Of a stretch of DNA of 64,000 bases, positions 1-64,000 are shown in pieces (position 1 is the first letter of the stretch; each line of letters starts with the position of its first letter). A program made the position numbers and the translations under genes. Source of the DNA: Alphaproteobacteria bacterium (GTDB lineage: Bacteria > Pseudomonadota > Alphaproteobacteria > Micropepsales > Micropepsaceae). Location of the stretch: positions 1 through 64,000 of the forward strand of contig JANXXU010000038.1 of NCBI GenBank assembly GCA_025350465.1. Reading direction: 5' to 3'. The notes under the pieces were generated by a model. The model was given only the letters and a program-made list of their open reading frames with translations. It searched no databases and was not told the DNA's origin.

Positions 1-53
1 ATCCGCCCCTCAAAACCGCCGCGCGGGAAGTTCCTCGCGTCTCACCTGAATAC

Positions 54-141
54 GGATGGGTGGCAGAGTGGTCTATCGCACCGCACTCGAAATGCGGAGT
101 ACGGCAACGTACCGTGAGTTCGAATCTCACCCCATCCGCCA
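54..141 (+). tRNA. tRNA-Ser (anticodon CGA)
   Basis: The cloverleaf can be folded by eye. A 7-bp acceptor stem pairs GGATGGG (54-60) with CCCATCC (131-137), followed by discriminator G138 and an encoded CCA at 139-141. The anticodon stem CCGCA/TGCGG encloses the loop CTCGAAA with anticodon CGA at 88-90, which reads UCG serine codons. A long variable arm (98 to about 114) and the G discriminator are both serine hallmarks. No integrase or attachment-site repeat was seen beside it. Confidence 0.96.
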
Positions 142-228
142 AACAAAACGACCCCAACCGCGCCTCGCTTGTAAGCCCTGCGCCGAGCATTCAAAACGAC
201 CGCCGGTCTTTGAATTGCTGTATCCCAA

Positions 229-1047
229 TCAGTAGATGCCGGGCACGAGCCGCGCCGTGGTTGACATGTAATTCCGATATTCCGGGAATGTGTTCGACAG
301 CACGCGTTCCTCATTTTTCATACGCTCGAGCTGAAAGACGCATTGGAACGCCACCAATGCCAACGCCAGCGGCGAGAAATATTGCAATGTGATGCCTGCA
401 ACAGCCACGGCTTCCGTCAGGTAGAGGGGGTGACGAACCCACCGATATGGCCCGGTCGTAACCAGTCGGCGCGCTTGCGGAAGCATACTGAGAGAGCGAC
501 CAAGCGACAGAGCGACGTAGATCGCAAACAAGGTTCCGCAAAGGACAAGTATTGCGGACGTGAGCGAAAGGTATGCCGGCAGCTCGCGGGCGGGGAGCAA
601 TACCAATCCGACGCTGAGATACGTTCCCGCAACGGCCGCAAAGCGTGGATAAAGCCCGCCGATTCTTGCTCGGGGCTTGTGACGTAGCGCCAATAGACAA
701 GCAAGTACGCCGAAGAAAACGGGAGTCGCTATTCTAGATGCGAGACTTGTCAGCGAGCAAAAGTCAGCCGTCGCAAAATTCGTCTCCGCAATCTGTTCGC
801 TCAAGGCAGGAAGCTGATGCGCAAGGCAGAAGCCGTACCATGTGAAAAACGGTACCGTTGAGAGCAAGTCGTAAAGCTTGCTGCCTTGGAACGCTTCGAG
901 GGCGACCTTGCACCTTTTGAAAAGGGAGCCGCGTCCCGCAGCATCGGCGGTTGCACCCTTAGTCGGCGCCTGCGGTCCCATTGGAGTCCGGCCTGTGGCA
1001 GCGTAGAGCACCCACATTGCGGCCTCAGAGTGAACGGGAGGTTGCAC
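229..1047 (-). CDS. Isoprenylcysteine carboxyl methyltransferase-like membrane protein
   Basis: A 272-residue membrane protein. Several hydrophobic segments are visible between residues 55 and 230. Near the C-terminus it carries the signature GPYRWVRHPLYLTE, followed by an ERxxxxEE-like stretch (LERMKNEERVL). This is the SAM-binding signature of the ICMT/PEMT family of integral-membrane methyltransferases, which also includes NnrU-like and MddA-like proteins. The substrate cannot be read from sequence. The N-terminal ~45 residues are polar and low in complexity, and later in-frame Met codons (residue 11 or 23) are alternative starts. It is a single gene between the tRNA and the lactone oxidase, transcribed in the same direction as the latter. 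Confidence 0.75.
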   Translation of the reverse strand: MQPPVHSEAAMWVLYAATGRTPMGPQAPTKGATADAAGRGSLFKRCKVALEAFQGSKLYDLLSTVPFFTWYGFCLAHQLPALSEQIAETNFATADFCSLTSLASRIATPVFFGVLACLLALRHKPRARIGGLYPRFAAVAGTYLSVGLVLLPARELPAYLSLTSAILVLCGTLFAIYVALSLGRSLSMLPQARRLVTTGPYRWVRHPLYLTEAVAVAGITLQYFSPLALALVAFQCVFQLERMKNEERVLSNTFPEYRNYMSTTARLVPGIY

Positions 1048-1165
1048 CTACCAAACTTGTACGGACATCGCGTCGAACGGCCGCAGCATTTCGCGTTCAC
1101 GGTTAGCGCACGTTCGACGGCGCAGGCGGCAAAGGCTCCTCGGAGGCTCAGCCTGCCGTTGCGCC

Positions 1166-2578
1166 TCAACTGTTGGCGGTGCCGAAGATTCCCGTCAGAT
1201 GGGAATTGAGAAATCGCCCGGACGCGTCGTGTTCGGCGCGCAGCGCCGTAAAGTCACGCCACTGCGGATAGAGCGCCTGGAAATCGCGGGCCTTCAAGCT
1301 GTGCAGCTTCCCCCAATGCGGCCGGCCGTCAAAGCTGCGGAAAATCGGTTCGATCTCGCTGAAGAAGAACGAGTGATTTTGCGTGTGGCCCATATGAACG
1401 GCGATCGACGCCGACGCGCGTTTGTAAAACGGGCTGAGCCACGCATCGTCGGCATCTATGAAGCGCGCTTCGATCGGAAAATAGACCTCGTCGTGACGTT
1501 CGACGGCGGCGATCACTTTTTCCAAGCATGGCCGCAGCGCGTCGCGCGGCAGGTGATATTCCATTTCGTTGAAGCGCTTGGGCCGGTCCGTCGAGAGGAG
1601 CCGCCACGCGGGCCCCACCGCGGTCTCCGTTTCTTGGTTGGCGATAAGACCCTTTCCCACCATGCGCCGCAGCCACGGCGCCCAAGCCAGCCAATCACGC
1701 AGCATCATGAGCTGCTCGGCGCCCTCGTTCTCGGCGTTCGGTTTGCGCTGCGTATCAGGTTCGCTTGTCTCGTTGTGACCGATGCAATAGGCCGTGCCGG
1801 TCGACGTGACGTAATAAAATTCGAAGTGACGAAAGTCGCGGCTGTGCGTTTCGCTTGCAGCCAAGGCGCTTGCGATCGGCTCAAACCACGTTTGGCGTTT
1901 GACACGCAAAGGTGCCCGGTTCTGCAGGCGCACTTGTGTGACGATGCCCAGCGCGCCGAGCGAAACGCGCGCAGCGGCGAACAGCTCCGGATTTTCGGCG
2001 GCGTCGCACTCGATGACCTTTCCGTCGGCCGTCATCAGCTGCAATCCGGTCACGGCGCTGGCGAGCGAGCCGAGGCTCCGTCCTGTGCCGTGCGTCGCCG
2101 TTGAAATCGCACCGGCCAGGCTCTGCTTGTTGATGTCGGGTAATGCGTTCATCGACTGGCCGAGGCGCTCGAGCATTTCGCCCAAAGCGAAAAGGCGAAC
2201 GCCGGCGCCAACAGTCGCCGTGAGATTGTGCGGATCGTGCGAGACGAGTGCGTTGAGCCGGTCCAACGACACTATTGTCCCGGAGGTCGGCACGAGCGCG
2301 GTGAAACTGTGACCGGCTCCCACCGGTCGAATTGGACCGGATGCACTGCGAACGACATGCTGCAGCTCGTTCAAGTCAGCCGGAACGGCGATTGCATTCG
2401 GGATGCAGCTTTGCAGCCCGGACCAATTGCTCCAGCGAATCTTGCCCGGCGGAACAGGCGGCAATGCCGGTTCAGGAGGATCGCCGGCTGAGAGGGCATG
2501 CCGCGTTAGCGCCGTGCCGCCAAGCAGGGCGGTCGCGCCAAGGCCTCCTGCAATCATTGCTCTGCGTGTGACAATCAT
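1166..2578 (-). CDS. Tat-exported aldonolactone oxidase (D-arabinono-1,4-lactone / L-gulonolactone oxidase family)
   Basis: An FAD enzyme of the VAO/ALO family, expected to oxidise an aldono-1,4-lactone. The preferred ATG at 2578 overlaps the upstream cytochrome stop as ATGA and gives a 470-residue protein. It begins with a twin-arginine signal (TRRAMIAGG), so export to the periplasm is likely; a longer in-frame start at 2779 lies inside the cytochrome gene and is rejected. The FAD domain contains GAGHSF, where the His is the usual covalent flavin-attachment residue, and the C-terminal ALO domain contains RPHWGK. Translational coupling to a c-type cytochrome suggests that electrons leave to that cytochrome rather than to O2; this is inference. 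The sugar substrate is unknown. Confidence 0.85.
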   Translation of the reverse strand: MIVTRRAMIAGGLGATALLGGTALTRHALSAGDPPEPALPPVPPGKIRWSNWSGLQSCIPNAIAVPADLNELQHVVRSASGPIRPVGAGHSFTALVPTSGTIVSLDRLNALVSHDPHNLTATVGAGVRLFALGEMLERLGQSMNALPDINKQSLAGAISTATHGTGRSLGSLASAVTGLQLMTADGKVIECDAAENPELFAAARVSLGALGIVTQVRLQNRAPLRVKRQTWFEPIASALAASETHSRDFRHFEFYYVTSTGTAYCIGHNETSEPDTQRKPNAENEGAEQLMMLRDWLAWAPWLRRMVGKGLIANQETETAVGPAWRLLSTDRPKRFNEMEYHLPRDALRPCLEKVIAAVERHDEVYFPIEARFIDADDAWLSPFYKRASASIAVHMGHTQNHSFFFSEIEPIFRSFDGRPHWGKLHSLKARDFQALYPQWRDFTALRAEHDASGRFLNSHLTGIFGTANS

Positions 2579-2958
2579 CGCGCCTCCCGTTGTGCCATAA
2601 AAAACGTCAAGCGCCTTAGATCGTCGTCTGTGCAGTCGAAACATTGTCCGTGACCGGGCATGGCTTTGAACCCCGCTCGCACGTGAGCGAGCAATGTATC
2701 GCCGCCCTGAGCGAACCGACCGTTCCAGGCGTGAATATCTCCGACGAGCGGAGCTCCCGACTCGGGATTGATGTGGCAAACGCGGCAGGATCGTCCGAAT
2801 TTTTCGGCGAGCTGAGGGTCGCTCGGCGCAAGTGACTCAGCGCGCCGGACTCGTTCCGCCAGGGTCGGTCCGGAGTCGTTTCCGCATGCCGCCAGCGAGA
2901 GCAGCACAATCGCCACCGCGAGTCCGGTCGTGACAAATTCGGCGCGCACTCTGCTCAT
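2575..2958 (-). CDS. c-type cytochrome lipoprotein, probable electron acceptor of the lactone oxidase
   Basis: A small monoheme cytochrome with one CxxCH motif (CRVCH) and a probable distal Met (FKAMPGHGQC), followed by a CFDC pair like that of the cytochrome c5 family. The N-terminus has a basic start, a hydrophobic stretch and a lipobox (LSLAAC), so it is probably a periplasmic membrane-anchored lipoprotein. I chose the ATG at 2958 because it directly precedes the signal sequence. An ATG at 2997 would add 13 residues and falls inside an FNR-like box. Its stop overlaps the lactone oxidase start by 4 bases, so the two are one translational unit. Confidence 0.85.
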   Translation of the reverse strand: MSRVRAEFVTTGLAVAIVLLSLAACGNDSGPTLAERVRRAESLAPSDPQLAEKFGRSCRVCHINPESGAPLVGDIHAWNGRFAQGGDTLLAHVRAGFKAMPGHGQCFDCTDDDLRRLTFFMAQREAR

Positions 2959-2996
2959 CGATATCGAACCAGTAGGAGATTGCTCGTCCAACCACA

Positions 2997-3010
2997 TTGA
3001 CGTGCATCAA
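2997..3010. promoter_or_regulatory. FNR/Dnr-like box, one mismatch
   Basis: TTGACgtgcATCAA differs from the TTGAT-N4-ATCAA consensus at one base. It is centred about 45 bases upstream of the cytochrome start codon. Spacing to that start is tight for a class II activator site, so a weaker or different role is possible. Confidence 0.5.
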
Positions 3011-3184
3011 AAACCATCGCCTCGCCCTTTATCCAGGTCGCGCTTACCGTGTGGGTCGCAACGTTCCTGACGATGTTGCTGTCGCACTGTGGCGCAGCAT
3101 TCAACGCTGCGTCAGTGCCCCGTTGATAATGCGCGATCTAAACTGCGACCGTGCCGTCATGTCGCGTCATTTCGGCCGGCGCGT

Positions 3185-3198
3185 TTGATTCAGATCAA
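3185..3198. promoter_or_regulatory. Perfect FNR/Dnr box upstream of the acyl-CoA dehydrogenase operon
   Basis: TTGATtcagATCAA is an exact match to the FNR/Anr/Dnr/FixK consensus dyad. Its centre (3191.5) predicts a class II transcription start near 3233, which would leave a 40-base leader to the ATG at 3273. The Crp/Fnr regulator at 13666-14358 carries the matching E--SR recognition helix. Confidence 0.82.
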
Positions 3199-3212
3199 GA
3201 GCCTTCATCCTC

Positions 3213-3235
3213 ATGACTGACAAATTGTCAGTCAT
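3213..3235. promoter_or_regulatory. Perfect 11+1+11 palindrome, probable TetR-type operator
   Basis: The half-site ATGACTGACAA is followed by one central A and then by its exact reverse complement TTGTCAGTCAT. Such long, tight dyads are typical of TetR-family operators. It lies 14 bases downstream of the perfect FNR box, where the -10 region and transcription start should be, so a bound repressor would block the promoter. It does not resemble the operators of the phenylacetate block, and no matching TetR gene is adjacent. Confidence 0.7.
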
Positions 3236-3272
3236 CCGGAACAAGGTCTTCCGGACGAGCAGGAGGCTTCCT

Positions 3273-4532
3273 ATGCTTGACCGGCCGGCCATATCCGCGG
3301 GCGTCTTTGACCCATCATCAGCATCGCTGCTTGATCCGCCACTTACCGATGTACAGATCTCGATGCGAGACGGCTTGCACCGGTTCGCCGCCGAGGTGAT
3401 GCGACCGGCGGGACGCGCTCTCGATCGCATGAGCGCTGACGAAGTCATCGCAAAGGGTTCGCCCTTTTATGCGGTGCACGAACAATACCGGGCGTTCGGC
3501 CTCAACCAGTCCGCGATGGCGGAGCTGCCGGCGCAGGAGGCCGCGCTCCTTCAGGCCCTCGCCTATGAGGAAATGGGTTGGGGCGATTCCGGCCTTGCAA
3601 TCTCGATCGGCGTCAACGCCATGCCAGCTTCCGTGGCGCGCGTGTTGGGCGTCCCCGAATTCGCTGAACGCTTTCCAGAGACGAAATTCGGATGTTGGGC
3701 AATCACGGAGCCCGACCATGGCAGCGACATGCTCGACTCGACACGCCAAGCGTTTGCGAACAACGGTCAATACGGTCGCCCCAGTTGCCTCGCGCGCCGT
3801 GTTGGCGGCGATATCGTGCTGTCGGGGCAGAAATCGGCATGGGTTTCGAATGGAGCGATCGCAGAGCAAGCGGTGCTCTTCAGCCTTTATGACGACGGCA
3901 AGACCGGCATTCGCGGTTGCGTCCTCTATGTGCCACTCGGGGTGAAAGGCGTGAGCCGCGGCCGCCCCTTGGAAAAGCTCGGGCAACGCGCGCTCCCGCA
4001 AGGGGAGATATTCTTTGATGAGGTAAAGCTGCCGGCCGACTGTCTAGCGGCCGGCCCGGACGAATATCACGACGCGCTTTACGACACGCTCTGCCTTGCC
4101 AACAGCAGCATGGGCTCTCTGTTCGTCGGCGTCGCTCGCGCCGCTTTCGAGCACGCGCTCGCTTACGCGCACGAGCGCAAGCAAGGCGGCGTCGCAATTT
4201 TCCAGCATCAGAACGTGAAAGCCCGGCTGTTTTCGATGTACCGTAAGGTCGAGGCGGCACGCGCGCTTGCGCGCCGCGTGGCGGTGGCGAACGCAACCGC
4301 GGCAACGCCTGCGCTGCAAGGTGCGATCGCGTCGAAGATAACGGCAACGCAAACGGCGTTCGAGGTTGCGAGCGAAGCGATCCAGATCTTCGGCGGTGCC
4401 GGCATGTCGCGCGAGTATCCCGTCGAAAAGCTTCTGCGCGACGCACGTGCGTCGATGATCGAAGACGGATGCAACGAGCTGTTGGCGATCAAGGGCGGGT
4501 CCCAACTGATAAACGCGGCACGGGCGAACTGA
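3273..4532 (+). CDS. Acyl-CoA dehydrogenase family protein
   Basis: A 419-residue flavoprotein that should introduce a 2,3-double bond into an acyl-CoA. The ATG at 3273 has a strong Shine-Dalgarno (AGGAGG, 3261-3266). An ATG at 3213 lies in the operator palindrome and would need 20 extra residues. The FAD/substrate motif WAITEPDHGSDM is present, as are the C-terminal FGGAGMSREYPVEKLLRDAR helix region and the loop MIEDGCNE. In the loop, Asp appears to occupy the position of the catalytic Glu of MCAD-type enzymes (usually YEGT). It is the first gene of a five-gene operon (thiolase, CoA ligase, reductase, ThDP enzyme). The substrate is unknown. Confidence 0.88.
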   Translation: MLDRPAISAGVFDPSSASLLDPPLTDVQISMRDGLHRFAAEVMRPAGRALDRMSADEVIAKGSPFYAVHEQYRAFGLNQSAMAELPAQEAALLQALAYEEMGWGDSGLAISIGVNAMPASVARVLGVPEFAERFPETKFGCWAITEPDHGSDMLDSTRQAFANNGQYGRPSCLARRVGGDIVLSGQKSAWVSNGAIAEQAVLFSLYDDGKTGIRGCVLYVPLGVKGVSRGRPLEKLGQRALPQGEIFFDEVKLPADCLAAGPDEYHDALYDTLCLANSSMGSLFVGVARAAFEHALAYAHERKQGGVAIFQHQNVKARLFSMYRKVEAARALARRVAVANATAATPALQGAIASKITATQTAFEVASEAIQIFGGAGMSREYPVEKLLRDARASMIEDGCNELLAIKGGSQLINAARAN

Positions 4533-4553
4533 AAGTCGAGGGAGCCAAGCGTC

Positions 4554-5786
4554 ATGAACGCACATGCAATCATCGCCGGCGTTGGCATGACCGATTTCGG
4601 CAAGTTTCCGGATCGCGGGCTGAAGTCGCTGGCGGGCGAGGCGATACGCGGCGCTCTCGCCGATGCAGGATTGCGGCCTGACGAAGTCCAAGCCGCTTAT
4701 ATGGGCAACGCCGCCGCCTCGCTCATCACCGGCCAGGCGATGATCGCAGGCCAAGTGATCTTGCGCAGTGTCGGCATCGGCCGCATCCCGGTGGTCAACG
4801 TCGAAAACGCTTGTGCCACATCCGCGACCGCCTTTCAGCAAGCCGAACGCATGATCGCCTGCGGGCAATACGAGGTCGTGCTGGCGGCGGGATTCGAAAA
4901 ACTCTTTCACAAGGACAAGGCGCGTACCTTTTCGGTCTTCATGGGTGCGATCGACGTGGAAGCAATTCCCGAATTCTTGGCGTCGCTCAACAAGAACAAG
5001 AAGCCGGAGACCGAAGGCGCAGCTGCCGGCGACAAGCGCTCGGTGTTCATGGACATCTACGCCGCCGCCGCGCGCCGGCACATGCAGCTCTACGGCACGA
5101 CCGCACGCCATTTCGCGATGGTGTCGGCGAAGAACTCGTATCACGGGAGTCTCAATCCTCACGCGCAGTACCGCGAAGTGCTGGGCGTGGACGAAGTCTT
5201 GGCGGCGCCGCCGGTCGCGCCCCCACTCACCTTGCCAATGTGCGCACCGATCGGCGACGGCGCCGCGGCAGTAGTTCTCGTCTCCGAGAAAAAGGCGCGG
5301 GCGATGGGGTTGAAGCAAGGCGTGCGGGTGCGATCCAGTGTTTTGGCGTCGGGATGGGATGGTTCGGGAAGCGAGACGGAGTCCGTCGTCGAATATGCGG
5401 CGCGCAAGGCCTACGAAGCGGCTGCGGTCACGCCCCGCGATATCAACGTCGCGGAGGTTCACGATGCGACCGCGCCCGCGGAGATCCTTTGCTACGAAGC
5501 GTTGGGTATGGCGAAGAAGGGCGAGGGCGCGCGGCTCGTCGAAGACGGGACGACGCGCTTGGGCGGTCGCATACCGGTGAATACGTCGGGCGGCCTGTTG
5601 CGCAAGGGACATCCGGTCGGTGCCACGGGAGCCGCGCAGATTTTCGAATTGTGCGAGCAACTGCGCGGCCGCGCCGGGGCGCGCCAAGTCGAAGGGGCGC
5701 GCTTGGGCCTCGCGGAGAATGGCGGCGGGTTTATCGGTTCGGACGCTGCGGCAGTCGTCGTAACGGTGCTTGAGAAGACAGGGTGA
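4554..5786 (+). CDS. Thiolase (SCP2-like acetyl-CoA acyltransferase)
   Basis: A 410-residue condensing enzyme, probably acting thiolytically on a 3-ketoacyl-CoA. The nucleophilic Cys is Cys87 in NVENACATS. The C-terminal half has the VAEVHDAT motif and LLRKGHPVGATG with the conserved His, the pattern of the SCP-x/lipid-transfer thiolase branch that lacks the classical second Cys. It follows the dehydrogenase by 21 bases and overlaps the CoA ligase by 4 (GTGA), which indicates one transcript. It could equally be a non-decarboxylating lyase-type thiolase of branched or cyclic acyl-CoA catabolism. Confidence 0.87.
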   Translation: MNAHAIIAGVGMTDFGKFPDRGLKSLAGEAIRGALADAGLRPDEVQAAYMGNAAASLITGQAMIAGQVILRSVGIGRIPVVNVENACATSATAFQQAERMIACGQYEVVLAAGFEKLFHKDKARTFSVFMGAIDVEAIPEFLASLNKNKKPETEGAAAGDKRSVFMDIYAAAARRHMQLYGTTARHFAMVSAKNSYHGSLNPHAQYREVLGVDEVLAAPPVAPPLTLPMCAPIGDGAAAVVLVSEKKARAMGLKQGVRVRSSVLASGWDGSGSETESVVEYAARKAYEAAAVTPRDINVAEVHDATAPAEILCYEALGMAKKGEGARLVEDGTTRLGGRIPVNTSGGLLRKGHPVGATGAAQIFELCEQLRGRAGARQVEGARLGLAENGGGFIGSDAAAVVVTVLEKTG

Positions 5787-7420
5787 GTGTCATGGCCGCG
5801 ACAGTGCCAAGCGCAGTGCCTCCGATCCTCGCGCATTTCGTCCGGGCGAAATCGCAAACGCCGACCGATTTCAACGTTCTGACGTTCGTCGAAATCGCCG
5901 CCGACGGGTCTTTCCGCGACGAAGTCCGCACTTACCGAACGCTGTGGGAGAACGGCTGCAAAATGGCGAGTGCGCTTGAGCGCAAGGGCGTGAAGGCGGG
6001 CGACCGCTTCGCGCTCGTCATGCAAAACCACCCGGAATTCGTCGAGGCGATGATCGCCGCGTCGATCCTCGGCGCCGTGTTCGTCCCCGTTGACCCGCGT
6101 ACGAAGGGCGACAAGCTGGCGTACATGCTTGATTTCGCCGAGTGCTCGGGGGCGATTGTTGCGGACTATGCGTGGGCCAATCTAGCGGACGTGTTGGATC
6201 GACTCCCGCGCCTGAACTGGATTGCCACGCTTGGAAACAAACAAGGCGCGTCAACAGCAGAACCGAGGGCATTTCGGCTGGAAGCCTCCGTTGCCGGTAA
6301 CGCCACCGACATGCCGATACAATCCAACGATCCCGACGCCACGATGCAGCTTCTCTTTACTTCGGGCACGACGGGCGATCCCAAAGCAATCATCGCGACA
6401 CACCGGCGTTTCGTCGAGGGCGGAATGCTTGGATTGATGTTGGGGCTCAAGCCCGATGACCGTCTCTATACGGGCCTTTCTCTGACTCACGCCAACGCGC
6501 AGCTGATTACCCTGGGCATTGCGCTGGTTATGGGCCTGCCAGCCGTCATCAGTCGGAAATTCACCAAATCGCGTCTGTGGGACATCACGCGCTGGTACGG
6601 CTGCACCGTATTCAATTTGCTCGGCGGCATGACGGTCGAGCTCTATAGCCAACCGCCGAAGGAGCAAGACTCAAACAACCCCGTGCGCATGGTCTTGTCC
6701 GCCGGAATGCCGGCGGCGTTGTGGGAACGGTTCGCCAAGCGCTTCGGCGTGCAAATCTTCGAGTTCTACGGCGCGGCCGAGGGCGGCTTGACGCTCAATC
6801 CGCCGGGAGTAGGACCGGTTGGAAGTGTCGGCAGACCGCCGCCCAACCTTGAGCTGGCGATCTTGGACGATGACGGCAAACGGTTGTCCGCGGGAGAGGC
6901 CGGCGAAATTTGTTTCCGCCCGGCGGCCGGCGCGTCGCCCACCGTTCGCTATCTCAAGAACGACGATGCGTCGAAGAAGAAAACAGCCTCGGGTTGGTTG
7001 CATAGCGGCGATCTGGGGCACGTCGATGCCAACGGCTGGCTCTATTTCCATTGCCGCAAGGGTGATGAGATCCGCCGCAACGGCGAGTTCATATCCCCGG
7101 GCTTCGTCGAAAAAGCGATCGCGGAGCATCCGCAAGTTGCGGACGTATTCGTCTACGGCATCGCCGCTCGCAACGGCGCGCCAGGCGAACGGGATGTTGT
7201 CGCGGCGATCGTTCCGGTCGAGCGCGGATGGTTCGACGCTGCCTCGGTGTTCGCGCATTGCCGCCGCGTGCTTGAGCCGAATGCCGTCCCGACATTCCTC
7301 CAAGTCGTGCATGAAATTCCAAAGACTGCTTCGGAGAAACCGCAAGAGCGATTCTTGCGCGAACAATTGGCGTGCAGCGCAACCAACATCTACGCCGCGT
7401 CGGACGCGGCGGCAGCTTGA
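5783..7420 (+). CDS. Acyl-CoA ligase (AMP-forming, carnitine/crotonobetaine-CoA ligase-like)
   Basis: A 545-residue ANL-superfamily enzyme that should activate a carboxylic acid with ATP and CoA. The motifs appear in order: LLFTSGTTGDPK (P-loop), FYGAAEGG, GWLHSGDLG, RKGDEIRRNGEFISP, and a C-terminal KTASEKPQ carrying the usual catalytic Lys. The GTG at 5783 overlaps the thiolase stop; an ATG at 5792 is the alternative start. As the only ligase in this operon it probably supplies the operon's entry substrate. The acid cannot be inferred. Confidence 0.87.
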   Translation: MSVMAATVPSAVPPILAHFVRAKSQTPTDFNVLTFVEIAADGSFRDEVRTYRTLWENGCKMASALERKGVKAGDRFALVMQNHPEFVEAMIAASILGAVFVPVDPRTKGDKLAYMLDFAECSGAIVADYAWANLADVLDRLPRLNWIATLGNKQGASTAEPRAFRLEASVAGNATDMPIQSNDPDATMQLLFTSGTTGDPKAIIATHRRFVEGGMLGLMLGLKPDDRLYTGLSLTHANAQLITLGIALVMGLPAVISRKFTKSRLWDITRWYGCTVFNLLGGMTVELYSQPPKEQDSNNPVRMVLSAGMPAALWERFAKRFGVQIFEFYGAAEGGLTLNPPGVGPVGSVGRPPPNLELAILDDDGKRLSAGEAGEICFRPAAGASPTVRYLKNDDASKKKTASGWLHSGDLGHVDANGWLYFHCRKGDEIRRNGEFISPGFVEKAIAEHPQVADVFVYGIAARNGAPGERDVVAAIVPVERGWFDAASVFAHCRRVLEPNAVPTFLQVVHEIPKTASEKPQERFLREQLACSATNIYAASDAAAA

Positions 7421-7446
7421 ATGCAGATAACGAAAGGATCGACGTC

Positions 7447-8634
7447 ATGAAAGGCAAGCCTCCCGTCGTCGTCTATGGTGCCAGCGGTTACACAGGCAAA
7501 CTGATCATCGAGCGGCTCGTCGCCGCCGGTATTCCCTTCATCGCCGCCGGACGCGACAAGAAACGGCTGAATGAAGCTGTCGAGAACCTGCCGAACGCAA
7601 GGCAAGCAGAGGCTGAGATTGCAGCCGTCGAGCACGACGTGCTGGCGCTCGCCGCGCTGTTCGACGGCACGCGTGTCGTTGCGAACGTCGTGGGTCCGTT
7701 CGGTCAACTCGGCCGTAAGGTTGCGGATGCGGCGTTTGCGTCGCGTTGTCACTACATCGACACGACCGGTGAAACGGATTGGATTCGCACGCTGAGGGAC
7801 GAATACGGTCCGCGCTTTGCCGGCGAGAAACTCATGTTGTGTCCAGCGCTCGCCTATATGTGGACGGCCGGCCAAATGGCCGCCGAGATTGCGCTCGAAG
7901 ACAAGAGCATCGACAGCCTCGATATCGTTTACTCACCCGGCAGCGCGGCGACGGTCGCCTCTACGCTTTCCTTCATGAGGATGGTGACGCGAACGCAATA
8001 CCGTCTCGTGAACCGCGTCCTCGATCCTTGGCCACACGGTGCGGCAATCCTAAACAGCCTGCCTCATTCGCATGAAGTCGTGCGCAGCCTGCCGTGGGGC
8101 GGCGGTGCCGAACCGATCTGGTACGAACGCGACAAACGCGTCCGCAATTGCCGCGTCACCGTCGCTTTGCAAAATTCCCAGATGGTGGATTGGCTTTTGA
8201 GTTGCGCCGCCGAGTTCGACAAAGTGGCCAGCACAAAGAGTGAAGCAGAACTCGAGGCGCTAACGAACAGCTGGGGCCAGGCAGTCGCATCGACGCCCGC
8301 CCGCGAGGACGTGAACGCCAACCGCAGCGTTATCTCGTGCCGTGCGCGCGGCGCGGGGTCTGGCAAAGAGGTCGTTCTCTATGGCTCCGCACCTTACGAG
8401 CAGACCGGCGTTCTGATGGCCGAGGGCGCGCGGCGCTTGCTGGACAAAGAGACAAAAAAGGTGGGCTTCCAATCGCCAGCCGAAGCGTTCGGCCACCGAA
8501 ATTTGATGACGGCACTTGCCGCCGTCGGTTTGCACCAATCGCCGCCGGCCATTGCGGCCGACAAGTCCGTGCGCGCTCGCCCGCAAGCCGCCGATCTGCG
8601 AGCCACGCCTGCCGAAATTCACAGCGGTCACTAG
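7447..8634 (+). CDS. Saccharopine dehydrogenase-like NAD(P)-dependent reductase (trans-acting enoyl reductase type)
   Basis: A 395-residue protein starting at the ATG at 7447, preceded by GAAAGGA; an in-frame start at 7372 overlaps the ligase and is rejected. The N-terminal Rossmann motif is VVVYGASGYTGK, with AAGRDKKRL positioned to bind the NADP phosphate. The architecture matches the saccharopine-dehydrogenase NADP-binding family, which includes the trans-acting enoyl reductases of mycobacterial lipid synthesis and many uncharacterised oxidoreductases. In this operon a reduction of an acyl-CoA or a carbonyl intermediate is plausible, but unproven. Confidence 0.75.
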   Translation: MKGKPPVVVYGASGYTGKLIIERLVAAGIPFIAAGRDKKRLNEAVENLPNARQAEAEIAAVEHDVLALAALFDGTRVVANVVGPFGQLGRKVADAAFASRCHYIDTTGETDWIRTLRDEYGPRFAGEKLMLCPALAYMWTAGQMAAEIALEDKSIDSLDIVYSPGSAATVASTLSFMRMVTRTQYRLVNRVLDPWPHGAAILNSLPHSHEVVRSLPWGGGAEPIWYERDKRVRNCRVTVALQNSQMVDWLLSCAAEFDKVASTKSEAELEALTNSWGQAVASTPAREDVNANRSVISCRARGAGSGKEVVLYGSAPYEQTGVLMAEGARRLLDKETKKVGFQSPAEAFGHRNLMTALAAVGLHQSPPAIAADKSVRARPQAADLRATPAEIHSGH

Positions 8635-8661
8635 GAGATCGCAAGCAAAAGGAGAAGCGCT

Positions 8662-10380
8662 ATGAATCGACTTGATGGTGGCGAGCTTCTCGCCCGCACA
8701 CTTGCGAAAGCCGGCGTAACGGAAATCTTCGCGCTGCATGGCGGACACCTGGAGTCGTTTCTGCAGGGCTGCGTTCACAACAATATTCGCCTGACCGACA
8801 CGCGTCATGAAGCGGCCGCCGGCCATGCCGCCGACGGCTATGCACGGGTCACGGGCGAAATTGGCGTGTGTACAGTCACGGCGGGACCGGGCTTTGCCAA
8901 TGCAGTGCCTGCGATCGTGAATGCCTATCTAGACGGCATTCCGACGTTGTTTCTGATCGGCGCACCGCCGCTGCGCGAAGCCGAAACCAATCCCCTGCAA
9001 GGCGGCTTCGATCAAATCGCCATGATCACGCCCGTTACGAAATGGGCGCATCGTGTGCTCAATGCCGAACGCATTCCGGATCTGACGGCGCAAGCGATCC
9101 GCATCGCCAGAAACGGCCGCCCCGGTCCGGTCGTTCTTGAATTGCCGATCGACGTCTTGCATGGGCCGGTCGATCCCAAGTTGGTAGCAGAGCCGACGGG
9201 CCTGGCGGTGCGCACTCACCCGGCACCATCGGCTGACGAAGTCAGGTCGCTCGTCAAATTCTTGCGTAGCGCGCAGAGGCCCGTGATCTTCGCGGGCGGC
9301 GGCTCGCGCTTTGCAAATGCGGCGAAGGAATTGCGCAGCTTCGCCGAGCTCAGCGGCATCCCTGTGTTCGTGAATCCTCGGGGCTATGGCCTCCTGCCGA
9401 GCGATCATCGCCTGTTCGGCAAGGATATCAGCAATCTTGCCGCGCTTCCTATGATGGGCAGCGAGGGGCCGGACGCCGTTCTGATTCTCGGCGCGCGCCT
9501 TGGTCTCTTTGCCGGCGGACGCGGCGGAAAGATCATTCCCGCGAACGCCAGGATTGCGCAGGTGGACATAGAAGTCGGCGAAATCGGCCGCCTCATGTCG
9601 CCGGAAGTCGCGGCCAGTGCGGACGTGGCGGAAACACTGCGTGCGATGATCGACCACGGGGCCCACCTCAACTGGCCGGATTGGTCCGCTTGGGCGGCGA
9701 AGGCGGTCTCGCTCAGGCAGGGACACGCCTTCCTGTTTGGCAATACGGACGACAAATCGCCGATGCACCCCTATGCCGCTGCGCGTGAGGTGATGAAAGC
9801 GCTGGGCCGCAATATGATTTATGTCCTCGACGGCGGCGAGGCCGGCGCTTGGGCGCAGATGCATGTTGAAGTCGATGAGCCGGGGCGCGTGCTCGGCCAC
9901 GGATACCTAGGCTGTTTGGGCATAGGCCCGGGTATGGCCATCGGCGCGCAGCGCGCGTTCCCCAACAAGCGCGTCGTTCTTGTCACGGGTGACGGCGCCG
10001 CCGGATTCCACATTCAGGAATTCGACACGATGGTACGACACCACCTACCGGTGCTGACGATCATCTTCAACAATCGCGCCTGGGGGATGTCGATCCACGG
10101 CCAGGAAGCGATGTACGGGCGCAACGCGCACGTCATCACGGAGCTCGCGGACACGAACTATCACACCGTCGCGCAGGCTTTCGGCTGCCACGGCGAGCGA
10201 GTCGATCGGCTTGAGGATGTCGGACCCGCTGTCGAACGAGCGCTGGCGAGCGGTGTTCCCGCCTGCCTCAATTTCATCGTCGACCGCGAGGCTGTGCATC
10301 CGATCACGACAATGCTGATGGGGGACAACGACGAGAACAAGACGATCATTCCATACTACGAGAACATCGCGGCGCAGTAG
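8662..10380 (+). CDS. Thiamine-diphosphate-dependent enzyme (acetolactate synthase / 2-hydroxyacyl-CoA lyase superfamily)
   Basis: A 572-residue three-domain ThDP enzyme. Glu50 in TRHEAAAGHAADGYAR is the glutamate that activates the cofactor. The metal and ThDP-binding GDGAAG...NN motif lies near residues 435-465. The family covers acetolactate synthase, oxalyl-CoA decarboxylase, 2-hydroxyacyl-CoA lyase and benzaldehyde lyase, which cannot be told apart by eye. The setting, downstream of a CoA ligase, an acyl-CoA dehydrogenase and a thiolase, makes an acyl-CoA lyase or decarboxylase more likely than amino-acid synthesis, and no ilvN-type regulatory subunit follows. It is the last gene of the operon. 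Confidence 0.82.
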   Translation: MNRLDGGELLARTLAKAGVTEIFALHGGHLESFLQGCVHNNIRLTDTRHEAAAGHAADGYARVTGEIGVCTVTAGPGFANAVPAIVNAYLDGIPTLFLIGAPPLREAETNPLQGGFDQIAMITPVTKWAHRVLNAERIPDLTAQAIRIARNGRPGPVVLELPIDVLHGPVDPKLVAEPTGLAVRTHPAPSADEVRSLVKFLRSAQRPVIFAGGGSRFANAAKELRSFAELSGIPVFVNPRGYGLLPSDHRLFGKDISNLAALPMMGSEGPDAVLILGARLGLFAGGRGGKIIPANARIAQVDIEVGEIGRLMSPEVAASADVAETLRAMIDHGAHLNWPDWSAWAAKAVSLRQGHAFLFGNTDDKSPMHPYAAAREVMKALGRNMIYVLDGGEAGAWAQMHVEVDEPGRVLGHGYLGCLGIGPGMAIGAQRAFPNKRVVLVTGDGAAGFHIQEFDTMVRHHLPVLTIIFNNRAWGMSIHGQEAMYGRNAHVITELADTNYHTVAQAFGCHGERVDRLEDVGPAVERALASGVPACLNFIVDREAVHPITTMLMGDNDENKTIIPYYENIAAQ

Positions 10381-10409
10381 TAAGCTCCTGAGAATGTCAT
10401 AAGCGATAT

Positions 10410-10422
10410 CGCCCGTCGGGCG
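10410..10422. terminator. Short GC hairpin between converging operons
   Basis: CGCCC-GTC-GGGCG forms a 5-bp stem in the 110-bp space between the ThDP gene (plus) and mobA (minus). There is no clear T-tract, so terminator function is only suggested by position. Confidence 0.3.
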
Positions 10423-10490
10423 GAGCGGTTGGGAAAATTTAGCGCAGGCTCGCAGGCCTTGATTGTGCCGGGCACCTCGACGTCATAGCT

Positions 10491-11126
10491 CTAGCGCTCA
10501 TCAATCCGCTCCTGGGCATCTTTCAAATCCGCCGGCGAGTTGATGTTGAAAAAAGGCTCCGGGCCGCGCACCGGCCTGTCGAATTGGACGACCGTCGCGC
10601 CAAGCGCGTCGCCGATCGCATGGACGGCGCGAAGTCCGTCACGCTCAACGAGTGCATTGAGCTTGCGCCGAATAGACAGGGACCAAACAGCGATCGTCGG
10701 GTGTTTGTCCGTGCTGTTACCTGCAACCGCAACGGCGGCGTTGCCGGTTTGGGCTTTGCCGACTAGCCGTTCGACCAAATCCAAAGGAATGAAGGGCGTA
10801 TCCGTGGGCACGGTTACAATCCACTCGACGTCGCCACACGCCGCTGCCCATTCGAGAGCCGCCCGAATGCCGTATGCCGGGCCCTCGCTGGGATCCTGAC
10901 CGTCATCGATAACGGGAACGCCAAGCCAAGCAAAGCGCGCCGCGTCGCCGTTGGCGCTGATCGCCAGGTGGACAGTCTGCGGCGCCAGCCGATCCATTAC
11001 GTGTTGAATGAGCGGCTTGCCGCCGAGCGTCATCAGCGCTTTGTCGCGGCCGCCCATGCGTCGCGACTGGCCACCCGCAAGGATGACGCCCGCCGTTGCC
11101 TTTCGAATCTCGGTGCGAAGAACCAA
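10491..11126 (-). CDS. mobA: Molybdenum cofactor guanylyltransferase
   Basis: A 211-residue nucleotidyltransferase with the N-terminal signature GVILAGGQSRRMGG and the downstream Lys (KALMTLGGKPL), which adds GMP to Mo-molybdopterin to give the MGD cofactor needed by NarG. The start is probably TTG at 11126, since no ATG lies between it and the conserved motif. It follows the porin by 12 bases and so is the last gene of a minus-strand operon with the Crp/Fnr regulator, nnrS and the porin. Placement beside narGHJI fits cofactor supply for nitrate reductase. Confidence 0.92.
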   Translation of the reverse strand: MVLRTEIRKATAGVILAGGQSRRMGGRDKALMTLGGKPLIQHVMDRLAPQTVHLAISANGDAARFAWLGVPVIDDGQDPSEGPAYGIRAALEWAAACGDVEWIVTVPTDTPFIPLDLVERLVGKAQTGNAAVAVAGNSTDKHPTIAVWSLSIRRKLNALVERDGLRAVHAIGDALGATVVQFDRPVRGPEPFFNINSPADLKDAQERIDER

Positions 11127-11138
11127 TAAACAGCGACC

Positions 11139-12389
11139 TTAGTAAGTGAAATCGACCGACAACCAGAGCTTGTTGCGGTCCCCAAATCCACTATCACCAT
11201 TGAAATCAGCGTAGGTGATGCCTGCCGACCAATGGTCGCCGAATTTCACGGCAAGTTCGGCGTCGGTCTCTGTACCAAAGGACGCTCCGCCGCGCTCAGC
11301 GCTAAAATCATGATAGGTGACAGCGGCTGTTACCCCGGTGATGGGCTCCCAATTGTCCACTTTGGTCTCGTAACCCAGTGTGCCATAGGCGTCGACGATG
11401 CCGTTCGCCGGCGTCGTCAAGAAGACGTCGGCGTAGCCTTGAAATTTGTGCAGAGTCGCGAGTGGCGTCGAAAAGCCCCGAATGCCGTCGCCCTCCAACG
11501 TTTCGATGCCGCCCAAGAGCTTGATACCGTGCGACGTCAGCCCGCCTTCAACGAGCCAATAGCCTAAATCGTAGCGTCCTGGGTTGCCGGCGTAGTCGCT
11601 CTGCGTCGCATACTCAACGGCGTAGATTGCACCGACGTCCTCTGAAATGTCGTGCTTGCCTGCGAAGCGTGCGCCAAACGTCGCCGTCGATTGCCCCGGC
11701 GCTTCGTTGAGATCGATCAAATACGCATAACCCGTAAGCTTACCCCAGCCGGCGACATCGTAGGCGGCATTCACGAGGTGGGTGTCGCCCTCGAAATCGC
11801 CTTGCACACTCCGATCGCCGAACACGCGATTGACGCGGTCAAGGTAAATGTAGCCGACCGTGAGATTGTCGATGCTCGTGTTCGTGATGCGTACGGCATC
11901 AAACGTTTGTTCGTTCTGCCGGAATGCAACGCCGCCAATAAATCGCTGATTGTCCAGGTTGATGCGCTGGCGCCCGACGGTGATGACCGTCTGCGGCAGG
12001 CCCGAATATTCGAGTTGCACCCGATTGATCTGAAAATCTTCAGCGTCAGCGACGGTCGGATAGGCACCGTGGCCGTTCACCGTGTCGTTGAATTCGTCAT
12101 TCAAGTGGCCGATGCCTTCGAGTTCGATCAAGCCCTGCAGGTCCCAAACCTTTCCGGTCTGAAAACCTGCTCGCACGCGCAGGGTGTTGGCGTTCGCGTC
12201 GTTCGCGAACCCGTCTTGCTCGACATGTTCGAAGCGATATCTTGCATCGAGGATGAACTTACCCTCCGTGAAGAAGTCGCTGAACGTGGGTTCGGCTCTC
12301 GCGTTGATCGCACCGAATGTGGCAACGCTGGCGAAAATGACCGCCATCGGCGCTGCCGACGTGAATGGGGACCTATGGAGCATCGTCAT
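11139..12389 (-). CDS. Outer-membrane porin (alginate-export/porin-like beta-barrel)
   Basis: A 416-residue beta-barrel protein with a cleavable signal peptide (hydrophobic stretch ending INARA-EP). It has alternating Tyr/Phe-rich strands and a C-terminal aromatic, LWLSVDFTY, the usual BAM targeting end. The ATG at 12389 has AAGAAGG ahead of it; the longer start at 12554 would run into nnrS. It resembles proteins annotated as alginate_exp-domain or generic porins. The position between nnrS and mobA suggests a role in passage of nitrate, nitrite or another anion during anaerobic growth, which is inference only. Confidence 0.75.
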   Translation of the reverse strand: MTMLHRSPFTSAAPMAVIFASVATFGAINARAEPTFSDFFTEGKFILDARYRFEHVEQDGFANDANANTLRVRAGFQTGKVWDLQGLIELEGIGHLNDEFNDTVNGHGAYPTVADAEDFQINRVQLEYSGLPQTVITVGRQRINLDNQRFIGGVAFRQNEQTFDAVRITNTSIDNLTVGYIYLDRVNRVFGDRSVQGDFEGDTHLVNAAYDVAGWGKLTGYAYLIDLNEAPGQSTATFGARFAGKHDISEDVGAIYAVEYATQSDYAGNPGRYDLGYWLVEGGLTSHGIKLLGGIETLEGDGIRGFSTPLATLHKFQGYADVFLTTPANGIVDAYGTLGYETKVDNWEPITGVTAAVTYHDFSAERGGASFGTETDAELAVKFGDHWSAGITYADFNGDSGFGDRNKLWLSVDFTY

Positions 12390-12472
12390 TGTGTACTTGC
12401 CTTCTTCTTGACGGAAGCTTTGTGGTTCTGCTGCGGCATTGGCGCTCCCTCCGAACGTTAGTGGCTCGGACC

Positions 12473-13669
12473 TCACGAATTCGTAAAGCCCAGGCGCGGC
12501 GTCAGATGCATCGGTCCATAAGTCACGACGAATAACGCGAAGGCGGCGAGCCAAAGCAAACCTGCGGCAATCATGATTGGCATGGAGTGCTCGGGTACGA
12601 AGCCCGCCGCGACGCGCAGCACGGCACTTGCGGTAATCGCGCCATACAGGGCGGTGGTGGCGCTGCCGGAATGAAGGTCACGACCCGTATGCCCGAGCGT
12701 CGCGCGCGTCATGACCGCCAGAGTCATTGTGCCGATGGAGCCGGCGGTCAGAGCGTGAAGGCCGGACGAGCCAAGCGAGGGATCGAGCGAAATAGCTGCC
12801 GCGATGAGCAGATACCCGATCGGGATCCAGGCGTAGCCGACGTGAAGGATCAGGACCAGCGGCTCGGACGCTGCGCGCCATCCCCGCCAACGTGCGAGGC
12901 GTGTCCCGTGCGCGACGGCAGCGACAAAGAGCGCGGCGGCTGTCAGCGGCGAGTCGGGCGCGACGATCCAAGCGAGGACGGCCACGCCGCTCGAGCCATG
13001 AACGAGGCTATCGAGCGACGAATTGGTTGCGGCATCGCGCGCCATCTTCTGTCGCGCAAACCAGTTGTTCGTGAAGCTCGGAACGATCCGCCCGCCAATC
13101 ACGCCGATGAGCAACGTGAGCATTCCGACGCCCATGCGCATACCGTAACCGTCGGCGCTGATGAGACCGAAAACCTCCAAGTGGAACATCAGGTTGGCCG
13201 CGCCGAGCAGCAGCACCAGCGCGCAAACAGGAATGTTTCGAATGTTGCGACCGGCAATGATTTCGCGCGCCAGGACGGCGGCGAGGACTGGAAGAAACGA
13301 CGTGTCGATCGCGATTGCCGCGCCGGCCGGGATCGACGGGAAGAACAGCGCGACGCGGCCCGCGAACCAGAGTCCAAACAACGCCAGCAAAGGTGCGCCC
13401 GAGATCGGCAGGCGACTTGTCCAGTTGGGAACCGCCGTTAAGGCAAAGCCCGCCACGACCGCGCTTGCGTAGGCGAAGAGAAACGAATGGGCGTGCCATA
13501 GCGTTGAATTATGGAAGGCGAAGCCACCGCTCTCGTGTCCGACGACATCGAGGATACGAATTGCGATGGCAAGCACCGCCCAGATGCCCGCGGCCAAAAA
13601 GAATGGGCGAAAGCCGTAGCGAAGCAGAGCAAAACCGGTATGCCGGCCGGCCCGAGTCATGGCTATCAT
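12473..13669 (-). CDS. nnrS: NnrS family heme/copper membrane protein
   Basis: A roughly 398-residue polytopic inner-membrane protein with about 12 hydrophobic segments. The N-terminal GFRPFF motif and the HNSTLWHAHSFLFAYA segment with clustered His are typical of NnrS, a family linked to denitrification and nitric oxide stress. The ATG at 13669 overlaps the regulator stop as ATGA; a second ATG at 13660 is possible. It is the second gene of the minus-strand operon. Known family members relieve NO-related damage to cell metabolism; the precise chemistry is unsettled. Confidence 0.9.
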   Translation of the reverse strand: MIAMTRAGRHTGFALLRYGFRPFFLAAGIWAVLAIAIRILDVVGHESGGFAFHNSTLWHAHSFLFAYASAVVAGFALTAVPNWTSRLPISGAPLLALFGLWFAGRVALFFPSIPAGAAIAIDTSFLPVLAAVLAREIIAGRNIRNIPVCALVLLLGAANLMFHLEVFGLISADGYGMRMGVGMLTLLIGVIGGRIVPSFTNNWFARQKMARDAATNSSLDSLVHGSSGVAVLAWIVAPDSPLTAAALFVAAVAHGTRLARWRGWRAASEPLVLILHVGYAWIPIGYLLIAAAISLDPSLGSSGLHALTAGSIGTMTLAVMTRATLGHTGRDLHSGSATTALYGAITASAVLRVAAGFVPEHSMPIMIAAGLLWLAAFALFVVTYGPMHLTPRLGFTNS

Positions 13670-14358
13670 CGGATTGCCGGACTGACCAAAGCGGTAAGGC
13701 GTTCGACCGATGCGATACGAACGGAGTCGCCTTCGGTTTCAACGCCGTAATCTCTCAATTTCTTCAATGTTCGCGACAAGGTTTCCGGTTTGATTCCGAG
13801 TCTTGTCGCGATTTCTTTTTTCATGCCGGGCAAGGTCAGTGTGACAGGACCCGCCTGCGTCTCCGTTTGCGACACGAGAAAATGAGCCAGCCGCTCGGCG
13901 GCGCCGTGTGTCTTGATCTCCTTGATCTGGCTGATCAAAACGCGCCAATGCCGTGACAAAACGCGCGCGCACTGCGCCGCTAGCGCGACGTCTTGATCAA
14001 TGAGTTGGCGCAGCTTGCCTGCGGGAATCAGCAGCGCTTGACCATCGGAAGTGGCGCGCGCGCTCGCGAGGTAAGGCAATCCCAGCAATGCCGCAGGTAA
14101 CAGCACGCTCTCGCCGGGGCCGAAGAACTCTATAACGGCTTCTTGGCCGTCAGCACCTCCGAGGAGAACGACTCCGCCTTCAACGAAGCTGTAGACGAAG
14201 TCCGGCTCCTCGCCCTCTCGGAACAGATACGCGTGATTGCTGAAGCGTTGGAGGCCGACCACCTCGGCGATTGTCTCCAGACTGGTCTCCGGCAGCGACG
14301 CGAAGAGACCGATCTTCTTGAGAAAGGGCACACGGGGGTGAGCCATGACGAGCCTCAT
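13666..14358 (-). CDS. Crp/Fnr family regulator of the Dnr/NarR type
   Basis: A 230-residue regulator with an N-terminal cyclic-nucleotide-like sensor domain, a dimerisation helix near residues 122-148 and a C-terminal HTH. The recognition helix ETLSR (Glu192, Ser195, Arg196) carries the E--SR residues that read TTGAT-N4-ATCAA boxes. There is only one clear Cys (130), so an Fe-S cluster of the FNR type is excluded; sensing by heme or nitrate/nitrite as in Dnr/NNR/NarR is more likely. The ATG at 14346 may be preferred over 14358 because an FNR-like box ends at 14361. It is divergent from narK and co-transcribed with nnrS. Confidence 0.88.
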   Translation of the reverse strand: MRLVMAHPRVPFLKKIGLFASLPETSLETIAEVVGLQRFSNHAYLFREGEEPDFVYSFVEGGVVLLGGADGQEAVIEFFGPGESVLLPAALLGLPYLASARATSDGQALLIPAGKLRQLIDQDVALAAQCARVLSRHWRVLISQIKEIKTHGAAERLAHFLVSQTETQAGPVTLTLPGMKKEIATRLGIKPETLSRTLKKLRDYGVETEGDSVRIASVERLTALVSPAIR

Positions 14359-14360
14359 GC

Positions 14361-14374
14361 TTGATTTTGGTCAA
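14361..14374. promoter_or_regulatory. FNR/Dnr-like box, one mismatch, regulator-narK intergenic region
   Basis: TTGATtttgGTCAA matches the consensus at all but one position. It sits directly beside the regulator's start codon and 75 bases upstream of the perfect narK box, so it may mediate autorepression of the regulator or serve as a second site for narK. Confidence 0.6.
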
Positions 14375-14435
14375 GCGCCAATGCGGTCACTGCCATGCAC
14401 CGAGACAAAGTACGCCGCATGAGTCGATCAGTGCC

Positions 14436-14449
14436 TTGATCCAGATCAA
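14436..14449. promoter_or_regulatory. Perfect FNR/Dnr box of the nar operon
   Basis: TTGATccagATCAA is an exact consensus dyad. With a class II spacing of 41.5 bases the transcription start would fall near 14484, 22 bases before the narK ATG at 14506. Confidence 0.85.
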
Positions 14450-14505
14450 CGAGGAAATTGGCGAACGCGGGCAATTTGCGTCCAACACGAGCGAGGACGC
14501 AGGCC

Positions 14506-17238
14506 ATGAGCTTCCCAACCGTCCCCCCCGGCCAACAGACCAAGGCGCTGGCACTTTCCACGATTTCCTTTGCCGTCTGCTTTGCCGTTTGGACGATTTT
14601 TTCGATCATCGGTCTGCAGATCAAAACGGAACTGGGGCTGAACGAGGCCCAATTCGGCTTGTTGATCGGCACGCCGATTCTGACCGGGTCGCTGATACGC
14701 CTGGTGCTCGGCATTTGGGCAGACCAATACGGCGGTAGAAGAGTCCTGGTGCTCGTCATGCTTGCCGCCGCAGCAGCGACGGCCGCGCTCACTTTTGCCT
14801 ACGACTACGCGACATATCTCTTGGCGGCGCTGGGTGTGGGCATCGCAGGCGGATCGTTTGCTGCCGGCGTTTCGTATGTGTCGCGCTGGTATCCAAAGGA
14901 AAAGCAAGGCACGGCACTCGGCATATTCGGCATGGGCAATGTCGGGGCGGCTGCGACCATTTTCTTCGCGCCGATAGTGATGGTGGCGTACGACTGGCGT
15001 ACCGTCGCTTACTTGTGGGCAGCCCTGCTCGCTATCGCCGCCGTTCTTTTCTACCTGCTCGCCGACGACGATCCCGAACAAAAGACCCGCAGCGCGCCAA
15101 TCAGTTTTTGGACTCAACTCGCGCCCTTGAGAAAAATCCAGGTCTGGCGCTTCTCGCTCTACTACTTCTTTCTATTCGGCGCCTCAGTTGCGCTGGCGTT
15201 GTGGTTGCCGCGGTATTTGATGGGCGTCTACGGGTTCGACGTGCGCACGGCCGGCATGGTCGGGGCACTCTATTCGCTGCCCGCGGCGATATTTCGCGCA
15301 TATGGCGGCGTTCTAGCGGACAGATATGGCGCGCGCCGCGTCATGTATTGGACCTTTTCAGTGGCGATCGCCTGCACGTTCATTTTGTCCTATCCGCCGA
15401 CGACCTACATCGTCGAAGGCATCAGCGGTCCGATCACATTTCATGCGCAAACCGGCATTGTCCCGTTTGTTCTCGTCGCGGCGGTTCTTGGATTTTTCAT
15501 GTCGCTCGGCATGGCCGCGGTCTTCAAGCACATCCCCGTCTACTACCCCGACCGTGTTGGCGCCGTCGGCGGACTCGTCGGTATGATTGGCGGCTTGGGT
15601 GGCTTCGTGCTGCCGATTCTGTTTGGCGTCATGAACGACCTGACCGGCGTTTGGCAGAGCTGTTTCATGCTTTTGTTCGGGCTCACCAGTGTTGCGCTCG
15701 TTTGGATGCATCTGGCCGTTCGCCGCATGGAGCGCGAGGCCGCCGCGCCGATGCTCGAGAAACTTCCCGAGCTTCCGGAAATGCAGGAAATTCATGAGCC
15801 CAAACATGAGGGCGTGCTTGGGGGGCACCTGCTGGCGAGCTGGACGCCTGAAGATCCGCAATTTTGGGCCGCTTCCGGGCGCGCGATCGCGCGACACAAT
15901 CTGTGGCTCTCGGTTCCGCCGCTCTTTCTTTCATTTGCCGTGTGGATGGTCTGGTCGGTCGTTGTCGCGAAATTGCCGGCAGTCGGCTTCAAGCTGTCGA
16001 CCGATCAACTGTTTTGGTTGGCGGCGCTACCCGGAATTTCGGGCGCGGCGCTTCGCGTCATCTATTCCTTCACGGTACCAATCTTCGGTGGACGGTTGTG
16101 GACGACCGTCACCACCTGGTCGCTACTCGTGCCCGCGATCGGCATTGGCTACGCCGTGCAAAGTCCTGACACGCCGTACGTCGTCCTGTTGGCGCTCGCG
16201 CTTCTCTGTGGGCTGGGCGGCGGCAATTTTGCGTCCTCGATGGCCAATATCAGCTTCTTCTTTCCGAAGGCGGAGAAGGGCAACGCGTTGGCGCTCAACG
16301 CCGGTCTCGGCAATTTGGGCGTGAGTGCCGTTCAATTCGTCGTGCCGTTTGCCGTTACAGCAGGCGTCTTCGGCTGGCTTGGCGGAGATCCGCAAGTCGC
16401 GACCGCGCCGAGCGGCCAGACGCAGATGTGGCTGCAGAACGCGGGCTTCATCTGGGTGCCGTTCATTGTCGCTGCCGCTTTTGCCGCGTGGTTCGGCATG
16501 AACGATCTAGCGACGGCCAAGGCGTCCTTTGCCGACCAATCCGTGATCTTCCAGCGCAAGCACAACTGGATCATGTGCTGGCTCTATACGGGCACTTTCG
16601 GCTCGTTCATCGGCTATTCGGCCGGCTTTCCTCTGCTGGCCAAGACGCAATTTCCGCAAGTCGATGCGCTGGCATTCGCATTCCTCGGCCCACTCGTCGG
16701 CGCCCTATCGCGCTCCCTGACCGGATGGGTGTCGGACCGTTACGGAGGTGGGCGCGTTACGCTTTGGGTGTTCGCCGGAATGATCGTAGGCGTTGTGGGC
16801 GTGTTGTTTTTTCTGGGCATGAAGGACCAGCCGGGCGCGTTCTGGGGTTTCTTCGCAAGCTTCTTGTTCCTGTTCTTCGTCACCGGCGTCGGCAATGCAT
16901 CGACGTTTCAGATGATCCCCGTGATCATGCGCCAAGAAATGACGCGGCTGCTTCCGTCGGCAGATCAAGCAATGCGTCTTCGTCAAGCGGAGAAAGAATC
17001 AGCAGCGATCATCGGCTTCACGTCGGCGGTTGCGGCGTTCGGCGCTTTCTTCATTCCGAAGGCGTACGGCACGTCGATCAGCCTGACCGGCGGCCCGGAG
17101 GCGGCACTCTGGGCGTTCCTCGTGTTCTACGTCAGCTGTCTTCTCGTGACTTGGCAAATCTATACGCGGCGTGGCGGGCTTCTCTACGACGTCGAGCGCG
17201 GTTCGTCTGCGGTGCCGTTACAGCGCGCGACTGTCTAA
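14506..17238 (+). CDS. narK: Fused NarK1-NarK2 nitrate/nitrite transporter
   Basis: A 910-residue protein made of two consecutive major-facilitator modules, each with about 12 membrane segments. The first covers roughly residues 10-420 and the second roughly 460-900. In Paracoccus-type organisms such a fusion joins a NarK1 proton/nitrate symporter to a NarK2 nitrate/nitrite antiporter. Nitrate-signature-like Gly-rich segments are visible in both halves (for example AGGSFAAGVSYVSRWYP and GLGGGNFASSMANISFFFP). The ATG at 14506 is chosen over the TTG at 14458, which has no good Shine-Dalgarno and adds a polar tail. It leads the nar operon, 12 bases before narG. Confidence 0.95.
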   Translation: MSFPTVPPGQQTKALALSTISFAVCFAVWTIFSIIGLQIKTELGLNEAQFGLLIGTPILTGSLIRLVLGIWADQYGGRRVLVLVMLAAAAATAALTFAYDYATYLLAALGVGIAGGSFAAGVSYVSRWYPKEKQGTALGIFGMGNVGAAATIFFAPIVMVAYDWRTVAYLWAALLAIAAVLFYLLADDDPEQKTRSAPISFWTQLAPLRKIQVWRFSLYYFFLFGASVALALWLPRYLMGVYGFDVRTAGMVGALYSLPAAIFRAYGGVLADRYGARRVMYWTFSVAIACTFILSYPPTTYIVEGISGPITFHAQTGIVPFVLVAAVLGFFMSLGMAAVFKHIPVYYPDRVGAVGGLVGMIGGLGGFVLPILFGVMNDLTGVWQSCFMLLFGLTSVALVWMHLAVRRMEREAAAPMLEKLPELPEMQEIHEPKHEGVLGGHLLASWTPEDPQFWAASGRAIARHNLWLSVPPLFLSFAVWMVWSVVVAKLPAVGFKLSTDQLFWLAALPGISGAALRVIYSFTVPIFGGRLWTTVTTWSLLVPAIGIGYAVQSPDTPYVVLLALALLCGLGGGNFASSMANISFFFPKAEKGNALALNAGLGNLGVSAVQFVVPFAVTAGVFGWLGGDPQVATAPSGQTQMWLQNAGFIWVPFIVAAAFAAWFGMNDLATAKASFADQSVIFQRKHNWIMCWLYTGTFGSFIGYSAGFPLLAKTQFPQVDALAFAFLGPLVGALSRSLTGWVSDRYGGGRVTLWVFAGMIVGVVGVLFFLGMKDQPGAFWGFFASFLFLFFVTGVGNASTFQMIPVIMRQEMTRLLPSADQAMRLRQAEKESAAIIGFTSAVAAFGAFFIPKAYGTSISLTGGPEAALWAFLVFYVSCLLVTWQIYTRRGGLLYDVERGSSAVPLQRATV

Positions 17239-17250
17239 GGAGAACCGTCA

Positions 17251-20200
17251 GTGAGCCACTTTCTCGATCGCCTCATGTTTTTTCGCAAAGACGTCGGCTC
17301 ATTTGCCGACGGCCATGGCTTGGTCACGCGCGAGGATCGCACATGGGAAGACGCCTACCGCAACCGCTGGAGCCACGACCGGATCGTGCGCTCCACGCAT
17401 GGCGTGAATTGCACGGGTTCGTGCAGCTGGAAGATTTACGTTAAAGGCGGCATCGTCACGTGGGAAACGCAGCAAACCGACTATCCGCGCACGCGCCCCG
17501 ATCTTCCCGATCATGAGCCGCGCGGCTGTCAACGCGGCGCCAGTGCCTCCTGGTATCTCTATAGCGGCAATCGCATCAAATATCCGCTGATCCGCAAACG
17601 CTTGGTGAAGCAGTGGCGTGCCGCGCGCAAAACGTTGGCGCCCATCGAGGCATGGGCCTCCATCGTCGAAGACAAAACCAAGTCCGCCGATTATAAACAG
17701 ATGCGCGGGCTCGGCGGCTTCGTGCGTACGAAATGGGATGAGGCGAACGAGATCATCGCCGCCGCAAACATTTACACGGCCAAGACGCACGGTCCCGACC
17801 GCATCATCGGATTTTCGCCGATTCCTGCAATGTCGATGGTGTCGTACGCCGCGGGTTCGCGTTATCTCTCGTTGATCGGCGGCGTGTGCATGTCGTTCTA
17901 CGATTGGTACTGCGATCTGCCGGCGTCGAGCCCGCAGACCTGGGGCGAGCAGACCGACGTTCCCGAAAGCGCCGATTGGTACAACTCAGGATTCTTGATT
18001 TTGTGGGGCTCGAACGTTCCGCAGACGCGCACGCCCGATGCGCATTTCTATTCCGAGGTCCGCTACAAAGGCACCAAGAGCGTCGTCATTTGCCCCGACT
18101 ATAGCGAGGCGTCGAAGTTTTCAGATCTTTGGCTCTCGGTGAAGCAAGGCACGGACGCGGCACTCGCGATGGCCTTCGGCCACGTGATCCTGAGCGAATT
18201 CCACGTCAAGTCACAGACGCCTTATTTCCTCGATTACGGTCGCAAATACACAGACTTTCCGTTTCTGGTTCGCCTAAAGAAGCAGGGCGACCGCTATGTG
18301 CCGGAGCGTTTTCTGCGCGCAAGCGACTTCGACGGCAAACTCGGCGAGAGCAATAACCCGGATTGGAAGACGGTCGCCATCGACGAGACGACGGGCAACG
18401 TTGTCTGCCCGCAGGGCTCGATCGGTTTTCGCTGGGGTGAGGAGGGAAAGTGGAATCTCCAGGAGAAGGCGTCCGACGGGCGCGACACGAAACTCGCGCT
18501 GACCTTGCTCGGCCGCAACGACGGCGTTGCTGAAGTCGACTTCCCTTATTTCGGTGGCCGCGCGCACGAATACTTCGTGAAGACCGATCACGCGCAGGTG
18601 CTGACGCGCAATGTTCCGATCAAGCGCTTGCAGCTGCTCGAGGGCGAGACACCGGTCGCTTCCGTCTACGACCTCTTTCTCGCCAACTACGGCATCGATC
18701 GCGGGCTCGGTGGCGCCAATGTCGCGAAGAGTTATGACGACGACGTGCCGTACACGCCGACATGGGCCGAGAAGGTCACCGGCGTGAAGCGCCACGACAT
18801 CGCCCTCGTCGCGCGCGAGTTCGCCGACAACGCGGCCAAGACGCAAGGCAAGTCGATGGTGATCTTGGGCGCCGGGATCAACCATTGGTACCACATGGAC
18901 ATGATCTATCGCGGCATCATTTCGATGCTGACGATGTGCGGTTGCGTGGGTCAGTCGGGCGGCGGCTGGGCGCATTATGTGGGTCAAGAAAAGCTGCGTC
19001 CGCAGCCGGGTTGGACTGCGCTGGCCTTCGCGCTCGATTGGGGCCGCCCGCCGCGCCAGATGAATTCGACGAGCTTCTGGTACGCGCACACGGACCAGTG
19101 GCGCTACGAAAAGCTGAGCGTGTCGGAAATCATATCGCCGACAGCAGAGCCGGGAGACTGGACCGGCAGCCTGATCGACTTCAACGTGCGCGCGGAGCGC
19201 ATGGGTTGGTTGCCTTCCGCGCCCCAGCTTGAGACAAATCCATTGAATCTCGCAGCGATGGCGGAGGAGGCGGGCAAGCCCGCCGCGCAATTCGTCGCCG
19301 AAGGACTGAAGTCGGGCACGCTCAAACTTTCATGCGAGGACCCCGACGCGCCGCAGAACTTCCCGCGCAACCTTTTCGTGTGGCGTTCGAACCTGCTGGG
19401 CTCATCGGGCAAGGGCCACGAATATTTCCTGAAGCATCTGATCGGCACCAAGCACGGCGTCCAAGGCAAAGACCTCGGCGAAATGGGCGAACTGAAGCCG
19501 CGCGAGGTGAAGTGGCACGAGGAAGCGCCGGAGGGAAAGCTCGATCTCGTCGTCACCATCGACTTTCGCATGTCGTCGACCTGCATGTACTCGGACATCG
19601 TGCTGCCGACCGCAACTTGGTACGAGAAGAACGACCTCAACACCTCGGACATGCACCCGTTCATCCATCCGCTGACGTCGGCGGTGGACCCCTTGTGGGA
19701 ATGCCGCAGCGACTGGGCGATTTTCAAAGGCCTTGCGCACGAATTCTCGCGCCTCTCGCCCGGCCATCTGGGCGTGGAGAAGGACGTCGTGCTTCTACCC
19801 CTCATGCACGATACGCCAGGCGAACTCGGCCAGCCGTTCGAACCCAAGGATTGGAAGAAGGGCGAGTGCGAGCCCATTCCTGGCAAGACCATGCCGAGCG
19901 TCGCAGTGATCGAGCGCGACTATCCGGCGACCTATCAGCGCTTCACCGCGCTCGGGCCACTGATGGAAAAGCTCGGCAATGCGAGCAAAGGCATCAACTG
20001 GAAGACCGATGGCGAAGTCGCGTTCCTGAAGAAGTTGAACGGCGTCGTCGAGGAGGGCCCGACCAAAGGCATGGCGCGGATCGAAAGCGACATCGATGCG
20101 TGCGAGGTCATTCTGACGCTTGCGCCCGAAACCAACGGCCACGTTGCGGTACAGGCATGGAAGTCACTCGGCAAGGCGACGGGTATCGACCACACGCACC

Positions 20201-20994
20201 TCGCCAACGCGCGCGAGGATGACAAGATCCGCTTTCGCGACATCGTCGCCCAGCCACGCAAGATCATCTCCTCGCCCACTTGGTCGGGTATCGAGTCCGA
20301 AGAGGTTTCCTACAACGCCGGCTACACCAACGTTCACGAGCTGATCCCGTGGCGAACGCTGACCGGGCGGCAGCACCTCTATGTCGACCATCCATGGATG
20401 CGTGCCTTCGGCGAAGGATTCGCCGTCTACAAGCCGCCGGTCGATTTGAAGACCGTCAAGCCGCTCTTGGGCAAGAAGCCGAACGGCAATACGGAGATCG
20501 TGCTGAACTTCATCACGCCGCACCAGAAATGGGGCATCCACTCGACCTATACGGACAACCTCCTGCAGCTCACGCTGTCGCGCGGCGGCCCGATCGTGTG
20601 GGTCAGCGAGACGGACGCGAAGTCGGCTGGCATCGAGGACAACGACTGGATCGAACTCTTCAACGCCAACGGTGCTTTATCGGCGCGCGCGGTTGTGAGC
20701 CAACGCGTCAAAGCCGGCATGTGCCTCATGTATCACGCGCAGGAGAAGATCGTGAATGTGCCGGGCTCCGAGACCACGCAGACGCGCGGCATCCACAACT
20801 CGGTGACGCGCACGGTGACGAAGCCGACGCACATGATCGGCGGTTACGCGCAACTCTCCTACGGCTTCAACTACTACGGCACCGTGGGCTCCAACCGCGA
20901 TGAGTTCGTGGTCCTGCGCAAGATGCGCACAGTCGACTGGATGGAAGAGCCTCATGCGCACGCCGATCGCACGCCGGTCGTGGCCGCAGAGTAG
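17251..20994 (+). CDS. narG: Respiratory nitrate reductase alpha subunit
   Basis: A 1247-residue Mo-bisMGD catalytic subunit of membrane-bound nitrate reductase that reduces nitrate to nitrite on the cytoplasmic face. The FS0 [4Fe-4S] ligands are visible as His50, Cys54, Cys58 and Cys93 (HX3CX3CX34C). The segment FYDWYCDLPASSP carries the Asp that ligates Mo. The length agrees with NarG from other bacteria (about 1250). The start is GTG at 17251 with AAGGAGA ahead of it. It is followed by narH after 9 bases. Mo-cofactor supply is provided by mobA nearby. Confidence 0.98.
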   Translation: MSHFLDRLMFFRKDVGSFADGHGLVTREDRTWEDAYRNRWSHDRIVRSTHGVNCTGSCSWKIYVKGGIVTWETQQTDYPRTRPDLPDHEPRGCQRGASASWYLYSGNRIKYPLIRKRLVKQWRAARKTLAPIEAWASIVEDKTKSADYKQMRGLGGFVRTKWDEANEIIAAANIYTAKTHGPDRIIGFSPIPAMSMVSYAAGSRYLSLIGGVCMSFYDWYCDLPASSPQTWGEQTDVPESADWYNSGFLILWGSNVPQTRTPDAHFYSEVRYKGTKSVVICPDYSEASKFSDLWLSVKQGTDAALAMAFGHVILSEFHVKSQTPYFLDYGRKYTDFPFLVRLKKQGDRYVPERFLRASDFDGKLGESNNPDWKTVAIDETTGNVVCPQGSIGFRWGEEGKWNLQEKASDGRDTKLALTLLGRNDGVAEVDFPYFGGRAHEYFVKTDHAQVLTRNVPIKRLQLLEGETPVASVYDLFLANYGIDRGLGGANVAKSYDDDVPYTPTWAEKVTGVKRHDIALVAREFADNAAKTQGKSMVILGAGINHWYHMDMIYRGIISMLTMCGCVGQSGGGWAHYVGQEKLRPQPGWTALAFALDWGRPPRQMNSTSFWYAHTDQWRYEKLSVSEIISPTAEPGDWTGSLIDFNVRAERMGWLPSAPQLETNPLNLAAMAEEAGKPAAQFVAEGLKSGTLKLSCEDPDAPQNFPRNLFVWRSNLLGSSGKGHEYFLKHLIGTKHGVQGKDLGEMGELKPREVKWHEEAPEGKLDLVVTIDFRMSSTCMYSDIVLPTATWYEKNDLNTSDMHPFIHPLTSAVDPLWECRSDWAIFKGLAHEFSRLSPGHLGVEKDVVLLPLMHDTPGELGQPFEPKDWKKGECEPIPGKTMPSVAVIERDYPATYQRFTALGPLMEKLGNASKGINWKTDGEVAFLKKLNGVVEEGPTKGMARIESDIDACEVILTLAPETNGHVAVQAWKSLGKATGIDHTHLANAREDDKIRFRDIVAQPRKIISSPTWSGIESEEVSYNAGYTNVHELIPWRTLTGRQHLYVDHPWMRAFGEGFAVYKPPVDLKTVKPLLGKKPNGNTEIVLNFITPHQKWGIHSTYTDNLLQLTLSRGGPIVWVSETDAKSAGIEDNDWIELFNANGALSARAVVSQRVKAGMCLMYHAQEKIVNVPGSETTQTRGIHNSVTRTVTKPTHMIGGYAQLSYGFNYYGTVGSNRDEFVVLRKMRTVDWMEEPHAHADRTPVVAAE

Positions 20995-21003
20995 GAGATA
21001 GCC

Positions 21004-22526
<1,523 letters not shown>

Positions 22527-22527
<1 letters not shown>

Positions 22528-23204
22528 TGCTGACGTTCAAGGCGCTCGGGGCACTCTTCTCGTATCCGACCGAAGACCTCATAGCGGCCCTTCCGGAAAT
22601 CCGCGCCGCGATTGCTGCCGAACACGCGCTGAAGCTCGACGTCGAAGAAGAGGTCGGCGCGCTGATCGATCGTCTTGCCGCTATGGAGTTCATGGAACTG
22701 CAGGAGATCTATGTCGGCCTCTTCGACCGTACGAAATCTCTCTCACTTCATCTCTATGAGCATGTCTGGGGCGACGCTGGCGAGCGCGGGCAAGCGATGG
22801 TGCGGCTTCAAACGCTCTATAAGCTGCACGGCTTTTCGCACACCGCGTCCGAGCTTCCGGACTATCTGCCTCTATTCTGCGAATTCTTGTCCTTGATCCC
22901 CGAGAAGGCGGCGCGCGCGGTCCTGTCCGACGCGGCGCCCGTCGTCGAAATCCTGCGCGAGCGTTTGGAGAAACGCGGCTCGCCTTATGCCGGCGCCGCC
23001 GCAGCGCTGGTTTCGCTCGCGTCAAAGACAGTCGATCGCGCGAAGCTCGAGCAAATCACCAAAGGGGCGCTGGCCGACGACGACAGCTTCGAGGCCCTCG
23101 ACCGTGCTTGGGAGGAAGAGCCCGTGACCTTCGGCGCCGGCGACGCCGCCAAGGCCTGTCGCCCCAATGCCGTACCCGTCAGCCGCGCAGCAGCGCAAGC
23201 CTGA
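22527..23204 (+). CDS. narJ: Nitrate reductase assembly chaperone (delta subunit)
   Basis: A 225-residue cytoplasmic chaperone of the NarJ/TorD family that holds apo-NarGH until Mo-cofactor insertion. It begins MLTFKALGALFSYPTEDL and has the family segment HLYEHVWGDAGERGQAMVRL. The ATG at 22527 shares a base with the narH stop (TGATG); an upstream start at 22425 overlaps narH and is rejected. The C-terminal tail is longer and Ala-rich. narI follows after 8 bases. Confidence 0.95.
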
Positions 23205-23212
23205 GGCTACCC

Positions 23213-23929
23213 ATGTTCGACTATCTGCATCACTTCACCTTCGGCATCTTCCCGTATGTCGCGCTGACCGTGTTCGCCATCGGCAGCCTCATCCGTTTCG
23301 ACCGCGAGCAATATTCCTGGCGCTCCGGCTCGAGCCAGCTGTTGCGCAAGCGGCAGCTCGTGATCGGCAGCGTGCTCTTTCACGTCGGCATCTTGCTGTT
23401 GTTCCTAGGTCACTTCGTCGGCCTCCTGACGCCGCACACCGTTTACGAGGCGCTGGGCGTGAGCGTCCCGACGAAGCAGATGCTCGCCATCATCGCCGGT
23501 TCGATCTTTGGTCTGACTTGTTTTGCCGGCTTGACGATCTTGCTGCATCGCCGCTTGTTCGACCCGCGCATCCGCGGCACAAGCGCGCCGATGGACATCT
23601 TCATCCTCTGCATATTGTGGGTTCAACTGACACTCGGACTCGCGACGATTCCGTTTTCGATCCAGCATGCCGATGGTTCCGTCATGCTCTTGTTGTCGGA
23701 ATGGGCTCAGCGCATCGTCACTTTCCGCAGCGGCGCTTCGGAGCTCGTGGCCCATGTCGGCATCTTCTACAAAATCCACATCATCATGGGTCTGATCGTG
23801 TTCATGGTCTTTCCCTTCAGCCGCCTCGTTCATATTTGGAGCGCGCCCATTTGGTATCTGGGGCGTCCGGGCTATCAGATCGTGCGCACGCGCCGACCGA
23901 CCTCCGGCGTGAGGAGACCAGCGGAATGA
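23213..23929 (+). CDS. narI: Respiratory nitrate reductase gamma subunit (cytochrome b)
   Basis: A 238-residue di-heme cytochrome b anchoring NarGH and oxidising quinol. It has five hydrophobic segments, with heme-ligand His residues in FHVGILLLFLGHFVG and in the C-terminal KIHIIMGLIVF and FSRLVH segments. The length matches NarI (about 225-240). The ATG at 23213 follows narJ by 8 bases; the stop overlaps the ppiC start by 4 (ATGA). Confidence 0.97.
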   Translation: MFDYLHHFTFGIFPYVALTVFAIGSLIRFDREQYSWRSGSSQLLRKRQLVIGSVLFHVGILLLFLGHFVGLLTPHTVYEALGVSVPTKQMLAIIAGSIFGLTCFAGLTILLHRRLFDPRIRGTSAPMDIFILCILWVQLTLGLATIPFSIQHADGSVMLLLSEWAQRIVTFRSGASELVAHVGIFYKIHIIMGLIVFMVFPFSRLVHIWSAPIWYLGRPGYQIVRTRRPTSGVRRPAE

Positions 23930-24696
23930 TCAACGTCAACGGCACGACCATCAGCGACGCGGACGTACTCGCCGAAATGCAATATCATCCCGCACCTTCG
24001 CGCGATCGGGCTTTAGCGGAAGCGGCGGAAGCTCTCGTCGTTCGCGCGCTTCTGCTGCAGCGCGCGCAGGCTCTGGCGATTCCCTTCGACGCTGGCGACG
24101 CGCAATCCGAGGAAGACACGATTTCCGCGTTGCTTGAGCACGACATCAAAGTGCCGCAAGCCAACGCTGAGACCTGCCGCCGATGGTATGACAATAATCG
24201 CGAAAACTTCCGTGCCCGGCCGCTGTTCGATGCCTCGCATATTCTCTACCTCGCGCCGCGGGATGACGCCGATGCTCGAACGGCCGCAAAGCTGTGTGCT
24301 GTTGCGGCCATCTCGGCCCTCAAGACCGACCCCGATCGCTTTGTCGAGATCGCACGCGTGGAGTCGAAGTGTTCCTCGGCCGGGGAGGGCGGGCGGCTCG
24401 GTCAAGTGTCCTTGGGTGAGACCGCGCCGGAAATCGAGACCTTCCTGCTCGCTCTCGAAGAGGGTCAGATATGTCCGGTCCCGGTTGAAACCGACTACGG
24501 CTTCCATGTTCTGCAACTGCACCATCGCATCGAGGGTCGCGATATGCCCTTCGAGGAAGCGGCGGCGGTGATCGCGCGAGAATTGCGCGAAAACGCCTGG
24601 CGCCGCGCCGTAAGCCAGTACATCTCTCTTCTTGCCGGTGCAGCCGAAGTTCAGGGCATCGACATCAAACGGGCGACGTCGCCGCTCGTCCAATAG
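23926..24696 (+). CDS. PpiC-type peptidyl-prolyl isomerase of the nar operon
   Basis: A 256-residue protein with a parvulin domain in its second half (about residues 100-205: FDASHILYL, GEGGRLGQVSLGE, VETDYGFHVLQLH). It has no obvious signal peptide, so it is probably cytoplasmic, like NifM-type isomerases. Comparable parvulins often close narGHJI operons and may assist folding of the nitrate reductase; that role is inferred from context. The ATG at 23926 overlaps the narI stop. A long in-frame extension to 23167 lies within narI and is not real. Confidence 0.88.
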   Translation: MINVNGTTISDADVLAEMQYHPAPSRDRALAEAAEALVVRALLLQRAQALAIPFDAGDAQSEEDTISALLEHDIKVPQANAETCRRWYDNNRENFRARPLFDASHILYLAPRDDADARTAAKLCAVAAISALKTDPDRFVEIARVESKCSSAGEGGRLGQVSLGETAPEIETFLLALEEGQICPVPVETDYGFHVLQLHHRIEGRDMPFEEAAAVIARELRENAWRRAVSQYISLLAGAAEVQGIDIKRATSPLVQ

Positions 24697-24773
24697 CACT
24701 CACGATGCTTGGCCTTGCCATTGGGGTTGCGGCGCGCCAAAACCCCCGTCGAGGCAAGGCGCAGGGGAAAATC

Positions 24774-25115
24774 ATGGCTCGGCCATCAGAAACAAATCGA
24801 AAGAAAGCTGGATTGCCGGCATTTGCCGGCTCGATTGCAAAGCGATTTCCGCGAGTCTGGAAAGCCTATGCGCAGCTGGGCGAAGAAGTGTCGGCCGCCG
24901 GCCCCCTCAACGACCGCGAGCGGCGGCTTGTGAAGCTTGGCCTTGCGATCGGAAGCGGTTCCGAAGGAGCAACGCACTCGCATGCTCGTCAAGCACTGTC
25001 TGAAGGATTTTCTCCGGCGGAGGTCCGCCAGGTGGCGATGCTGGCGATCACAACACTCGGCTTCCCGTCGAGTGCCGCTGCGCTGAGTTGGTTGGACGAT
25101 GTGTTGCCTAAGTAA
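24774..25115 (+). CDS. Carboxymuconolactone decarboxylase (AhpD-like) family protein
   Basis: A 113-residue all-helical protein. It carries the CMD-family core LNDRERRLVKLGLAIG followed by EGATHSHARQALSEGFSPAEVRQVAML. The redox CxxC of AhpD is absent (THSHAR in its place), so a peroxidase-reductase role is unlikely. The ATG at 24774 has CAGGGGA ahead of it; an in-frame ATG at 24705 would add 23 residues. It lies 77 bases after ppiC and may be co-transcribed with the nar operon. Confidence 0.75.
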   Translation: MARPSETNRKKAGLPAFAGSIAKRFPRVWKAYAQLGEEVSAAGPLNDRERRLVKLGLAIGSGSEGATHSHARQALSEGFSPAEVRQVAMLAITTLGFPSSAAALSWLDDVLPK

Positions 25116-25316
25116 TGCGGCACTGTCTTCCCGTCAGCCAAACCGTTACAAGGCCCGGGCACGCGGCGGAAAATAGCGACCGAGTGCCCAGATTTGCAAG
25201 ACAACATTGACGGCCGTCGTCGGCGATTTCCGACATGGTGGGTCGCGCCGCACGACGCGGACTCGCAGAATTGCCCCCCCCTCCCGCCAGGGACAAGGCC
25301 TTGAACGTTCGATTCC

Positions 25317-25330
25317 TTGATGTGGCTCAA
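25317..25330. promoter_or_regulatory. FNR/Dnr-like box, one mismatch
   Basis: TTGATgtggCTCAA differs from the consensus at one base. Its centre (25323.5) predicts a class II start near 25365, 21 bases before the ATG of the membrane protein at 25386, the same geometry as the narK box. Confidence 0.55.
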
Positions 25331-25385
25331 TCCGCGGCCGCGAAGGGAGCGCGAGAATGGCTCCGTTCTCGGGGAGCGCTTCGAA

Positions 25386-25769
25386 ATGCGGTTGGACATT
25401 TGGTACATCGCGCTCGCCTTGCTGATGCTGTTGGTCGGCGAGGCGTTTGGCGAGTGGATGGCAAGGGCGCACGATCACAGTCTTGCGCTCGTTCATTCTC
25501 ACTTGAACGTCGTCGGCTGGGCTTCGTTCGCGCTCTTTGGGTTGATCCATCGATCGTTTCCCGTGCTCGCCTCGTCGAGGCTGGCGCTTCCGCAGTTTCT
25601 GCTAGCCGCCGCGAGCACAGTGTTTCTGATCGGCGGCCTTTGGGTGATTTGGGCCGTTGGCGATCCGTTCGGCGCGATTGTCGGCGCCTATGGCCTGTTG
25701 GCGGCGACTGCCATGTTCGTCGTGATGTTCTTTCAGCGCGTGGTTTTCGCCGAAGAACGGCGGGTGTAG
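25386..25769 (+). CDS. Small four-helix membrane protein resembling heme-copper oxidase subunit I helices
   Basis: A 127-residue protein with four hydrophobic segments. It contains HDHSLALVHSHLNVVGW, which resembles the His-rich HxHLNxxGW helix of cbb3/NO-reductase subunit I and of NnrS. The ATG at 25386 is chosen; the in-frame region upstream overlaps the FNR-like box. It may bind heme or copper, but this is inference. The 270-bp spacer before it and the box argue that it has its own promoter and belongs to the anaerobic regulon. Confidence 0.6.
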   Translation: MRLDIWYIALALLMLLVGEAFGEWMARAHDHSLALVHSHLNVVGWASFALFGLIHRSFPVLASSRLALPQFLLAAASTVFLIGGLWVIWAVGDPFGAIVGAYGLLAATAMFVVMFFQRVVFAEERRV

Positions 25770-25813
25770 CTGGAGACGCTGACATTGGGGCGTGGCGGTA
25801 CGCGTCGGCTGAT

Positions 25814-27010
25814 TTACCAACTCATATCGGCCGCATCGGCGGCGAGGCGGGCGATAATTTCGGGCATCGCCGACGCGTCAATGTTGGCGAAGGCCAGGCG
25901 CAGATAGCTCTCTTGGCCCGGACCGAACATCGAACCGGGGAGGGCCAGAAGATTTTGCCGATCGGCGAGGCGTCGCGCTACGGCTTGCGAATTTCGTCCG
26001 GCGTGGGGATGTTTGACATAAGCGAAATAGGCGCCGGCGCTGATCGTTTCATAACCGACATCGTCACGGGCGAAGGCGCTTTTCAATGCGCCAAGACGCG
26101 CGCGCATCAGTCTCGCGTTGTCGCGCCGCCAGGCGTCTAAAGATTGCAATCCCCACTCGGCGGCGATTTGACCGACGTGCGGGGCGCAAATCGCGACGCA
26201 GTCCATGGCCTTGGCGATTTGGCTCAACAGCGCCGGATCGCCGACGATCGCGCCGACACGATAGCCGGTCAGACAGAAAACTTTAGAGAAGCTGTAGAGA
26301 TGGATCAGCGTCGCTTCCCAACCGGCGCACTGAAAGAGGCCGTGGGGCGCCGCGTCGTCCGGCATGAAATCGCGATAGGTTTCGTCAAGGACGAGCGCGA
26401 TGCCGGCGTTCCGACAAAGGTCGAACGCCGATTTCAGATATGCCGGCGGATAGACGGCGCCGGTCGGATTGTTGGGTGAGATCAGCACCAAGGCGCGCGT
26501 GCGCGCGTTGATCGAGTCACGCAGATCATTGAGATCGGGGAGGCCCTGGGCAGCGGGACGAAAGTCGACGTGGCGCGCGGCGACGCCAATCATGTCGAGC
26601 CACATGCGGTAGTTGAAGTAATGGGGCAGCGGCAGGATGACTTCATCGCCTGCCTTGGCGAGTGCCGATGCGGTCAAGCAAAAAGCCTGATTGCAGCCAG
26701 CCGTGACAAGTACGTGCTCGGGCGTCACGTCGTTGAGATCGCGCGCATAAAGACGATTGATGTCGGCCGCCAACGCGGCGCGTAGACTGCGTATTCCGAT
26801 GATGCCGGTGTAGCGATGTGTCGCGGGCTGCTTCAATGCGGTCGCGAGATGCTCCAGCAAATCGTCCGGCGGCGGATAGCCGGGCACGGCCTGGCAAACG
26901 TCGATGAGCGGCTTTTGCGATGGAAACGTACGGCCCGCGATCCAACCTTGCGCCTCCGCGATCGGCGGCGCAGAAACTGCGGCGAGGAGAGATTGAGCGG
27001 AAAGGCTCAT
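25814..27010 (-). CDS. PLP-dependent aminotransferase, class I/II
   Basis: A 398-residue fold-type I aminotransferase. It shows SPNNPTGAVY, the DETYRDF segment with the PLP-binding Asp and Tyr, the Schiff-base Lys in YSFSKVFCLTGYRVG, and a C-terminal Arg in SYLRLAFA. The ATG at 27010 begins a typical N-terminus; 27052 would add 14 residues. It is of the aspartate/alanine/aromatic aminotransferase type and the substrate is unknown. It is a single gene, separated from the outer-membrane gene upstream by a strong terminator. Confidence 0.85.
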   Translation of the reverse strand: MSLSAQSLLAAVSAPPIAEAQGWIAGRTFPSQKPLIDVCQAVPGYPPPDDLLEHLATALKQPATHRYTGIIGIRSLRAALAADINRLYARDLNDVTPEHVLVTAGCNQAFCLTASALAKAGDEVILPLPHYFNYRMWLDMIGVAARHVDFRPAAQGLPDLNDLRDSINARTRALVLISPNNPTGAVYPPAYLKSAFDLCRNAGIALVLDETYRDFMPDDAAPHGLFQCAGWEATLIHLYSFSKVFCLTGYRVGAIVGDPALLSQIAKAMDCVAICAPHVGQIAAEWGLQSLDAWRRDNARLMRARLGALKSAFARDDVGYETISAGAYFAYVKHPHAGRNSQAVARRLADRQNLLALPGSMFGPGQESYLRLAFANIDASAMPEIIARLAADAADMSW

Positions 27011-27086
27011 TCGGCGTGCTCCGTCAGCGATGCAATCGGTCGAGCGATACAAGGTTTGAAAGCGCGACCGGGGTCAACAACGACAA

Positions 27087-27105
27087 CGGGCCCCGAAGGG
27101 GCCCG
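27087..27105 (-). terminator. GC-rich hairpin after the minus-strand outer-membrane gene
   Basis: CGGGCCCC-GAA-GGGGCCCG is an 8-bp perfect stem with a 3-base loop, 36 bases past the stop of the gene at 27141-27995. On the minus strand it is followed by TTGTCGTTGTTG, a moderately T-rich run. Confidence 0.7.
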
Positions 27106-27140
27106 CCGTGTTGTGTCAACCGCTATGAACGTTCGGCCCG

Positions 27141-27995
27141 TCAGAGGACTGGATATCTGAACCAATCGAAATTCGGGATTTCGGTGCCGGCTCCGGTCTT
27201 GTCGGCATCCTCAATGCTGCCGCCGCCGAAGTAAAAGCTGAAGCCGACGCTGACTTCGTTCGAAAAGAGTTCGGGCTTAGTGGCCGAGGAATAACGAACC
27301 TCGGCGTCGCGTCCCTCATATTTCAGAGTGAACGCGACCGGCACGGATTTTCCAAACCAGTATTGCGCGTCGGCTTGCCACGCCCAGGCCGTCGCGTTGC
27401 GATCGGCGACATCGCCGTCCATATAGGCCAATCCGCCCGTCATCTTGAGCTTCGGGGTAAAGTAGTAACTGGCCAGGCCGCGCACGAAGCCGGCGTTTTC
27501 CAAGAAATAGCCGCTCGAATCCATATATCCGGCCTGGCCGTAAAGCGTCCATGGACCGCAAAAATATTGACCTTCGAGCCCTGCCATGAACGCCGGAGAG
27601 TTGTTGCCGCCGTAGATATCCCACACGCGGCCGGTGGCGGCGAAGACGCCGAGGAGACCCTCGGACGGGTCGCGGTAGTTGATATGTACACCGGCTCCGA
27701 AATTACCGCGGCTCCCGGCAAGTTCAAGGGCGCTGGAGTGCAGCGACCCGTCGCCGAAGAAGTCGAGCTGCAGATTCGCCTTCGTGCCGTCGTAAGGGAT
27801 GTTGACCTTGCCGAATCCGTAAAGGCTCGTGTGGTTGTAGTCGAGTTGGTCATTTGTAAAATAGTCGTAGCGATCCCACCACTGGGCGACGCCTAGATAA
27901 ACCACGCCTTGAACGGGAGCGGCCTGGGCCGCCGATGCGCAAACGACAAGTGCCGCGACCGACGTTGAAATCAACGCCAAACTCTTAAACTTCAT
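27141..27995 (-). CDS. Outer-membrane beta-barrel protein
   Basis: A 284-residue secreted protein with a clear signal peptide (MKFKSLALISTS...SAAQA-AP). It has many short alternating aromatic strands (for example WTLYGQAGYMDSSGYF), as in transmembrane barrels, and a Phe/Tyr-rich C-terminal strand (VGFSFYFGG) followed by an unusual extra tail of about 25 residues. The start is supported by AGGAGG five bases ahead of the ATG at 27995; an upstream start at 28034 is rejected. No specific family was recognised. Confidence 0.72.
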   Translation of the reverse strand: MKFKSLALISTSVAALVVCASAAQAAPVQGVVYLGVAQWWDRYDYFTNDQLDYNHTSLYGFGKVNIPYDGTKANLQLDFFGDGSLHSSALELAGSRGNFGAGVHINYRDPSEGLLGVFAATGRVWDIYGGNNSPAFMAGLEGQYFCGPWTLYGQAGYMDSSGYFLENAGFVRGLASYYFTPKLKMTGGLAYMDGDVADRNATAWAWQADAQYWFGKSVPVAFTLKYEGRDAEVRYSSATKPELFSNEVSVGFSFYFGGGSIEDADKTGAGTEIPNFDWFRYPVL

Positions 27996-28373
27996 TCGAA
28001 CCTCCTGATTTCGCCGCGGCGCGAACTCACGCACCTTGTCGACCCTCAGAAGGACACCCCGCTCGCCACCTGCACGGTTTGGCCCGCGCGAATCTCTTGT
28101 TGGCGGCCAACTATAGGCAATTGCCCGCCGTTCGGCACCGCTGCCCGGCCGGCGCTTCTTCGATCAAGCCGATCATGTTGCAGAATTGATTCACGGGGGC
28201 GCCGGAAGCGGAGCTCGGCATGAGCGTTGTAGAAAGGCGGGCCGAGCTTCCGTACCCTCTTGTGGCGATTCGAAACGGTGCCGATAAGTGCTGCCGGCCG
28301 AATCAACGAGGGGTGCATTCCTGACGAAGACCCGAGTATCAGCTCGGTTCGATTGCCATGTCAGGAGGCGCAC
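27996..28373. other. 378-base divergent intergenic region
   Basis: A space between two divergent outer-membrane protein genes. Good Shine-Dalgarno sequences flank both ends. A dyad, AGCTCGGC (28212-28219) with GCCGAGCT (28241-28248), could form a long-loop hairpin or a regulator site. I recognise no promoter consensus with confidence and no gene. Confidence 0.5.
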
Positions 28374-29144
28374 ATGCGATTCAAGAGTCTATTGTTGGGA
28401 GCGGCCTCGATCGCTGTGATCGGCAGTGCAAGCCAGGCACAGGCCGGCCCATTTTACGTCAGCGTATTCGGCGGCGTGAATCTTCTGACCGACAAGTCGG
28501 CCGCTACCAGTTACACCAGCCAGACCAACAGGAGATTGCATACGACCTTCACTCACACCGGCGCGATCTCCGAAAAAAGTCGGACCGGTTTCGTGCTCGG
28601 AGGTGCCGTCGGCCTGCACTTAGACAAATGGGTGGACGGACTGCGTGGGGAACTGGAAGCGTCCTACCGCCGCAATCACATTCGCGGGAATTGGAACACG
28701 CACATTACGTCCCATATTCGCACTGGCGGAGAGGGAAGCACCACCGACACGCTCTCAGCGCAAGGCACAATCTCGGGCCACATGTCCACGTTCGCGATCA
28801 TGGCGAACGTTTGGTACGACATTGATATCGGCTCGAAGGTCAAGCCGTACGTCGGCGGCGGCGTAGGTTGGGCGCGCTCGCGCGTTGCGTTTGTCGCACT
28901 GACTACGACGTTCAACACCAGTGCGACCGGGTTTGCCAACGAGCGTAACGGCTTTGCTTATCAGCTTGGCGCGGGCGTCAAATACGAAATCATGCGCGAT
29001 ACGTCGATCGGCATCGGCTATCGCTATTTCCGCGGACCGGACGTCAACATCTTCTTTGAAGGAAAGTTCGGCACCACGATTCCGATTAAGTTCCGCGACG
29101 AAAATCATTCGGTCGATGTGTCGTTGAGCATCGACATCGACTGA
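28374..29144 (+). CDS. Outer-membrane beta-barrel protein (OmpA/Omp25-like porin fold)
   Basis: A 256-residue protein with a signal peptide (MRFKSLLLGAAS...ASQAQA-GP). It has the pattern of small 8-stranded barrels: FYVSVFGGVNLL at the start, FVLGGAVGLHL, KPYVGGGVGWARSRV, the family-typical YQLGAGVKYEI and SIGIGYRYFRGPDV, and a short acidic end. The ATG at 28374 has AGGAGG ahead. It resembles alphaproteobacterial Omp25/31-like surface antigens. The gene is monocistronic with a terminator downstream. Confidence 0.78.
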   Translation: MRFKSLLLGAASIAVIGSASQAQAGPFYVSVFGGVNLLTDKSAATSYTSQTNRRLHTTFTHTGAISEKSRTGFVLGGAVGLHLDKWVDGLRGELEASYRRNHIRGNWNTHITSHIRTGGEGSTTDTLSAQGTISGHMSTFAIMANVWYDIDIGSKVKPYVGGGVGWARSRVAFVALTTTFNTSATGFANERNGFAYQLGAGVKYEIMRDTSIGIGYRYFRGPDVNIFFEGKFGTTIPIKFRDENHSVDVSLSIDID

Positions 29145-29192
29145 GGTTGAGAATCGGTTCAAGCCGGTTCCGCGTTGCTCCTGGCGAAAACA

Positions 29193-29225
29193 AGAAGGCG
29201 GGCTCTGCAGGCCCGCTTTCTTCTT
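29193..29225 (+). terminator. Rho-independent terminator
   Basis: GCGGGC (29198-29203) pairs with GCCCGC (29211-29216) around a 7-base loop. The stem is extended by AAG/TTT pairs and followed by TTTCTTCTTT. It lies 50 bases past the outer-membrane gene and before the converging CoA ligase. Confidence 0.75.
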
Positions 29226-29275
29226 TCTGCGGATCATATGGGAGGCCGGTGCGCAGGCGTTGGCGAATATGCCTT

Positions 29276-30850
29276 TTATCCTTGCTCGGCCTTTAGTTTC
29301 TTACGATCGACTTTGTCGCGATCGTTACGCGGCAACGGCTTATCGACGAAAACAACCCAATGCGGCGCCTTGTAGCGCGCGAGTTTGGTCTTTGCGAAGG
29401 CGATCAAGTCGGCCTCCGAGGCGCGTGCGCCCGCGTGATCCTTCTTCAACACGACGATGGCGAGCGGTTTTTCGAGACCGGACGTATCTTTCTTCGCGAC
29501 GACGCAGCACTCGTGCACGGCCTCGTGCTGCATGAGGCAGTTTTCGACTTCGAGCGGGCTCACGTAGATGCCGCCGCTTTTGATGAGATCGTCGCCGCGG
29601 CCTTCGTAGTACCAATAGCCGTCGCCGTCTTGGCGGAACTTGTCGCCGCTGACGATCCAGCCGCCGCGCAGATGCTGCTTCGATTTCTCGTAAGCGCCAT
29701 GATAGTAGAGCGCCGCCGAGTCGCCCTTGAGCCAGAGCGTGCCGACGTCGCCTTGTGCGACCGGGTCGCCGTCGTCGTCGACGAGCTTTGCCTCATAACC
29801 GGGCACGAGTTTGCCCAGGCTGCCGGGGCGTATGTCGCTTGGGCGGTTGCTGATATAGATGTGGAAACTCTCGGCGCTGCCGATGCCGTCGATGACCGGC
29901 ACGCCGAAGGCGCGATCCCAGCGCTCATGCAGTTCGTGCGGCAGAGCCTCGCCGGCGCTCCACATCAAGCGGACGCTCGAGATGTCGCGGCGCTCGCCTT
30001 CGGGCGCCTGCAACATCTTATTGATCAGCGTGGGGACGCTCGTGAACACCGTCGCCTTGTATTTTTCGATCAGCGCGAAGAGAAGCTCGGGCGTCGGCGA
30101 CTCGCGAAACAACACCGTCGTCGCGCCGACCGCGAAGGGAAACATCAGGTTCGTGCCCGTCGCATAGCCGAAGAAGAGGCGCGGGCCGGAAATGGTCACG
30201 TCGCTTTCGCGTATGCCGATGAAATCTTTGGCATAGACCTCGGCGTTGAACGGAAAATGAGAATGGCAATGCACAGCGCCCCTGCTTTGGCCGGTCGTGC
30301 CGCTCGTAAACAGCCACACTGCCGGGTCGTCCTTGCGCGTCGGCCAGGGCTCGGCGCCCGCCTTGGGCGCTGCGTTCATCCACGCGTCGAACGGCTTGCG
30401 CCCACCGCTTTGACCGCCGGCGACGATGATGTTTTCGCCGCGCCCGCAATGGCGCGTGGTCTGCAACGCCTTTTCGAATTCGGGCAGGCTCTGTTCGTCG
30501 ATGAACGCGAACTGCGGTTTGACGTAAGCGAGGTAGTATTCGTAGTCGACCGCGGGAAGCGCCGGATTGATTTGCGTGACGACCGCGCCGGCCTTGATAG
30601 CGCCGAACCAGGCATAAGTGAACTCGGGCCGATCCTGCATGCAGAGGAGCACGCGCTGCTCCGGCAAGAGCCCGTCGCCCACCAACTTGCGCGCCACCCG
30701 CATGACGTTGTCTGCGACTTCGCGATAGCTGATCGCCTGATCCTCGAAGTGGATTGCAACTTTGTCGCCACGGCCTGCTTCGATGTTCGAGAACACGAAA
30801 TAGTCGGCCATGTTGAAGCTGTCGGGGAAGGTGGGCGGGTGATGGGTCAT
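29276..30850 (-). CDS. Benzoate-CoA ligase family protein (probable 2-aminobenzoate-CoA ligase)
   Basis: A 524-residue ANL enzyme. The motifs are WLFTSGTTGQSRG (Arg at the usual Lys end of the P-loop, which the signature allows), GIGSAESFHIYISN, GWIVSGDKF, DDLIKSGGIYVSPLEVE and a C-terminal LPRNDRDKVDRKKLK with the catalytic Lys. The GSAE and SGGIYVSP segments are typical of benzoate-CoA ligases. The two-domain flavoenzyme next door acts on 2-aminobenzoyl-CoA in its family, so anthranilate activation is the favoured substrate, by inference. The gene lies on the opposite strand from that enzyme, with a repeat region before the SDR gene. Confidence 0.85.
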   Translation of the reverse strand: MTHHPPTFPDSFNMADYFVFSNIEAGRGDKVAIHFEDQAISYREVADNVMRVARKLVGDGLLPEQRVLLCMQDRPEFTYAWFGAIKAGAVVTQINPALPAVDYEYYLAYVKPQFAFIDEQSLPEFEKALQTTRHCGRGENIIVAGGQSGGRKPFDAWMNAAPKAGAEPWPTRKDDPAVWLFTSGTTGQSRGAVHCHSHFPFNAEVYAKDFIGIRESDVTISGPRLFFGYATGTNLMFPFAVGATTVLFRESPTPELLFALIEKYKATVFTSVPTLINKMLQAPEGERRDISSVRLMWSAGEALPHELHERWDRAFGVPVIDGIGSAESFHIYISNRPSDIRPGSLGKLVPGYEAKLVDDDGDPVAQGDVGTLWLKGDSAALYYHGAYEKSKQHLRGGWIVSGDKFRQDGDGYWYYEGRGDDLIKSGGIYVSPLEVENCLMQHEAVHECCVVAKKDTSGLEKPLAIVVLKKDHAGARASEADLIAFAKTKLARYKAPHWVVFVDKPLPRNDRDKVDRKKLKAEQG

Positions 30851-30886
30851 GATCGGATCTCCGGCGCACGCCAGCTTTCAAATCCT

Positions 30887-30935
30887 CCCTCTCCCCTTCC
30901 ATTTTCGGGAAGGGAGAGGGCCGGGGTGAGGGATG
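30887..30935 (-). repeat. GC-rich dispersed repeat, copy A (inverted relative to copy B)
   Basis: CCCTCTCCCCTTCC and GGAAGGGAGAGGG form a hairpin, followed by CCGGGGTGAGGGATG. Read on the minus strand it matches copy B at 31014-31064 over about 50 bases with few differences. This type of CCCTCACCCC...CCCTCTCCC element recurs in many proteobacterial genomes as an intergenic repeat. Confidence 0.7.
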
Positions 30936-31013
30936 GGCGTCGCGCGCAGTTAGACAAGGAGATTGTCGCGCCGACGTCCATGCAATCCTTCTTGTCCGTA
31001 CACTGCACAGCGA

Positions 31014-31064
31014 CCATCCCTCACCCCCGACCCCTCTCCCTTCCAAAGATGAAGGGGCGAGGGG
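31014..31064 (+). repeat. GC-rich dispersed repeat, copy B
   Basis: The copy begins CATCCCTCACCCCCGACC, with CCCTCTCCCTTCC pairing imperfectly with GAAGGGGCGAGGGG. It is the inverted partner of 30887-30935, with about 78 bases of unique sequence between. It stands just after the SDR stop codon, so it may also terminate that transcript. Confidence 0.7.
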
Positions 31065-31070
31065 ATTCTT

Positions 31071-31832
31071 TCATGCGACCTCGCCGCCGGCGATCGGTAG
31101 TGCGATGCCGGTTACTGCCGCCGCTTCATCGGACGCAAGCCAGAGCACTGCTGTGGCGATTTCCTCGGGACGCACGAGGCGGCCTTGTGGATTTGTCGCC
31201 GTGAAGGTCGCGAGCGCTTCTTCCGCCGAGCGATTGGAGCTTTTGGCGATGGTCGTCACCGCCGAGGCGATCACTTCCGTGTCGGTGTAACCGGGGCAGA
31301 CCGCATTGACGGTGATGCCCGACTTCGCGAGTTCGAGCGCGAGCGCTTTGGTCAAACCGACGACCGCGTGTTTTGCGGCGACATAAGCGCTGACATAGCG
31401 ATAGCCGACCAACCCGGCGGTACTCGCGACATTGACGATGCGACCCCAACCACTCGCCTTCATGTCGCCCAAGACAGCGCGTGTGCAATGCACCGCACCC
31501 ATCAGATTGAGGTCGAGCGCTTGGCGCCAAGCCGCAAGACTCGTCTTCTCGAACGAGGCCGAGGTGACGCCGCCGGCGTTGTTGACCAAGAGCTGCACGG
31601 GCCCGAATGCGGTTGCCGCGGCGAGCACTGCCGCGTGAACCGCCTCTGCATCTGTGACGTCGACGACTTGCGTCCGAACGCCGTTCATTGCGTCGGCGGC
31701 GGTTTGAAGTTTCTCTTTGTTGCGGCCGGCAATCGTGACCTGCCACTGCCCGTCGGCCAGAGCCTTGGCGATTGCCAGGCCGATACCGCTGCCTCCGCCG
31801 GTGACTAAAGCGTGTTTGCCGATTCGTGCCAC
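31071..31832 (-). CDS. Short-chain dehydrogenase (3-hydroxyacyl-CoA / 3-hydroxybutyrate dehydrogenase type)
   Basis: A 253-residue classical SDR with the cofactor motif TGGGSGIG, NNAGG, catalytic Ser in NVASTAG and YVAAK (Tyr/Lys). It should oxidise or reduce a hydroxyl/keto pair with NAD(P). In anthranilate-CoA clusters an SDR performs a 3-hydroxyacyl-CoA dehydrogenase-like step after hydration, which fits the divergent enoyl-CoA hydratase here; that assignment is by context. The start is GTG at 31832. Confidence 0.85.
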   Translation of the reverse strand: MARIGKHALVTGGGSGIGLAIAKALADGQWQVTIAGRNKEKLQTAADAMNGVRTQVVDVTDAEAVHAAVLAAATAFGPVQLLVNNAGGVTSASFEKTSLAAWRQALDLNLMGAVHCTRAVLGDMKASGWGRIVNVASTAGLVGYRYVSAYVAAKHAVVGLTKALALELAKSGITVNAVCPGYTDTEVIASAVTTIAKSSNRSAEEALATFTATNPQGRLVRPEEIATAVLWLASDEAAAVTGIALPIAGGEVA

Positions 31833-31933
31833 GGCGCGCCGTCTCCTTGATCCCGAAAATAGTCTAAGCTTCCGGTGACGGACAACAAACAGCGCTTTTG
31901 TGTGCGCGCATTGAACTTGTGGGAACGCAGCTC

Positions 31934-32743
31934 ATGAACCCAACCAGCTTCGCGCCGACGCACTTCCTGTGGGCGTTTGCCGAAGGGGTCGCGACGGTCA
32001 CGCTCAACCGGCCGGAGCGCAAGAACCCGTTGACCTTCGAATCCTATGCCGAGCTTCGCGAAACGTTTCGGGCGTTGGCCTACGCGAACAGCGTCAAAGC
32101 CATCATCCTGCGCGGCGCTGGCGGAAATTTCTGCTCGGGCGGCGATGTGCACGAAATTATCGGTCCACTGGTCAAGATGGAAATGCCGGACCTCTTGGCC
32201 TTCACCCGCATGACCGGCGATCTGGTGAAGGCGATGCGCCATTGCCCGCAACCGATCATAGCTGCGGTGAACGGCGTGTGCGCTGGCGCGGGCGCGATCA
32301 TGGCGATGGCCGCCGATATCCGCCTCGCGTCGCCGGACGCCAAGACTGCGTTTCTCTTCAATCGTGTCGGCCTCGCGGGCTGCGATATGGGCGCGTGCGC
32401 CATCCTGCCCCGCCTCATCGGGCAAGGGCGCGCGTCCGAACTCTTGTTCTATGGCCGCAGCATGAGCGCCGAAGAAGGCGAGCGCTGGGGCTTTTTCAAC
32501 AAGATCGTGCCGGCGGGCGAATTGGATAAAGAAGCGCAGAGCTGGGCGGTGAAGCTCGCGGCTGGACCATCGTTCGCGAACGCCATGACCAAGAACCAGC
32601 TCAATCAGGAATGGAGCATGAGCCTCGACATGGCGATCGAGGCCGAAGCTCAAGCGCAAGCGATTTGCATGCAGACAAAGGATTTCGAGCGCGCCTACAA
32701 CGCCTTCGTCGCCAAACAGCAACCCGAGTTTCAAGGAAACTGA
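31934..32743 (+). CDS. Enoyl-CoA hydratase/isomerase family protein
   Basis: A 269-residue crotonase. The oxyanion-hole segments are [10 protein letters not shown] and [19 protein letters not shown]. The active-site loop reads [19 protein letters not shown], unlike the EAGGT/DAGGT of classical hydratases, so the acid/base residues differ. A function in hydrating or hydrolysing an alicyclic enoyl-CoA is plausible in this aminobenzoyl-CoA cluster. The ATG at 31934 is preferred over an in-frame start at 31898. The Rid gene follows after 10 bases. Confidence 0.85.
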
Positions 32744-32753
32744 GGAACATCCG

Positions 32754-33167
32754 ATGCGCATATTGTTGCCGCAGGGTTGGCCGAGGCCGCGCGGATACTC
32801 GAACGGGATCGAGGCCGAAGGAAAGCTCATCTTCGTCGCCGGACAGATCGGTTGGGACAGCGCCGGCAAGTTCGCGACGAGCACTTTCGGCGGCCAATTC
32901 CGCCAGGCGCTGGCGAACACGCTTGCGGTGTTGGAGGAAGCCTCAGCGGGCCCCGAACACGTCACCCGCATGACCTGGTTCATCACCAGCCGTGACGAAT
33001 ATACGGCGGCTCTCGCCGAGCTCGGTGCGGCGTGGAAAGAGCTGATGGGGCCGAATTATCCGGCGATGTCGGTCATCATCGTTTCCGGCCTTGTCGAACG
33101 GGAGGCGAAGATCGAGATCGAAACAACGGCCGTCATCCCGCACCACGAAGCGCGGCACCACACGTGA
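32754..33167 (+). CDS. Rid family (RidA/YjgF-like) protein
   Basis: A 137-residue Rid-fold protein: LIFVAGQIGWDSAGKF, FRQALANTLAVLEEA and the C-terminal KIEIETTAVIP. In RidA imine deaminases an Arg (Arg105 in E. coli numbering) lies in the ARS segment before the last strands. Here the matching segment reads YPAMSVIIV, with Met at that place, so it is not a canonical deaminase. In the 2-aminobenzoyl-CoA pathway an enamine intermediate must lose ammonia, and this protein is a candidate helper. The stop overlaps the monooxygenase start (GTGA). Confidence 0.85.
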   Translation: MRILLPQGWPRPRGYSNGIEAEGKLIFVAGQIGWDSAGKFATSTFGGQFRQALANTLAVLEEASAGPEHVTRMTWFITSRDEYTAALAELGAAWKELMGPNYPAMSVIIVSGLVEREAKIEIETTAVIPHHEARHHT

Positions 33168-35491
33168 AAATTGCGATCGTCGGTGGCGGGCCCGGCGGGC
33201 TCTATCTCGCGCTTCTCACCAAGAAGGCGCGGCCCGGCTGGCAGATCGACGTCTACGAGCAGAACAGCGCCGAGGACACGTTCGGCTTTGGCGTCGTCTT
33301 TTCGGAAGAGACGCTCGAAGAGTTCTTAAGCCGTGACGCTGAGTCCTACGCGATGATCAGCGAAGCCTTCGCTTATTGGGACGACATCGTCATCCGCACC
33401 AAGGGCCGCGAAATCCGCTGCGCCGGGAATGGATTTGCCGGATGTTCTCGACTTGCGTTGCTGACAATCCTGCAGAAACGCTGTGCGGACGTTGGTGTTG
33501 TCATTCACTATCAAAGCCCAGTCGATGACCTTGGCCGCTTCGAGGATTGCGACGTGATTGTCGGTGCCGACGGCATCAACAGCCGCATCCGCGAATTGTA
33601 CGCGGCGCACTTCAAACCGTTGCTCGAACTCAAGACGAACAAGTTCGCCTGGCTCGGTTCGACACGGCCACTCGACGCCTTCACGTTCTTCTTTAAGGAG
33701 ACAGAACACGGGTTGGTCTGTGCTCATACGTATCAATACGAACCCGACCGTTCGACCTGGGTCATAGAGATGAGCCCGCAGGCGTGGAGCGGGCTTGGCT
33801 TTGACCGGCTCGACGAAGAACAAAGCGCGCGTCTGCTCGAAGAGCTTTTTGCGGCCGAACTCGAAGGCCACAAGCTCATCACCGACCGCTCGCTCTGGCG
33901 CAATTTTCCACGCGTCTCTTGCGAGAACTGGTGGCACGGGAATGTCGTGTTGCTGGGTGATGCGAAGGCGAGCGCGCATTTTTCGATCGGCTCGGGCACG
34001 AAGCTGGCGATGGAATGCGCGATCGCGTTGTCCGACGCGCTCGTCGAGCATGGCGATCGGTCGGTCGAGGCGGCGTTCCGCGCCTATGACGCCGAGCGCC
34101 GTACAGAGGTGCAAATCACCCAGCACAACGCGGATGTGAGCCTGGCCTGGTTCGAGCATATGGAGCGCTCGAACGATATGAAGCCCATGCAATTTGCCAT
34201 GGTCGTGATGTGCCGGGCTAAGAGCATCACTTGGGACAATCTGCTGGTGCGCGACGAAGGTTTTGTCAAAGCCTTCGAAGACGAGTGGTACCAGACGTAT
34301 TTCGAAGAAACCGGCATTGATGCCCGCCAAACGCGCCCGACGCCGATGTTCACGCCGTTCAAATTGCGCGGCATGACGCTTGCCAACCGCGTGGTCGTGT
34401 CGCCGATGGATCAGTACTCGGCCGTCGACGGCGTTCCGAACGATTGGCACTTCGTCCACTACACGTCGCGCGCGATGGGCGGCGCGGGGCTTGTCTATGT
34501 CGAGATGACGTGTCCTTCCGCCGACGCGCGAATCTCGCTCGGCTGCACGGGCTTGTGGAACGAGGTGCAGGAGAAGGAGTTCGGGCGCATCGCCGAGTTC
34601 GTCCATCGCCGTTCCGACGCAAAGATCTGCATGCAATTGGGGCATGCAGGCCGAAAGGGCTCGACGCAACTCGGCTGGGAGGAGGAGAACCGGCCGTTGC
34701 CGGATCCGCAAGCGAACTGGCCGCTCTATTCCGCCTCGCCGCTTCCTTACTACGAGGGGGTGAGCCAGCTCCCGGCGGAACTCGATCGGCCGACCATGGC
34801 GCGGATCAAGGCCGATTTCGTTCAAGCGGCGCGGCGTACCGATCGCGCGGGGTTCGACATGCTCGAGCTTCACTGCGCGCACGGCTATCTCTTCGCGAGC
34901 TTCCTGTCGCCTCTGACGAACCGGCGCACGGACGAATACGGCGGCGCGATCGAGAACCGCGTGCGCTATCCCCTGGACGTGTTCAAGGCCATGCGCGACG
35001 TGTGGCCGGCGCTCAAGCCGATGTCCGTGCGCATCTCGGCAAGCGACTGGGCGCCGGGCGGCATCAGCGAAGACGATGTCCTAGCCATCGTGCGCGCCTT
35101 TGCGGAAGCCGGCTGCGATCTCGTCAGCACGTCGTCGGGCCAAACCGTGCCGGAGCAAAAACCGATCTACGGCCGCATGTATCAAGTGCAGTTCGCCGAA
35201 ACGATCCGCAACGTCGCGCGCGTCGAGACGATGGCGGTCGGCGCGATCACCGAACCCGCGCAGATCAACACGATCATCGCGTGCCGGCGCGCCGATCTCG
35301 TGGCGCTGGCGCGGCCGCATCTGGTCGACCCCTATTTCACGCGCCGTGCCGCGGCGTGGTACGGCGTGAAGACGCAAAGCACTCCGCCGCAATACCTCCC
35401 CGGTATGGCGCAAGCTTTCCGAGAGGCGGATCGCACACGCGAGAAACAAATGGAGTTGCAGAGGAAAGCCAAGCCGCGTCATCGGCGATGA
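33164..35491 (+). CDS. Two-domain flavoprotein: 2-aminobenzoyl-CoA monooxygenase/reductase-like
   Basis: A 775-residue fusion. Residues 1 to about 365 are an aromatic-hydroxylase-type FAD monooxygenase (KIAIVGGGPGGLYLALL; the second FAD motif is VVLLGDAKASAHFSIGSG). Residues about 390-770 are an old-yellow-enzyme reductase (TPFKLRGMTLANRVVVSPM, MQLGHAGRKGS). This order is known from 2-aminobenzoyl-CoA monooxygenase/reductase and the related proteins annotated salicylyl-CoA 5-hydroxylase. The enzyme would hydroxylate and reduce the CoA-bound ring without oxygenolytic cleavage. The start is GTG at 33164, overlapping the Rid stop. The choice between anthraniloyl-CoA and salicylyl-CoA is inferred from the neighbours. 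Confidence 0.88.
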   Translation: MKIAIVGGGPGGLYLALLTKKARPGWQIDVYEQNSAEDTFGFGVVFSEETLEEFLSRDAESYAMISEAFAYWDDIVIRTKGREIRCAGNGFAGCSRLALLTILQKRCADVGVVIHYQSPVDDLGRFEDCDVIVGADGINSRIRELYAAHFKPLLELKTNKFAWLGSTRPLDAFTFFFKETEHGLVCAHTYQYEPDRSTWVIEMSPQAWSGLGFDRLDEEQSARLLEELFAAELEGHKLITDRSLWRNFPRVSCENWWHGNVVLLGDAKASAHFSIGSGTKLAMECAIALSDALVEHGDRSVEAAFRAYDAERRTEVQITQHNADVSLAWFEHMERSNDMKPMQFAMVVMCRAKSITWDNLLVRDEGFVKAFEDEWYQTYFEETGIDARQTRPTPMFTPFKLRGMTLANRVVVSPMDQYSAVDGVPNDWHFVHYTSRAMGGAGLVYVEMTCPSADARISLGCTGLWNEVQEKEFGRIAEFVHRRSDAKICMQLGHAGRKGSTQLGWEEENRPLPDPQANWPLYSASPLPYYEGVSQLPAELDRPTMARIKADFVQAARRTDRAGFDMLELHCAHGYLFASFLSPLTNRRTDEYGGAIENRVRYPLDVFKAMRDVWPALKPMSVRISASDWAPGGISEDDVLAIVRAFAEAGCDLVSTSSGQTVPEQKPIYGRMYQVQFAETIRNVARVETMAVGAITEPAQINTIIACRRADLVALARPHLVDPYFTRRAAAWYGVKTQSTPPQYLPGMAQAFREADRTREKQMELQRKAKPRHRR

Positions 35492-35525
35492 CACCCACGC
35501 GAATATTTCTAAGCGACGCCTTCGC

Positions 35526-36965
35526 TCATTGGTCTTTTATCACCCGGGCGAGCGTGTGCACGTTGCGGCGAATGGCGTCCGGCGAGAATGCCGGATAGCC
35601 GAGAAGAATACCTTGCTGCGCGGGCGTGCCGGCAAAGAATTGGCTCAGCGGCTCGACCACAATTCCCTCCCGCAAGGCCAAAGCGGCGATTTCGCTGTCG
35701 CTGACATTGGCGATGAGGGTGGCGCAAACATGAAGGCCGGGCGATTGCTGGTCGATCGACAGCATCTCGCCCAATTCTTGCTGCAGGGCTTCGACCAACG
35801 CCGCATGCCGTTCGCGGTACGCCTCGCGGCAGCGGCGCAAATGCTTGGCGAATTGTCCCGTGTTCAGGAAATCCGCGACGACCATTTGATTGGGCACCGT
35901 GGTATTGCGATCGATGCCCCGGCGCGCTGCAAGAAAGCGGTCGACCAAAGCATCCGGAGCGATGAGATAGGCCAGGCGAAGGGCTGGAAATAGCGTCTTG
36001 CTGAAGGTGTTCACGTAGATGACGCGGCTGCCGCCAGGCATGGCGGCCAACGGCCGTTGGCTATTTCTGGTAAACGGAAACTCGCTGTCGTAATCGTCCT
36101 CGATGACCCAGCCGCCGACCGACATTGCCCACGCCAGGAGCTGTTGACGGCGCGTGGGTGACGTCACGACGCCGGTCGGAAATTGACAGGATGGCGTCAC
36201 GACCGCGAGGCGTGCGGCGGGCGCGATGCGCAAAGCTTCGTCGACGCGCAGGCCTTGGTCATCGAGCGGCACGGGGATGGGATTGGCTCCGACCGCAAGC
36301 AACGCGGACCGCGTTCCGTGGTAGCCGGGCTCTTCCATCCATACTTGGTGACCGCGCTCGGTCAGAACCTGCGCGGTGAGATGGATCGCGGCCTGTGCAC
36401 TCGTGGTGACGATGACTTGTTCGGGCCTGCATTTGATTGCGCGACTCGCATCGACGTGAGCGGCGATTGCGGAGCGTAGCTCAAGCCAACCGGCGTCATC
36501 GCCGTCTTCGAGTGCGGCCAGCGGCATCTGCGCCCATCGCCGCGCTTGAAAACGGCGCCATGCTTTGAGCGGAAAGAGGTCCAGGCCCGGCGCACCGACG
36601 GTGAATGGCGGCGCTTCCTTGGGCGCAAGCGTTGATGTGCCAAGCGCAGCGCCGGTTGCGGACGCCTGCGTCGCCGACCGTGTCCACGCAACATAGGTGC
36701 CCGACCGACCACGTGCCTCGAGTAGCCCTTCGGAAACAAGCATGTCGATCGCCGACAATACGGTTGTGCGGGAAACCTTGGCGTCACATGCGATCAGCCG
36801 CGAACCGGGCAGCTTTTCGCCGCGCGCCCACACACCATCGGTGATCAGCCGTCGCATTGCTTGAAACAAATGTTCCGCGAGTGCGCCCCCGCCGAGCCGC
36901 TCCGACAGACTCACAAGACCGCTGGTCGGTCGGGCGGCGCGGGCTCTTCGCAAGGGCTGATTCAT
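35526..36965 (-). CDS. MocR/PdxR-type transcriptional regulator (GntR HTH fused to aminotransferase domain)
   Basis: A 479-residue regulator. The N-terminal ~75 residues hold a winged helix (LPGSRLIACDAKVSRTTVLSAIDML). The rest is a fold-type I aminotransferase domain with TPSCQFPTGVV, EDDYDSEF and a PLP Lys in NTFSKTLFPALRLAY. The family senses PLP or amino-group ligands. Converging on the aminobenzoyl-CoA monooxygenase gene with only 34 bases between, it may regulate that cluster in response to an amino compound; its own target is not visible. Confidence 0.88.
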   Translation of the reverse strand: MNQPLRRARAARPTSGLVSLSERLGGGALAEHLFQAMRRLITDGVWARGEKLPGSRLIACDAKVSRTTVLSAIDMLVSEGLLEARGRSGTYVAWTRSATQASATGAALGTSTLAPKEAPPFTVGAPGLDLFPLKAWRRFQARRWAQMPLAALEDGDDAGWLELRSAIAAHVDASRAIKCRPEQVIVTTSAQAAIHLTAQVLTERGHQVWMEEPGYHGTRSALLAVGANPIPVPLDDQGLRVDEALRIAPAARLAVVTPSCQFPTGVVTSPTRRQQLLAWAMSVGGWVIEDDYDSEFPFTRNSQRPLAAMPGGSRVIYVNTFSKTLFPALRLAYLIAPDALVDRFLAARRGIDRNTTVPNQMVVADFLNTGQFAKHLRRCREAYRERHAALVEALQQELGEMLSIDQQSPGLHVCATLIANVSDSEIAALALREGIVVEPLSQFFAGTPAQQGILLGYPAFSPDAIRRNVHTLARVIKDQ

Positions 36966-37214
36966 CGGATTGGTGCGGTCGCGGCAAAGGGGTCGGCAGT
37001 TTGCAGGAACGTGTTGGCCGCGAACAACTCCCTGTGCCGGGCAAACGCCGTGTTCTCGCGAACGTGATTAAGCGTTTGCCATGCCGAATCGCGGCAACCG
37101 GCGTAACGAATAAAGTGGTCTGGTCTTGCCGTCGGAAACTGGCTCTTGGTTTGCGCATCTCGCCGGGCAGAGTTGTGAAGGCGCTGCTTGCGTCAACAAT
37201 GCACGCGAGGGGCC

Positions 37215-38126
37215 ATGCGACTACTGATTTCATTCGTGACCTTGATGTTTTTCGTGGCCTCTCTCCATGCCCCATCGGCACGGGCGGAGGTTTCGCTCGG
37301 TGCTCAGGCGGATGCCGCCTACACAGCAAAAGATTGGCGGAAGACTGCCGAGCTCTATCGAAAAATCGTCGATTCGCATCCCGATAACTCGGCCTGGTAC
37401 CGGCTCGGCTTCGCGTTGGTCAAGCTTGGCCGCAACGACGAGGCGATTGCTGTTTTTACTCATGCGGAGTCGAAGGGGTTGCCGAAGTTTTACGTCGAGT
37501 TCGGACTGGCTCTGACCTACGCGGCAAGCGACCGCGACAAAGCATTCGAGCATCTGCAGAACGCGGCGGCGAACGGCTTCAACCTGACGCATGTCATGGA
37601 GACGGAAGATCTCTTGGCGCCGCTGCGAGCAGATGCACGCTTTGCGAAAATTCTAGACCAGGTGCGGAAAAACGAGATGCCGTGCGCCAATACAGTCGAG
37701 AACCGGCAATTCGATTTCTGGATCGGCGAGTGGAACGTGGTCGTGTCGGGAACGGAAGCGCCGCAAGTGGGTTCGAGCAAGATCGAGTTGATCCTCAACC
37801 AATGCGTCGTGCTTGAAAACTGGACGAGCGCGCGCAGCCCATATGCCGGCAAGAGCTTCAATATCTACAACACCGATCTCAAACGTTGGGAGCAGTTTTG
37901 GGTCGACAATATCGGCGGCACCATCTTCTTCCACGGCAATCTGCAGAACGGCGTGATGGACTATTGGATGGACGACGTCCGCCAGCCCGACGGCAAGATG
38001 TTGAGACGGCACCTGCAGTTCTTCAAGCTGGATGCCGACACCGTGCGCCAGTTCAGCCAAGGCTCGAACGACGGCGGCAAGACATGGTCCGCCGAGTACG
38101 ACTTTACTTATCGCCGCAAGAAGTGA
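37215..38126 (+). CDS. Secreted TPR-repeat protein with C-terminal DUF1579-like domain
   Basis: A 303-residue protein with a signal peptide (MRLLISFVTLMFFVASL...SARA-EV). At about residues 27-130 there is a TPR-like helical region (ADAAYTAKDWRKTAELYRK, NSAWYRLGFALVKLGRNDEA). From about 155 onward a beta-rich domain begins FDFWIGEWNVVVSG, as in DUF1579/lipocalin-like proteins. It is expected in the periplasm. The function is unknown. The ATG at 37215 is chosen because it starts the signal peptide; 37188 is the alternative. Confidence 0.65.
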   Translation: MRLLISFVTLMFFVASLHAPSARAEVSLGAQADAAYTAKDWRKTAELYRKIVDSHPDNSAWYRLGFALVKLGRNDEAIAVFTHAESKGLPKFYVEFGLALTYAASDRDKAFEHLQNAAANGFNLTHVMETEDLLAPLRADARFAKILDQVRKNEMPCANTVENRQFDFWIGEWNVVVSGTEAPQVGSSKIELILNQCVVLENWTSARSPYAGKSFNIYNTDLKRWEQFWVDNIGGTIFFHGNLQNGVMDYWMDDVRQPDGKMLRRHLQFFKLDADTVRQFSQGSNDGGKTWSAEYDFTYRRKK

Positions 38127-38334
38127 CGCGGGCGAAGCTATAGAATTCTCGGGACCAGGGCTCGGCAAGATTTACCAACGCGCTTCATGGCGCGCGCCAA
38201 AGGTCACCGTCTGTAAAGAAACTGGACCTATTTGCACGTGAACTTCTGGCTCTTGGGTTCGCGTTCGAGCTGCGTACAGTGCGGGACAGCGCTGCAGAGG
38301 CGTGTTGCGACGAGAGATCACAAGAGAGCAGCAA

Positions 38335-39615
38335 ATGTCGACAACGATGCACTCGCGACAACGTTCACAAAAGCACCCAAGGCTTTACGAGCTGGCTCCA
38401 CTGAGCAAGGAGGGCGTCGATAGGGGTGCGTATTTCAAGCCTGAGCTATTGGAGGAGCTGGTGGCGGGCCGCGACTATGCGCAAGTTCTGGGAGACGGCG
38501 GCCTTTTCGATAGTCTGAAGAAGGCGCTTGAGGATCTTTTGGCACAACGCCAGAGCGCGGCAGAGACGAGCCGGGCGGCGGTATTGAGCGGGCCGCCTCA
38601 AGCGGAGATCGCGACAAGCGTCGCGACGTCGCGCCAGGCGCTGTCGGTGGCGAACAATGGGCTGATGCGCGCGGACGGGGGAGCGGAGAGCCATCGCGAG
38701 GGACCTCAAGGCGTCGATAGCCAGTTCAAGGCGCTATACACGCGCGGTTTTTCGCTGAACGAAATCGAGAACCGGCTGGCCACGCTGTCGGGCGTCGCGC
38801 CGGCGAGCGAAGCGCTGGCGGCAATGGAAAAGCAACTGATCGGCCAAGCGCGGTCATGGCGCGGCCGTGCTCTGGAGATCATGTATCCGATCGTCAGCTT
38901 CGAGTCGCTCAGGGCCAAAACGCGCCTGAGCGATGGCGCTATTTGTCACCGCACCTGCCACTTTGCGCTGGCGCTTCATGCCAGCGGCGCCAAGGAAGTG
39001 CTCGGCATTTGGGTCGAGCATGGATCGCCCGAACAATTCTGGCGCAGCGTCCTTGATGACCTGAGGCAGCGTGGGGCGTCGGATATCCTGATCTTCGTCA
39101 ATGGCGCGCCAAGCTTCCGTGAGGCCGCGGCAGCGGTCTTCCCCAGAGCGCTGGTGCAATCGTGCATCGTGGAGCTGATCCGCGGGTCGCTCGATTTGGC
39201 TTCGTCCAACACGCGTTGGCCGCTGAATTCGGCGCTGAAGAAGATCTACGAGGCGCCGTCGGAGGCTGCCGCCAGAAGTGAATTGGAGACGTTCGAAAGC
39301 GGGGAGTTCGGCAAGCTCTATCCAGCCGTCGCCACGTTGTGGAAACGGCGGTTGAGCGAAATCAGCGCCTTCTTCTCCCTCCCCATCGAGATCCGCAGCG
39401 TCATCACCACGACGTTCGCACGCGAGATCATGCTGCAAAATATCGCGCGCATGCTGCGGCTGAGAGGGGAACTGCCGTCGGACGAGGAAGCGTTGAGCCG
39501 GCTGACATTGGTGGTTCAGGACAGCCAAAAGCTATGGAAGAAGGCGCAGCGGCAATGGCACGCGGCGCGCGCCAAGTTCGCGGCGGTGTTTCCCGACCGC
39601 TTCTTTACTCGATAG
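38335..39615 (+). CDS. IS256/mutator-transposase-derived protein with substituted catalytic residues
   Basis: A 426-residue protein with the overall plan of IS256-family transposases: LLEELVAGRDYAQVLGDGG near the N-terminus, then YPIV, KEVLGIWVE, FWRSVLDDLRQRG, VQSCIV-IRGSL and VITTTFARE. The hallmark residues are altered. The first catalytic Asp position holds Glu190 (SFESL), the second holds Asn256 (FVNGA), and the His of CIVH is Glu; only the third acid (Glu364) remains. There are no stops or frameshifts and I saw no flanking terminal repeats. This suggests a domesticated, non-transposing protein. The ATG at 38335 (GTG at 38302 possible) begins it; the LuxR gene follows after 10 bases. Confidence 0.72.
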   Translation: MSTTMHSRQRSQKHPRLYELAPLSKEGVDRGAYFKPELLEELVAGRDYAQVLGDGGLFDSLKKALEDLLAQRQSAAETSRAAVLSGPPQAEIATSVATSRQALSVANNGLMRADGGAESHREGPQGVDSQFKALYTRGFSLNEIENRLATLSGVAPASEALAAMEKQLIGQARSWRGRALEIMYPIVSFESLRAKTRLSDGAICHRTCHFALALHASGAKEVLGIWVEHGSPEQFWRSVLDDLRQRGASDILIFVNGAPSFREAAAAVFPRALVQSCIVELIRGSLDLASSNTRWPLNSALKKIYEAPSEAAARSELETFESGEFGKLYPAVATLWKRRLSEISAFFSLPIEIRSVITTTFAREIMLQNIARMLRLRGELPSDEEALSRLTLVVQDSQKLWKKAQRQWHAARAKFAAVFPDRFFTR

Positions 39616-39625
39616 GCCGCCCGCG

Positions 39626-40732
39626 GTGCTCGACATGACGATGGAGCAAGTGATCGCGGTCGGAGCCGGGACGACAGCGGCGAGCGAAGGCTTTCTCGAC
39701 GAGCTTTACGGTGCGGTGGTTCTGCCGGAGAAGTTCCAAAACGTTCTAGACAGCTTCACGAACCTCTTTGGCGCCGAGAAAGCCGCACTCTATGTCGAGC
39801 AAGGCGGGAGCCTGCAAAGATCGCTGCCGCAACTTGCGGCAGGTCAAACGGACCGGTTGCTGTCGGCAACGGACCTCAATATCAACGATCTGGTGGGGAC
39901 GGCGGTTGCGGCGAGGAGCGGTGTGCGGTGCGGAAAGTTTCGCGCGGCAAGCCTCGGCGAAGTCTTTGTCTTGGCAATGACGGCCTCCTTGCCCGATCAA
40001 AGGACGATCTCACTCGTCGCCATCAGGAGATCTTCGCCATTCACGGAGATCGAACAGCGAAAAGCCGCGCCTTTGTTGAGCCAATTCGAGCGCGCTTGCG
40101 GCCTGCTGACGGCCAACCTCTCCAATCGCATCGATCTGGGGCGGTCGTTGTTCGAAGAAAGCACGATTGCGCTCGTGCTGACACGCCAACGTATGGTCGA
40201 GCGCGCCAACGAAAAGGCGAAAAGCCTCTTTGCGGCCAGACGTCCGGTCGCAATTGCCGGACGGCAGCTGACCTTCGAAGACGCTCGCATCCAGACGGCC
40301 TTCGATCGGTTCTCCGAGCAAAAGACGAGGCAAGAGGGAAACGACCCGCCGACCGCCACGGCCGGCATCGTCGCCGGCGCCGGCGGCTCGAGCTGGCTCG
40401 TGCAGCTCAGCCGCATCTCGCAGGGCGATGACATGTTGCTGGGCGACCGCCACTTGCCGGTGGTGATGGTGGCGCTGACCCCGTTCTATTCGGTATCGAC
40501 GTCGCGCGAGCTGCCGTTGCAAGGGTTCACGGAATTGTCGGCGATAGAACAATCGATCCTGCGATTGATCGTCGACGGCAACGACGCTCCCGGCGTCGCA
40601 GCCAGCATGGGGCGCAGCTGCGAAACCATTCGCTGGCATATCAAGCGGATGTACCCCAAGCTCGGCGTCACTTCACAGGCCGACCTCGGCAGGCTTGGCG
40701 CCCTTCTGATGCCTATTGCTCCCAAGCATTGA
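39626..40732 (+). CDS. LuxR-type transcriptional regulator
   Basis: A 368-residue protein. The N-terminal ~240 residues look like a sensor domain (possibly PAS/GAF: FGAEKAALYVEQGG). The C-terminus holds a LuxR-type HTH (LSAIEQSILRLIVDGND, ETIRWHIKRMYPKLGV). GTG at 39626 opens the frame; ATG at 39635 or 39641 may be used. It follows the transposase-like gene by 10 bases, so the pair is probably one transcript. The target is unknown; the TonB receptor gene downstream is a candidate. No phosphoacceptor domain was recognised. Confidence 0.8.
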   Translation: MLDMTMEQVIAVGAGTTAASEGFLDELYGAVVLPEKFQNVLDSFTNLFGAEKAALYVEQGGSLQRSLPQLAAGQTDRLLSATDLNINDLVGTAVAARSGVRCGKFRAASLGEVFVLAMTASLPDQRTISLVAIRRSSPFTEIEQRKAAPLLSQFERACGLLTANLSNRIDLGRSLFEESTIALVLTRQRMVERANEKAKSLFAARRPVAIAGRQLTFEDARIQTAFDRFSEQKTRQEGNDPPTATAGIVAGAGGSSWLVQLSRISQGDDMLLGDRHLPVVMVALTPFYSVSTSRELPLQGFTELSAIEQSILRLIVDGNDAPGVAASMGRSCETIRWHIKRMYPKLGVTSQADLGRLGALLMPIAPKH

Positions 40733-40735
40733 TCC

Positions 40736-40761
40736 GCCTGCGCGGATTTGCAGGCGCAGGC
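40736..40761 (+). terminator. Possible terminator hairpin after the LuxR gene
   Basis: GCCTGCGC (40736-40743) pairs exactly with GCGCAGGC (40754-40761) around a 10-base loop. It is followed by TTGTTAA rather than a true T-tract. Confidence 0.45.
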
Positions 40762-41008
40762 TTGTTAACGGTTCTGCCGACCAATTGCGCCGCCGCGCAC
40801 GCGCCTGTCGTCCGCATACAGACGAATCCTTAGATCGCGACACGCAAGAACACTTGTTGCATCGACGCATCAGCTGATTCGCAAACGGTGCGGGCAACCG
40901 CGTGTTTGAACGCGCTTCCACCAAACTTGGTGGAGCCAATCGCGGTGACAAATGAGTAACTCACAGGCGGAGGGCAGGGCTTCGGCCGTGTCGGTGAAGT
41001 AAATCGCG

Positions 41009-43951
41009 ATGGGGGCAAAAACCGTGTTAAAGGAAGTTCGGGTTAGCAATTTCAAGGCATCGCTGCTCGCAGGCGCAGCGTTCGTTGCGTTTGTCGGACT
41101 CCCGTCCGGCGCAAAAGCGGCAGATGACACTGCGACCGACCAAAAAGTCGAAAAGGTCACGGTCACAGGGTCGCGCATTCCGAAGAAGGACTATTCCTCG
41201 AACAGTCCGATCTCGACGGTCACCGCGCAGCAGATCAAAGACTCAGGGTCGACGACTATCGACCAGCTGCTCAACACGCTGCCTCAGGTCGTTCCTGGAT
41301 TCGGTCGCGGCCAGAACAATGGGACGGCCTTCGGCGGCAACGGCGGTCTAGCAACGGTCAATCTTCGCGGCCTCGGCGACCAGCGCAACCTGGTTCTGGT
41401 CAACGGCCACCGCATCACCCCGGCTACCGAGAACAACGAAGTCGATCTCAACAACATCCCGCCATCGCTGATCGAGCGTATCGAAGTGGTCACCGGCGGC
41501 GCCTCGGCGGTCTACGGTTCGGACGCCATCTCGGGCGTCATCAACATCATCTTGAAGCATGACTTCCAGGGTGCGCAGCTCGACACAAGCTATAAGATCA
41601 GCGATCGTGGCGACGGTGCGGAATGGCAGATCAGCGGCACGGTCGGTGCCAATTCCGGAGACGGAAAAGGCAACGTCGAACTCTTTGGTTCGTACTACAG
41701 CCGCGACGGACTGCTGGACTCCGATCGTTCCTTCTCCGCGATGAGCAACTCGCATGTCGGCGAGGGTCTGAGAGCCAGCTCCACCTCGCCGGCCGGTCGG
41801 TTCGACAACGTCGCAAGCAACAACTTCGCGGCGCAGAACGACGGTCTCTCGGCACCGACGACCGATCCAGTCGCCAGCGATCCGCTCTATGACCCCGCCG
41901 TCGGCGGCGGCGGTTGCACGCCCGCGTCGACCAGCAGAAATATCGCGTTCGGCCCGTTGGGAGCGACGACGCACGGGTTCTGCAACGTCGCGCAGGCGTT
42001 TGGCGGCGATCGCTTCAACTTCAGCCCAGCAAACTTTCTGATCGACCCGGGTAAGGCCTACAACATGGCCAGCCTCGGCCAGTACAATTTAATCGGCGAT
42101 TCCGTCGTCGGTTACATGGAGGCCTATTTCTCAAACAATAAGATCCAGGTTCAGCAGGCTCCGTCCCCGGCGACCGGGTTTGAGATCGTCGACCCGCTCG
42201 GCGACCTCAGTGGCACCTCGGCGATGAATACCTTCCTGCTAACCCCTGCGATTCGATCGACACTGCAGACTCGTCCAGTTACCGACGCTCTCGTGATCTT
42301 CCGCAAGCGCTTGCTCGCAATCGGGGATCGCGCGATCGACAACGAATCGAACTACTTCCAATTCGTCACCGGTCTGAAGGGGGACCTTGGTGACGGCTGG
42401 GAATACGACACCTACGTGAACTATGGTGAGAACAACTTCCAGAACCAGACGTTCAACGAAGCCAACAAAGAACACTTGTTGAATGCACTCCGCAACAAGG
42501 TCGACGAGACTGCCTGCGGTGGTCCGGCCGGTCGGAGCATTCCGCTGTACGGCGACAACGCGTTGTCGGCAGCGGACATCTGCTACCTCAAAGTGCCGGT
42601 ATTGCAGAACACGGTTGCATTGAATCAGACGGTCTTCAGCGCGAGCTTGACGGGCGAGCCGATTCAATTGCCCGCAGGTCCGCTGGGCATCTCGTTCGGC
42701 TTTGAATATCGTTCGCAAAAAGTGGATGTGGTGCCGGATGCGGTTATTCAATCGCACAACACCGTCGGCTTTAACGGTGCGGGCCCGGTTGCCGGTGGCT
42801 TCGACGTCTACGAAGAGTACGTGGAAGCCAATATTCCGCTGGTATCGGACGTGTTCTTGGTCAAATACCTCGGGCTGGAAGCGGGCTACCGGTATTCCGA
42901 CTACACCTTGGCCGGCAATCCGCTGACGACGCAAACCTACAAATACGGCGCCGAGTGGAAACCGTTTGAGGACATCAGGTTCCGCGGGATGTTCGAACGG
43001 GCCGACCGCGCACCGAACTTGTTCGAACTTTTCGAGAATGGCGACCAATCCTTTACCTCGGTCCGGGATCCGTGCGCCGGCGCAACCGGCGTCACGAAGA
43101 CGAATTGCATCGCCAGGTTTCCGATCGAGAGTGGTGGTTCTGCAATTTGGACTCCGGCCTTCGCGCAGGTGAACACCCAGATCGAGGAAGGCATCTTCGG
43201 CAACAAGAACCTGAAGGATGAAAAGGCCGACACGATCACCCTGGGTATGACGGTAACGCCGTCGGGATGGAAGAACTTCAATGCAGCGATCGACTATTGG
43301 AACGTGGACATTCAGAACGCGATCACTAACGAGTTTGGCGGACCGGCCGCTGAACTTGCGGCCTGTTACAAGCAAGCTGTTCCGGACCTGGTGGCTTGCA
43401 GCGGGTTTGTGCGCGACGCTGCCGGTACGCTGATAATGAGTCACGTCTTCAAGCGGAACGAAAGCAGCATCAAGACGGACGGTGTCGACTTCCAGGCACA
43501 AATGAAGTTCAACGCCGACGACTTCGGGTTGGACCCGGCGGACGGCAGCCTTTCGATCTTCGCTCTCGGAAGCTGGATGAGGTCGTACAAAATCAACGGG
43601 GGCGAAGCAGTGGGTGTGTACTTCGAGGCTGCTACGCTGCCAGAATTGTCGGGGAGTATGCAGTTCACCTACTCGGTGGCGGATTGGCGGTTTGGTTGGG
43701 ATGTCCGCTATATCGATCACATGAGAGAGGCGTCGTTTGGCTACTTCGTACCGGCGATCTACTACAACGACGCCAACGTCAGCTGGGACATCAGCGACCA
43801 CGTCAAGCTGTACGCCGTCGTGAACGACGTCTTCGACGAGCAACCCTTTAAGGTCGAACAGATCGATCTTGCCGGCACGTCGGCGGTCGATACGTCCAGA
43901 TACGACGTGGTTGGACGTTCCTACCAGATGGGGATGACCGTCCGATATTGA
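41009..43951 (+). CDS. TonB-dependent outer-membrane receptor
   Basis: A 980-residue receptor. A signal peptide (GAAFVAFVGLPSGAKA-AD) is followed by a TonB-box-like region (KVEKVTVTGSRIPKK). Next comes a plug domain with NLRGLGDQRNLVLVNGHR and ASAVYGSDAISGVINI, then a 22-strand-type barrel ending SYQMGMTVRY with a C-terminal aromatic. It probably imports a large or scarce substrate across the outer membrane using TonB energy. The ligand is unknown; this Asn-rich receptor type is common for glycans and other organic ligands. The start is ATG at 41009, with an in-frame GTG at 41024 also possible. Confidence 0.92.
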   Translation: MGAKTVLKEVRVSNFKASLLAGAAFVAFVGLPSGAKAADDTATDQKVEKVTVTGSRIPKKDYSSNSPISTVTAQQIKDSGSTTIDQLLNTLPQVVPGFGRGQNNGTAFGGNGGLATVNLRGLGDQRNLVLVNGHRITPATENNEVDLNNIPPSLIERIEVVTGGASAVYGSDAISGVINIILKHDFQGAQLDTSYKISDRGDGAEWQISGTVGANSGDGKGNVELFGSYYSRDGLLDSDRSFSAMSNSHVGEGLRASSTSPAGRFDNVASNNFAAQNDGLSAPTTDPVASDPLYDPAVGGGGCTPASTSRNIAFGPLGATTHGFCNVAQAFGGDRFNFSPANFLIDPGKAYNMASLGQYNLIGDSVVGYMEAYFSNNKIQVQQAPSPATGFEIVDPLGDLSGTSAMNTFLLTPAIRSTLQTRPVTDALVIFRKRLLAIGDRAIDNESNYFQFVTGLKGDLGDGWEYDTYVNYGENNFQNQTFNEANKEHLLNALRNKVDETACGGPAGRSIPLYGDNALSAADICYLKVPVLQNTVALNQTVFSASLTGEPIQLPAGPLGISFGFEYRSQKVDVVPDAVIQSHNTVGFNGAGPVAGGFDVYEEYVEANIPLVSDVFLVKYLGLEAGYRYSDYTLAGNPLTTQTYKYGAEWKPFEDIRFRGMFERADRAPNLFELFENGDQSFTSVRDPCAGATGVTKTNCIARFPIESGGSAIWTPAFAQVNTQIEEGIFGNKNLKDEKADTITLGMTVTPSGWKNFNAAIDYWNVDIQNAITNEFGGPAAELAACYKQAVPDLVACSGFVRDAAGTLIMSHVFKRNESSIKTDGVDFQAQMKFNADDFGLDPADGSLSIFALGSWMRSYKINGGEAVGVYFEAATLPELSGSMQFTYSVADWRFGWDVRYIDHMREASFGYFVPAIYYNDANVSWDISDHVKLYAVVNDVFDEQPFKVEQIDLAGTSAVDTSRYDVVGRSYQMGMTVRY

Positions 43952-43996
43952 GGATCGAACCGTCTCTGGCTTGAAGGTATCAAAAGGGAAATGGAG

Positions 43997-44027
43997 ACGG
44001 CGGGCGCGGGCCCGCCGTTTCTATTTT
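43997..44027 (+). terminator. Rho-independent terminator after the TonB receptor
   Basis: ACGGCGGGC (43997-44005) pairs perfectly with GCCCGCCGT (44010-44018) around GCGG, followed by TTCTATTTT. Confidence 0.8.
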
Positions 44028-44056
44028 GAAGCTTTGAGTCCAGCAATGGGCGGTGC

Positions 44057-44662
44057 CTAAGAGGGAATCTCGGCCTTGGCGATTCCATTCAAGAAGGTGT
44101 TGACGGCGAGGTCGGCGATCTTCGCAGGCTTGGCGCGGCCGGACGGATCGAGCCAGGTGTGCATCCAGTTGATCATGCCAAAATAGAGCATGACGGCCGG
44201 CCGTCGCAACGGCGAGCGACCGGACAGATCCGGACGAATCTCAACGAGAACTTTGTCGACGATGTCGAGGAGCCGGCGTTGAATGCAGACGATGATCCGC
44301 CGCTGCGCTTCCGGCAAATTTCCAAGTTCGTTCAGCAACACTCGTTGGCGCGGCGCCGCGCCGAGATAGAGGCGCATGAATTCCCGCGTCATGGCTCGAA
44401 GCTTGTCGGCCGCGCCGATCGGTCGGGCCGCGATTTCTTCGGCCACGTCGAGAAGGGCTTTGACGTGGGAATGCATCACGTCGAAGAGAATTTGTTCTTT
44501 GGACTCATAGTAGTGATAAAGGAGCGACTTCGACGTCTTGCAGGCGCCCGCCAAGTCAGCGATCGAGGTGCCAAGGAACCCGCGGCTGGCGAACAGGTCG
44601 GCGGCACGCTCGACGATGCCTTCGCGGCGTTGCGCGTAGTCGATCGCCTGCGTTCGTGCCAT
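44057..44662 (-). CDS. paaR: TetR family repressor, PaaR-like
   Basis: A 201-residue TetR/AcrR regulator. The HTH is TSIADLAGACKTSKSLLYHYYESKEQIL, and the C-terminal ligand domain (LLDVAEEIAARP, LYLGAAPRQRVLLNELGNLP) resembles the TetR-type PaaR repressors of phenylacetate catabolism that sense phenylacetyl-CoA. It is divergent from the E1 gene, with an operator-like dyad at 44775-44788 between them. Two similar dyads stand before the paaG and paaA operons. Assignment as PaaR rests on context, the domain pattern and these shared sites; the ligand is inferred. Confidence 0.8.
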   Translation of the reverse strand: MARTQAIDYAQRREGIVERAADLFASRGFLGTSIADLAGACKTSKSLLYHYYESKEQILFDVMHSHVKALLDVAEEIAARPIGAADKLRAMTREFMRLYLGAAPRQRVLLNELGNLPEAQRRIIVCIQRRLLDIVDKVLVEIRPDLSGRSPLRRPAVMLYFGMINWMHTWLDPSGRAKPAKIADLAVNTFLNGIAKAEIPS

Positions 44663-44771
44663 TCACTTTATCTCCAAACCTTCAAGTCGTTTCAGCGGCG
44701 CTCGGCGCCTCTGGGAGGTCAAGCCACACGTCGATCATCGACAAGATGTCAGAAATCAAAGCAGTTGAAAA

Positions 44772-44800
44772 TTGACCGTCCATTCGGTTTATTAATAAGG
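44772..44800 (+). promoter_or_regulatory. PaaR-like operator/promoter of the E1-E2-aminotransferase operon
   Basis: The dyad ACCGTCCATTCGGT (44775-44788) overlaps a -35-like TTGACC (44772-44777). It is followed by an AT-rich stretch TTTATTAATAA in the -10 area. Over the first 23 bases it matches the paaA site at 54619 with only two differences. Confidence 0.72.
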
Positions 44801-44808
44801 CAACATCC

Positions 44809-46914
44809 GTGGCGAAGAGCAACTCCCTCATGACGGCCGCGATGCGACGTACCAAGCATGCCTCCGCGAACGAACCCGACGAAGCCCATGACTGGCGGCG
44901 CGTCGCTTATTTGACGCTCGTCTCGAGGGCCTTGGACGAGATCGAAGAGAAAACGCTCGTGCCGGAGCGCAAGATTTTCTATCAATTTTCGGCCCGCGGC
45001 CACGACGTAGCGCAGATTCTCTTGGGCTTGCAGCTCACCCATGCGCGGGACGCGATCTGCGGCTATTACCGCTCGCGGCCCGTGCTCTTGACCTTGGGTG
45101 TTCCAATTGCCGACGCGCTCGGCTCTTCGATGGCGCGCGCCGGCGGCTATTCGGATGGGCGCGATATCGGCGCCGTTTTCAACTACCCAAACCTCAACGG
45201 ACCGTGCGCATTGCCGATGTGCGGCGGCGTGGGCGCGCAATTCACGCCGTCGGCCGGGTGGGCGCAAGCGCTCGAATATCGTCGCGCCGTCTTGAACGAT
45301 CCCGAATGCGCGGGGGCGATCGCCGTCGCACTCGGCGGCGACGCGTCGGTTGCGACCAATGGCTTCTGGTCGGCGTTGACGATGGCGACGACGCTGGGCC
45401 TACCGATCCTGTTCTTCATCGAAGACAATGGCTACGGGATTTCGGTGCCGTCTCATTTGCAGACGCCAGGCAGCGACATCGCGGCCAATCTGAAAAGCTT
45501 CAAAGGTTTGCACGTGCTCTCGGGCGACGGGACAGAGCCGGGCGAAACGGCGCGCCTGATCAAGGATGCCGTTGGGCATGTTCGCGAGCGGCGCGCGCCG
45601 GCGCTGCTTCGGCTGACGGTGCCGCGCTTGGAAGGCCATTCGTTTCAGGATACACAGACCTATAAATCGGCCGCGACGATTGCCTCGGAAAACGTGCGCG
45701 ATCCGCTGCCGAAACTGCGCGACTATATTGTTCCAGCCGTGTTCGACGGAGCCGAATGGGAACGTATTGCCGCCGACGCCAAGACGGCGGCCGAGTCGGC
45801 GCGGCGCGAAGCCGAGGCGCGGCCGGTCGCGAACGTCGAGCGCACGATGCGGCATGTCTTTTTCGAGGATGAACTGCAGACGAAAGGCGGGCAGTGGGCA
45901 GAAGGCTTCGTGGCGCCGAGAGCGAGCGCGCAGCCCGAGCCCGAAGGCCAGCGGATCAATATGGTCACAGCGATCCGCCGTACACTGGACCATGAGCTGG
46001 CGATCAATCCGCGCGTGCTGGTTTTCGGCGAAGACGTGGGGCCTAAGGGCGGTGTGCACGCGGTCACGCTTGGTCTGCAGGAAAAATTCGGCGCGGCGCG
46101 CGTCTTCGATACCAGCCTCTCCGAGGAAGGCATTATCGGCCGGGCCGTCGGCATGGCGTTGGCCGGCCTTGTGCCCGTCCCTGAAATTCAGTTTCGCAAA
46201 TACGCCGACCCCGCGACCGAGCAACTGAACGATTGCGGGACCATGCGCTGGCGCACGAACAACCGCTTTGCCGCGCCCATTGTCGTTCGCATGCCGATCG
46301 GCTTCTTCAAATGCGGCGACCCGTGGCACAGCCAAACCAACGAGGTGCAGTTCGTGCACGCTCCGGGATGGAAAGTGGCGGTGCCGTCGAACGCGGAGGA
46401 CGCGGTCGGCCTGTTGCGGGCCAGTCTGCGCGGCAATGATCCCGTCGTCTTCTTCGAGCATCGGGCAATGCTCGACGCGGCTTGGGCGCGCAGGCCTTAT
46501 CCCGGCGACGATTTCGTGCTGCCGTTCGGCGTAGCGCGGCGCGTGCGGGAAGGCGACAATCTGACGATCGTGAGCTGGGGCGCGATGGTGGAGCGTTGCG
46601 AGGAAGCGGCGACGGATCGTTCCGTCGAAATCCTCGACCTGCGCACGTTGATGCCATGGGACCGCACGGCGGTCCTTGAATCGGTCAAGCGCACGCGGCG
46701 CTGCCTTGTCGTGCATGAGGATTTGATGAGCGGCGGCTTCGGTGCGGAAATCGCGGCGGTCGTTGCCGGCGAATGCTTCCTCGATCTCGACGCGCCGGTT
46801 TCGCGCCTCGCCATGCCCGATATTCCGAGCCCCCATAATCCCGCGCTCATGGAATGGGCGCTGCCGTCGGTCGACGGCATTCGCCGCAAGATCGACGCCT
46901 TGATCGGATTTTGA
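44809..46914 (+). CDS. 2-oxoacid dehydrogenase E1, alpha and beta subunits fused
   Basis: A 701-residue fusion. Residues about 25-340 are E1-alpha, with the ThDP motif GGDASVATNGFW...EDNGYGIS near 177-211. Residues about 384-700 are E1-beta (MVTAIRRTLDHEL, FGEDVGPKGG, TSLSEEGIIGRAVGMAL, FRKYADPATEQL). The pattern is that of branched-chain or aryl 2-oxoacid dehydrogenases. Together with the adjacent E2, the aromatic-type aminotransferase and the shared PaaR-like operator, phenylpyruvate is a likely substrate, giving phenylacetyl-CoA directly. The start is GTG at 44809, with ATG at 44830 as the alternative. It abuts the E2 gene with no gap. No E3 gene is in the window. Confidence 0.88.
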   Translation: MAKSNSLMTAAMRRTKHASANEPDEAHDWRRVAYLTLVSRALDEIEEKTLVPERKIFYQFSARGHDVAQILLGLQLTHARDAICGYYRSRPVLLTLGVPIADALGSSMARAGGYSDGRDIGAVFNYPNLNGPCALPMCGGVGAQFTPSAGWAQALEYRRAVLNDPECAGAIAVALGGDASVATNGFWSALTMATTLGLPILFFIEDNGYGISVPSHLQTPGSDIAANLKSFKGLHVLSGDGTEPGETARLIKDAVGHVRERRAPALLRLTVPRLEGHSFQDTQTYKSAATIASENVRDPLPKLRDYIVPAVFDGAEWERIAADAKTAAESARREAEARPVANVERTMRHVFFEDELQTKGGQWAEGFVAPRASAQPEPEGQRINMVTAIRRTLDHELAINPRVLVFGEDVGPKGGVHAVTLGLQEKFGAARVFDTSLSEEGIIGRAVGMALAGLVPVPEIQFRKYADPATEQLNDCGTMRWRTNNRFAAPIVVRMPIGFFKCGDPWHSQTNEVQFVHAPGWKVAVPSNAEDAVGLLRASLRGNDPVVFFEHRAMLDAAWARRPYPGDDFVLPFGVARRVREGDNLTIVSWGAMVERCEEAATDRSVEILDLRTLMPWDRTAVLESVKRTRRCLVVHEDLMSGGFGAEIAAVVAGECFLDLDAPVSRLAMPDIPSPHNPALMEWALPSVDGIRRKIDALIGF

Positions 46915-48093
46915 ATGAGCACCACAGACATCGTGGCGCCAACCGAGCAGGAAGGCACCAAGGCCGTCGTCAGAAGCTGGCTGAAGAATGTGGGCGATGC
47001 CGTGCGGGTCAACGATCCGGTGGTCGAACTGGAAACCGACAAGGTTGCGGTCGAGATCGCCGCGACAAGCGAGGGCGTCCTTTCCGAAATTCTGCTGGAG
47101 ACAGGCGCCGAAGTGGAACCGGGCACGGTGCTTGGGCGCATCGCGGATCGAGCAGCCGGCGCAAAGGCAGCGGGCGCGCAGGCGCCGACAGCACCTTCAC
47201 AGCCGCGGACGCAGCCACAGAAAGCGGCGGCCGACGCGGCCCACATCGCACCGGGCATTCGCCGCCTGCTCTCAGATCACGGTCTCGAACCGCAAGATGT
47301 TCCGACGCCCGGCGGCAAGCTGACGCGTGAAGATGTGCAGGCGGAGGTCGAGCGTCGGGCGAAGGGCAGTGCGCGGTCAACCATGAGCGGCGTTACGCGA
47401 TTGCCGCACGATTCGATGCGCAAGCGGATCGCCGAACACATGACGCACTCCGTGCAGGTCGCGCCGCATGTGACCGCGATGTTCGAAGCGAATCTGAGCG
47501 CCATCATCGCGCATCGCGAGGCGCACAAGGCCGCCTTCGAGCGGCAAGGCGCAAACCTGACCTTCACCGCATATTTCGTGGCGGCCTCGGCAGCGGCGAT
47601 GAAATCCGCCCCCGCGGTCAACGGCCGATGGTTTGAGGATCGCATCGAGACTTATGACGACGTCAATGTCGGCGTAGGAACGGCGCTCGGCGAAAAGGGC
47701 TTGATCGTGCCGGTGATCAATCGCGTGCAAACACTGTCGCTCCTCGATATCGCGCACCGTCTCACCGAGCTGACGGAAAAAGCGCGGGCGGGAAAGTTGG
47801 CGCCGGCCGACGTGCGCAACGGCACGTTTTCGATTTCCAATCACGGCGTTTCGGGTTCGCTCGTGGCGGCTCCCATCATCATCAACCAGCCTCAATCGGC
47901 GATCCTCGGCATCGGTAAAGTGCAGAAGCGTGCGGTGGTGCGCGAGGCGAGCGGTGCGGACGAAGTTGCGATCCAGCCGATGGCCTATGTCACACTGACG
48001 ATCGATCATCGCGTGGTCGATGCATTCCAGACGAATGCTTGGCTGACGCGCTTCGTCGACGTTTTGGAGACTTGGCCCAAGGAGGCTAGTTGA
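46915..48093 (+). CDS. Dihydrolipoyl acyltransferase E2 of a 2-oxoacid dehydrogenase complex
   Basis: A 392-residue E2. An N-terminal lipoyl domain has the lipoylated Lys43 in ETDKVAVEI. An Ala/Pro/Gln-rich hinge follows, then a peripheral-subunit-binding domain (IAPGIRRLLSDHGLEPQDV). The catalytic domain contains the active-site His in TIDHRVVDA, with Ala in place of the more usual Gly after DHRVVD. It would transfer the acyl group made by the fused E1 to CoA. The ATG immediately follows the E1 stop. Lipoamide dehydrogenase must be encoded elsewhere. Confidence 0.92.
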   Translation: MSTTDIVAPTEQEGTKAVVRSWLKNVGDAVRVNDPVVELETDKVAVEIAATSEGVLSEILLETGAEVEPGTVLGRIADRAAGAKAAGAQAPTAPSQPRTQPQKAAADAAHIAPGIRRLLSDHGLEPQDVPTPGGKLTREDVQAEVERRAKGSARSTMSGVTRLPHDSMRKRIAEHMTHSVQVAPHVTAMFEANLSAIIAHREAHKAAFERQGANLTFTAYFVAASAAAMKSAPAVNGRWFEDRIETYDDVNVGVGTALGEKGLIVPVINRVQTLSLLDIAHRLTELTEKARAGKLAPADVRNGTFSISNHGVSGSLVAAPIIINQPQSAILGIGKVQKRAVVREASGADEVAIQPMAYVTLTIDHRVVDAFQTNAWLTRFVDVLETWPKEAS

Positions 48094-48117
48094 GCGTAGG
48101 CCGGCCGCAGAAGTTGA

Positions 48118-49386
48118 ATGAGCGTGGAACAAGAAAATGAAAGTCAGAGGCAACGCTTAGTGCAAGGATCTCGCAGAACGCCGAACGCGCGCACCGGCAC
48201 ATCGCAGCACGGCCTCTTCAACGCGCTAAAGAAGCAGCCGCCCGACCCTCTGCTGTCGCTTATCGCCAAATTGCGCGATGATCCGCGTCAGGAAAAGATC
48301 GATCTCGGCGTCGGCGTCTATCGCGACGCGAGCGGCATTACACCCGTGATGCATTGCGTTAAGGAAGCCGAGCGCCTGTTGCTGGCGATGCAGGCGACCA
48401 AATCCTACCTCGGCTCGGAAGGCGACGTTGGTTTCGTCAATCTCTTGAAGCCGATGGTTTGCGGCGAGGCGTTCGCGCGCGATCCACGCCTCGTCGGGGT
48501 GCAGACGCCCGGCGGCACCGGCGCGCTGCGTCTTGCCGCCGATGTGATCGCCGCATCCGTCGCCCGCACGAAAATCTGGCTCGGTCTGCCAAGCTGGCCA
48601 AATCACGAACCCATTTTTTCGGCTGCCGGGCTGACGATCCAGACCTATCGCTCATTCGACGTCACGACGCAGCAGCTGCTCTTCGACGACACAATAGCTG
48701 CATTGAAGAGTGCTCAGCCGGGCGACGTCGTTCTGCTCCACGGTTGCTGCCACAATCCTACGGGTTCGGATTTTGACGTCGCGCAGTGGGCCACGCTCGC
48801 GAAGTTGATGGCGACGCGCGACCTGGTTCCGTTGCTCGATTTTGCGTATCAGGGTTTCGGACGCGGGTTTGAGCCCGACGCAACGGGGATTGGCATTGTT
48901 CTCGAACATGTCGGCGAGGCGCTCGTCGCATACTCCTGCGACAAGAACTTTGGCCTTTATCGCGAACGGACCGGCGCATTGTTTGCCTTCACGCAAGATG
49001 CGCCGGCGGCCGATCGCGTGTACTCGAACATGCTTTCCGCGGCTCGTGCTAATTGGGCGATGCCGCCCGATCACGGCGCTGCGGTCGTTCGGCTGATCCT
49101 AGAATCCGACGAATTGCGCCGCGACTGGCACCAGGAGTTGGAAGACATGCGCAGCCGGGTCGCGTCCGTTCGCCAAGAACTCGCCGCTGCAGATTCCCTT
49201 TTTGCGCCCTTGGTTCTTCAATGCGGCATGTTCTCTTTGTTGCCGATCGATTCCGTAGTCATTGCCCGACTGCAAGCCGAGCACGGCATCTACATGGCGG
49301 GATCGGGACGTATCAATGTTGCGGGCATTCGGGGCGGCGATGTCGAACGTCTCGTGCGGGCAATGCGCGGCGTCAGAGGAAGATAA
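48118..49386 (+). CDS. Aromatic/aspartate aminotransferase (class I, TyrB/AspC type)
   Basis: A 422-residue PLP enzyme of the AspC/TyrB branch. It shows CCHNPTGSDF (Asn213), the Asp241/Tyr244 pair in DFAYQGFGRG, the Schiff-base Lys276 in SCDKNFGLYRERTGA, and the substrate-carboxylate Arg in GSGRINVAG. The N-terminus is ~30 residues longer than usual. In this operon, conversion of phenylalanine (or tyrosine) to the arylpyruvate that feeds the E1/E2 complex is the likely role. It follows E2 by 24 bases and converges on the P450 gene with only one base between. Confidence 0.87.
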   Translation: MSVEQENESQRQRLVQGSRRTPNARTGTSQHGLFNALKKQPPDPLLSLIAKLRDDPRQEKIDLGVGVYRDASGITPVMHCVKEAERLLLAMQATKSYLGSEGDVGFVNLLKPMVCGEAFARDPRLVGVQTPGGTGALRLAADVIAASVARTKIWLGLPSWPNHEPIFSAAGLTIQTYRSFDVTTQQLLFDDTIAALKSAQPGDVVLLHGCCHNPTGSDFDVAQWATLAKLMATRDLVPLLDFAYQGFGRGFEPDATGIGIVLEHVGEALVAYSCDKNFGLYRERTGALFAFTQDAPAADRVYSNMLSAARANWAMPPDHGAAVVRLILESDELRRDWHQELEDMRSRVASVRQELAAADSLFAPLVLQCGMFSLLPIDSVVIARLQAEHGIYMAGSGRINVAGIRGGDVERLVRAMRGVRGR

Positions 49387-49387
49387 T

Positions 49388-50605
49388 CTAGCGCAACGCA
49401 AGAGGCATGCTGGTAAAGCCGCGGAAACGCGCGCGCCTGCCGCGCTCGGGTTTAGCCGCGAGTTCATAGCGAGGAAACCGGGCGAGAAATTGCCCGAGCG
49501 CGATGCGCGCCTCGAGCCGCGCCACATTCATTCCGGCGCATTGGTGCACGCCGGCGCCGAACGCCAGATGGCGATTTGGATTGCGGGAAATATCGAAGTG
49601 GTCTGGCTCCAAGAAAGCTTCGGGATCTCGGTTGGCCCCGCCGATGCACAATGTCACGAAGGTTCCAGCAGAGAGCGCGGCACCGCCGACCATTGCATCG
49701 CGCGTTGCGACACGATTGCCCAGTTGGTTCGAACTTTCATAGCGCAGTACCTCTTCGATGGCCGTGCGCAGAAGATCGGGGTCAGCGATAAGGCGAGCGC
49801 GTTGGTCCGGGAAGCGCGCGAACAACTCTATGGCGTTGCCGATCAGATTTGTCGTTGTCTCGTGCCCGGCGTTGAGCAGAAAGACACAATTTTCGATCAG
49901 TTCGGCTTCACTGAGCGGTTCTCCTTCGCTCAAGATCAGCCGCGTCAGCACGTCGTGCTCCGGATCGCCGGGCTTGCGCTTGCGCTCGGCGACGAGTTGA
50001 CCGAGATAGGCGTGGAAGCTGGCGAGCGCTTGTTCACCGCGCGCAAGCGCCTCCGCGGACAGTGCCGGTTCAAGCGCGCCAAGGATCGCCAGCGACCAGC
50101 CGCGCAATGGGGCGCGATCGGAATCGGGAACTGCCAGAAGATCGCCGATCACTTCGACGGGAATCGCGCCGGCGAAATCTGCAATCGCATCCATGTTTCC
50201 GCGCCCGTCGACCTGATCGAGCAAGCGACCGACCAAGCGCACGAGCTTCGGCTCCAACGGTGCCAGAGCTTTCGGCACCATGGCGCCCAGGATCGTGCGC
50301 CGCACGCGCGCGTGATATGGCGCATCGTTGAACACGAGGCTTGTCGTGTGATGACGGAAGAGGCGCGAGCCAATGCCGTATTTCGGGCCGAACTCCGCTT
50401 TCTTGTCGGAGCTGAACGTGGCGGCGTCTTGATAGACGGATAGCACGTCGCGATAGCGGGTTAGAAAAACGGCGCCGTCGGGCAGATGCTTCGCGGGCGC
50501 ATGTTCTCGCAGCGCACAATAGGTGGGGAACGGATCGGAATAGAAATTGTCCGGCAAATTCTTCAGGTCGAAGGTTCGCGCAATCTCCTCCGCGGCGGCC
50601 GTCAT
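49388..50605 (-). CDS. Cytochrome P450
   Basis: A 405-residue soluble bacterial P450. The I-helix motif is AGHETTT (246-252), the ExxR is EEVLRY (284-289), and the heme-binding loop is FGAGVHQCAG with Cys356 as the thiolate ligand. The ATG at 50605 overlaps the stop of the upstream hydrolase gene (ATGA); longer in-frame starts are rejected. No ferredoxin or ferredoxin reductase lies next to it. It is the last gene of paaG-paaZ-hydrolase-P450, an unexpected partner for phenylacetate degradation. The substrate is unknown. Confidence 0.93.
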   Translation of the reverse strand: MTAAAEEIARTFDLKNLPDNFYSDPFPTYCALREHAPAKHLPDGAVFLTRYRDVLSVYQDAATFSSDKKAEFGPKYGIGSRLFRHHTTSLVFNDAPYHARVRRTILGAMVPKALAPLEPKLVRLVGRLLDQVDGRGNMDAIADFAGAIPVEVIGDLLAVPDSDRAPLRGWSLAILGALEPALSAEALARGEQALASFHAYLGQLVAERKRKPGDPEHDVLTRLILSEGEPLSEAELIENCVFLLNAGHETTTNLIGNAIELFARFPDQRARLIADPDLLRTAIEEVLRYESSNQLGNRVATRDAMVGGAALSAGTFVTLCIGGANRDPEAFLEPDHFDISRNPNRHLAFGAGVHQCAGMNVARLEARIALGQFLARFPRYELAAKPERGRRARFRGFTSMPLALR

Positions 50606-51360
50606 GCGCGGTTGCTCTCGAGCCAATTCCAAACGGTACTTGCGTTTTCGACCATCGCGTTGTGACTGAGGCCCGCCAGATCGGCGGCAGCGGGGTCGAA
50701 AATGCGAAGTTGATCGCGCGTGACCATGCGATCGGTTTCGCCACGGGCGAGATGGACCGGCGCGTGGGCTGCGTCGATCAGCGTGCGCATGGGCGGCGCT
50801 CCAATGGAGGCTGTTGCCGGGTCGGACGCGAGGCGCCAACCGCTTTCGCCTTTGACGATGCCAGCCTGCGCAGCCGGCGAATTCGCCTCGATATGTCCGG
50901 CAAGCCCGGAGGCTTTCAAATAGCGGGTGACGGCGTCTTCTTTGGTGTCGAGCCAACGCACCGGTGCGGCGGCCATTTCGCCGAGCCTGGTTAACTCGTC
51001 CTGCGTCCAGACGACTTTGATCCCAAGGCCAAAGACGCGAGTCGGCGCGAGGCCAAACCATCCCGACGCAAGTGCAAGTGCCACGACGCCACCCATCGAG
51101 TGCCCGACGACGACAATCTCGTTCCAGCCGCCTGAACTCAGCACAAGCTCGGCTACGTCCGCGGCATGAAGGCCGAGCGCGTAGCTTGCCGCGTGCGGCG
51201 AGGCGCCATGGCCGCGCAGATCGGGCGCGATCCAACTGCCCGGCCAGCGCGCGCTCACCGTGCTGAGCATCGGTTGCCAGACGTGCCGGGTCGCACCGAG
51301 CCCGTGCAGCAGCACAAGCAGGCGTCCGCCTTCGCCGCCGCGATCCGACTCAAGCTTCAT
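50602..51360 (-). CDS. Alpha/beta hydrolase
   Basis: A 252-residue alpha/beta-hydrolase fold. The oxyanion segment is LLVLLHGLGATRHVW, the nucleophile is Ser88 in GHSMGG, and a probable acid/base pair lies in GETDRMV and LSHNAM near the C-terminus. It could be an esterase, a thioesterase or a C-C hydrolase. It lies 51 bases after paaZ and is translationally coupled to the P450. In this operon, hydrolysis of a stalled CoA thioester or of a P450 product are both possible; neither can be shown by sequence. Confidence 0.82.
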   Translation of the reverse strand: MKLESDRGGEGGRLLVLLHGLGATRHVWQPMLSTVSARWPGSWIAPDLRGHGASPHAASYALGLHAADVAELVLSSGGWNEIVVVGHSMGGVVALALASGWFGLAPTRVFGLGIKVVWTQDELTRLGEMAAAPVRWLDTKEDAVTRYLKASGLAGHIEANSPAAQAGIVKGESGWRLASDPATASIGAPPMRTLIDAAHAPVHLARGETDRMVTRDQLRIFDPAAADLAGLSHNAMVENASTVWNWLESNRA

Positions 51361-51411
51361 GTCTCGCGCTCTTTTGCGGCGATCGAATACCGATGCTCGC
51401 GCACCCCCTCG

Positions 51412-53436
51412 TCAAACCGCATTCATCGTCAGCAATTCGTAGGTCGCGACCGGCTCGTTGTTCTGGTTGGTCAGAGCGACTTGCCAGCGCACCTCGCCGT
51501 ATTTGTCATTGCGCAGCGATTTGGATTTTGCGGTGAGCTGCACCTTGATTGCATCGCCCGGTTTTACCGGCTTCAAGAACCGTAGATTGTCCAAGCCGTA
51601 GTTCGCGAGCACCGGCCCCGGTGCCGGGTCGACGAAGAGCCCGGCGGCAAACGACAAGAGCAGATAGCCGTGTGCCACGCGCCCGCCGAAAAGCGGATTG
51701 GCAGCGGCCGCTTTCTCATCCATATGCGCGTAGAAATTATCGCCTGTGAAATGGGCGAAATGCTCGATATCCTCGAGCGTGACCGTCCGCGCATCGGTGA
51801 TGAGCGTCTTGCCAAGTTCCAGCTCGCCGAAGCGCAAGCGGAAGGGATGCGGACCGTCGCGCATCTCCGGTGCACCGCTTATCCAATTGCTCGTCACCGA
51901 GGCGAGCATCCGCGGAGAACCCTGCAGAGCTGTGCGCTGCATATAATGGAATACACCGCGCAGGCCGCCCAGTTCTTCTCCGCCGCCGGCACGACCCGGC
52001 CCGCCGTGGACGAGCGCCGGAAGCGGCGAGCCATGGCCGGTTGATTCTTTGGCGCAATCGCGATCGACGATGAGCACGCGTCCGTGAAATGCGCCGGCGC
52101 CTTCCAACACTTGCCGCGCGACCGTTGGATCGTTGGTGAAGAGCGACATCACCAACGAACCTTTGCCGCGATTGACGAGGGAGACCGCTTCAGGAACGTC
52201 GCGATAGGGCATCAGCGTCGCGACCGGCCCGAAGGCTTCGATCTCGTGAACGCGCGTTGCTTTCGCCGGTTGATCGCAGCGCAGCAGCACCGGTGATATG
52301 AAGGCACCCTTTTCGGCGTCGGCGCCGCGTACGTTCGCTTTCTGTGGGTCGCCGAACACGATGCGCGCCTCGCGCGACAATTCTTCGATCTTGGCGCGCA
52401 CATCGTCGCGTTGAGATCTGCTGACCAGCGCTCCCATCGTCACGCCTTCGCCGCGTGGATCGCCGACGACGACTTCGGCAAGCGCCTTCTTGAGGCTTTC
52501 TTCCGTCGCATCCATCGCCGATGCGGGCACGAAGGCGCGCCGGATCGCCGTGCATTTCTGGCCGGCTTTGACCGTTATTTCGCGCACGACCTCTTTGACG
52601 AAGAGATCGAATTCGGGTGTTCCGGGCGCGGCGTCCGGTCCGAGCATCGCGGCGTTGAGCGAATCGCGCTCAGCGATGAAGCGTACGCTTTCGCGCGCAA
52701 TGACGGGATGACGCGCGAGCTTTTGCGCTGTCTCCGCCGAGCCGGTGAACGAGACCACATCCTGACCGGTCAGATGATCGAAGAGATCGCCGATCGGTCC
52801 CACGATCAGTTGCAAGGCGCCTTTGGGCAGAACATTGGCCTCGATCAGGATGCGAAAGCAGGCTTGCGCCACATACGCGCTCGCCGTCGCAGGCTTCACG
52901 ATCGCGGGCACGCCGGCCAACAGCGTCGGCCCCAATTTTTCGAGCATTCCCCAAACGGGAAAATTGAACGCATTGATGTGAATGGCGGCGCCGTGAAGCG
53001 AGGTCATGACATGCTGGCCGAGGAAGGTGCCGCGTTTGGAAAGTCCTTCCAAAGGGCCGTCCAGCAGCATCGTGTCGTTGGGAAGTTCACGCCTTCCCTT
53101 GGAGGCGTAGGCGAGCAGAGTTCCGGCGCCACCTTCGATGTCGACCCAACCGTCAGATTTCGTCGCGCCTGTTTCGTAGGAGAGTTCGTAGAGTTCTTCC
53201 TTCCGGGCCATTACCGCGTCGCCTAGCGACTTCAGAATTTTCGCGCGGTCATGGAACGTCATCGCGCGAAGAGCGGGTCCGCCAACGCGGCGCGCGTAGT
53301 CAATCACGCCGGCGAAATCGCGAATGCCGGCGCCGACTTGCGCGATCATCTCGCCTGTCACTGCCGAGTGGATATCCGTCAGAGTTCCGGTGGGCGCGAC
53401 CCAGTTATGGTGGGCGTAGCTTTGAAGGGGCTTCAT
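51412..53436 (-). CDS. paaZ: PaaZ: oxepin-CoA hydrolase / 3-oxo-5,6-didehydrosuberyl-CoA semialdehyde dehydrogenase
   Basis: A 674-residue fusion with the known PaaZ order. The N-terminal aldehyde dehydrogenase has Glu256 in FIAERDSLN and catalytic Cys295 in GQKCTAI, the same numbering as the E. coli enzyme. The C-terminal MaoC-type hydratase (from about 530) has the Asp566/His571 dyad in [11 protein letters not shown]. It opens the oxepin ring made by PaaG and oxidises the resulting aldehyde. It is downstream of paaG by 18 bases. Confidence 0.96.
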
Positions 53437-53454
53437 TTTAGCCTCCGCTGTCGT

Positions 53455-54246
53455 TCAGCTGCCCGTGAATTTAGGGCTGCGTTTCTCGGTGAAGGCGGCG
53501 ACACCTTCGCGATAGTCGTTGGAGCGTCCGAGTTCGCGCTGCAGGTCGCGCTCGAGATCGAGTTGCTCGTCGAGGCTTGAAAGCCAACCGCGCCGCATTG
53601 CCACCTTGATCGCGGCAAGGCCTTTGGTCGGCCCGTTCGCAAGGCGCTCGACCAATTTGTCGGTTTCCGTCTTGAGTTGGTCGTCTTCGATCACGCGCCA
53701 GATCAATCCCCAGCTTTCGGCCTTCTCGGCGCTCAGAGGTTCGCCGGTCAGAGCAAGACCAAGGGCACGCGCATGGCCAGCAAGCCGCGGCAGGATCCAG
53801 GTGCCGCCGGAATCCGGCACGAGACCGATGTTCGAAAACGATTGAATAAAGCGCGCGCTCTTCGCGGCGATCACGATGTCGGCGGCAAAGGCGATATTCG
53901 CGCCAGCGCCGGCGGCGACGCCGTTGACGGCGCAGACGACCGGCTTGCGCAAGGCGATCAGGCGACGGATCAAAGGATTGTAGCGGTTCTCGAGAGACTC
54001 GCCCAAGTCAACGCCGTCGCCGCCAGGCACCACCGCGCGATCGGAAAGATCTTGTCCTGCGCAGAATCCACGGCCCGCGCCGGTGATGAGCAGCACGCGT
54101 ACATCGGCGCGCTTCTCGACGGCGGAAAGCGCCTCCGCCACCTCAGTGTGCATCTGCACCGTGAAGCTGTTCAGGCGGTCGGGGCGGTTGAGGGTGAGGC
54201 GCGCGGCGCCATGCGCGATGTCAAACAAGATGGTCTCGTAGGGCAT
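53455..54246 (-). CDS. paaG: PaaG: 1,2-epoxyphenylacetyl-CoA isomerase
   Basis: A 263-residue crotonase closely resembling PaaG (length 262 in E. coli). Diagnostic segments are CAGQDLSDRAV and AVNGVAAGAGANIAFAADIV. The active-site loop LVPDSGGTWILPRLAG carries an Asp, followed by GEPLSAEKAESWGLIW. It converts the ring epoxide made by PaaABCE to oxepin-CoA. It is the first gene of the minus-strand operon, with a PaaR-like dyad 55-80 bases upstream. Confidence 0.94.
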   Translation of the reverse strand: MPYETILFDIAHGAARLTLNRPDRLNSFTVQMHTEVAEALSAVEKRADVRVLLITGAGRGFCAGQDLSDRAVVPGGDGVDLGESLENRYNPLIRRLIALRKPVVCAVNGVAAGAGANIAFAADIVIAAKSARFIQSFSNIGLVPDSGGTWILPRLAGHARALGLALTGEPLSAEKAESWGLIWRVIEDDQLKTETDKLVERLANGPTKGLAAIKVAMRRGWLSSLDEQLDLERDLQRELGRSNDYREGVAAFTEKRSPKFTGS

Positions 54247-54300
54247 CGCTCCACCTCCCGACGTTCGCGGGTTGGTCCCCGCTTCTCATAGGAGTATAGG

Positions 54301-54326
54301 CTTAAATAGATCGAGCGGACGATCAA
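54301..54326 (-). promoter_or_regulatory. PaaR-like operator upstream of paaG
   Basis: Read on the minus strand, TTGATCGTCCGCTCGATC aligns with the sites at 44772 and 54619. The dyad ATCG-N6-CGAT replaces ACCG-N6-CGGT with matching changes in both arms, so symmetry is kept. It ends 55 bases before the paaG start codon. Confidence 0.6.
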
Positions 54327-54374
54327 TTTGATTCCCAATCATGCGCCCAAAGCCCTGAATCGAGGCGCTGTGAG

Positions 54375-54533
54375 ATGACGGGTGACGAGGACACGCTTGC
54401 CCGCGGGGCGATCGAGCACTCGCTGTCGCAAGAAGGAATGGGCAGCGTGTGGGACATTGAGATTGAAGACGCGCGCGAGGGGTATGCGCGGGTCGCCATG
54501 AGCGTCCGCAAGGTCGGGCGTTTTATGCCGTGA
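54375..54533 (+). pseudogene. Possible remnant of paaI (acyl-CoA thioesterase), N-terminal part only
   Basis: An ATG at 54375 opens 52 codons ending TGA. The product has an N-terminal helix followed by GSVWDIEIEDAREGYARVAM, the first strands expected of PaaI-type hotdog thioesterases. The essential continuation with the NGHG/HGG loop and the long helix is missing, and it is not found in another frame before 54600. Its location between paaG and paaA suits paaI. Similarity is judged by eye; a small unrelated protein is also possible. Confidence 0.45.
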
Positions 54534-54618
54534 CTGTACGCAACAATAAGGGCCAAGATATCGTTGTTTCCAAAGGTAATCGCGAACAATCGGAGGGTCG
54601 GTGATAACCTCGAATTAA

Positions 54619-54647
54619 TTGACCGACCATTCGGGTTATTATATAAA
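54619..54647 (+). promoter_or_regulatory. PaaR-like operator/promoter of paaABCDE
   Basis: The -35-like TTGACC (54619-54624) and the -10-like TATAAA (54642-54647) are 17 bases apart. The dyad ACCGACCATTCGGGT lies across the -35 and spacer, so repressor binding should occlude RNA polymerase. The predicted start is near 54654, about 24 bases before the paaA GTG. Confidence 0.75.
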
Positions 54648-54677
54648 ATGTAATGTCGACGAGGGAAACTGGGCGCC

Positions 54678-55676
54678 GTGTACACAACTGAATTGGACGA
54701 TAACAAAAAGAAACCGGCGACGGTGCCGAGCGCGCCGGAGGATCCTGTGCGGCTCGCAGCTTTTGAAGCGCGCGTGGCCGCGGATGATTTCATCGAGCCG
54801 AAGGACTGGATGCCCGAGGCCTATCGCAAGACATTGATCCGTCAGATTTCACAGCACGCCCATTCCGAAATCGTCGGCATGCTGCCGGAAGGAAACTGGA
54901 TCACGCGCGCGCCAAGTCTGCGGCGCAAGGCGGTGTTGCTTGCCAAAGTGCAGGACGAAGGCGGCCACGGGCTTTATCTCTATGCCGCGGCCGAGACGCT
55001 GGGAACGAGCCGCGACGAGATGATCGAGGCGCTGCATTCGGGCCGCGCGAAATATTCGACGATCTTCAACTACCCGACATTGACCTGGGCCGATATCGGC
55101 GCAATCGGCTGGCTGGTCGACGGCGCGGCGATCATGAATCAAGTGCCGCTGCAGCGCACATCATACGGGCCTTACGCGCGCGCGATGGTGCGCATCTGCA
55201 AGGAAGAGAGCTTCCACCAGCGCCAAGGTTACGAGATCATGATGACGCTGGCCGCCGGCACGGCCGAGCAGAAACGCATGGCGCAAAGCGCGTTGGACCG
55301 ATGGTGGTGGCCGTCGCTGATGATGTTCGGCCCGCCCGACGACAATTCGCCCAATTCGGCACAGTCGATGCGTTGGCGCATCAAGCGCGAAACCAACGAT
55401 CAGATCCGCCAGAAATTCATCGACGTCACCGTACCTCAGGCGGAAGCGATCGACCTGCAAGTTCCCGACCCCGCGCTCAAATGGAACGAGACGCGCGGCT
55501 CCTATGATTTCGGCGAGATCGACTGGGAGGAATTCTATGCGGTGGTGCGTGGCGAAGGTCCGCTCGCGAAGGAGCGCATGAACGCGCGCGTGAAGGCGTG
55601 GGAAGAGGGGGCTTGGGTGCGCGAAGCGGCCATGGCTCATGCAGACAAGCGCCGAGTGCGCGCGGCGGCGGAGTGA
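54678..55676 (+). CDS. paaA: PaaA: phenylacetyl-CoA epoxidase catalytic subunit
   Basis: A 332-residue ferritin-like di-iron oxygenase subunit of the PaaABCE complex, which adds an epoxide to the ring of phenylacetyl-CoA. Iron-ligand segments are [27 protein letters not shown] and [13 protein letters not shown]. The start is GTG at 54678. It leads a tight operon paaABCDE. Confidence 0.97.
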
Positions 55677-55680
55677 AGCG

Positions 55681-55965
55681 ATGAGCAAGGAATGGCCGCT
55701 GTGGGAAGTGTTCGTGCGGGCCAAGAACGGACTCGCGCATAAGCACGTTGGTAGCGTGCATGCCGCAGACGGGCGCATGGCGATCGAAGCCGCGCGCGAT
55801 ACTTACACGCGGCGCATGGAAGGCATCAGCCTTTGGGTCGTACCTTCGGCGTCGATCGTCGCATCGGACCCGAACGATGCGGGCGAATTGTTCGAGCCGG
55901 CAGCGGATAAGGTCTACCGTCATCCGACATTCTATTCGATCCCCGACCACATCAAGAACATCTGA
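55681..55965 (+). CDS. paaB: PaaB: phenylacetyl-CoA epoxidase structural subunit
   Basis: A 94-residue bridging subunit with the family segments WPLWEVFVRAKNGLAHKHVGS and AIEAARDTYTRR. The ATG at 55681 lies four bases after the paaA stop; a longer in-frame start inside paaA is rejected. Its stop overlaps the paaC start (TGATG). Confidence 0.96.
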   Translation: MSKEWPLWEVFVRAKNGLAHKHVGSVHAADGRMAIEAARDTYTRRMEGISLWVVPSASIVASDPNDAGELFEPAADKVYRHPTFYSIPDHIKNI

Positions 55966-56720
55966 TGAGCGACAAAGCCCTTTTCGAATATGCCTGCCGT
56001 CTCGGCGACGACAGCCTCATTCTCGGCCAACGTCTGTCGGAATGGTGCGGACATGCGCCGATGCTGGAGATCGATCTCTCGCTCGCCAATATCGGTCTCG
56101 ATCTGATCGGCCAGGCGACTCATTTCCTCAAATTGGCCGGCGATGTCGAGGGGAAAGGCCGCGATGCCGACGCTCTTGCCTTTCGCCGCGACGTGCTCGA
56201 TTTCCGCAACTGCCTGCTGGTCGAACAGCCGAACGGTGATTTCGCGCAAACGATCGCACGCCAATTCCTGTTCTCGAACTGGCAGGAATTGTTATTTCGG
56301 GACCTCACGCGCTCGCGCAACGAGACCATTGCGGCGATTGCGGCCAAGGCCGTGAAGGAGGTCGCCTATCATACGCGCTTCGCAGATGAATGGATGGTTC
56401 GCCTGGGCGACGGCACCGACGAAAGCCGTGGTCGCATCGCCGCGGGGCTCGACTGGATGTGGCGGTTCGTCGATGAACTGTTTGAAGTCGATGCGGCCAT
56501 AGCGCCGCTGATTGCGGCGGGAATCGGTGCCGATGTTCGCGCATTGCGAACGGAGTGGGACGCGCGTGTTGCCAAGACATTGGCCGATGCAACCCTGGAA
56601 CTACCAAAGCCGCGACGTGCGACGCTAGGTGGGCGAGCTGGACACCATTCCGAGCACCTGGGGCATCTGCTGTCTGAAATGCAGTTCCTGCAGCGCGCCT
56701 ATCCAGGCGCGACATGGTGA
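55965..56720 (+). CDS. paaC: PaaC: phenylacetyl-CoA epoxidase structural subunit
   Basis: A 251-residue helical subunit, a non-catalytic paralogue of PaaA. Typical segments are LGDDSLILGQRLSEWCG, LDLIGQATHFLKLAG and KAVKEVAYHTRFADEWMVRLGDGT. It overlaps paaB by one base and paaD by seven. Confidence 0.96.
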   Translation: MSDKALFEYACRLGDDSLILGQRLSEWCGHAPMLEIDLSLANIGLDLIGQATHFLKLAGDVEGKGRDADALAFRRDVLDFRNCLLVEQPNGDFAQTIARQFLFSNWQELLFRDLTRSRNETIAAIAAKAVKEVAYHTRFADEWMVRLGDGTDESRGRIAAGLDWMWRFVDELFEVDAAIAPLIAAGIGADVRALRTEWDARVAKTLADATLELPKPRRATLGGRAGHHSEHLGHLLSEMQFLQRAYPGATW

Positions 56721-57202
56721 GCGCTTTGTCCGTCACCGTTTCGCTACGGGATCGCGTGCTCGAGATCCTGAGCGCTGTGCATGATCCCGAGATTCCCTGC
56801 ATCTCAGTCGTCGATCTCGGCATCGTACGCGCGGTGCGCGATGGCGCGGTCGTGATCACGCCGACCTATACCGGCTGTCCGGCGACGATCGCCATCGAGG
56901 CAAGCATCCGCGCCGCACTCGATCGCGCGGGGCTTGCGGATATGAAAATCGAAACCACCCTCTCGCCGCCCTGGACGACGGATTGGATCAGCGAAAAGGG
57001 GAGGGAAGAGCTCCGGATCTACGGCATTGCGCCACCCCCACGGGGTGCCGCCAAGCAATCGCTGCGCGAGCAGGCCGCGAAATGCCCGCGTTGCGGATCG
57101 TCGAGCACCGAAGAGCTCAGCCGGTTCGGCTCGACACCGTGCAAGGCGCTGCACCGCTGTCTGTCGTGCCGCGAGCCGTTCGACCTGTTCAAGTGCCACT
57201 GA
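56714..57202 (+). CDS. paaD: PaaD: Fe-S assembly factor for the epoxidase
   Basis: A 162-residue protein with an N-terminal MIP18/DUF59 domain (VHDPEIPCISVVDLGIV, TPTYTGCPA) and a C-terminal zinc-ribbon-like pair (CPRCGS and CLSC). It is needed for maturation of the epoxidase complex in other bacteria. It overlaps paaC by seven bases, and paaE follows after four. Confidence 0.95.
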   Translation: MVSALSVTVSLRDRVLEILSAVHDPEIPCISVVDLGIVRAVRDGAVVITPTYTGCPATIAIEASIRAALDRAGLADMKIETTLSPPWTTDWISEKGREELRIYGIAPPPRGAAKQSLREQAAKCPRCGSSSTEELSRFGSTPCKALHRCLSCREPFDLFKCH

Positions 57203-57206
57203 CGAC

Positions 57207-58289
57207 ATGTCGATCAACGCAGGATTCCATTCGCTCAAGATCGCCGATGTCCGCCGCGAGACCGCGGATTCGGTTTCCATTCGCTTTGAAATTCCACCAT
57301 CTCTGAAAGAGGCCTTCGCCTTCGAGGCGGGTCAGCATTTGACGTTGAAGGCAGAAATCGGCGGCGAGGATATCCGGCGCACCTATTCCGTCTGCGTCTC
57401 GCCGTTCGATGACGAGATTCGCATTGCGGTCAAGCAAATGCCGGCCGGAAAGTTTTCGTCATGGGCGAATGCCGCGCTTGCCGTCGGCCAATCGATCGAC
57501 GTTCTGCCTCCGATGGGTCGTTTCGTTTTGCCGCGCGGCAATGGACCGGCACCGCACTACGTCGCGCTGTCCGGCGGTTCGGGCATTACGCCGGTCATTT
57601 CGATTTTGAAGACCGTGCTGCAGACGAAACCGCAAAGCCGCTTCACGTTGCTGTACGGCAATCGCGACAGCGCCTCGATCATGTTTCTCGAAGAGCTGGC
57701 GGGGCTCAAGAACCGCTATCTGGATCGGCTCGAGGTCTATCATTTCCTCGAGAACGAGGCCGAGGAGATCGAGCTTTTCAACGGCAGACTCGATCGTGCC
57801 AAATGCGAGGAAGTTCTCTCTACGCTCGTCGACGTGAAGGCGAGCGACGCGTTCTTCATCTGCGGCCCCGGGCCGATGATGGATGCCGCCGAAGGCGTGC
57901 TTCGCGCGCGCGGCGTGGCGGCCGAGAGCATCTCCATCGAACGGTTTACGACGAGCGCGTTGTCGGCCGAGCAAATCGCGCGCAATGAGGCGCTGCAACA
58001 AAAGGCGGCCGGAACGACGCTCTCAATCGTACTCGACGGCCGCCGGGCAAAGGTCAGTTTCGATGCCGCCAAAGGAAACATCTTGGAGAGCGTGCAGGCG
58101 GCGGGCTTTGCGGCGCCCTATGCCTGCAAGAGCGGTGTTTGCACGACCTGCCGGGCAAAGGTGATCTCGGGCACCGTCACCATGAAGAAGAATTACGGCC
58201 TTACCGAGCAGGAGGTGGCGCAAGGCTATGTGCTCACCTGTCAGGCTGTGCCTACGAGCGATCAGGTATCGTTGAGTTATGACGCTTAG
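57207..58289 (+). CDS. paaE: PaaE: phenylacetyl-CoA epoxidase reductase
   Basis: A 360-residue reductase that passes NADPH electrons to PaaA. It has an N-terminal FAD domain (RTYSVCVSP), an NAD(P) domain (LSGGSGITPVISILK, FFICGPGPMMDA) and a C-terminal plant-type [2Fe-2S] domain (CKSGVCTTCRAKV and a final Cys in LTCQA). The ATG at 57207 is chosen; an in-frame start at 57027 lies within paaD. It ends the operon and converges on the gene at 58313. Confidence 0.97.
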   Translation: MSINAGFHSLKIADVRRETADSVSIRFEIPPSLKEAFAFEAGQHLTLKAEIGGEDIRRTYSVCVSPFDDEIRIAVKQMPAGKFSSWANAALAVGQSIDVLPPMGRFVLPRGNGPAPHYVALSGGSGITPVISILKTVLQTKPQSRFTLLYGNRDSASIMFLEELAGLKNRYLDRLEVYHFLENEAEEIELFNGRLDRAKCEEVLSTLVDVKASDAFFICGPGPMMDAAEGVLRARGVAAESISIERFTTSALSAEQIARNEALQQKAAGTTLSIVLDGRRAKVSFDAAKGNILESVQAAGFAAPYACKSGVCTTCRAKVISGTVTMKKNYGLTEQEVAQGYVLTCQAVPTSDQVSLSYDA

Positions 58290-58312
58290 CGATGGGAGCC
58301 CTTAGGCGCGGA

Positions 58313-59278
58313 CTACGCTTGCCAAAGCGTTTCGCCGTAGCCCACGAAGAAATCCTGGATCAGCCAGAAGCCGAATTCCGATTCCTGTTCGGCAGCGAGA
58401 CCGAGGACTTCCGCGATCGGGTGGCTCATCGCGCGACGAATGATGAGCTTGTAGGGCGTAGGAAAAAACCCGGCGCTGTCGATATGGCGCGATACGACCG
58501 GGACGGTGGTGATTGCTTGAAAGCAGGCGTGGCCGGGCTCCTTGATATCGCGAAATTGCTTCAGGAACACCATGGGCATGTTGGCGAAGGGCAAGCTCAA
58601 TGTTTGGAGCAACCCGGCGACGCCGAGCGTGTGTTTGTGAGCGGTCATGATTTCGCGCAGGCTTGCTAGGCCATTGTCGAACGCCGCCGGGTCGCCGGTC
58701 GCGCCGGCGCGCCTTTTGCGCGGACCGACCGGCTCCAAAGACAGGAGAGGAAATTTTTGGGCCTGCTCATCGGGCCCGGTGCCAACGAAAGCCAAGGTTT
58801 CGACGGTGACGGCGGCGTCGTCATGGGGTGCATCGATCGGGCGCGTGAACGAGGCCTGATGTTTGGGATAGCCGAACACTTCTCGTCCCGCCGCGATCGC
58901 AGAACCCGTGTCGACGAAGAGCCACACCGGCATCCAGCGCAGGGTCCACGACGCCATCGAATCGTTGCGCCCGCCGAAGGTTAAAATCCAAAGCGCTAGG
59001 TCGATTTCTTGAACGTAGCCGGTCGTTCGATCGATGGGATCGTCCGACTGGACGCGGGGCTGATAGAGGGCCGAGACGAAGACGTGGGAACTTACGGCGC
59101 GAAATTTGACGGCGCCGCGGGAGGGCGTGTTCAGCATCTGGTCACAGACATGCTGCAGCAGATTTCGCTTGGCCTTGAACAAGAATCCTTGAAGCGTTGC
59201 GTTGAACCCGACATATGGTAGACGTTTGATGACGTTTGAGGGGCCCTCGACATAGGCCGGCAAGACTTTCTCAGACAT
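58313..59278 (-). CDS. Acetoacetate decarboxylase family protein
   Basis: A 321-residue protein with the ADC-family core AAGREVFGYPKHQASF. The lysine of that region is where true decarboxylases place catalytic and supporting residues, but family members also include non-decarboxylating hydratase/aldolase-like enzymes. It is longer than Clostridium ADC (about 245), with an N-terminal extension. Its ATG overlaps the end of the cyclase-like gene by 8 bases, so the two are co-transcribed. The function is unknown. Confidence 0.75.
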   Translation of the reverse strand: MSEKVLPAYVEGPSNVIKRLPYVGFNATLQGFLFKAKRNLLQHVCDQMLNTPSRGAVKFRAVSSHVFVSALYQPRVQSDDPIDRTTGYVQEIDLALWILTFGGRNDSMASWTLRWMPVWLFVDTGSAIAAGREVFGYPKHQASFTRPIDAPHDDAAVTVETLAFVGTGPDEQAQKFPLLSLEPVGPRKRRAGATGDPAAFDNGLASLREIMTAHKHTLGVAGLLQTLSLPFANMPMVFLKQFRDIKEPGHACFQAITTVPVVSRHIDSAGFFPTPYKLIIRRAMSHPIAEVLGLAAEQESEFGFWLIQDFFVGYGETLWQA

Positions 59279-62200
59279 CGGTTCTTCCTTGGGTCACGAT
59301 ACGTTCGACCTCACGTTCCAGTTTGCGCTGTTCGAATTGCATGTCGAGGCTGCGAGCATGTTCGAGCCCCAGGCGGAGTGCGCGCGCCGCCTCTAAGTCG
59401 TGCTTGCGCAATCGCGCCGCCAAGGCTCTGCAAAGATACAATCGGGGACGCGCGATTGGATGAACGCGGGCAAAACGCCAAAGCTGTTTCAAGGCCGGTC
59501 TCGCACATTGCCGCGCATTCGCTCGGACCGACTTCGGTGCGCGCTCATCGAGCGCGAGGCGCAGCATGATCTCGGCCGGCGCAGCAAACCCCTCAAGCGA
59601 ACCGAAATTGTTGACGGCAAGCGTGCGCGCAAGGCCGAGACACTCGTTTGCACGTTCAAAGGCCTGCGAGTACCGACCCTGAGCGAATTCGATCTGCGCT
59701 CGAAGGCCCTTGCAGATGATGTGCGATTGTCTGTCGGGCATGGACTCGACGATGGGCTCTGCGGCCTCAAGCAACGCGTTCGCTTCGTTCCATCTGCTTG
59801 CCGGAATCAGTGCTTCGGCTTGACCATAGAGTCCCCATGCCTGCGAGGAGCGGTTGCGCTGCTTTTCCCCGACGGCATGCAGAGCCGCGAAACGCTCCAA
59901 AGACAGCTTCCAATCGCCGCGAAAATAGGCCTCGAGCGCGAGCAGCGTTTCGACAAACTTGGGATAGGCGGGATCGGCAACGTTCGCGTAGAGCGCAACA
60001 GCCCTTTGCAGCTCGGACCGAGCTTCCCGCCATCGCCCGAAACTCATGTGCCAGATCGCTTCGCCCAAATGTCCGTGCGAGGAGGCAACGTTGTCACCGA
60101 CGCCTTCACCCAGCACTCGCGCGGAATTCCAAGCCGCATGCGCCGTGCCGTGCAGACCGAGAAGCGCCGCCATGTGCCCAAGAAAGAGATAGGCGCGGGC
60201 TCGAGCGCGTGCCCGAAGTCGTGGCTCTGCAGCGAAAGCCATCATTGACGCGTAAGAACTCATCATCGTGCCGATGTCGCCGAGGAAAAATGCCATCTCC
60301 GCGCGAATCGCACTAACCATCACTAAAGGTGGACGAGCGCCGCGAGGAACCGCAGCATTGCCCAATCCGGTCGGCGCCAGGAGAACGCGCCGGAAGCGCG
60401 CGATGCTCAACCGCAGTACACGGGGCAACCAGGCAGGCCCGCCCATGCAATCGTCAAGTATCGACAAGGCGCGCGAGGCGTCATCCAGAGCGCTGGTCAT
60501 CTCGCCTTGCGCCCAGTGCGCGACGGCTATCCCAGCATGCCAACCTGCGACCCTCGGAATCGCGGCGGCGACATGCCCGCGCGACAATACGGCCAAGGCG
60601 TTGTTGTAGAGGCCTATCGCCAACTCTGGCGCGCCTGCATAGAGCACGGCGTCGCCGGCGCGGCCGAAGCCGACCGCTGCGCGACGCGCGTGACCGGCCT
60701 CGCGCCAGTGTTGGGCAACCATGGCGTCGCTGATCCCGCTTTCTTTCGTTACTCTGCGCAAGTGTCCGAGGTATCGCGCGGCGCTCGAGTGCAAATCCCG
60801 CGCTTCGGTGGGCGGAATGCGCGTGATCACCGCGTCGGCGAGGAGCCGATGGTTCATCGTCAATCCGTGAGATGCCTGCATGGCGGACGCGCCGCCTAGC
60901 TTGACGAACGCATTTGCCGTTAATGATGCCAATGCCTCGCCCATCGCGTGAATCGAAATCGAAGTCGCGAGGGTCTGCAGTGCGGCAAGCGAGATCGGGC
61001 GGTCGAATATCGCGAGTGTGCGAACGATCTGGGTCTCATGGGCTGTCAAACCGTCGAGACGTTGATCCAGAACGTGAGTCAGAAAGCCCGGATTGCCAAT
61101 ATAGTCGCGCGCGAGGGCGGTTACGGATTTTGCCTGACCTCCGTTGAGCCAATGCGCAATTTGTTCGGTGTGAAAGGGATTGCCGCCGGAGAGTTCGAAA
61201 ATTTGTTCATACTCGGCGTCGTCATACGAGGACGTCGGGCTGGCACTGCGCGCGATGGCCTTGATCGCTTCCAGACCTAACGGGTCAAGGAGGATGTGGG
61301 TCGTTCGGTTGGGATCGACGGAGCGCTTCAGCTGATCGAGGTGCGTGTAGTGCCCGTCGCGGTGGCCGAGTACGACCAACAGCTGCGGCGATGCGCCCAA
61401 TACGTTGGCGAGCAGGTGGCACGAAGCATCGTCAAGCCATTGCGCATCGTCCAAGCAAATCAGAGTTGGATTGTGTTGCGCGGCGTAGGCAACGACAGCG
61501 GTGATGGCGCGCGCCAGCAAGTCATGCCGTGCGATGCCCTCAATCCCGTCGAGCGGCGGGAGGGCCGTGAGGTTGCCCGCCGGCATCACATCATCGAGGA
61601 TCGTATGCAGGCCCGCCGGGATACCTGCTGCCGAAAGTGCGGTCGCCAACGACTGTGTCCGGTCGCCCGACATCGCGAGGGCAAGCGGGCCCATCAAGTC
61701 GCGCCATAAGGACAAGTATTGTGATGCCCGGCGGGGGTCGCCACGAAGCCAAAAGGCATTCGTCGAAGGCGAGACCGATTTGTGGAAAGCATCCAACAAT
61801 TTGGTCTTGCCGATGCCCGGCGGGCCGGAAAGGGATATCAAACCTCCCCGGCCATTGCTCAATCCGTCGAGTGCGGTCGAGAGACGCGCAAGATCAGCGT
61901 CGCGACCCACCAATTCACTGTCTTTGGCACCCACCGTCGCTCGATACGATGCGTCGCCCAAATCGACCGCAACGCAGGGAATACCGTTCTGAAGGACGAA
62001 TCGGTTGCCCGACCCAAAACTTGGGAGACGATGCGCCAATGTGTGAGCGGTGCTCAGCTCAAGGGCGAGATCGCGCCGGCCGGAGGCGGCGAGCTTGGCG
62101 CTCAGATTCACCGCGGGGCCATGCACGATGGAGATTGTTCTTTCACCGAGCTGCAAGGGCCCGCGATAGACGAAACCCTCGGCAAGCCCGAAACGAGGCG

Positions 62201-63149
62201 AAAATCCTGTTTTGGCGAGTAACGGCTGCAATTCGACGATGAAGTCGAGTGCGCTATCAAGCGCCGTCAAGCCGATGTCGCGCGTTCTCGCAAATGAAAG
62301 ATTGAAGAGCAGACCTTTGTCGTCGTGCGTAACCTTCTCCAGGCGCCCTCCGCAAGCCTCAGCGAGCCTTTGGCTAAGGATTGTCACGTCTTGGAGCGTT
62401 GCGAGCGGGGCTCCGAGGAGTTCGCCGGAGAGCTTGATCGCGAAAAACACGACGGCCAGTTTGCGAATTTCGGCGATCGACGCGAGATCGCGGAGCGCCG
62501 GCTGGATGACCCGCGGCGCTGCCGCCAGGCCTTGCAAGACACTGGTGCCCGTATCGCCGTCCACGGTTGCTTCGCACTGACGTCTGCGCGCCATGGCGAC
62601 ATGCAGAGCTTCTATCGCCGCCCCTGTGGCGACGGTGTCCCATCGGCCCTGCCAACCGCCCACTCGACACAGATTTACTTGGCCCGACGCATGCGCTGCG
62701 CGGACTCGCAACGCACCCAAAGCGATCGTGAAAGCTCTTTCGGCATTGCCGATCAATTGGTCGATGTTTTCCTGACCGGAATCGACGCCCGCACTCCTCT
62801 CGCGGACCAAGATGATGCCATCGCCAAGTGAGTCGATTGCGACAAAGCCGTGATCAGCGAGTTGATCGGCGACGGCGCGAAAGCCGATGTCGAGGACATT
62901 TCTAACTTCTTCGGCGGCGCCTGGGCCTTTCTCGTCGATCAAGCCCTGGGTGAAGCGCGAAAAACCGATGACGTCGACTCCGATCACATCAGCATCAAAG
63001 GTGTGCTCGGCGGGGCCACTCGCTGCCCGTTCGCTCAGATTGCGAGGCTGAGACTCGTCGCGAATGACTGTGCTGATCTCTTCGGTCGTCATGGGTCGAG
63101 ATGGCTCAGGCGAAGTCGCTTTCTCCGGCAATGCGCCGAGGATGACCAC
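59271..63149 (-). CDS. Soluble-adenylyl-cyclase-like protein: two cyclase homology domains, AAA ATPase, TPR region
   Basis: A 1292-residue protein. The first class III cyclase domain (about 50-215) keeps the metal-binding Asp59 (GVDVIGFSRF) and Asp110 (DSLGDGIIL). A second, degenerate cyclase-like domain spans about 235-400 (GGRLEKVTHDDKGLLF, HGPAVNLSAKLAASG). Next come an AAA/STAND ATPase with Walker A GPPGIGKT (442-449) and Walker B LICLDDAQWLDD (near 550), and a long helical repeat region to the C-terminus. This order resembles mammalian soluble adenylyl cyclase. There is no C-terminal HTH, so it is not a MalT-type regulator. The start could be 63149 or ATG 63092; the former overlaps the upstream gene by 44 bases. 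Confidence 0.82.
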   Translation of the reverse strand: MVILGALPEKATSPEPSRPMTTEEISTVIRDESQPRNLSERAASGPAEHTFDADVIGVDVIGFSRFTQGLIDEKGPGAAEEVRNVLDIGFRAVADQLADHGFVAIDSLGDGIILVRERSAGVDSGQENIDQLIGNAERAFTIALGALRVRAAHASGQVNLCRVGGWQGRWDTVATGAAIEALHVAMARRRQCEATVDGDTGTSVLQGLAAAPRVIQPALRDLASIAEIRKLAVVFFAIKLSGELLGAPLATLQDVTILSQRLAEACGGRLEKVTHDDKGLLFNLSFARTRDIGLTALDSALDFIVELQPLLAKTGFSPRFGLAEGFVYRGPLQLGERTISIVHGPAVNLSAKLAASGRRDLALELSTAHTLAHRLPSFGSGNRFVLQNGIPCVAVDLGDASYRATVGAKDSELVGRDADLARLSTALDGLSNGRGGLISLSGPPGIGKTKLLDAFHKSVSPSTNAFWLRGDPRRASQYLSLWRDLMGPLALAMSGDRTQSLATALSAAGIPAGLHTILDDVMPAGNLTALPPLDGIEGIARHDLLARAITAVVAYAAQHNPTLICLDDAQWLDDASCHLLANVLGASPQLLVVLGHRDGHYTHLDQLKRSVDPNRTTHILLDPLGLEAIKAIARSASPTSSYDDAEYEQIFELSGGNPFHTEQIAHWLNGGQAKSVTALARDYIGNPGFLTHVLDQRLDGLTAHETQIVRTLAIFDRPISLAALQTLATSISIHAMGEALASLTANAFVKLGGASAMQASHGLTMNHRLLADAVITRIPPTEARDLHSSAARYLGHLRRVTKESGISDAMVAQHWREAGHARRAAVGFGRAGDAVLYAGAPELAIGLYNNALAVLSRGHVAAAIPRVAGWHAGIAVAHWAQGEMTSALDDASRALSILDDCMGGPAWLPRVLRLSIARFRRVLLAPTGLGNAAVPRGARPPLVMVSAIRAEMAFFLGDIGTMMSSYASMMAFAAEPRLRARARARAYLFLGHMAALLGLHGTAHAAWNSARVLGEGVGDNVASSHGHLGEAIWHMSFGRWREARSELQRAVALYANVADPAYPKFVETLLALEAYFRGDWKLSLERFAALHAVGEKQRNRSSQAWGLYGQAEALIPASRWNEANALLEAAEPIVESMPDRQSHIICKGLRAQIEFAQGRYSQAFERANECLGLARTLAVNNFGSLEGFAAPAEIMLRLALDERAPKSVRANARQCARPALKQLWRFARVHPIARPRLYLCRALAARLRKHDLEAARALRLGLEHARSLDMQFEQRKLEREVERIVTQGRTDV

Positions 63150-64000
63150 AAATCGCCCGCGAACATTGTAGTCCAGACATCACTGCGTTTTCGAACGAGC
63201 CGGTATCGGCGCCGTTGCGCGTCCAATCCCCGGCAAGAAAAAGATTCGAAACGCCGCTCTCGTTGGTTCGAAGCCGCTTGTCGATCGTTCCGGGGGGCGA
63301 CAGCACATACCCGCCCGCAGGCAGGCTATTGGCGCGCACATATCTGTCGATGAGAATCTTCAAGCTGCCATCTGCTTCCAGGACTGCGTCCGGCCACAAT
63401 TGGCGAATGTGCTCGGCGATCCATTTGTTCGTGGCCTTTTGCACGCGATCGCGCTCAAGCGCGGGATAGTCCACGCCTTGCGGCACATTGAGCCTCGGCA
63501 ATGTTCCGCAAAAATAGCTCAGCTCCTTGCGGTCTATGCCGTTATTTCGTTCGTACTTGAGCAAGTACGTCATGTCTGCCCACGTCGCATGGGGCTGGGC
63601 GAACGCGGTCAAGGCAGTCGGCCCTCCCTTCCAGCCCAGTTTTTTGGTCTCCTGGGACAGCCAAAACTGCGCGCTGATCGTCTGAACGGTTTTTTGATTG
63701 GCAAGCATCTCATTCCAGCGCGGATGACGCGTCACCAAATCCTCGCAGATATAGGGGAGTGCACCGGCGGAAATTGCCAGCACGACGATATCGAAATCCT
63801 TCCCGTGTTCGAGGACGAATTTTTCACCGCCGGGCCACCATGGCGACTCGTAGACGTCTTCAGCGTGGTCGAATTCTTCCTTCAGCGGCTGCGACAGTTC
63901 TTCGTATTTGGGGTGTGGCGGCCAGAAGCGCCGGGGTTCGCCTGCATTATCCTCGTATCCGATCAATGGCGCGTAATTGTCCTGGCCATGTTTGGGTTTT
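63106..64000 (-). CDS. FAD-dependent amine-oxidase-like protein (5' end beyond the window)
   Basis: A partial gene. The frame stays open to the window edge, so the N-terminal FAD dinucleotide motif is not visible. The visible ~298 residues include DFDIVVLAISAGALPYICEDL and a C-terminal FAD-binding segment NLFLAGDWTRNGADTGSFENAVMSG, typical of flavin-containing amine oxidase / phytoene-desaturase-like enzymes (NAD(P)-binding Rossmann family). An internal ATG at 63966 is not the true start. It is probably the first visible gene of a minus-strand unit with the cyclase-like and ADC-like genes. Confidence 0.8.
   Translation of the reverse strand, partial: KPKHGQDNYAPLIGYEDNAGEPRRFWPPHPKYEELSQPLKEEFDHAEDVYESPWWPGGEKFVLEHGKDFDIVVLAISAGALPYICEDLVTRHPRWNEMLANQKTVQTISAQFWLSQETKKLGWKGGPTALTAFAQPHATWADMTYLLKYERNNGIDRKELSYFCGTLPRLNVPQGVDYPALERDRVQKATNKWIAEHIRQLWPDAVLEADGSLKILIDRYVRANSLPAGGYVLSPPGTIDKRLRTNESGVSNLFLAGDWTRNGADTGSFENAVMSGLQCSRAICGHPRRIAGESDFA

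Follow-up and report, generated by a model that had tools for sequence, protein, structure and literature searches.

In the usual scheme, aerobic breakdown of phenylalanine via phenylacetyl-CoA passes by way of free phenylacetate and the phenylacetate-CoA ligase PaaK. Three described systems come close to a more direct conversion. The pyruvate dehydrogenase (PDH)-like complex PglB/PglC of Streptomyces pristinaespiralis was suggested to convert phenylpyruvate to phenylacetyl-CoA (PMC7089894, in the part consulted), and a PDH-like complex of ripostatin biosynthesis decarboxylates phenylpyruvate without releasing the phenylacetyl group (Fu et al. 2017, as cited in an excerpt of PMC5490192). In Phaeobacter, Ior1 forms phenylacetyl-CoA from phenylpyruvate without need of PaaK, according to sections of PMC5577590; the same PaaK bypass is reported, with Ior1 unnamed, in an extract of PMC7497051. 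A catabolic phenylpyruvate dehydrogenase complex linked to paa genes was not found in the literature searched, which was without preprints and most subscription journals; excerpts of PMC9239090 and PMC9007349 held no such complex, and PMC2653477 gave no match to the terms sought. The PDH-like phenylpyruvate complexes reported come from antibiotic biosynthesis.

The window, by which we mean the whole 64,000-nucleotide stretch of DNA analysed, was originally predicted to carry genes for a TetR regulator, a fused E1-alpha/beta, an E2 and an aminotransferase at 44057-49386, adjoining paaZ-paaG and paaABCDE. Pfam and NCBIfam searches agreed with this gene content (Table 1). The NCBIfam cut-offs were exceeded by paaZ, paaG, paaA, paaB, paaC and paaD, and the real start of paaE probably lies downstream of the called one, the TIGR02160 profile beginning at residue 67. 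The TetR gene is divergent from E1, E2 begins on the base directly 3' of the E1 stop, and 24 bases separate E2 from the aminotransferase gene, which is the sole match in the genome to PRK09257 ("aromatic amino acid transaminase") at E≤1e-20. A putative P450 and a putative alpha/beta hydrolase stand between the aminotransferase gene and paaZ; a PADLOC scan gave no match for the P450. Elsewhere in the window are a benzoate-CoA-ligase-family gene (29276-30850, about 13 kb from the cluster) with a gene for a salicylyl-CoA-hydroxylase/oxidoreductase-like protein nearby (33032-35491), and a second AMP-binding gene (5783-7420).

Table 1. Genes and operator copies of the E1/E2 cluster and the adjoining paa genes.
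Feature	Coordinates	Strand	Evidence
TetR-family regulator, probable PaaR-type repressor	44057..44662	-	Pfam TetR_N + TetR_C_24
Operator copy 5' of E1	44770..44794	+	AATTGACCGTCCATTCGGTTTATTA; near-identical to paaA copy
Fused E1 alpha/beta, proposed phenylpyruvate dehydrogenase E1	44809..46914	+	701 aa; Pfam E1_dh, Transket_pyr, Transketolase_C
E2 dihydrolipoyl acyltransferase	46915..48093	+	Biotin_lipoyl, 2-oxoacid_dh
Aromatic amino acid aminotransferase (TyrB/AspC type)	48118..49386	+	PRK09257 473 bits, cut-off 377
Cytochrome P450, putative	49388..50602	-	NCBIfam P450 models, all below cut-off
Alpha/beta hydrolase, putative	50602..51360	-	Pfam Abhydrolase_6/_1
paaZ	51412..53436	-	TIGR02278 1011 bits
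paaG	53455..54246	-	TIGR02280 404 bits
Weaker operator copy 5' of paaG	54311..54326	-	1 mismatch to TTGAYCGWCCRYTCGG
Operator copy 5' of paaA	54617..54641	+	AATTGACCGACCATTCGGGTTATTA
paaA	54678..55676	+	TIGR02156 523 bits
paaB	55639..55965	+	TIGR02157
paaC	55965..56720	+	TIGR02158
paaD	56714..57202	+	TIGR02159
paaE	57027..58289	+	TIGR02160 414 bits, just below cut-off 421

The Pfam domains of a 2-oxoacid dehydrogenase complex were present, namely thiamine-diphosphate domains in E1 and lipoyl and acyltransferase domains in E2; the E3_binding domain of E2 scored 17.6 bits in the window against a cut-off of 23.7, and 50.1 bits in relative L133. Kinship of E1 was judged from pairwise scores and from a tree of the fused E1s among themselves, and the window E1 was 69-81% identical to the E1s of the 80 loci kept. 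It retains the expected catalytic residues, and the invariant motifs of the fused E1s (YQFSARGHD, CGGVG-Q, QFRKYA-P and KCGDPWHS) differ from the corresponding motifs of the genome's own branched-chain 2-oxoacid dehydrogenase (BCKDH)-type E1 (SFYMKCTGEEA, AGNLAMH, QFADYIYP and IFGGQTHS). The fused E1 stayed below the NCBIfam cut-offs for PDH E1 (beta 214 of 321 bits, alpha 109 of 411 bits), and its alpha half scored 36.8 bits against the P. putida chain 1qs0_A, as compared with 568 bits for the alpha subunit of the separate operon C11, which speaks against BkdA1-type alpha subunits as its closest kin. An AF2 model of E1 matched the folds of BCKDH and PDH E1s; the top row of VIA-align was 1umb_A (Z 33.2, rmsd 2.4, 304 aligned), effectively tied with human PDH 3exe_C (Z 32.3). 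The model has a mean pLDDT of 74.8, with residues 462-519 below 50, so that it carries no claim on the substrate pocket. The pocket was read from alignments, using the residues that we take to line the pocket of BCKDH, and this reading is suggestive only.

The rest of the host genome, which is 98% complete, was searched for other routes and complexes. The expectation that PaaK is missing held for the window and for the genome as a whole, where nothing scored above 25 bits to TIGR02155 (paaK), whose cut-off is 646, and no paaK-family ligase exceeded its threshold. A separate bkd-type operon was found (C11), its E1-alpha matching best the 2-oxoisovalerate dehydrogenase chains 2bp7_A (572 bits) and 1qs0_A, and a separate PDH operon (C21) passed the NCBIfam PDH cut-offs. 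Because the genome has separate operons of both kinds, BCKDH or PDH was rejected as the leading idea for the identity of the fused-E1 complex. These operons also make E3 available, holding two dihydrolipoyl dehydrogenases over cut-off between them; an E3-type gene cluster, of which one member is named by NCBIfam, occurred in 10 of the 80 E1 loci. A phenylalanine hydroxylase route was rejected, PF00351 having no match in the genome. The only match to PF01558 was a generic KorA-type alpha subunit, and a 2-oxoacid:acceptor oxidoreductase was set aside as the phenylpyruvate route, although a minor contribution is possible.

Among 96 genomes of the host's family, E1 was found in 15, paaA in 16 and both in 14 (Fisher p = 7e-14, kinship ignored). 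In G037, the single E1 genome lacking a paaA match, a contig ends in a fragment of paaA. Two family genomes, G044 (99% complete) and G010 (74% complete), contained paaA with neither E1 nor paaK found. In further E1-bearing genomes paaA was present in 49/50, and in a sample of the class it occurred in 58/389 genomes and in 5/5 of those positive for E1; the class-wide search recovered E1 in 5/389 genomes, a count that may be low because two candidates were scored per genome. E1 was linked to paaA, paaC or paaZ in 42 of the 80 loci, and outside the ten recognised family loci in 35/70, representing several orders. Of the 50 non-family loci whose flanks were complete, 21 had E1 more than 10 kb from paaA/C/Z, among them all 6 from Pseudomonadales. 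In 4 loci E1 had a neighbouring MFS protein distantly akin to 4-hydroxyphenylacetate permease (248 bits, cut-off 615).

Operators of one type had been proposed for both gene groups, and near-identical 25-bp copies do precede E1 and paaA. A 25-mer consensus of these two sites matched the window at ≤3 mismatches only at the sites themselves, with 0 matches in 100 shuffles, which is a check of uniqueness since the pattern was derived from the same two sites. For the weaker copy before paaG, 0.71 sites per window are expected by chance at ≤2 mismatches. Across the host's family, a site with ≤6/20 mismatches was found upstream of 10/13 E1 and 10/12 paaA genes (window counted in), the background being 18/600 random stretches; there was no match upstream of E1 in L057, L064 and L066, or upstream of paaA in L058 and L064. 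The PaaR operator of B. cenocepacia, ACCGACCGGTCGGTT, was taken from a portion of PMC9493321; PaaR is also treated in the accessible parts of PMC2770484 and PMC4424350. Among 14 loci scanned for the operator as given in that portion, sites with 1-2/15 mismatches stood before E1 in L059, L060, L062 and L063, and before paaA in L053, L055, L059, L060, L063 and L065, so that some relatives carry sites resembling the PaaR operator at these positions. In the window itself, the copies before E1 and paaA differ from this excerpted operator at 3/15 positions, which is weak alone at a background of 2.75 sites per 64 kb, and the site nearest to it (2 mismatches, 41788) falls within a TonB-receptor gene. 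Given its TetR family, its position opposite E1 and these operators, the regulator is probably a repressor of the PaaR type that phenylacetyl-CoA would release, which would join supply and use in one regulon. An Lrp-type cluster gene lies divergent and ≤1.5 kb upstream of E1 in 44/80 loci, fitting amino-acid catabolism.

The original prediction held that the complex yields phenylacetyl-CoA without free phenylacetate, and it gains support from the separate bkd-type operon, a check that it had asked for, and from E1-paaA co-occurrence, paa linkage and the operators in relatives. Its further claim, that PaaK is bypassed, fits the host, which has no paaK over cut-off, and failed as a general replacement, paaK being present in 41/50 further E1-bearing genomes and in 8/15 E1 genomes of the host's family. 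The complex is therefore not usually a stand-in for PaaK; since most tested E1-bearing genomes also carry paaK, it would be a parallel entry. In some lineages, the host's included, it appears to be the only recognisable entry to phenylacetyl-CoA. Other activators of phenylacetate are possible, such as the benzoate-CoA-ligase-family protein in the window or another ligase.

With gene identity, operator sharing, co-occurrence, linkage and the absence of a recognisable PaaK as observations, we consider it very likely that E1 and E2, with a shared E3, form a dedicated phenylpyruvate dehydrogenase that produces phenylacetyl-CoA without PaaK or free phenylacetate; its substrate, product, inducer and direction of flux are what we infer. 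The aminotransferase would convert phenylalanine to phenylpyruvate, which the fused E1 would decarboxylate with thiamine diphosphate. The phenylacetyl group would move to E2, first onto its lipoyl arm and from there to CoA, and lipoate would be reoxidised with NAD+ by a host E3; the genome has at least two genes for lipoamide dehydrogenase. Phenylacetyl-CoA would then be degraded by PaaABC(D)E, PaaG and PaaZ, and would itself act as inducer on the TetR repressor.

Fold and superfamily are common to E1 and BCKDH, and the Lrp-type gene beside E1 would also be compatible with branched-chain catabolism, for which BkdR is presumably a precedent. The complex could thus be a second branched-chain 2-oxoacid dehydrogenase that stands near paa genes for historical reasons. 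We regard this as quite improbable: the genome encodes a complete BCKDH-type operon elsewhere (C11), the invariant motifs of E1 are unlike those of its own BCKDH, and E1-paaA co-occurrence and operator sharing would be left unexplained. An aryl-2-oxoacid dehydrogenase with a wider or another substrate range, for which phenylpyruvate would be one of several substrates beside 4-hydroxyphenylpyruvate, indolepyruvate and others, is unlikely given the near-perfect co-occurrence of E1 with the phenylacetyl-CoA epoxidase, even though the PRK09257 family is broad, E1 is sometimes apart from paa, and the permease-like MFS protein occurs in 4 E1 loci.

Co-occurrence and shared operators would likewise be unaccounted for if phenylalanine were degraded to free phenylacetate, activated by a ligase other than PaaK, with E1-E2 serving another task. 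Candidates for such a ligase are encoded in the window (the benzoate-CoA-ligase-family gene and the AMP-binding gene), but the salicylyl-CoA-hydroxylase/oxidoreductase-like protein near the first suggests a different substrate for it, and we hold this route to be very improbable. Returning to the phenylpyruvate dehydrogenase, it is on balance probable that a widespread, dedicated catabolic enzyme of this kind, with a fused E1, gives proteobacteria a second way into the aerobic phenylacetyl-CoA pathway, and some lineages their sole one.

If the proposal is true, the energy of decarboxylation would be kept as a thioester and the ATP of the ligase saved, free phenylacetate and phenylacetaldehyde would be avoided, and amino-acid catabolism would be joined directly to the paa pathway. 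Where the complex is the sole entrance in a lineage, the bacteria would degrade phenylalanine but not phenylacetate supplied to them. Such pathways would go unnoticed in surveys that take the ligase as their starting point; in a 2026 census of paa genes (PMC13186573, in the sections at hand) the clusters were chosen around the ligase, so ligase-free systems would probably escape it. The fused E1 offers a sequence handle on a group of proteins whose NCBIfam matches, to PDH models, all fall short of the cut-off.

In fold and layout the window E1 resembles the E1 of branched-chain 2-oxoacid dehydrogenases (P. putida 1qs0, T. thermophilus 1umb, human BCKDH), but its alpha and beta parts are fused in 701 aa with invariant motifs of their own. 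PglB/PglC and the ripostatin complex are likened to it by the descriptions in the excerpts cited above; the former has separate alpha and beta genes and supplies an antibiotic precursor, and the latter is biosynthetic and leaves its product on a carrier protein. Ior1 is of the indolepyruvate oxidoreductase type, whereas the window complex is of the lipoate-dependent E1/E2/E3 type. PaaK gives the same product as that proposed for the complex, but does so by activating free phenylacetate with ATP.

The fused alpha/beta E1 of a 2-oxoacid dehydrogenase, its E2 (dihydrolipoyl acyltransferase) and an aromatic aminotransferase are tightly packed, the E2 start being the base after the E1 stop and the E2-aminotransferase gap 24 bases. 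Past the aminotransferase lie a P450, an alpha/beta hydrolase, paaZ and paaG (minus strand), and then paaABCDE (plus strand). The gene calls of the original prediction for this cluster and its paa neighbours (TetR, E1, E2, aminotransferase, paaZ/G, paaABCDE) were confirmed. The P450/hydrolase pair was also observed in paa clusters of the relatives L062, L063, L065, L096, L100, and L113, and the P450 alone in L053.

Coordinates of features in the window
Position	Feature	Remark
14458-17238	926-aa protein with two MFS stretches	ahead of the nitrate reductase genes
17251-22527	alpha and beta subunits of respiratory nitrate reductase	
25814-27052	aminotransferase	family other than that of the cluster enzyme
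29276-30850	benzoate-CoA-ligase-family protein	
29276-35491	as above, with enoyl-CoA hydratase and bifunctional salicylyl-CoA 5-hydroxylase/oxidoreductase-like protein	latter 1032 bits, just below cut-off 1078
38302-39615	Mutator-family transposase gene	few kb upstream of the cluster
41788	nearest PaaR 15-mer match	2 mismatches, within TonB-receptor gene
44057-49386	TetR gene (-); E1, E2, aminotransferase (+)	
44770	operator copy	upstream of E1
46915-48093	E2	apparently degenerate E3-binding domain, 17.6 bits
49388-51360	P450 and alpha/beta hydrolase	between the E1-E2-aminotransferase operon and paaZ
54617	operator copy	upstream of paaA

Among 96 genomes of the bacterium's family (60 of them ≥90% complete and ≤5% contaminated), E1 (E≤1e-100) was present in 15 and paaA (E≤1e-80) in 16, with both in 14 (Fisher p = 7e-14, uncorrected for genome kinship). 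Genome G037 had E1 without a paaA match, yet carried a paaA fragment at a contig end; paaA occurred without E1 in G010 (74% complete) and G044 (99%). The phenylacetate-CoA ligase gene paaK (E≤1e-90) was detected in eight family genomes, once over the curated cut-off, and all eight were among the 15 with E1. Seven genomes combined E1 and paaA without paaK, among them that of the window and those of its three congeners with E1. In a class sample (n = 389), the five genomes with E1 (E≤1e-180) all fell within the 58 with paaA (p = 6e-5). The G044 locus, L071, has paa epoxidase genes and then an aminotransferase, followed by a cytochrome c, a solute-binding protein and a PQQ-type dehydrogenase; neither E1 nor paaK was found in that genome, and the neighbourhood is perhaps a different feed into phenylacetyl-CoA.

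A wider contig scan for E1 gave at least 594 pattern matches, at least 580 of them encoding relatives, and the best 80 (69-81% identity) were kept. Ten were set aside as family members, and 50 of the other 70 genomes were tested for paaA and paaK. Within this selection from the best 80 of at least 580, paaA was found in 49 of the 50 genomes, the exception being the metagenome-assembled L082, and paaK (E≤1e-90) in 41 (39 over cut-off). The nine records without paaK were L085, L099, L115, L125, L127, L128, L130, L135, and L151; seven are isolates, many of them drafts, and L125 and L130 are metagenome-assembled.

Physical linkage was assessed in the same best 80 of at least 580. The fetched stretch contained paaA/paaC/paaZ at 42 of the 80 loci (35/70 outside the ten family loci), and at 29 of the 50 non-family loci with full 10-kb flanks. 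By order, 11 loci were linked and 12 not in Hyphomicrobiales, and 10 linked, 2 not and 4 unresolved in Sphingomonadales; linkage was also seen in Caulobacterales (3), Rhodospirillales (2), Acetobacterales (2), Hyphomonadales (2), Parvularculales (1), and Burkholderiales (1), and all six Pseudomonadales loci with full flanks were unlinked. The linked/unlinked state changed at least eight times on a FastTree tree. A homologue of the cluster aminotransferase lay in the stretch at 28/80 loci, and members of an E3-type (lipoamide dehydrogenase) cluster at 10. At 44/80 a divergent gene stood ≤1.5 kb upstream of E1, belonging to a cluster named Lrp-type from one representative by NCBIfam at a score below that model's cut-off. 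L122, recorded as Mycobacterium sp. KBS0706, has E1-E2 and paaA with neighbours in common with Inquilinus (L141), and its label may be wrong.

Comparison of two intergenic regions revealed a shared motif, AATTGACCG(T/A)CCATTCGG(T/G)TTATTA, upstream of E1 and paaA, with a weaker copy upstream of paaG. Its 20-base core (≤6 mismatches) was searched in the window and family relatives, leaving out the E1 loci L054 and L068 at contig ends, and was found upstream of E1 in 10/13, paaA in 10/12 and paaG in 9/11, the paaG match in L056 being the same site as its paaA match. In random 280-base stretches drawn from these loci, a background set in which true sites may be present, 18/600 matched. According to the cited sources, the operator of the TetR-type repressor PaaR in B. 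cenocepacia is ACCGACCGGTCGGTT (PMC9493321), and PaaR is released by phenylacetyl-CoA (PMC9493321, PMC4424350). Across 14 relative loci, this 15-mer occurred with 1-2 mismatches upstream of E1 in L059, L060, L062, and L063 and upstream of paaA in L053, L055, L059, L060, L063, and L065; L056 had one site, at 5370, distant from both genes, and L057, L058, L064, L066, and L067 had none at ≤3 mismatches. The window's own copies carry 3 mismatches, a level that would be weak alone given a background of 2.75 sites per 64 kb. The window's nearest match, in the TonB-receptor gene, is probably chance. With the relatives' sites considered alongside, the complex probably belongs to a PaaR-type regulon.

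All 36 aligned E1s (the window's and 35 from the best 80 of at least 580) retain H65, N207, H277, E439, and H507, and 32 retain D178 of the GGD motif (E in the other four); we take these to be thiamine-diphosphate and catalytic residues. The invariant stretches Y58-Q-F-S-A-R-G-H-D, C138-G-G-V-G, and K501-C-G-D-P-W-H-S are unlike the genome's own branched-chain (BCKDH)-type E1, as is the likewise invariant Q461-F-R-K-Y-A, followed by D (21/36) or E (15/36) and then P468. These differences fall at places that presumably face the substrate in BCKDH. They support a substrate different from that of BCKDH, and the motifs do not name it. C138-G-G-V-G-A-Q is nearer the pyruvate dehydrogenase (PDH) form (GHGIVGAQ) than the BCKDH form. 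An AF2 model of E1, poor in the pocket region, matched BCKDH E1 and PDH E1 about equally. In the relative L133, with an E3-type gene next door, the E2 has a clear E3-binding domain (50.1 bits).

Other E1 homologues in the genome, a 4.06-Mb draft of 52 contigs (98.3% complete), include those of two operons. One operon is a PDH with E1-alpha, E1-beta, E2 and E3 all over cut-off. The search for a separate bkd operon, proposed in the original prediction, yielded another operon of the four genes, only its E3 over a cut-off. The best matches of its alpha subunit are two solved chains of 2-oxoisovalerate dehydrogenase, 2bp7_A at 572 bits and 1qs0_A of P. putida at 568 bits. The absence of paaK noted for the window appears to extend to the whole draft, where no TIGR02155 score exceeded 25 bits (cut-off 646). 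Phenylacetate could be activated by a non-PaaK ligase, for example the window's benzoate-CoA-ligase-family protein. That gene and its neighbours suggest a second CoA-dependent aromatic pathway, whose substrate may be 2-aminobenzoate. No gene in the genome besides the cluster aminotransferase matched that enzyme's NCBIfam family at E≤1e-20. The genome has one KorA-type oxidoreductase, and phenylalanine hydroxylase was not found in it. Phenylpyruvate is the common 2-oxoacid whose oxidative decarboxylation yields the paaABCDE substrate, and the neighbouring aromatic aminotransferase is able to produce it. We predict with good confidence that the E1-E2 complex is a phenylpyruvate dehydrogenase.

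In a partial search of the literature, no report was found of a lipoate-dependent catabolic phenylpyruvate complex in a paa regulon. Precedents, as described in the cited papers, are the PglB/C complex of Streptomyces pristinaespiralis (PMC7089894), the ripostatin complex (as cited in PMC5490192), and Ior1 in Phaeobacter (PMC5577590), with the bypass also in PMC7497051. As described there, PglB/C, the ripostatin complex and Ior1 all differ from the complex proposed here, which would be a lipoate-dependent catabolic complex built into a paa regulon.
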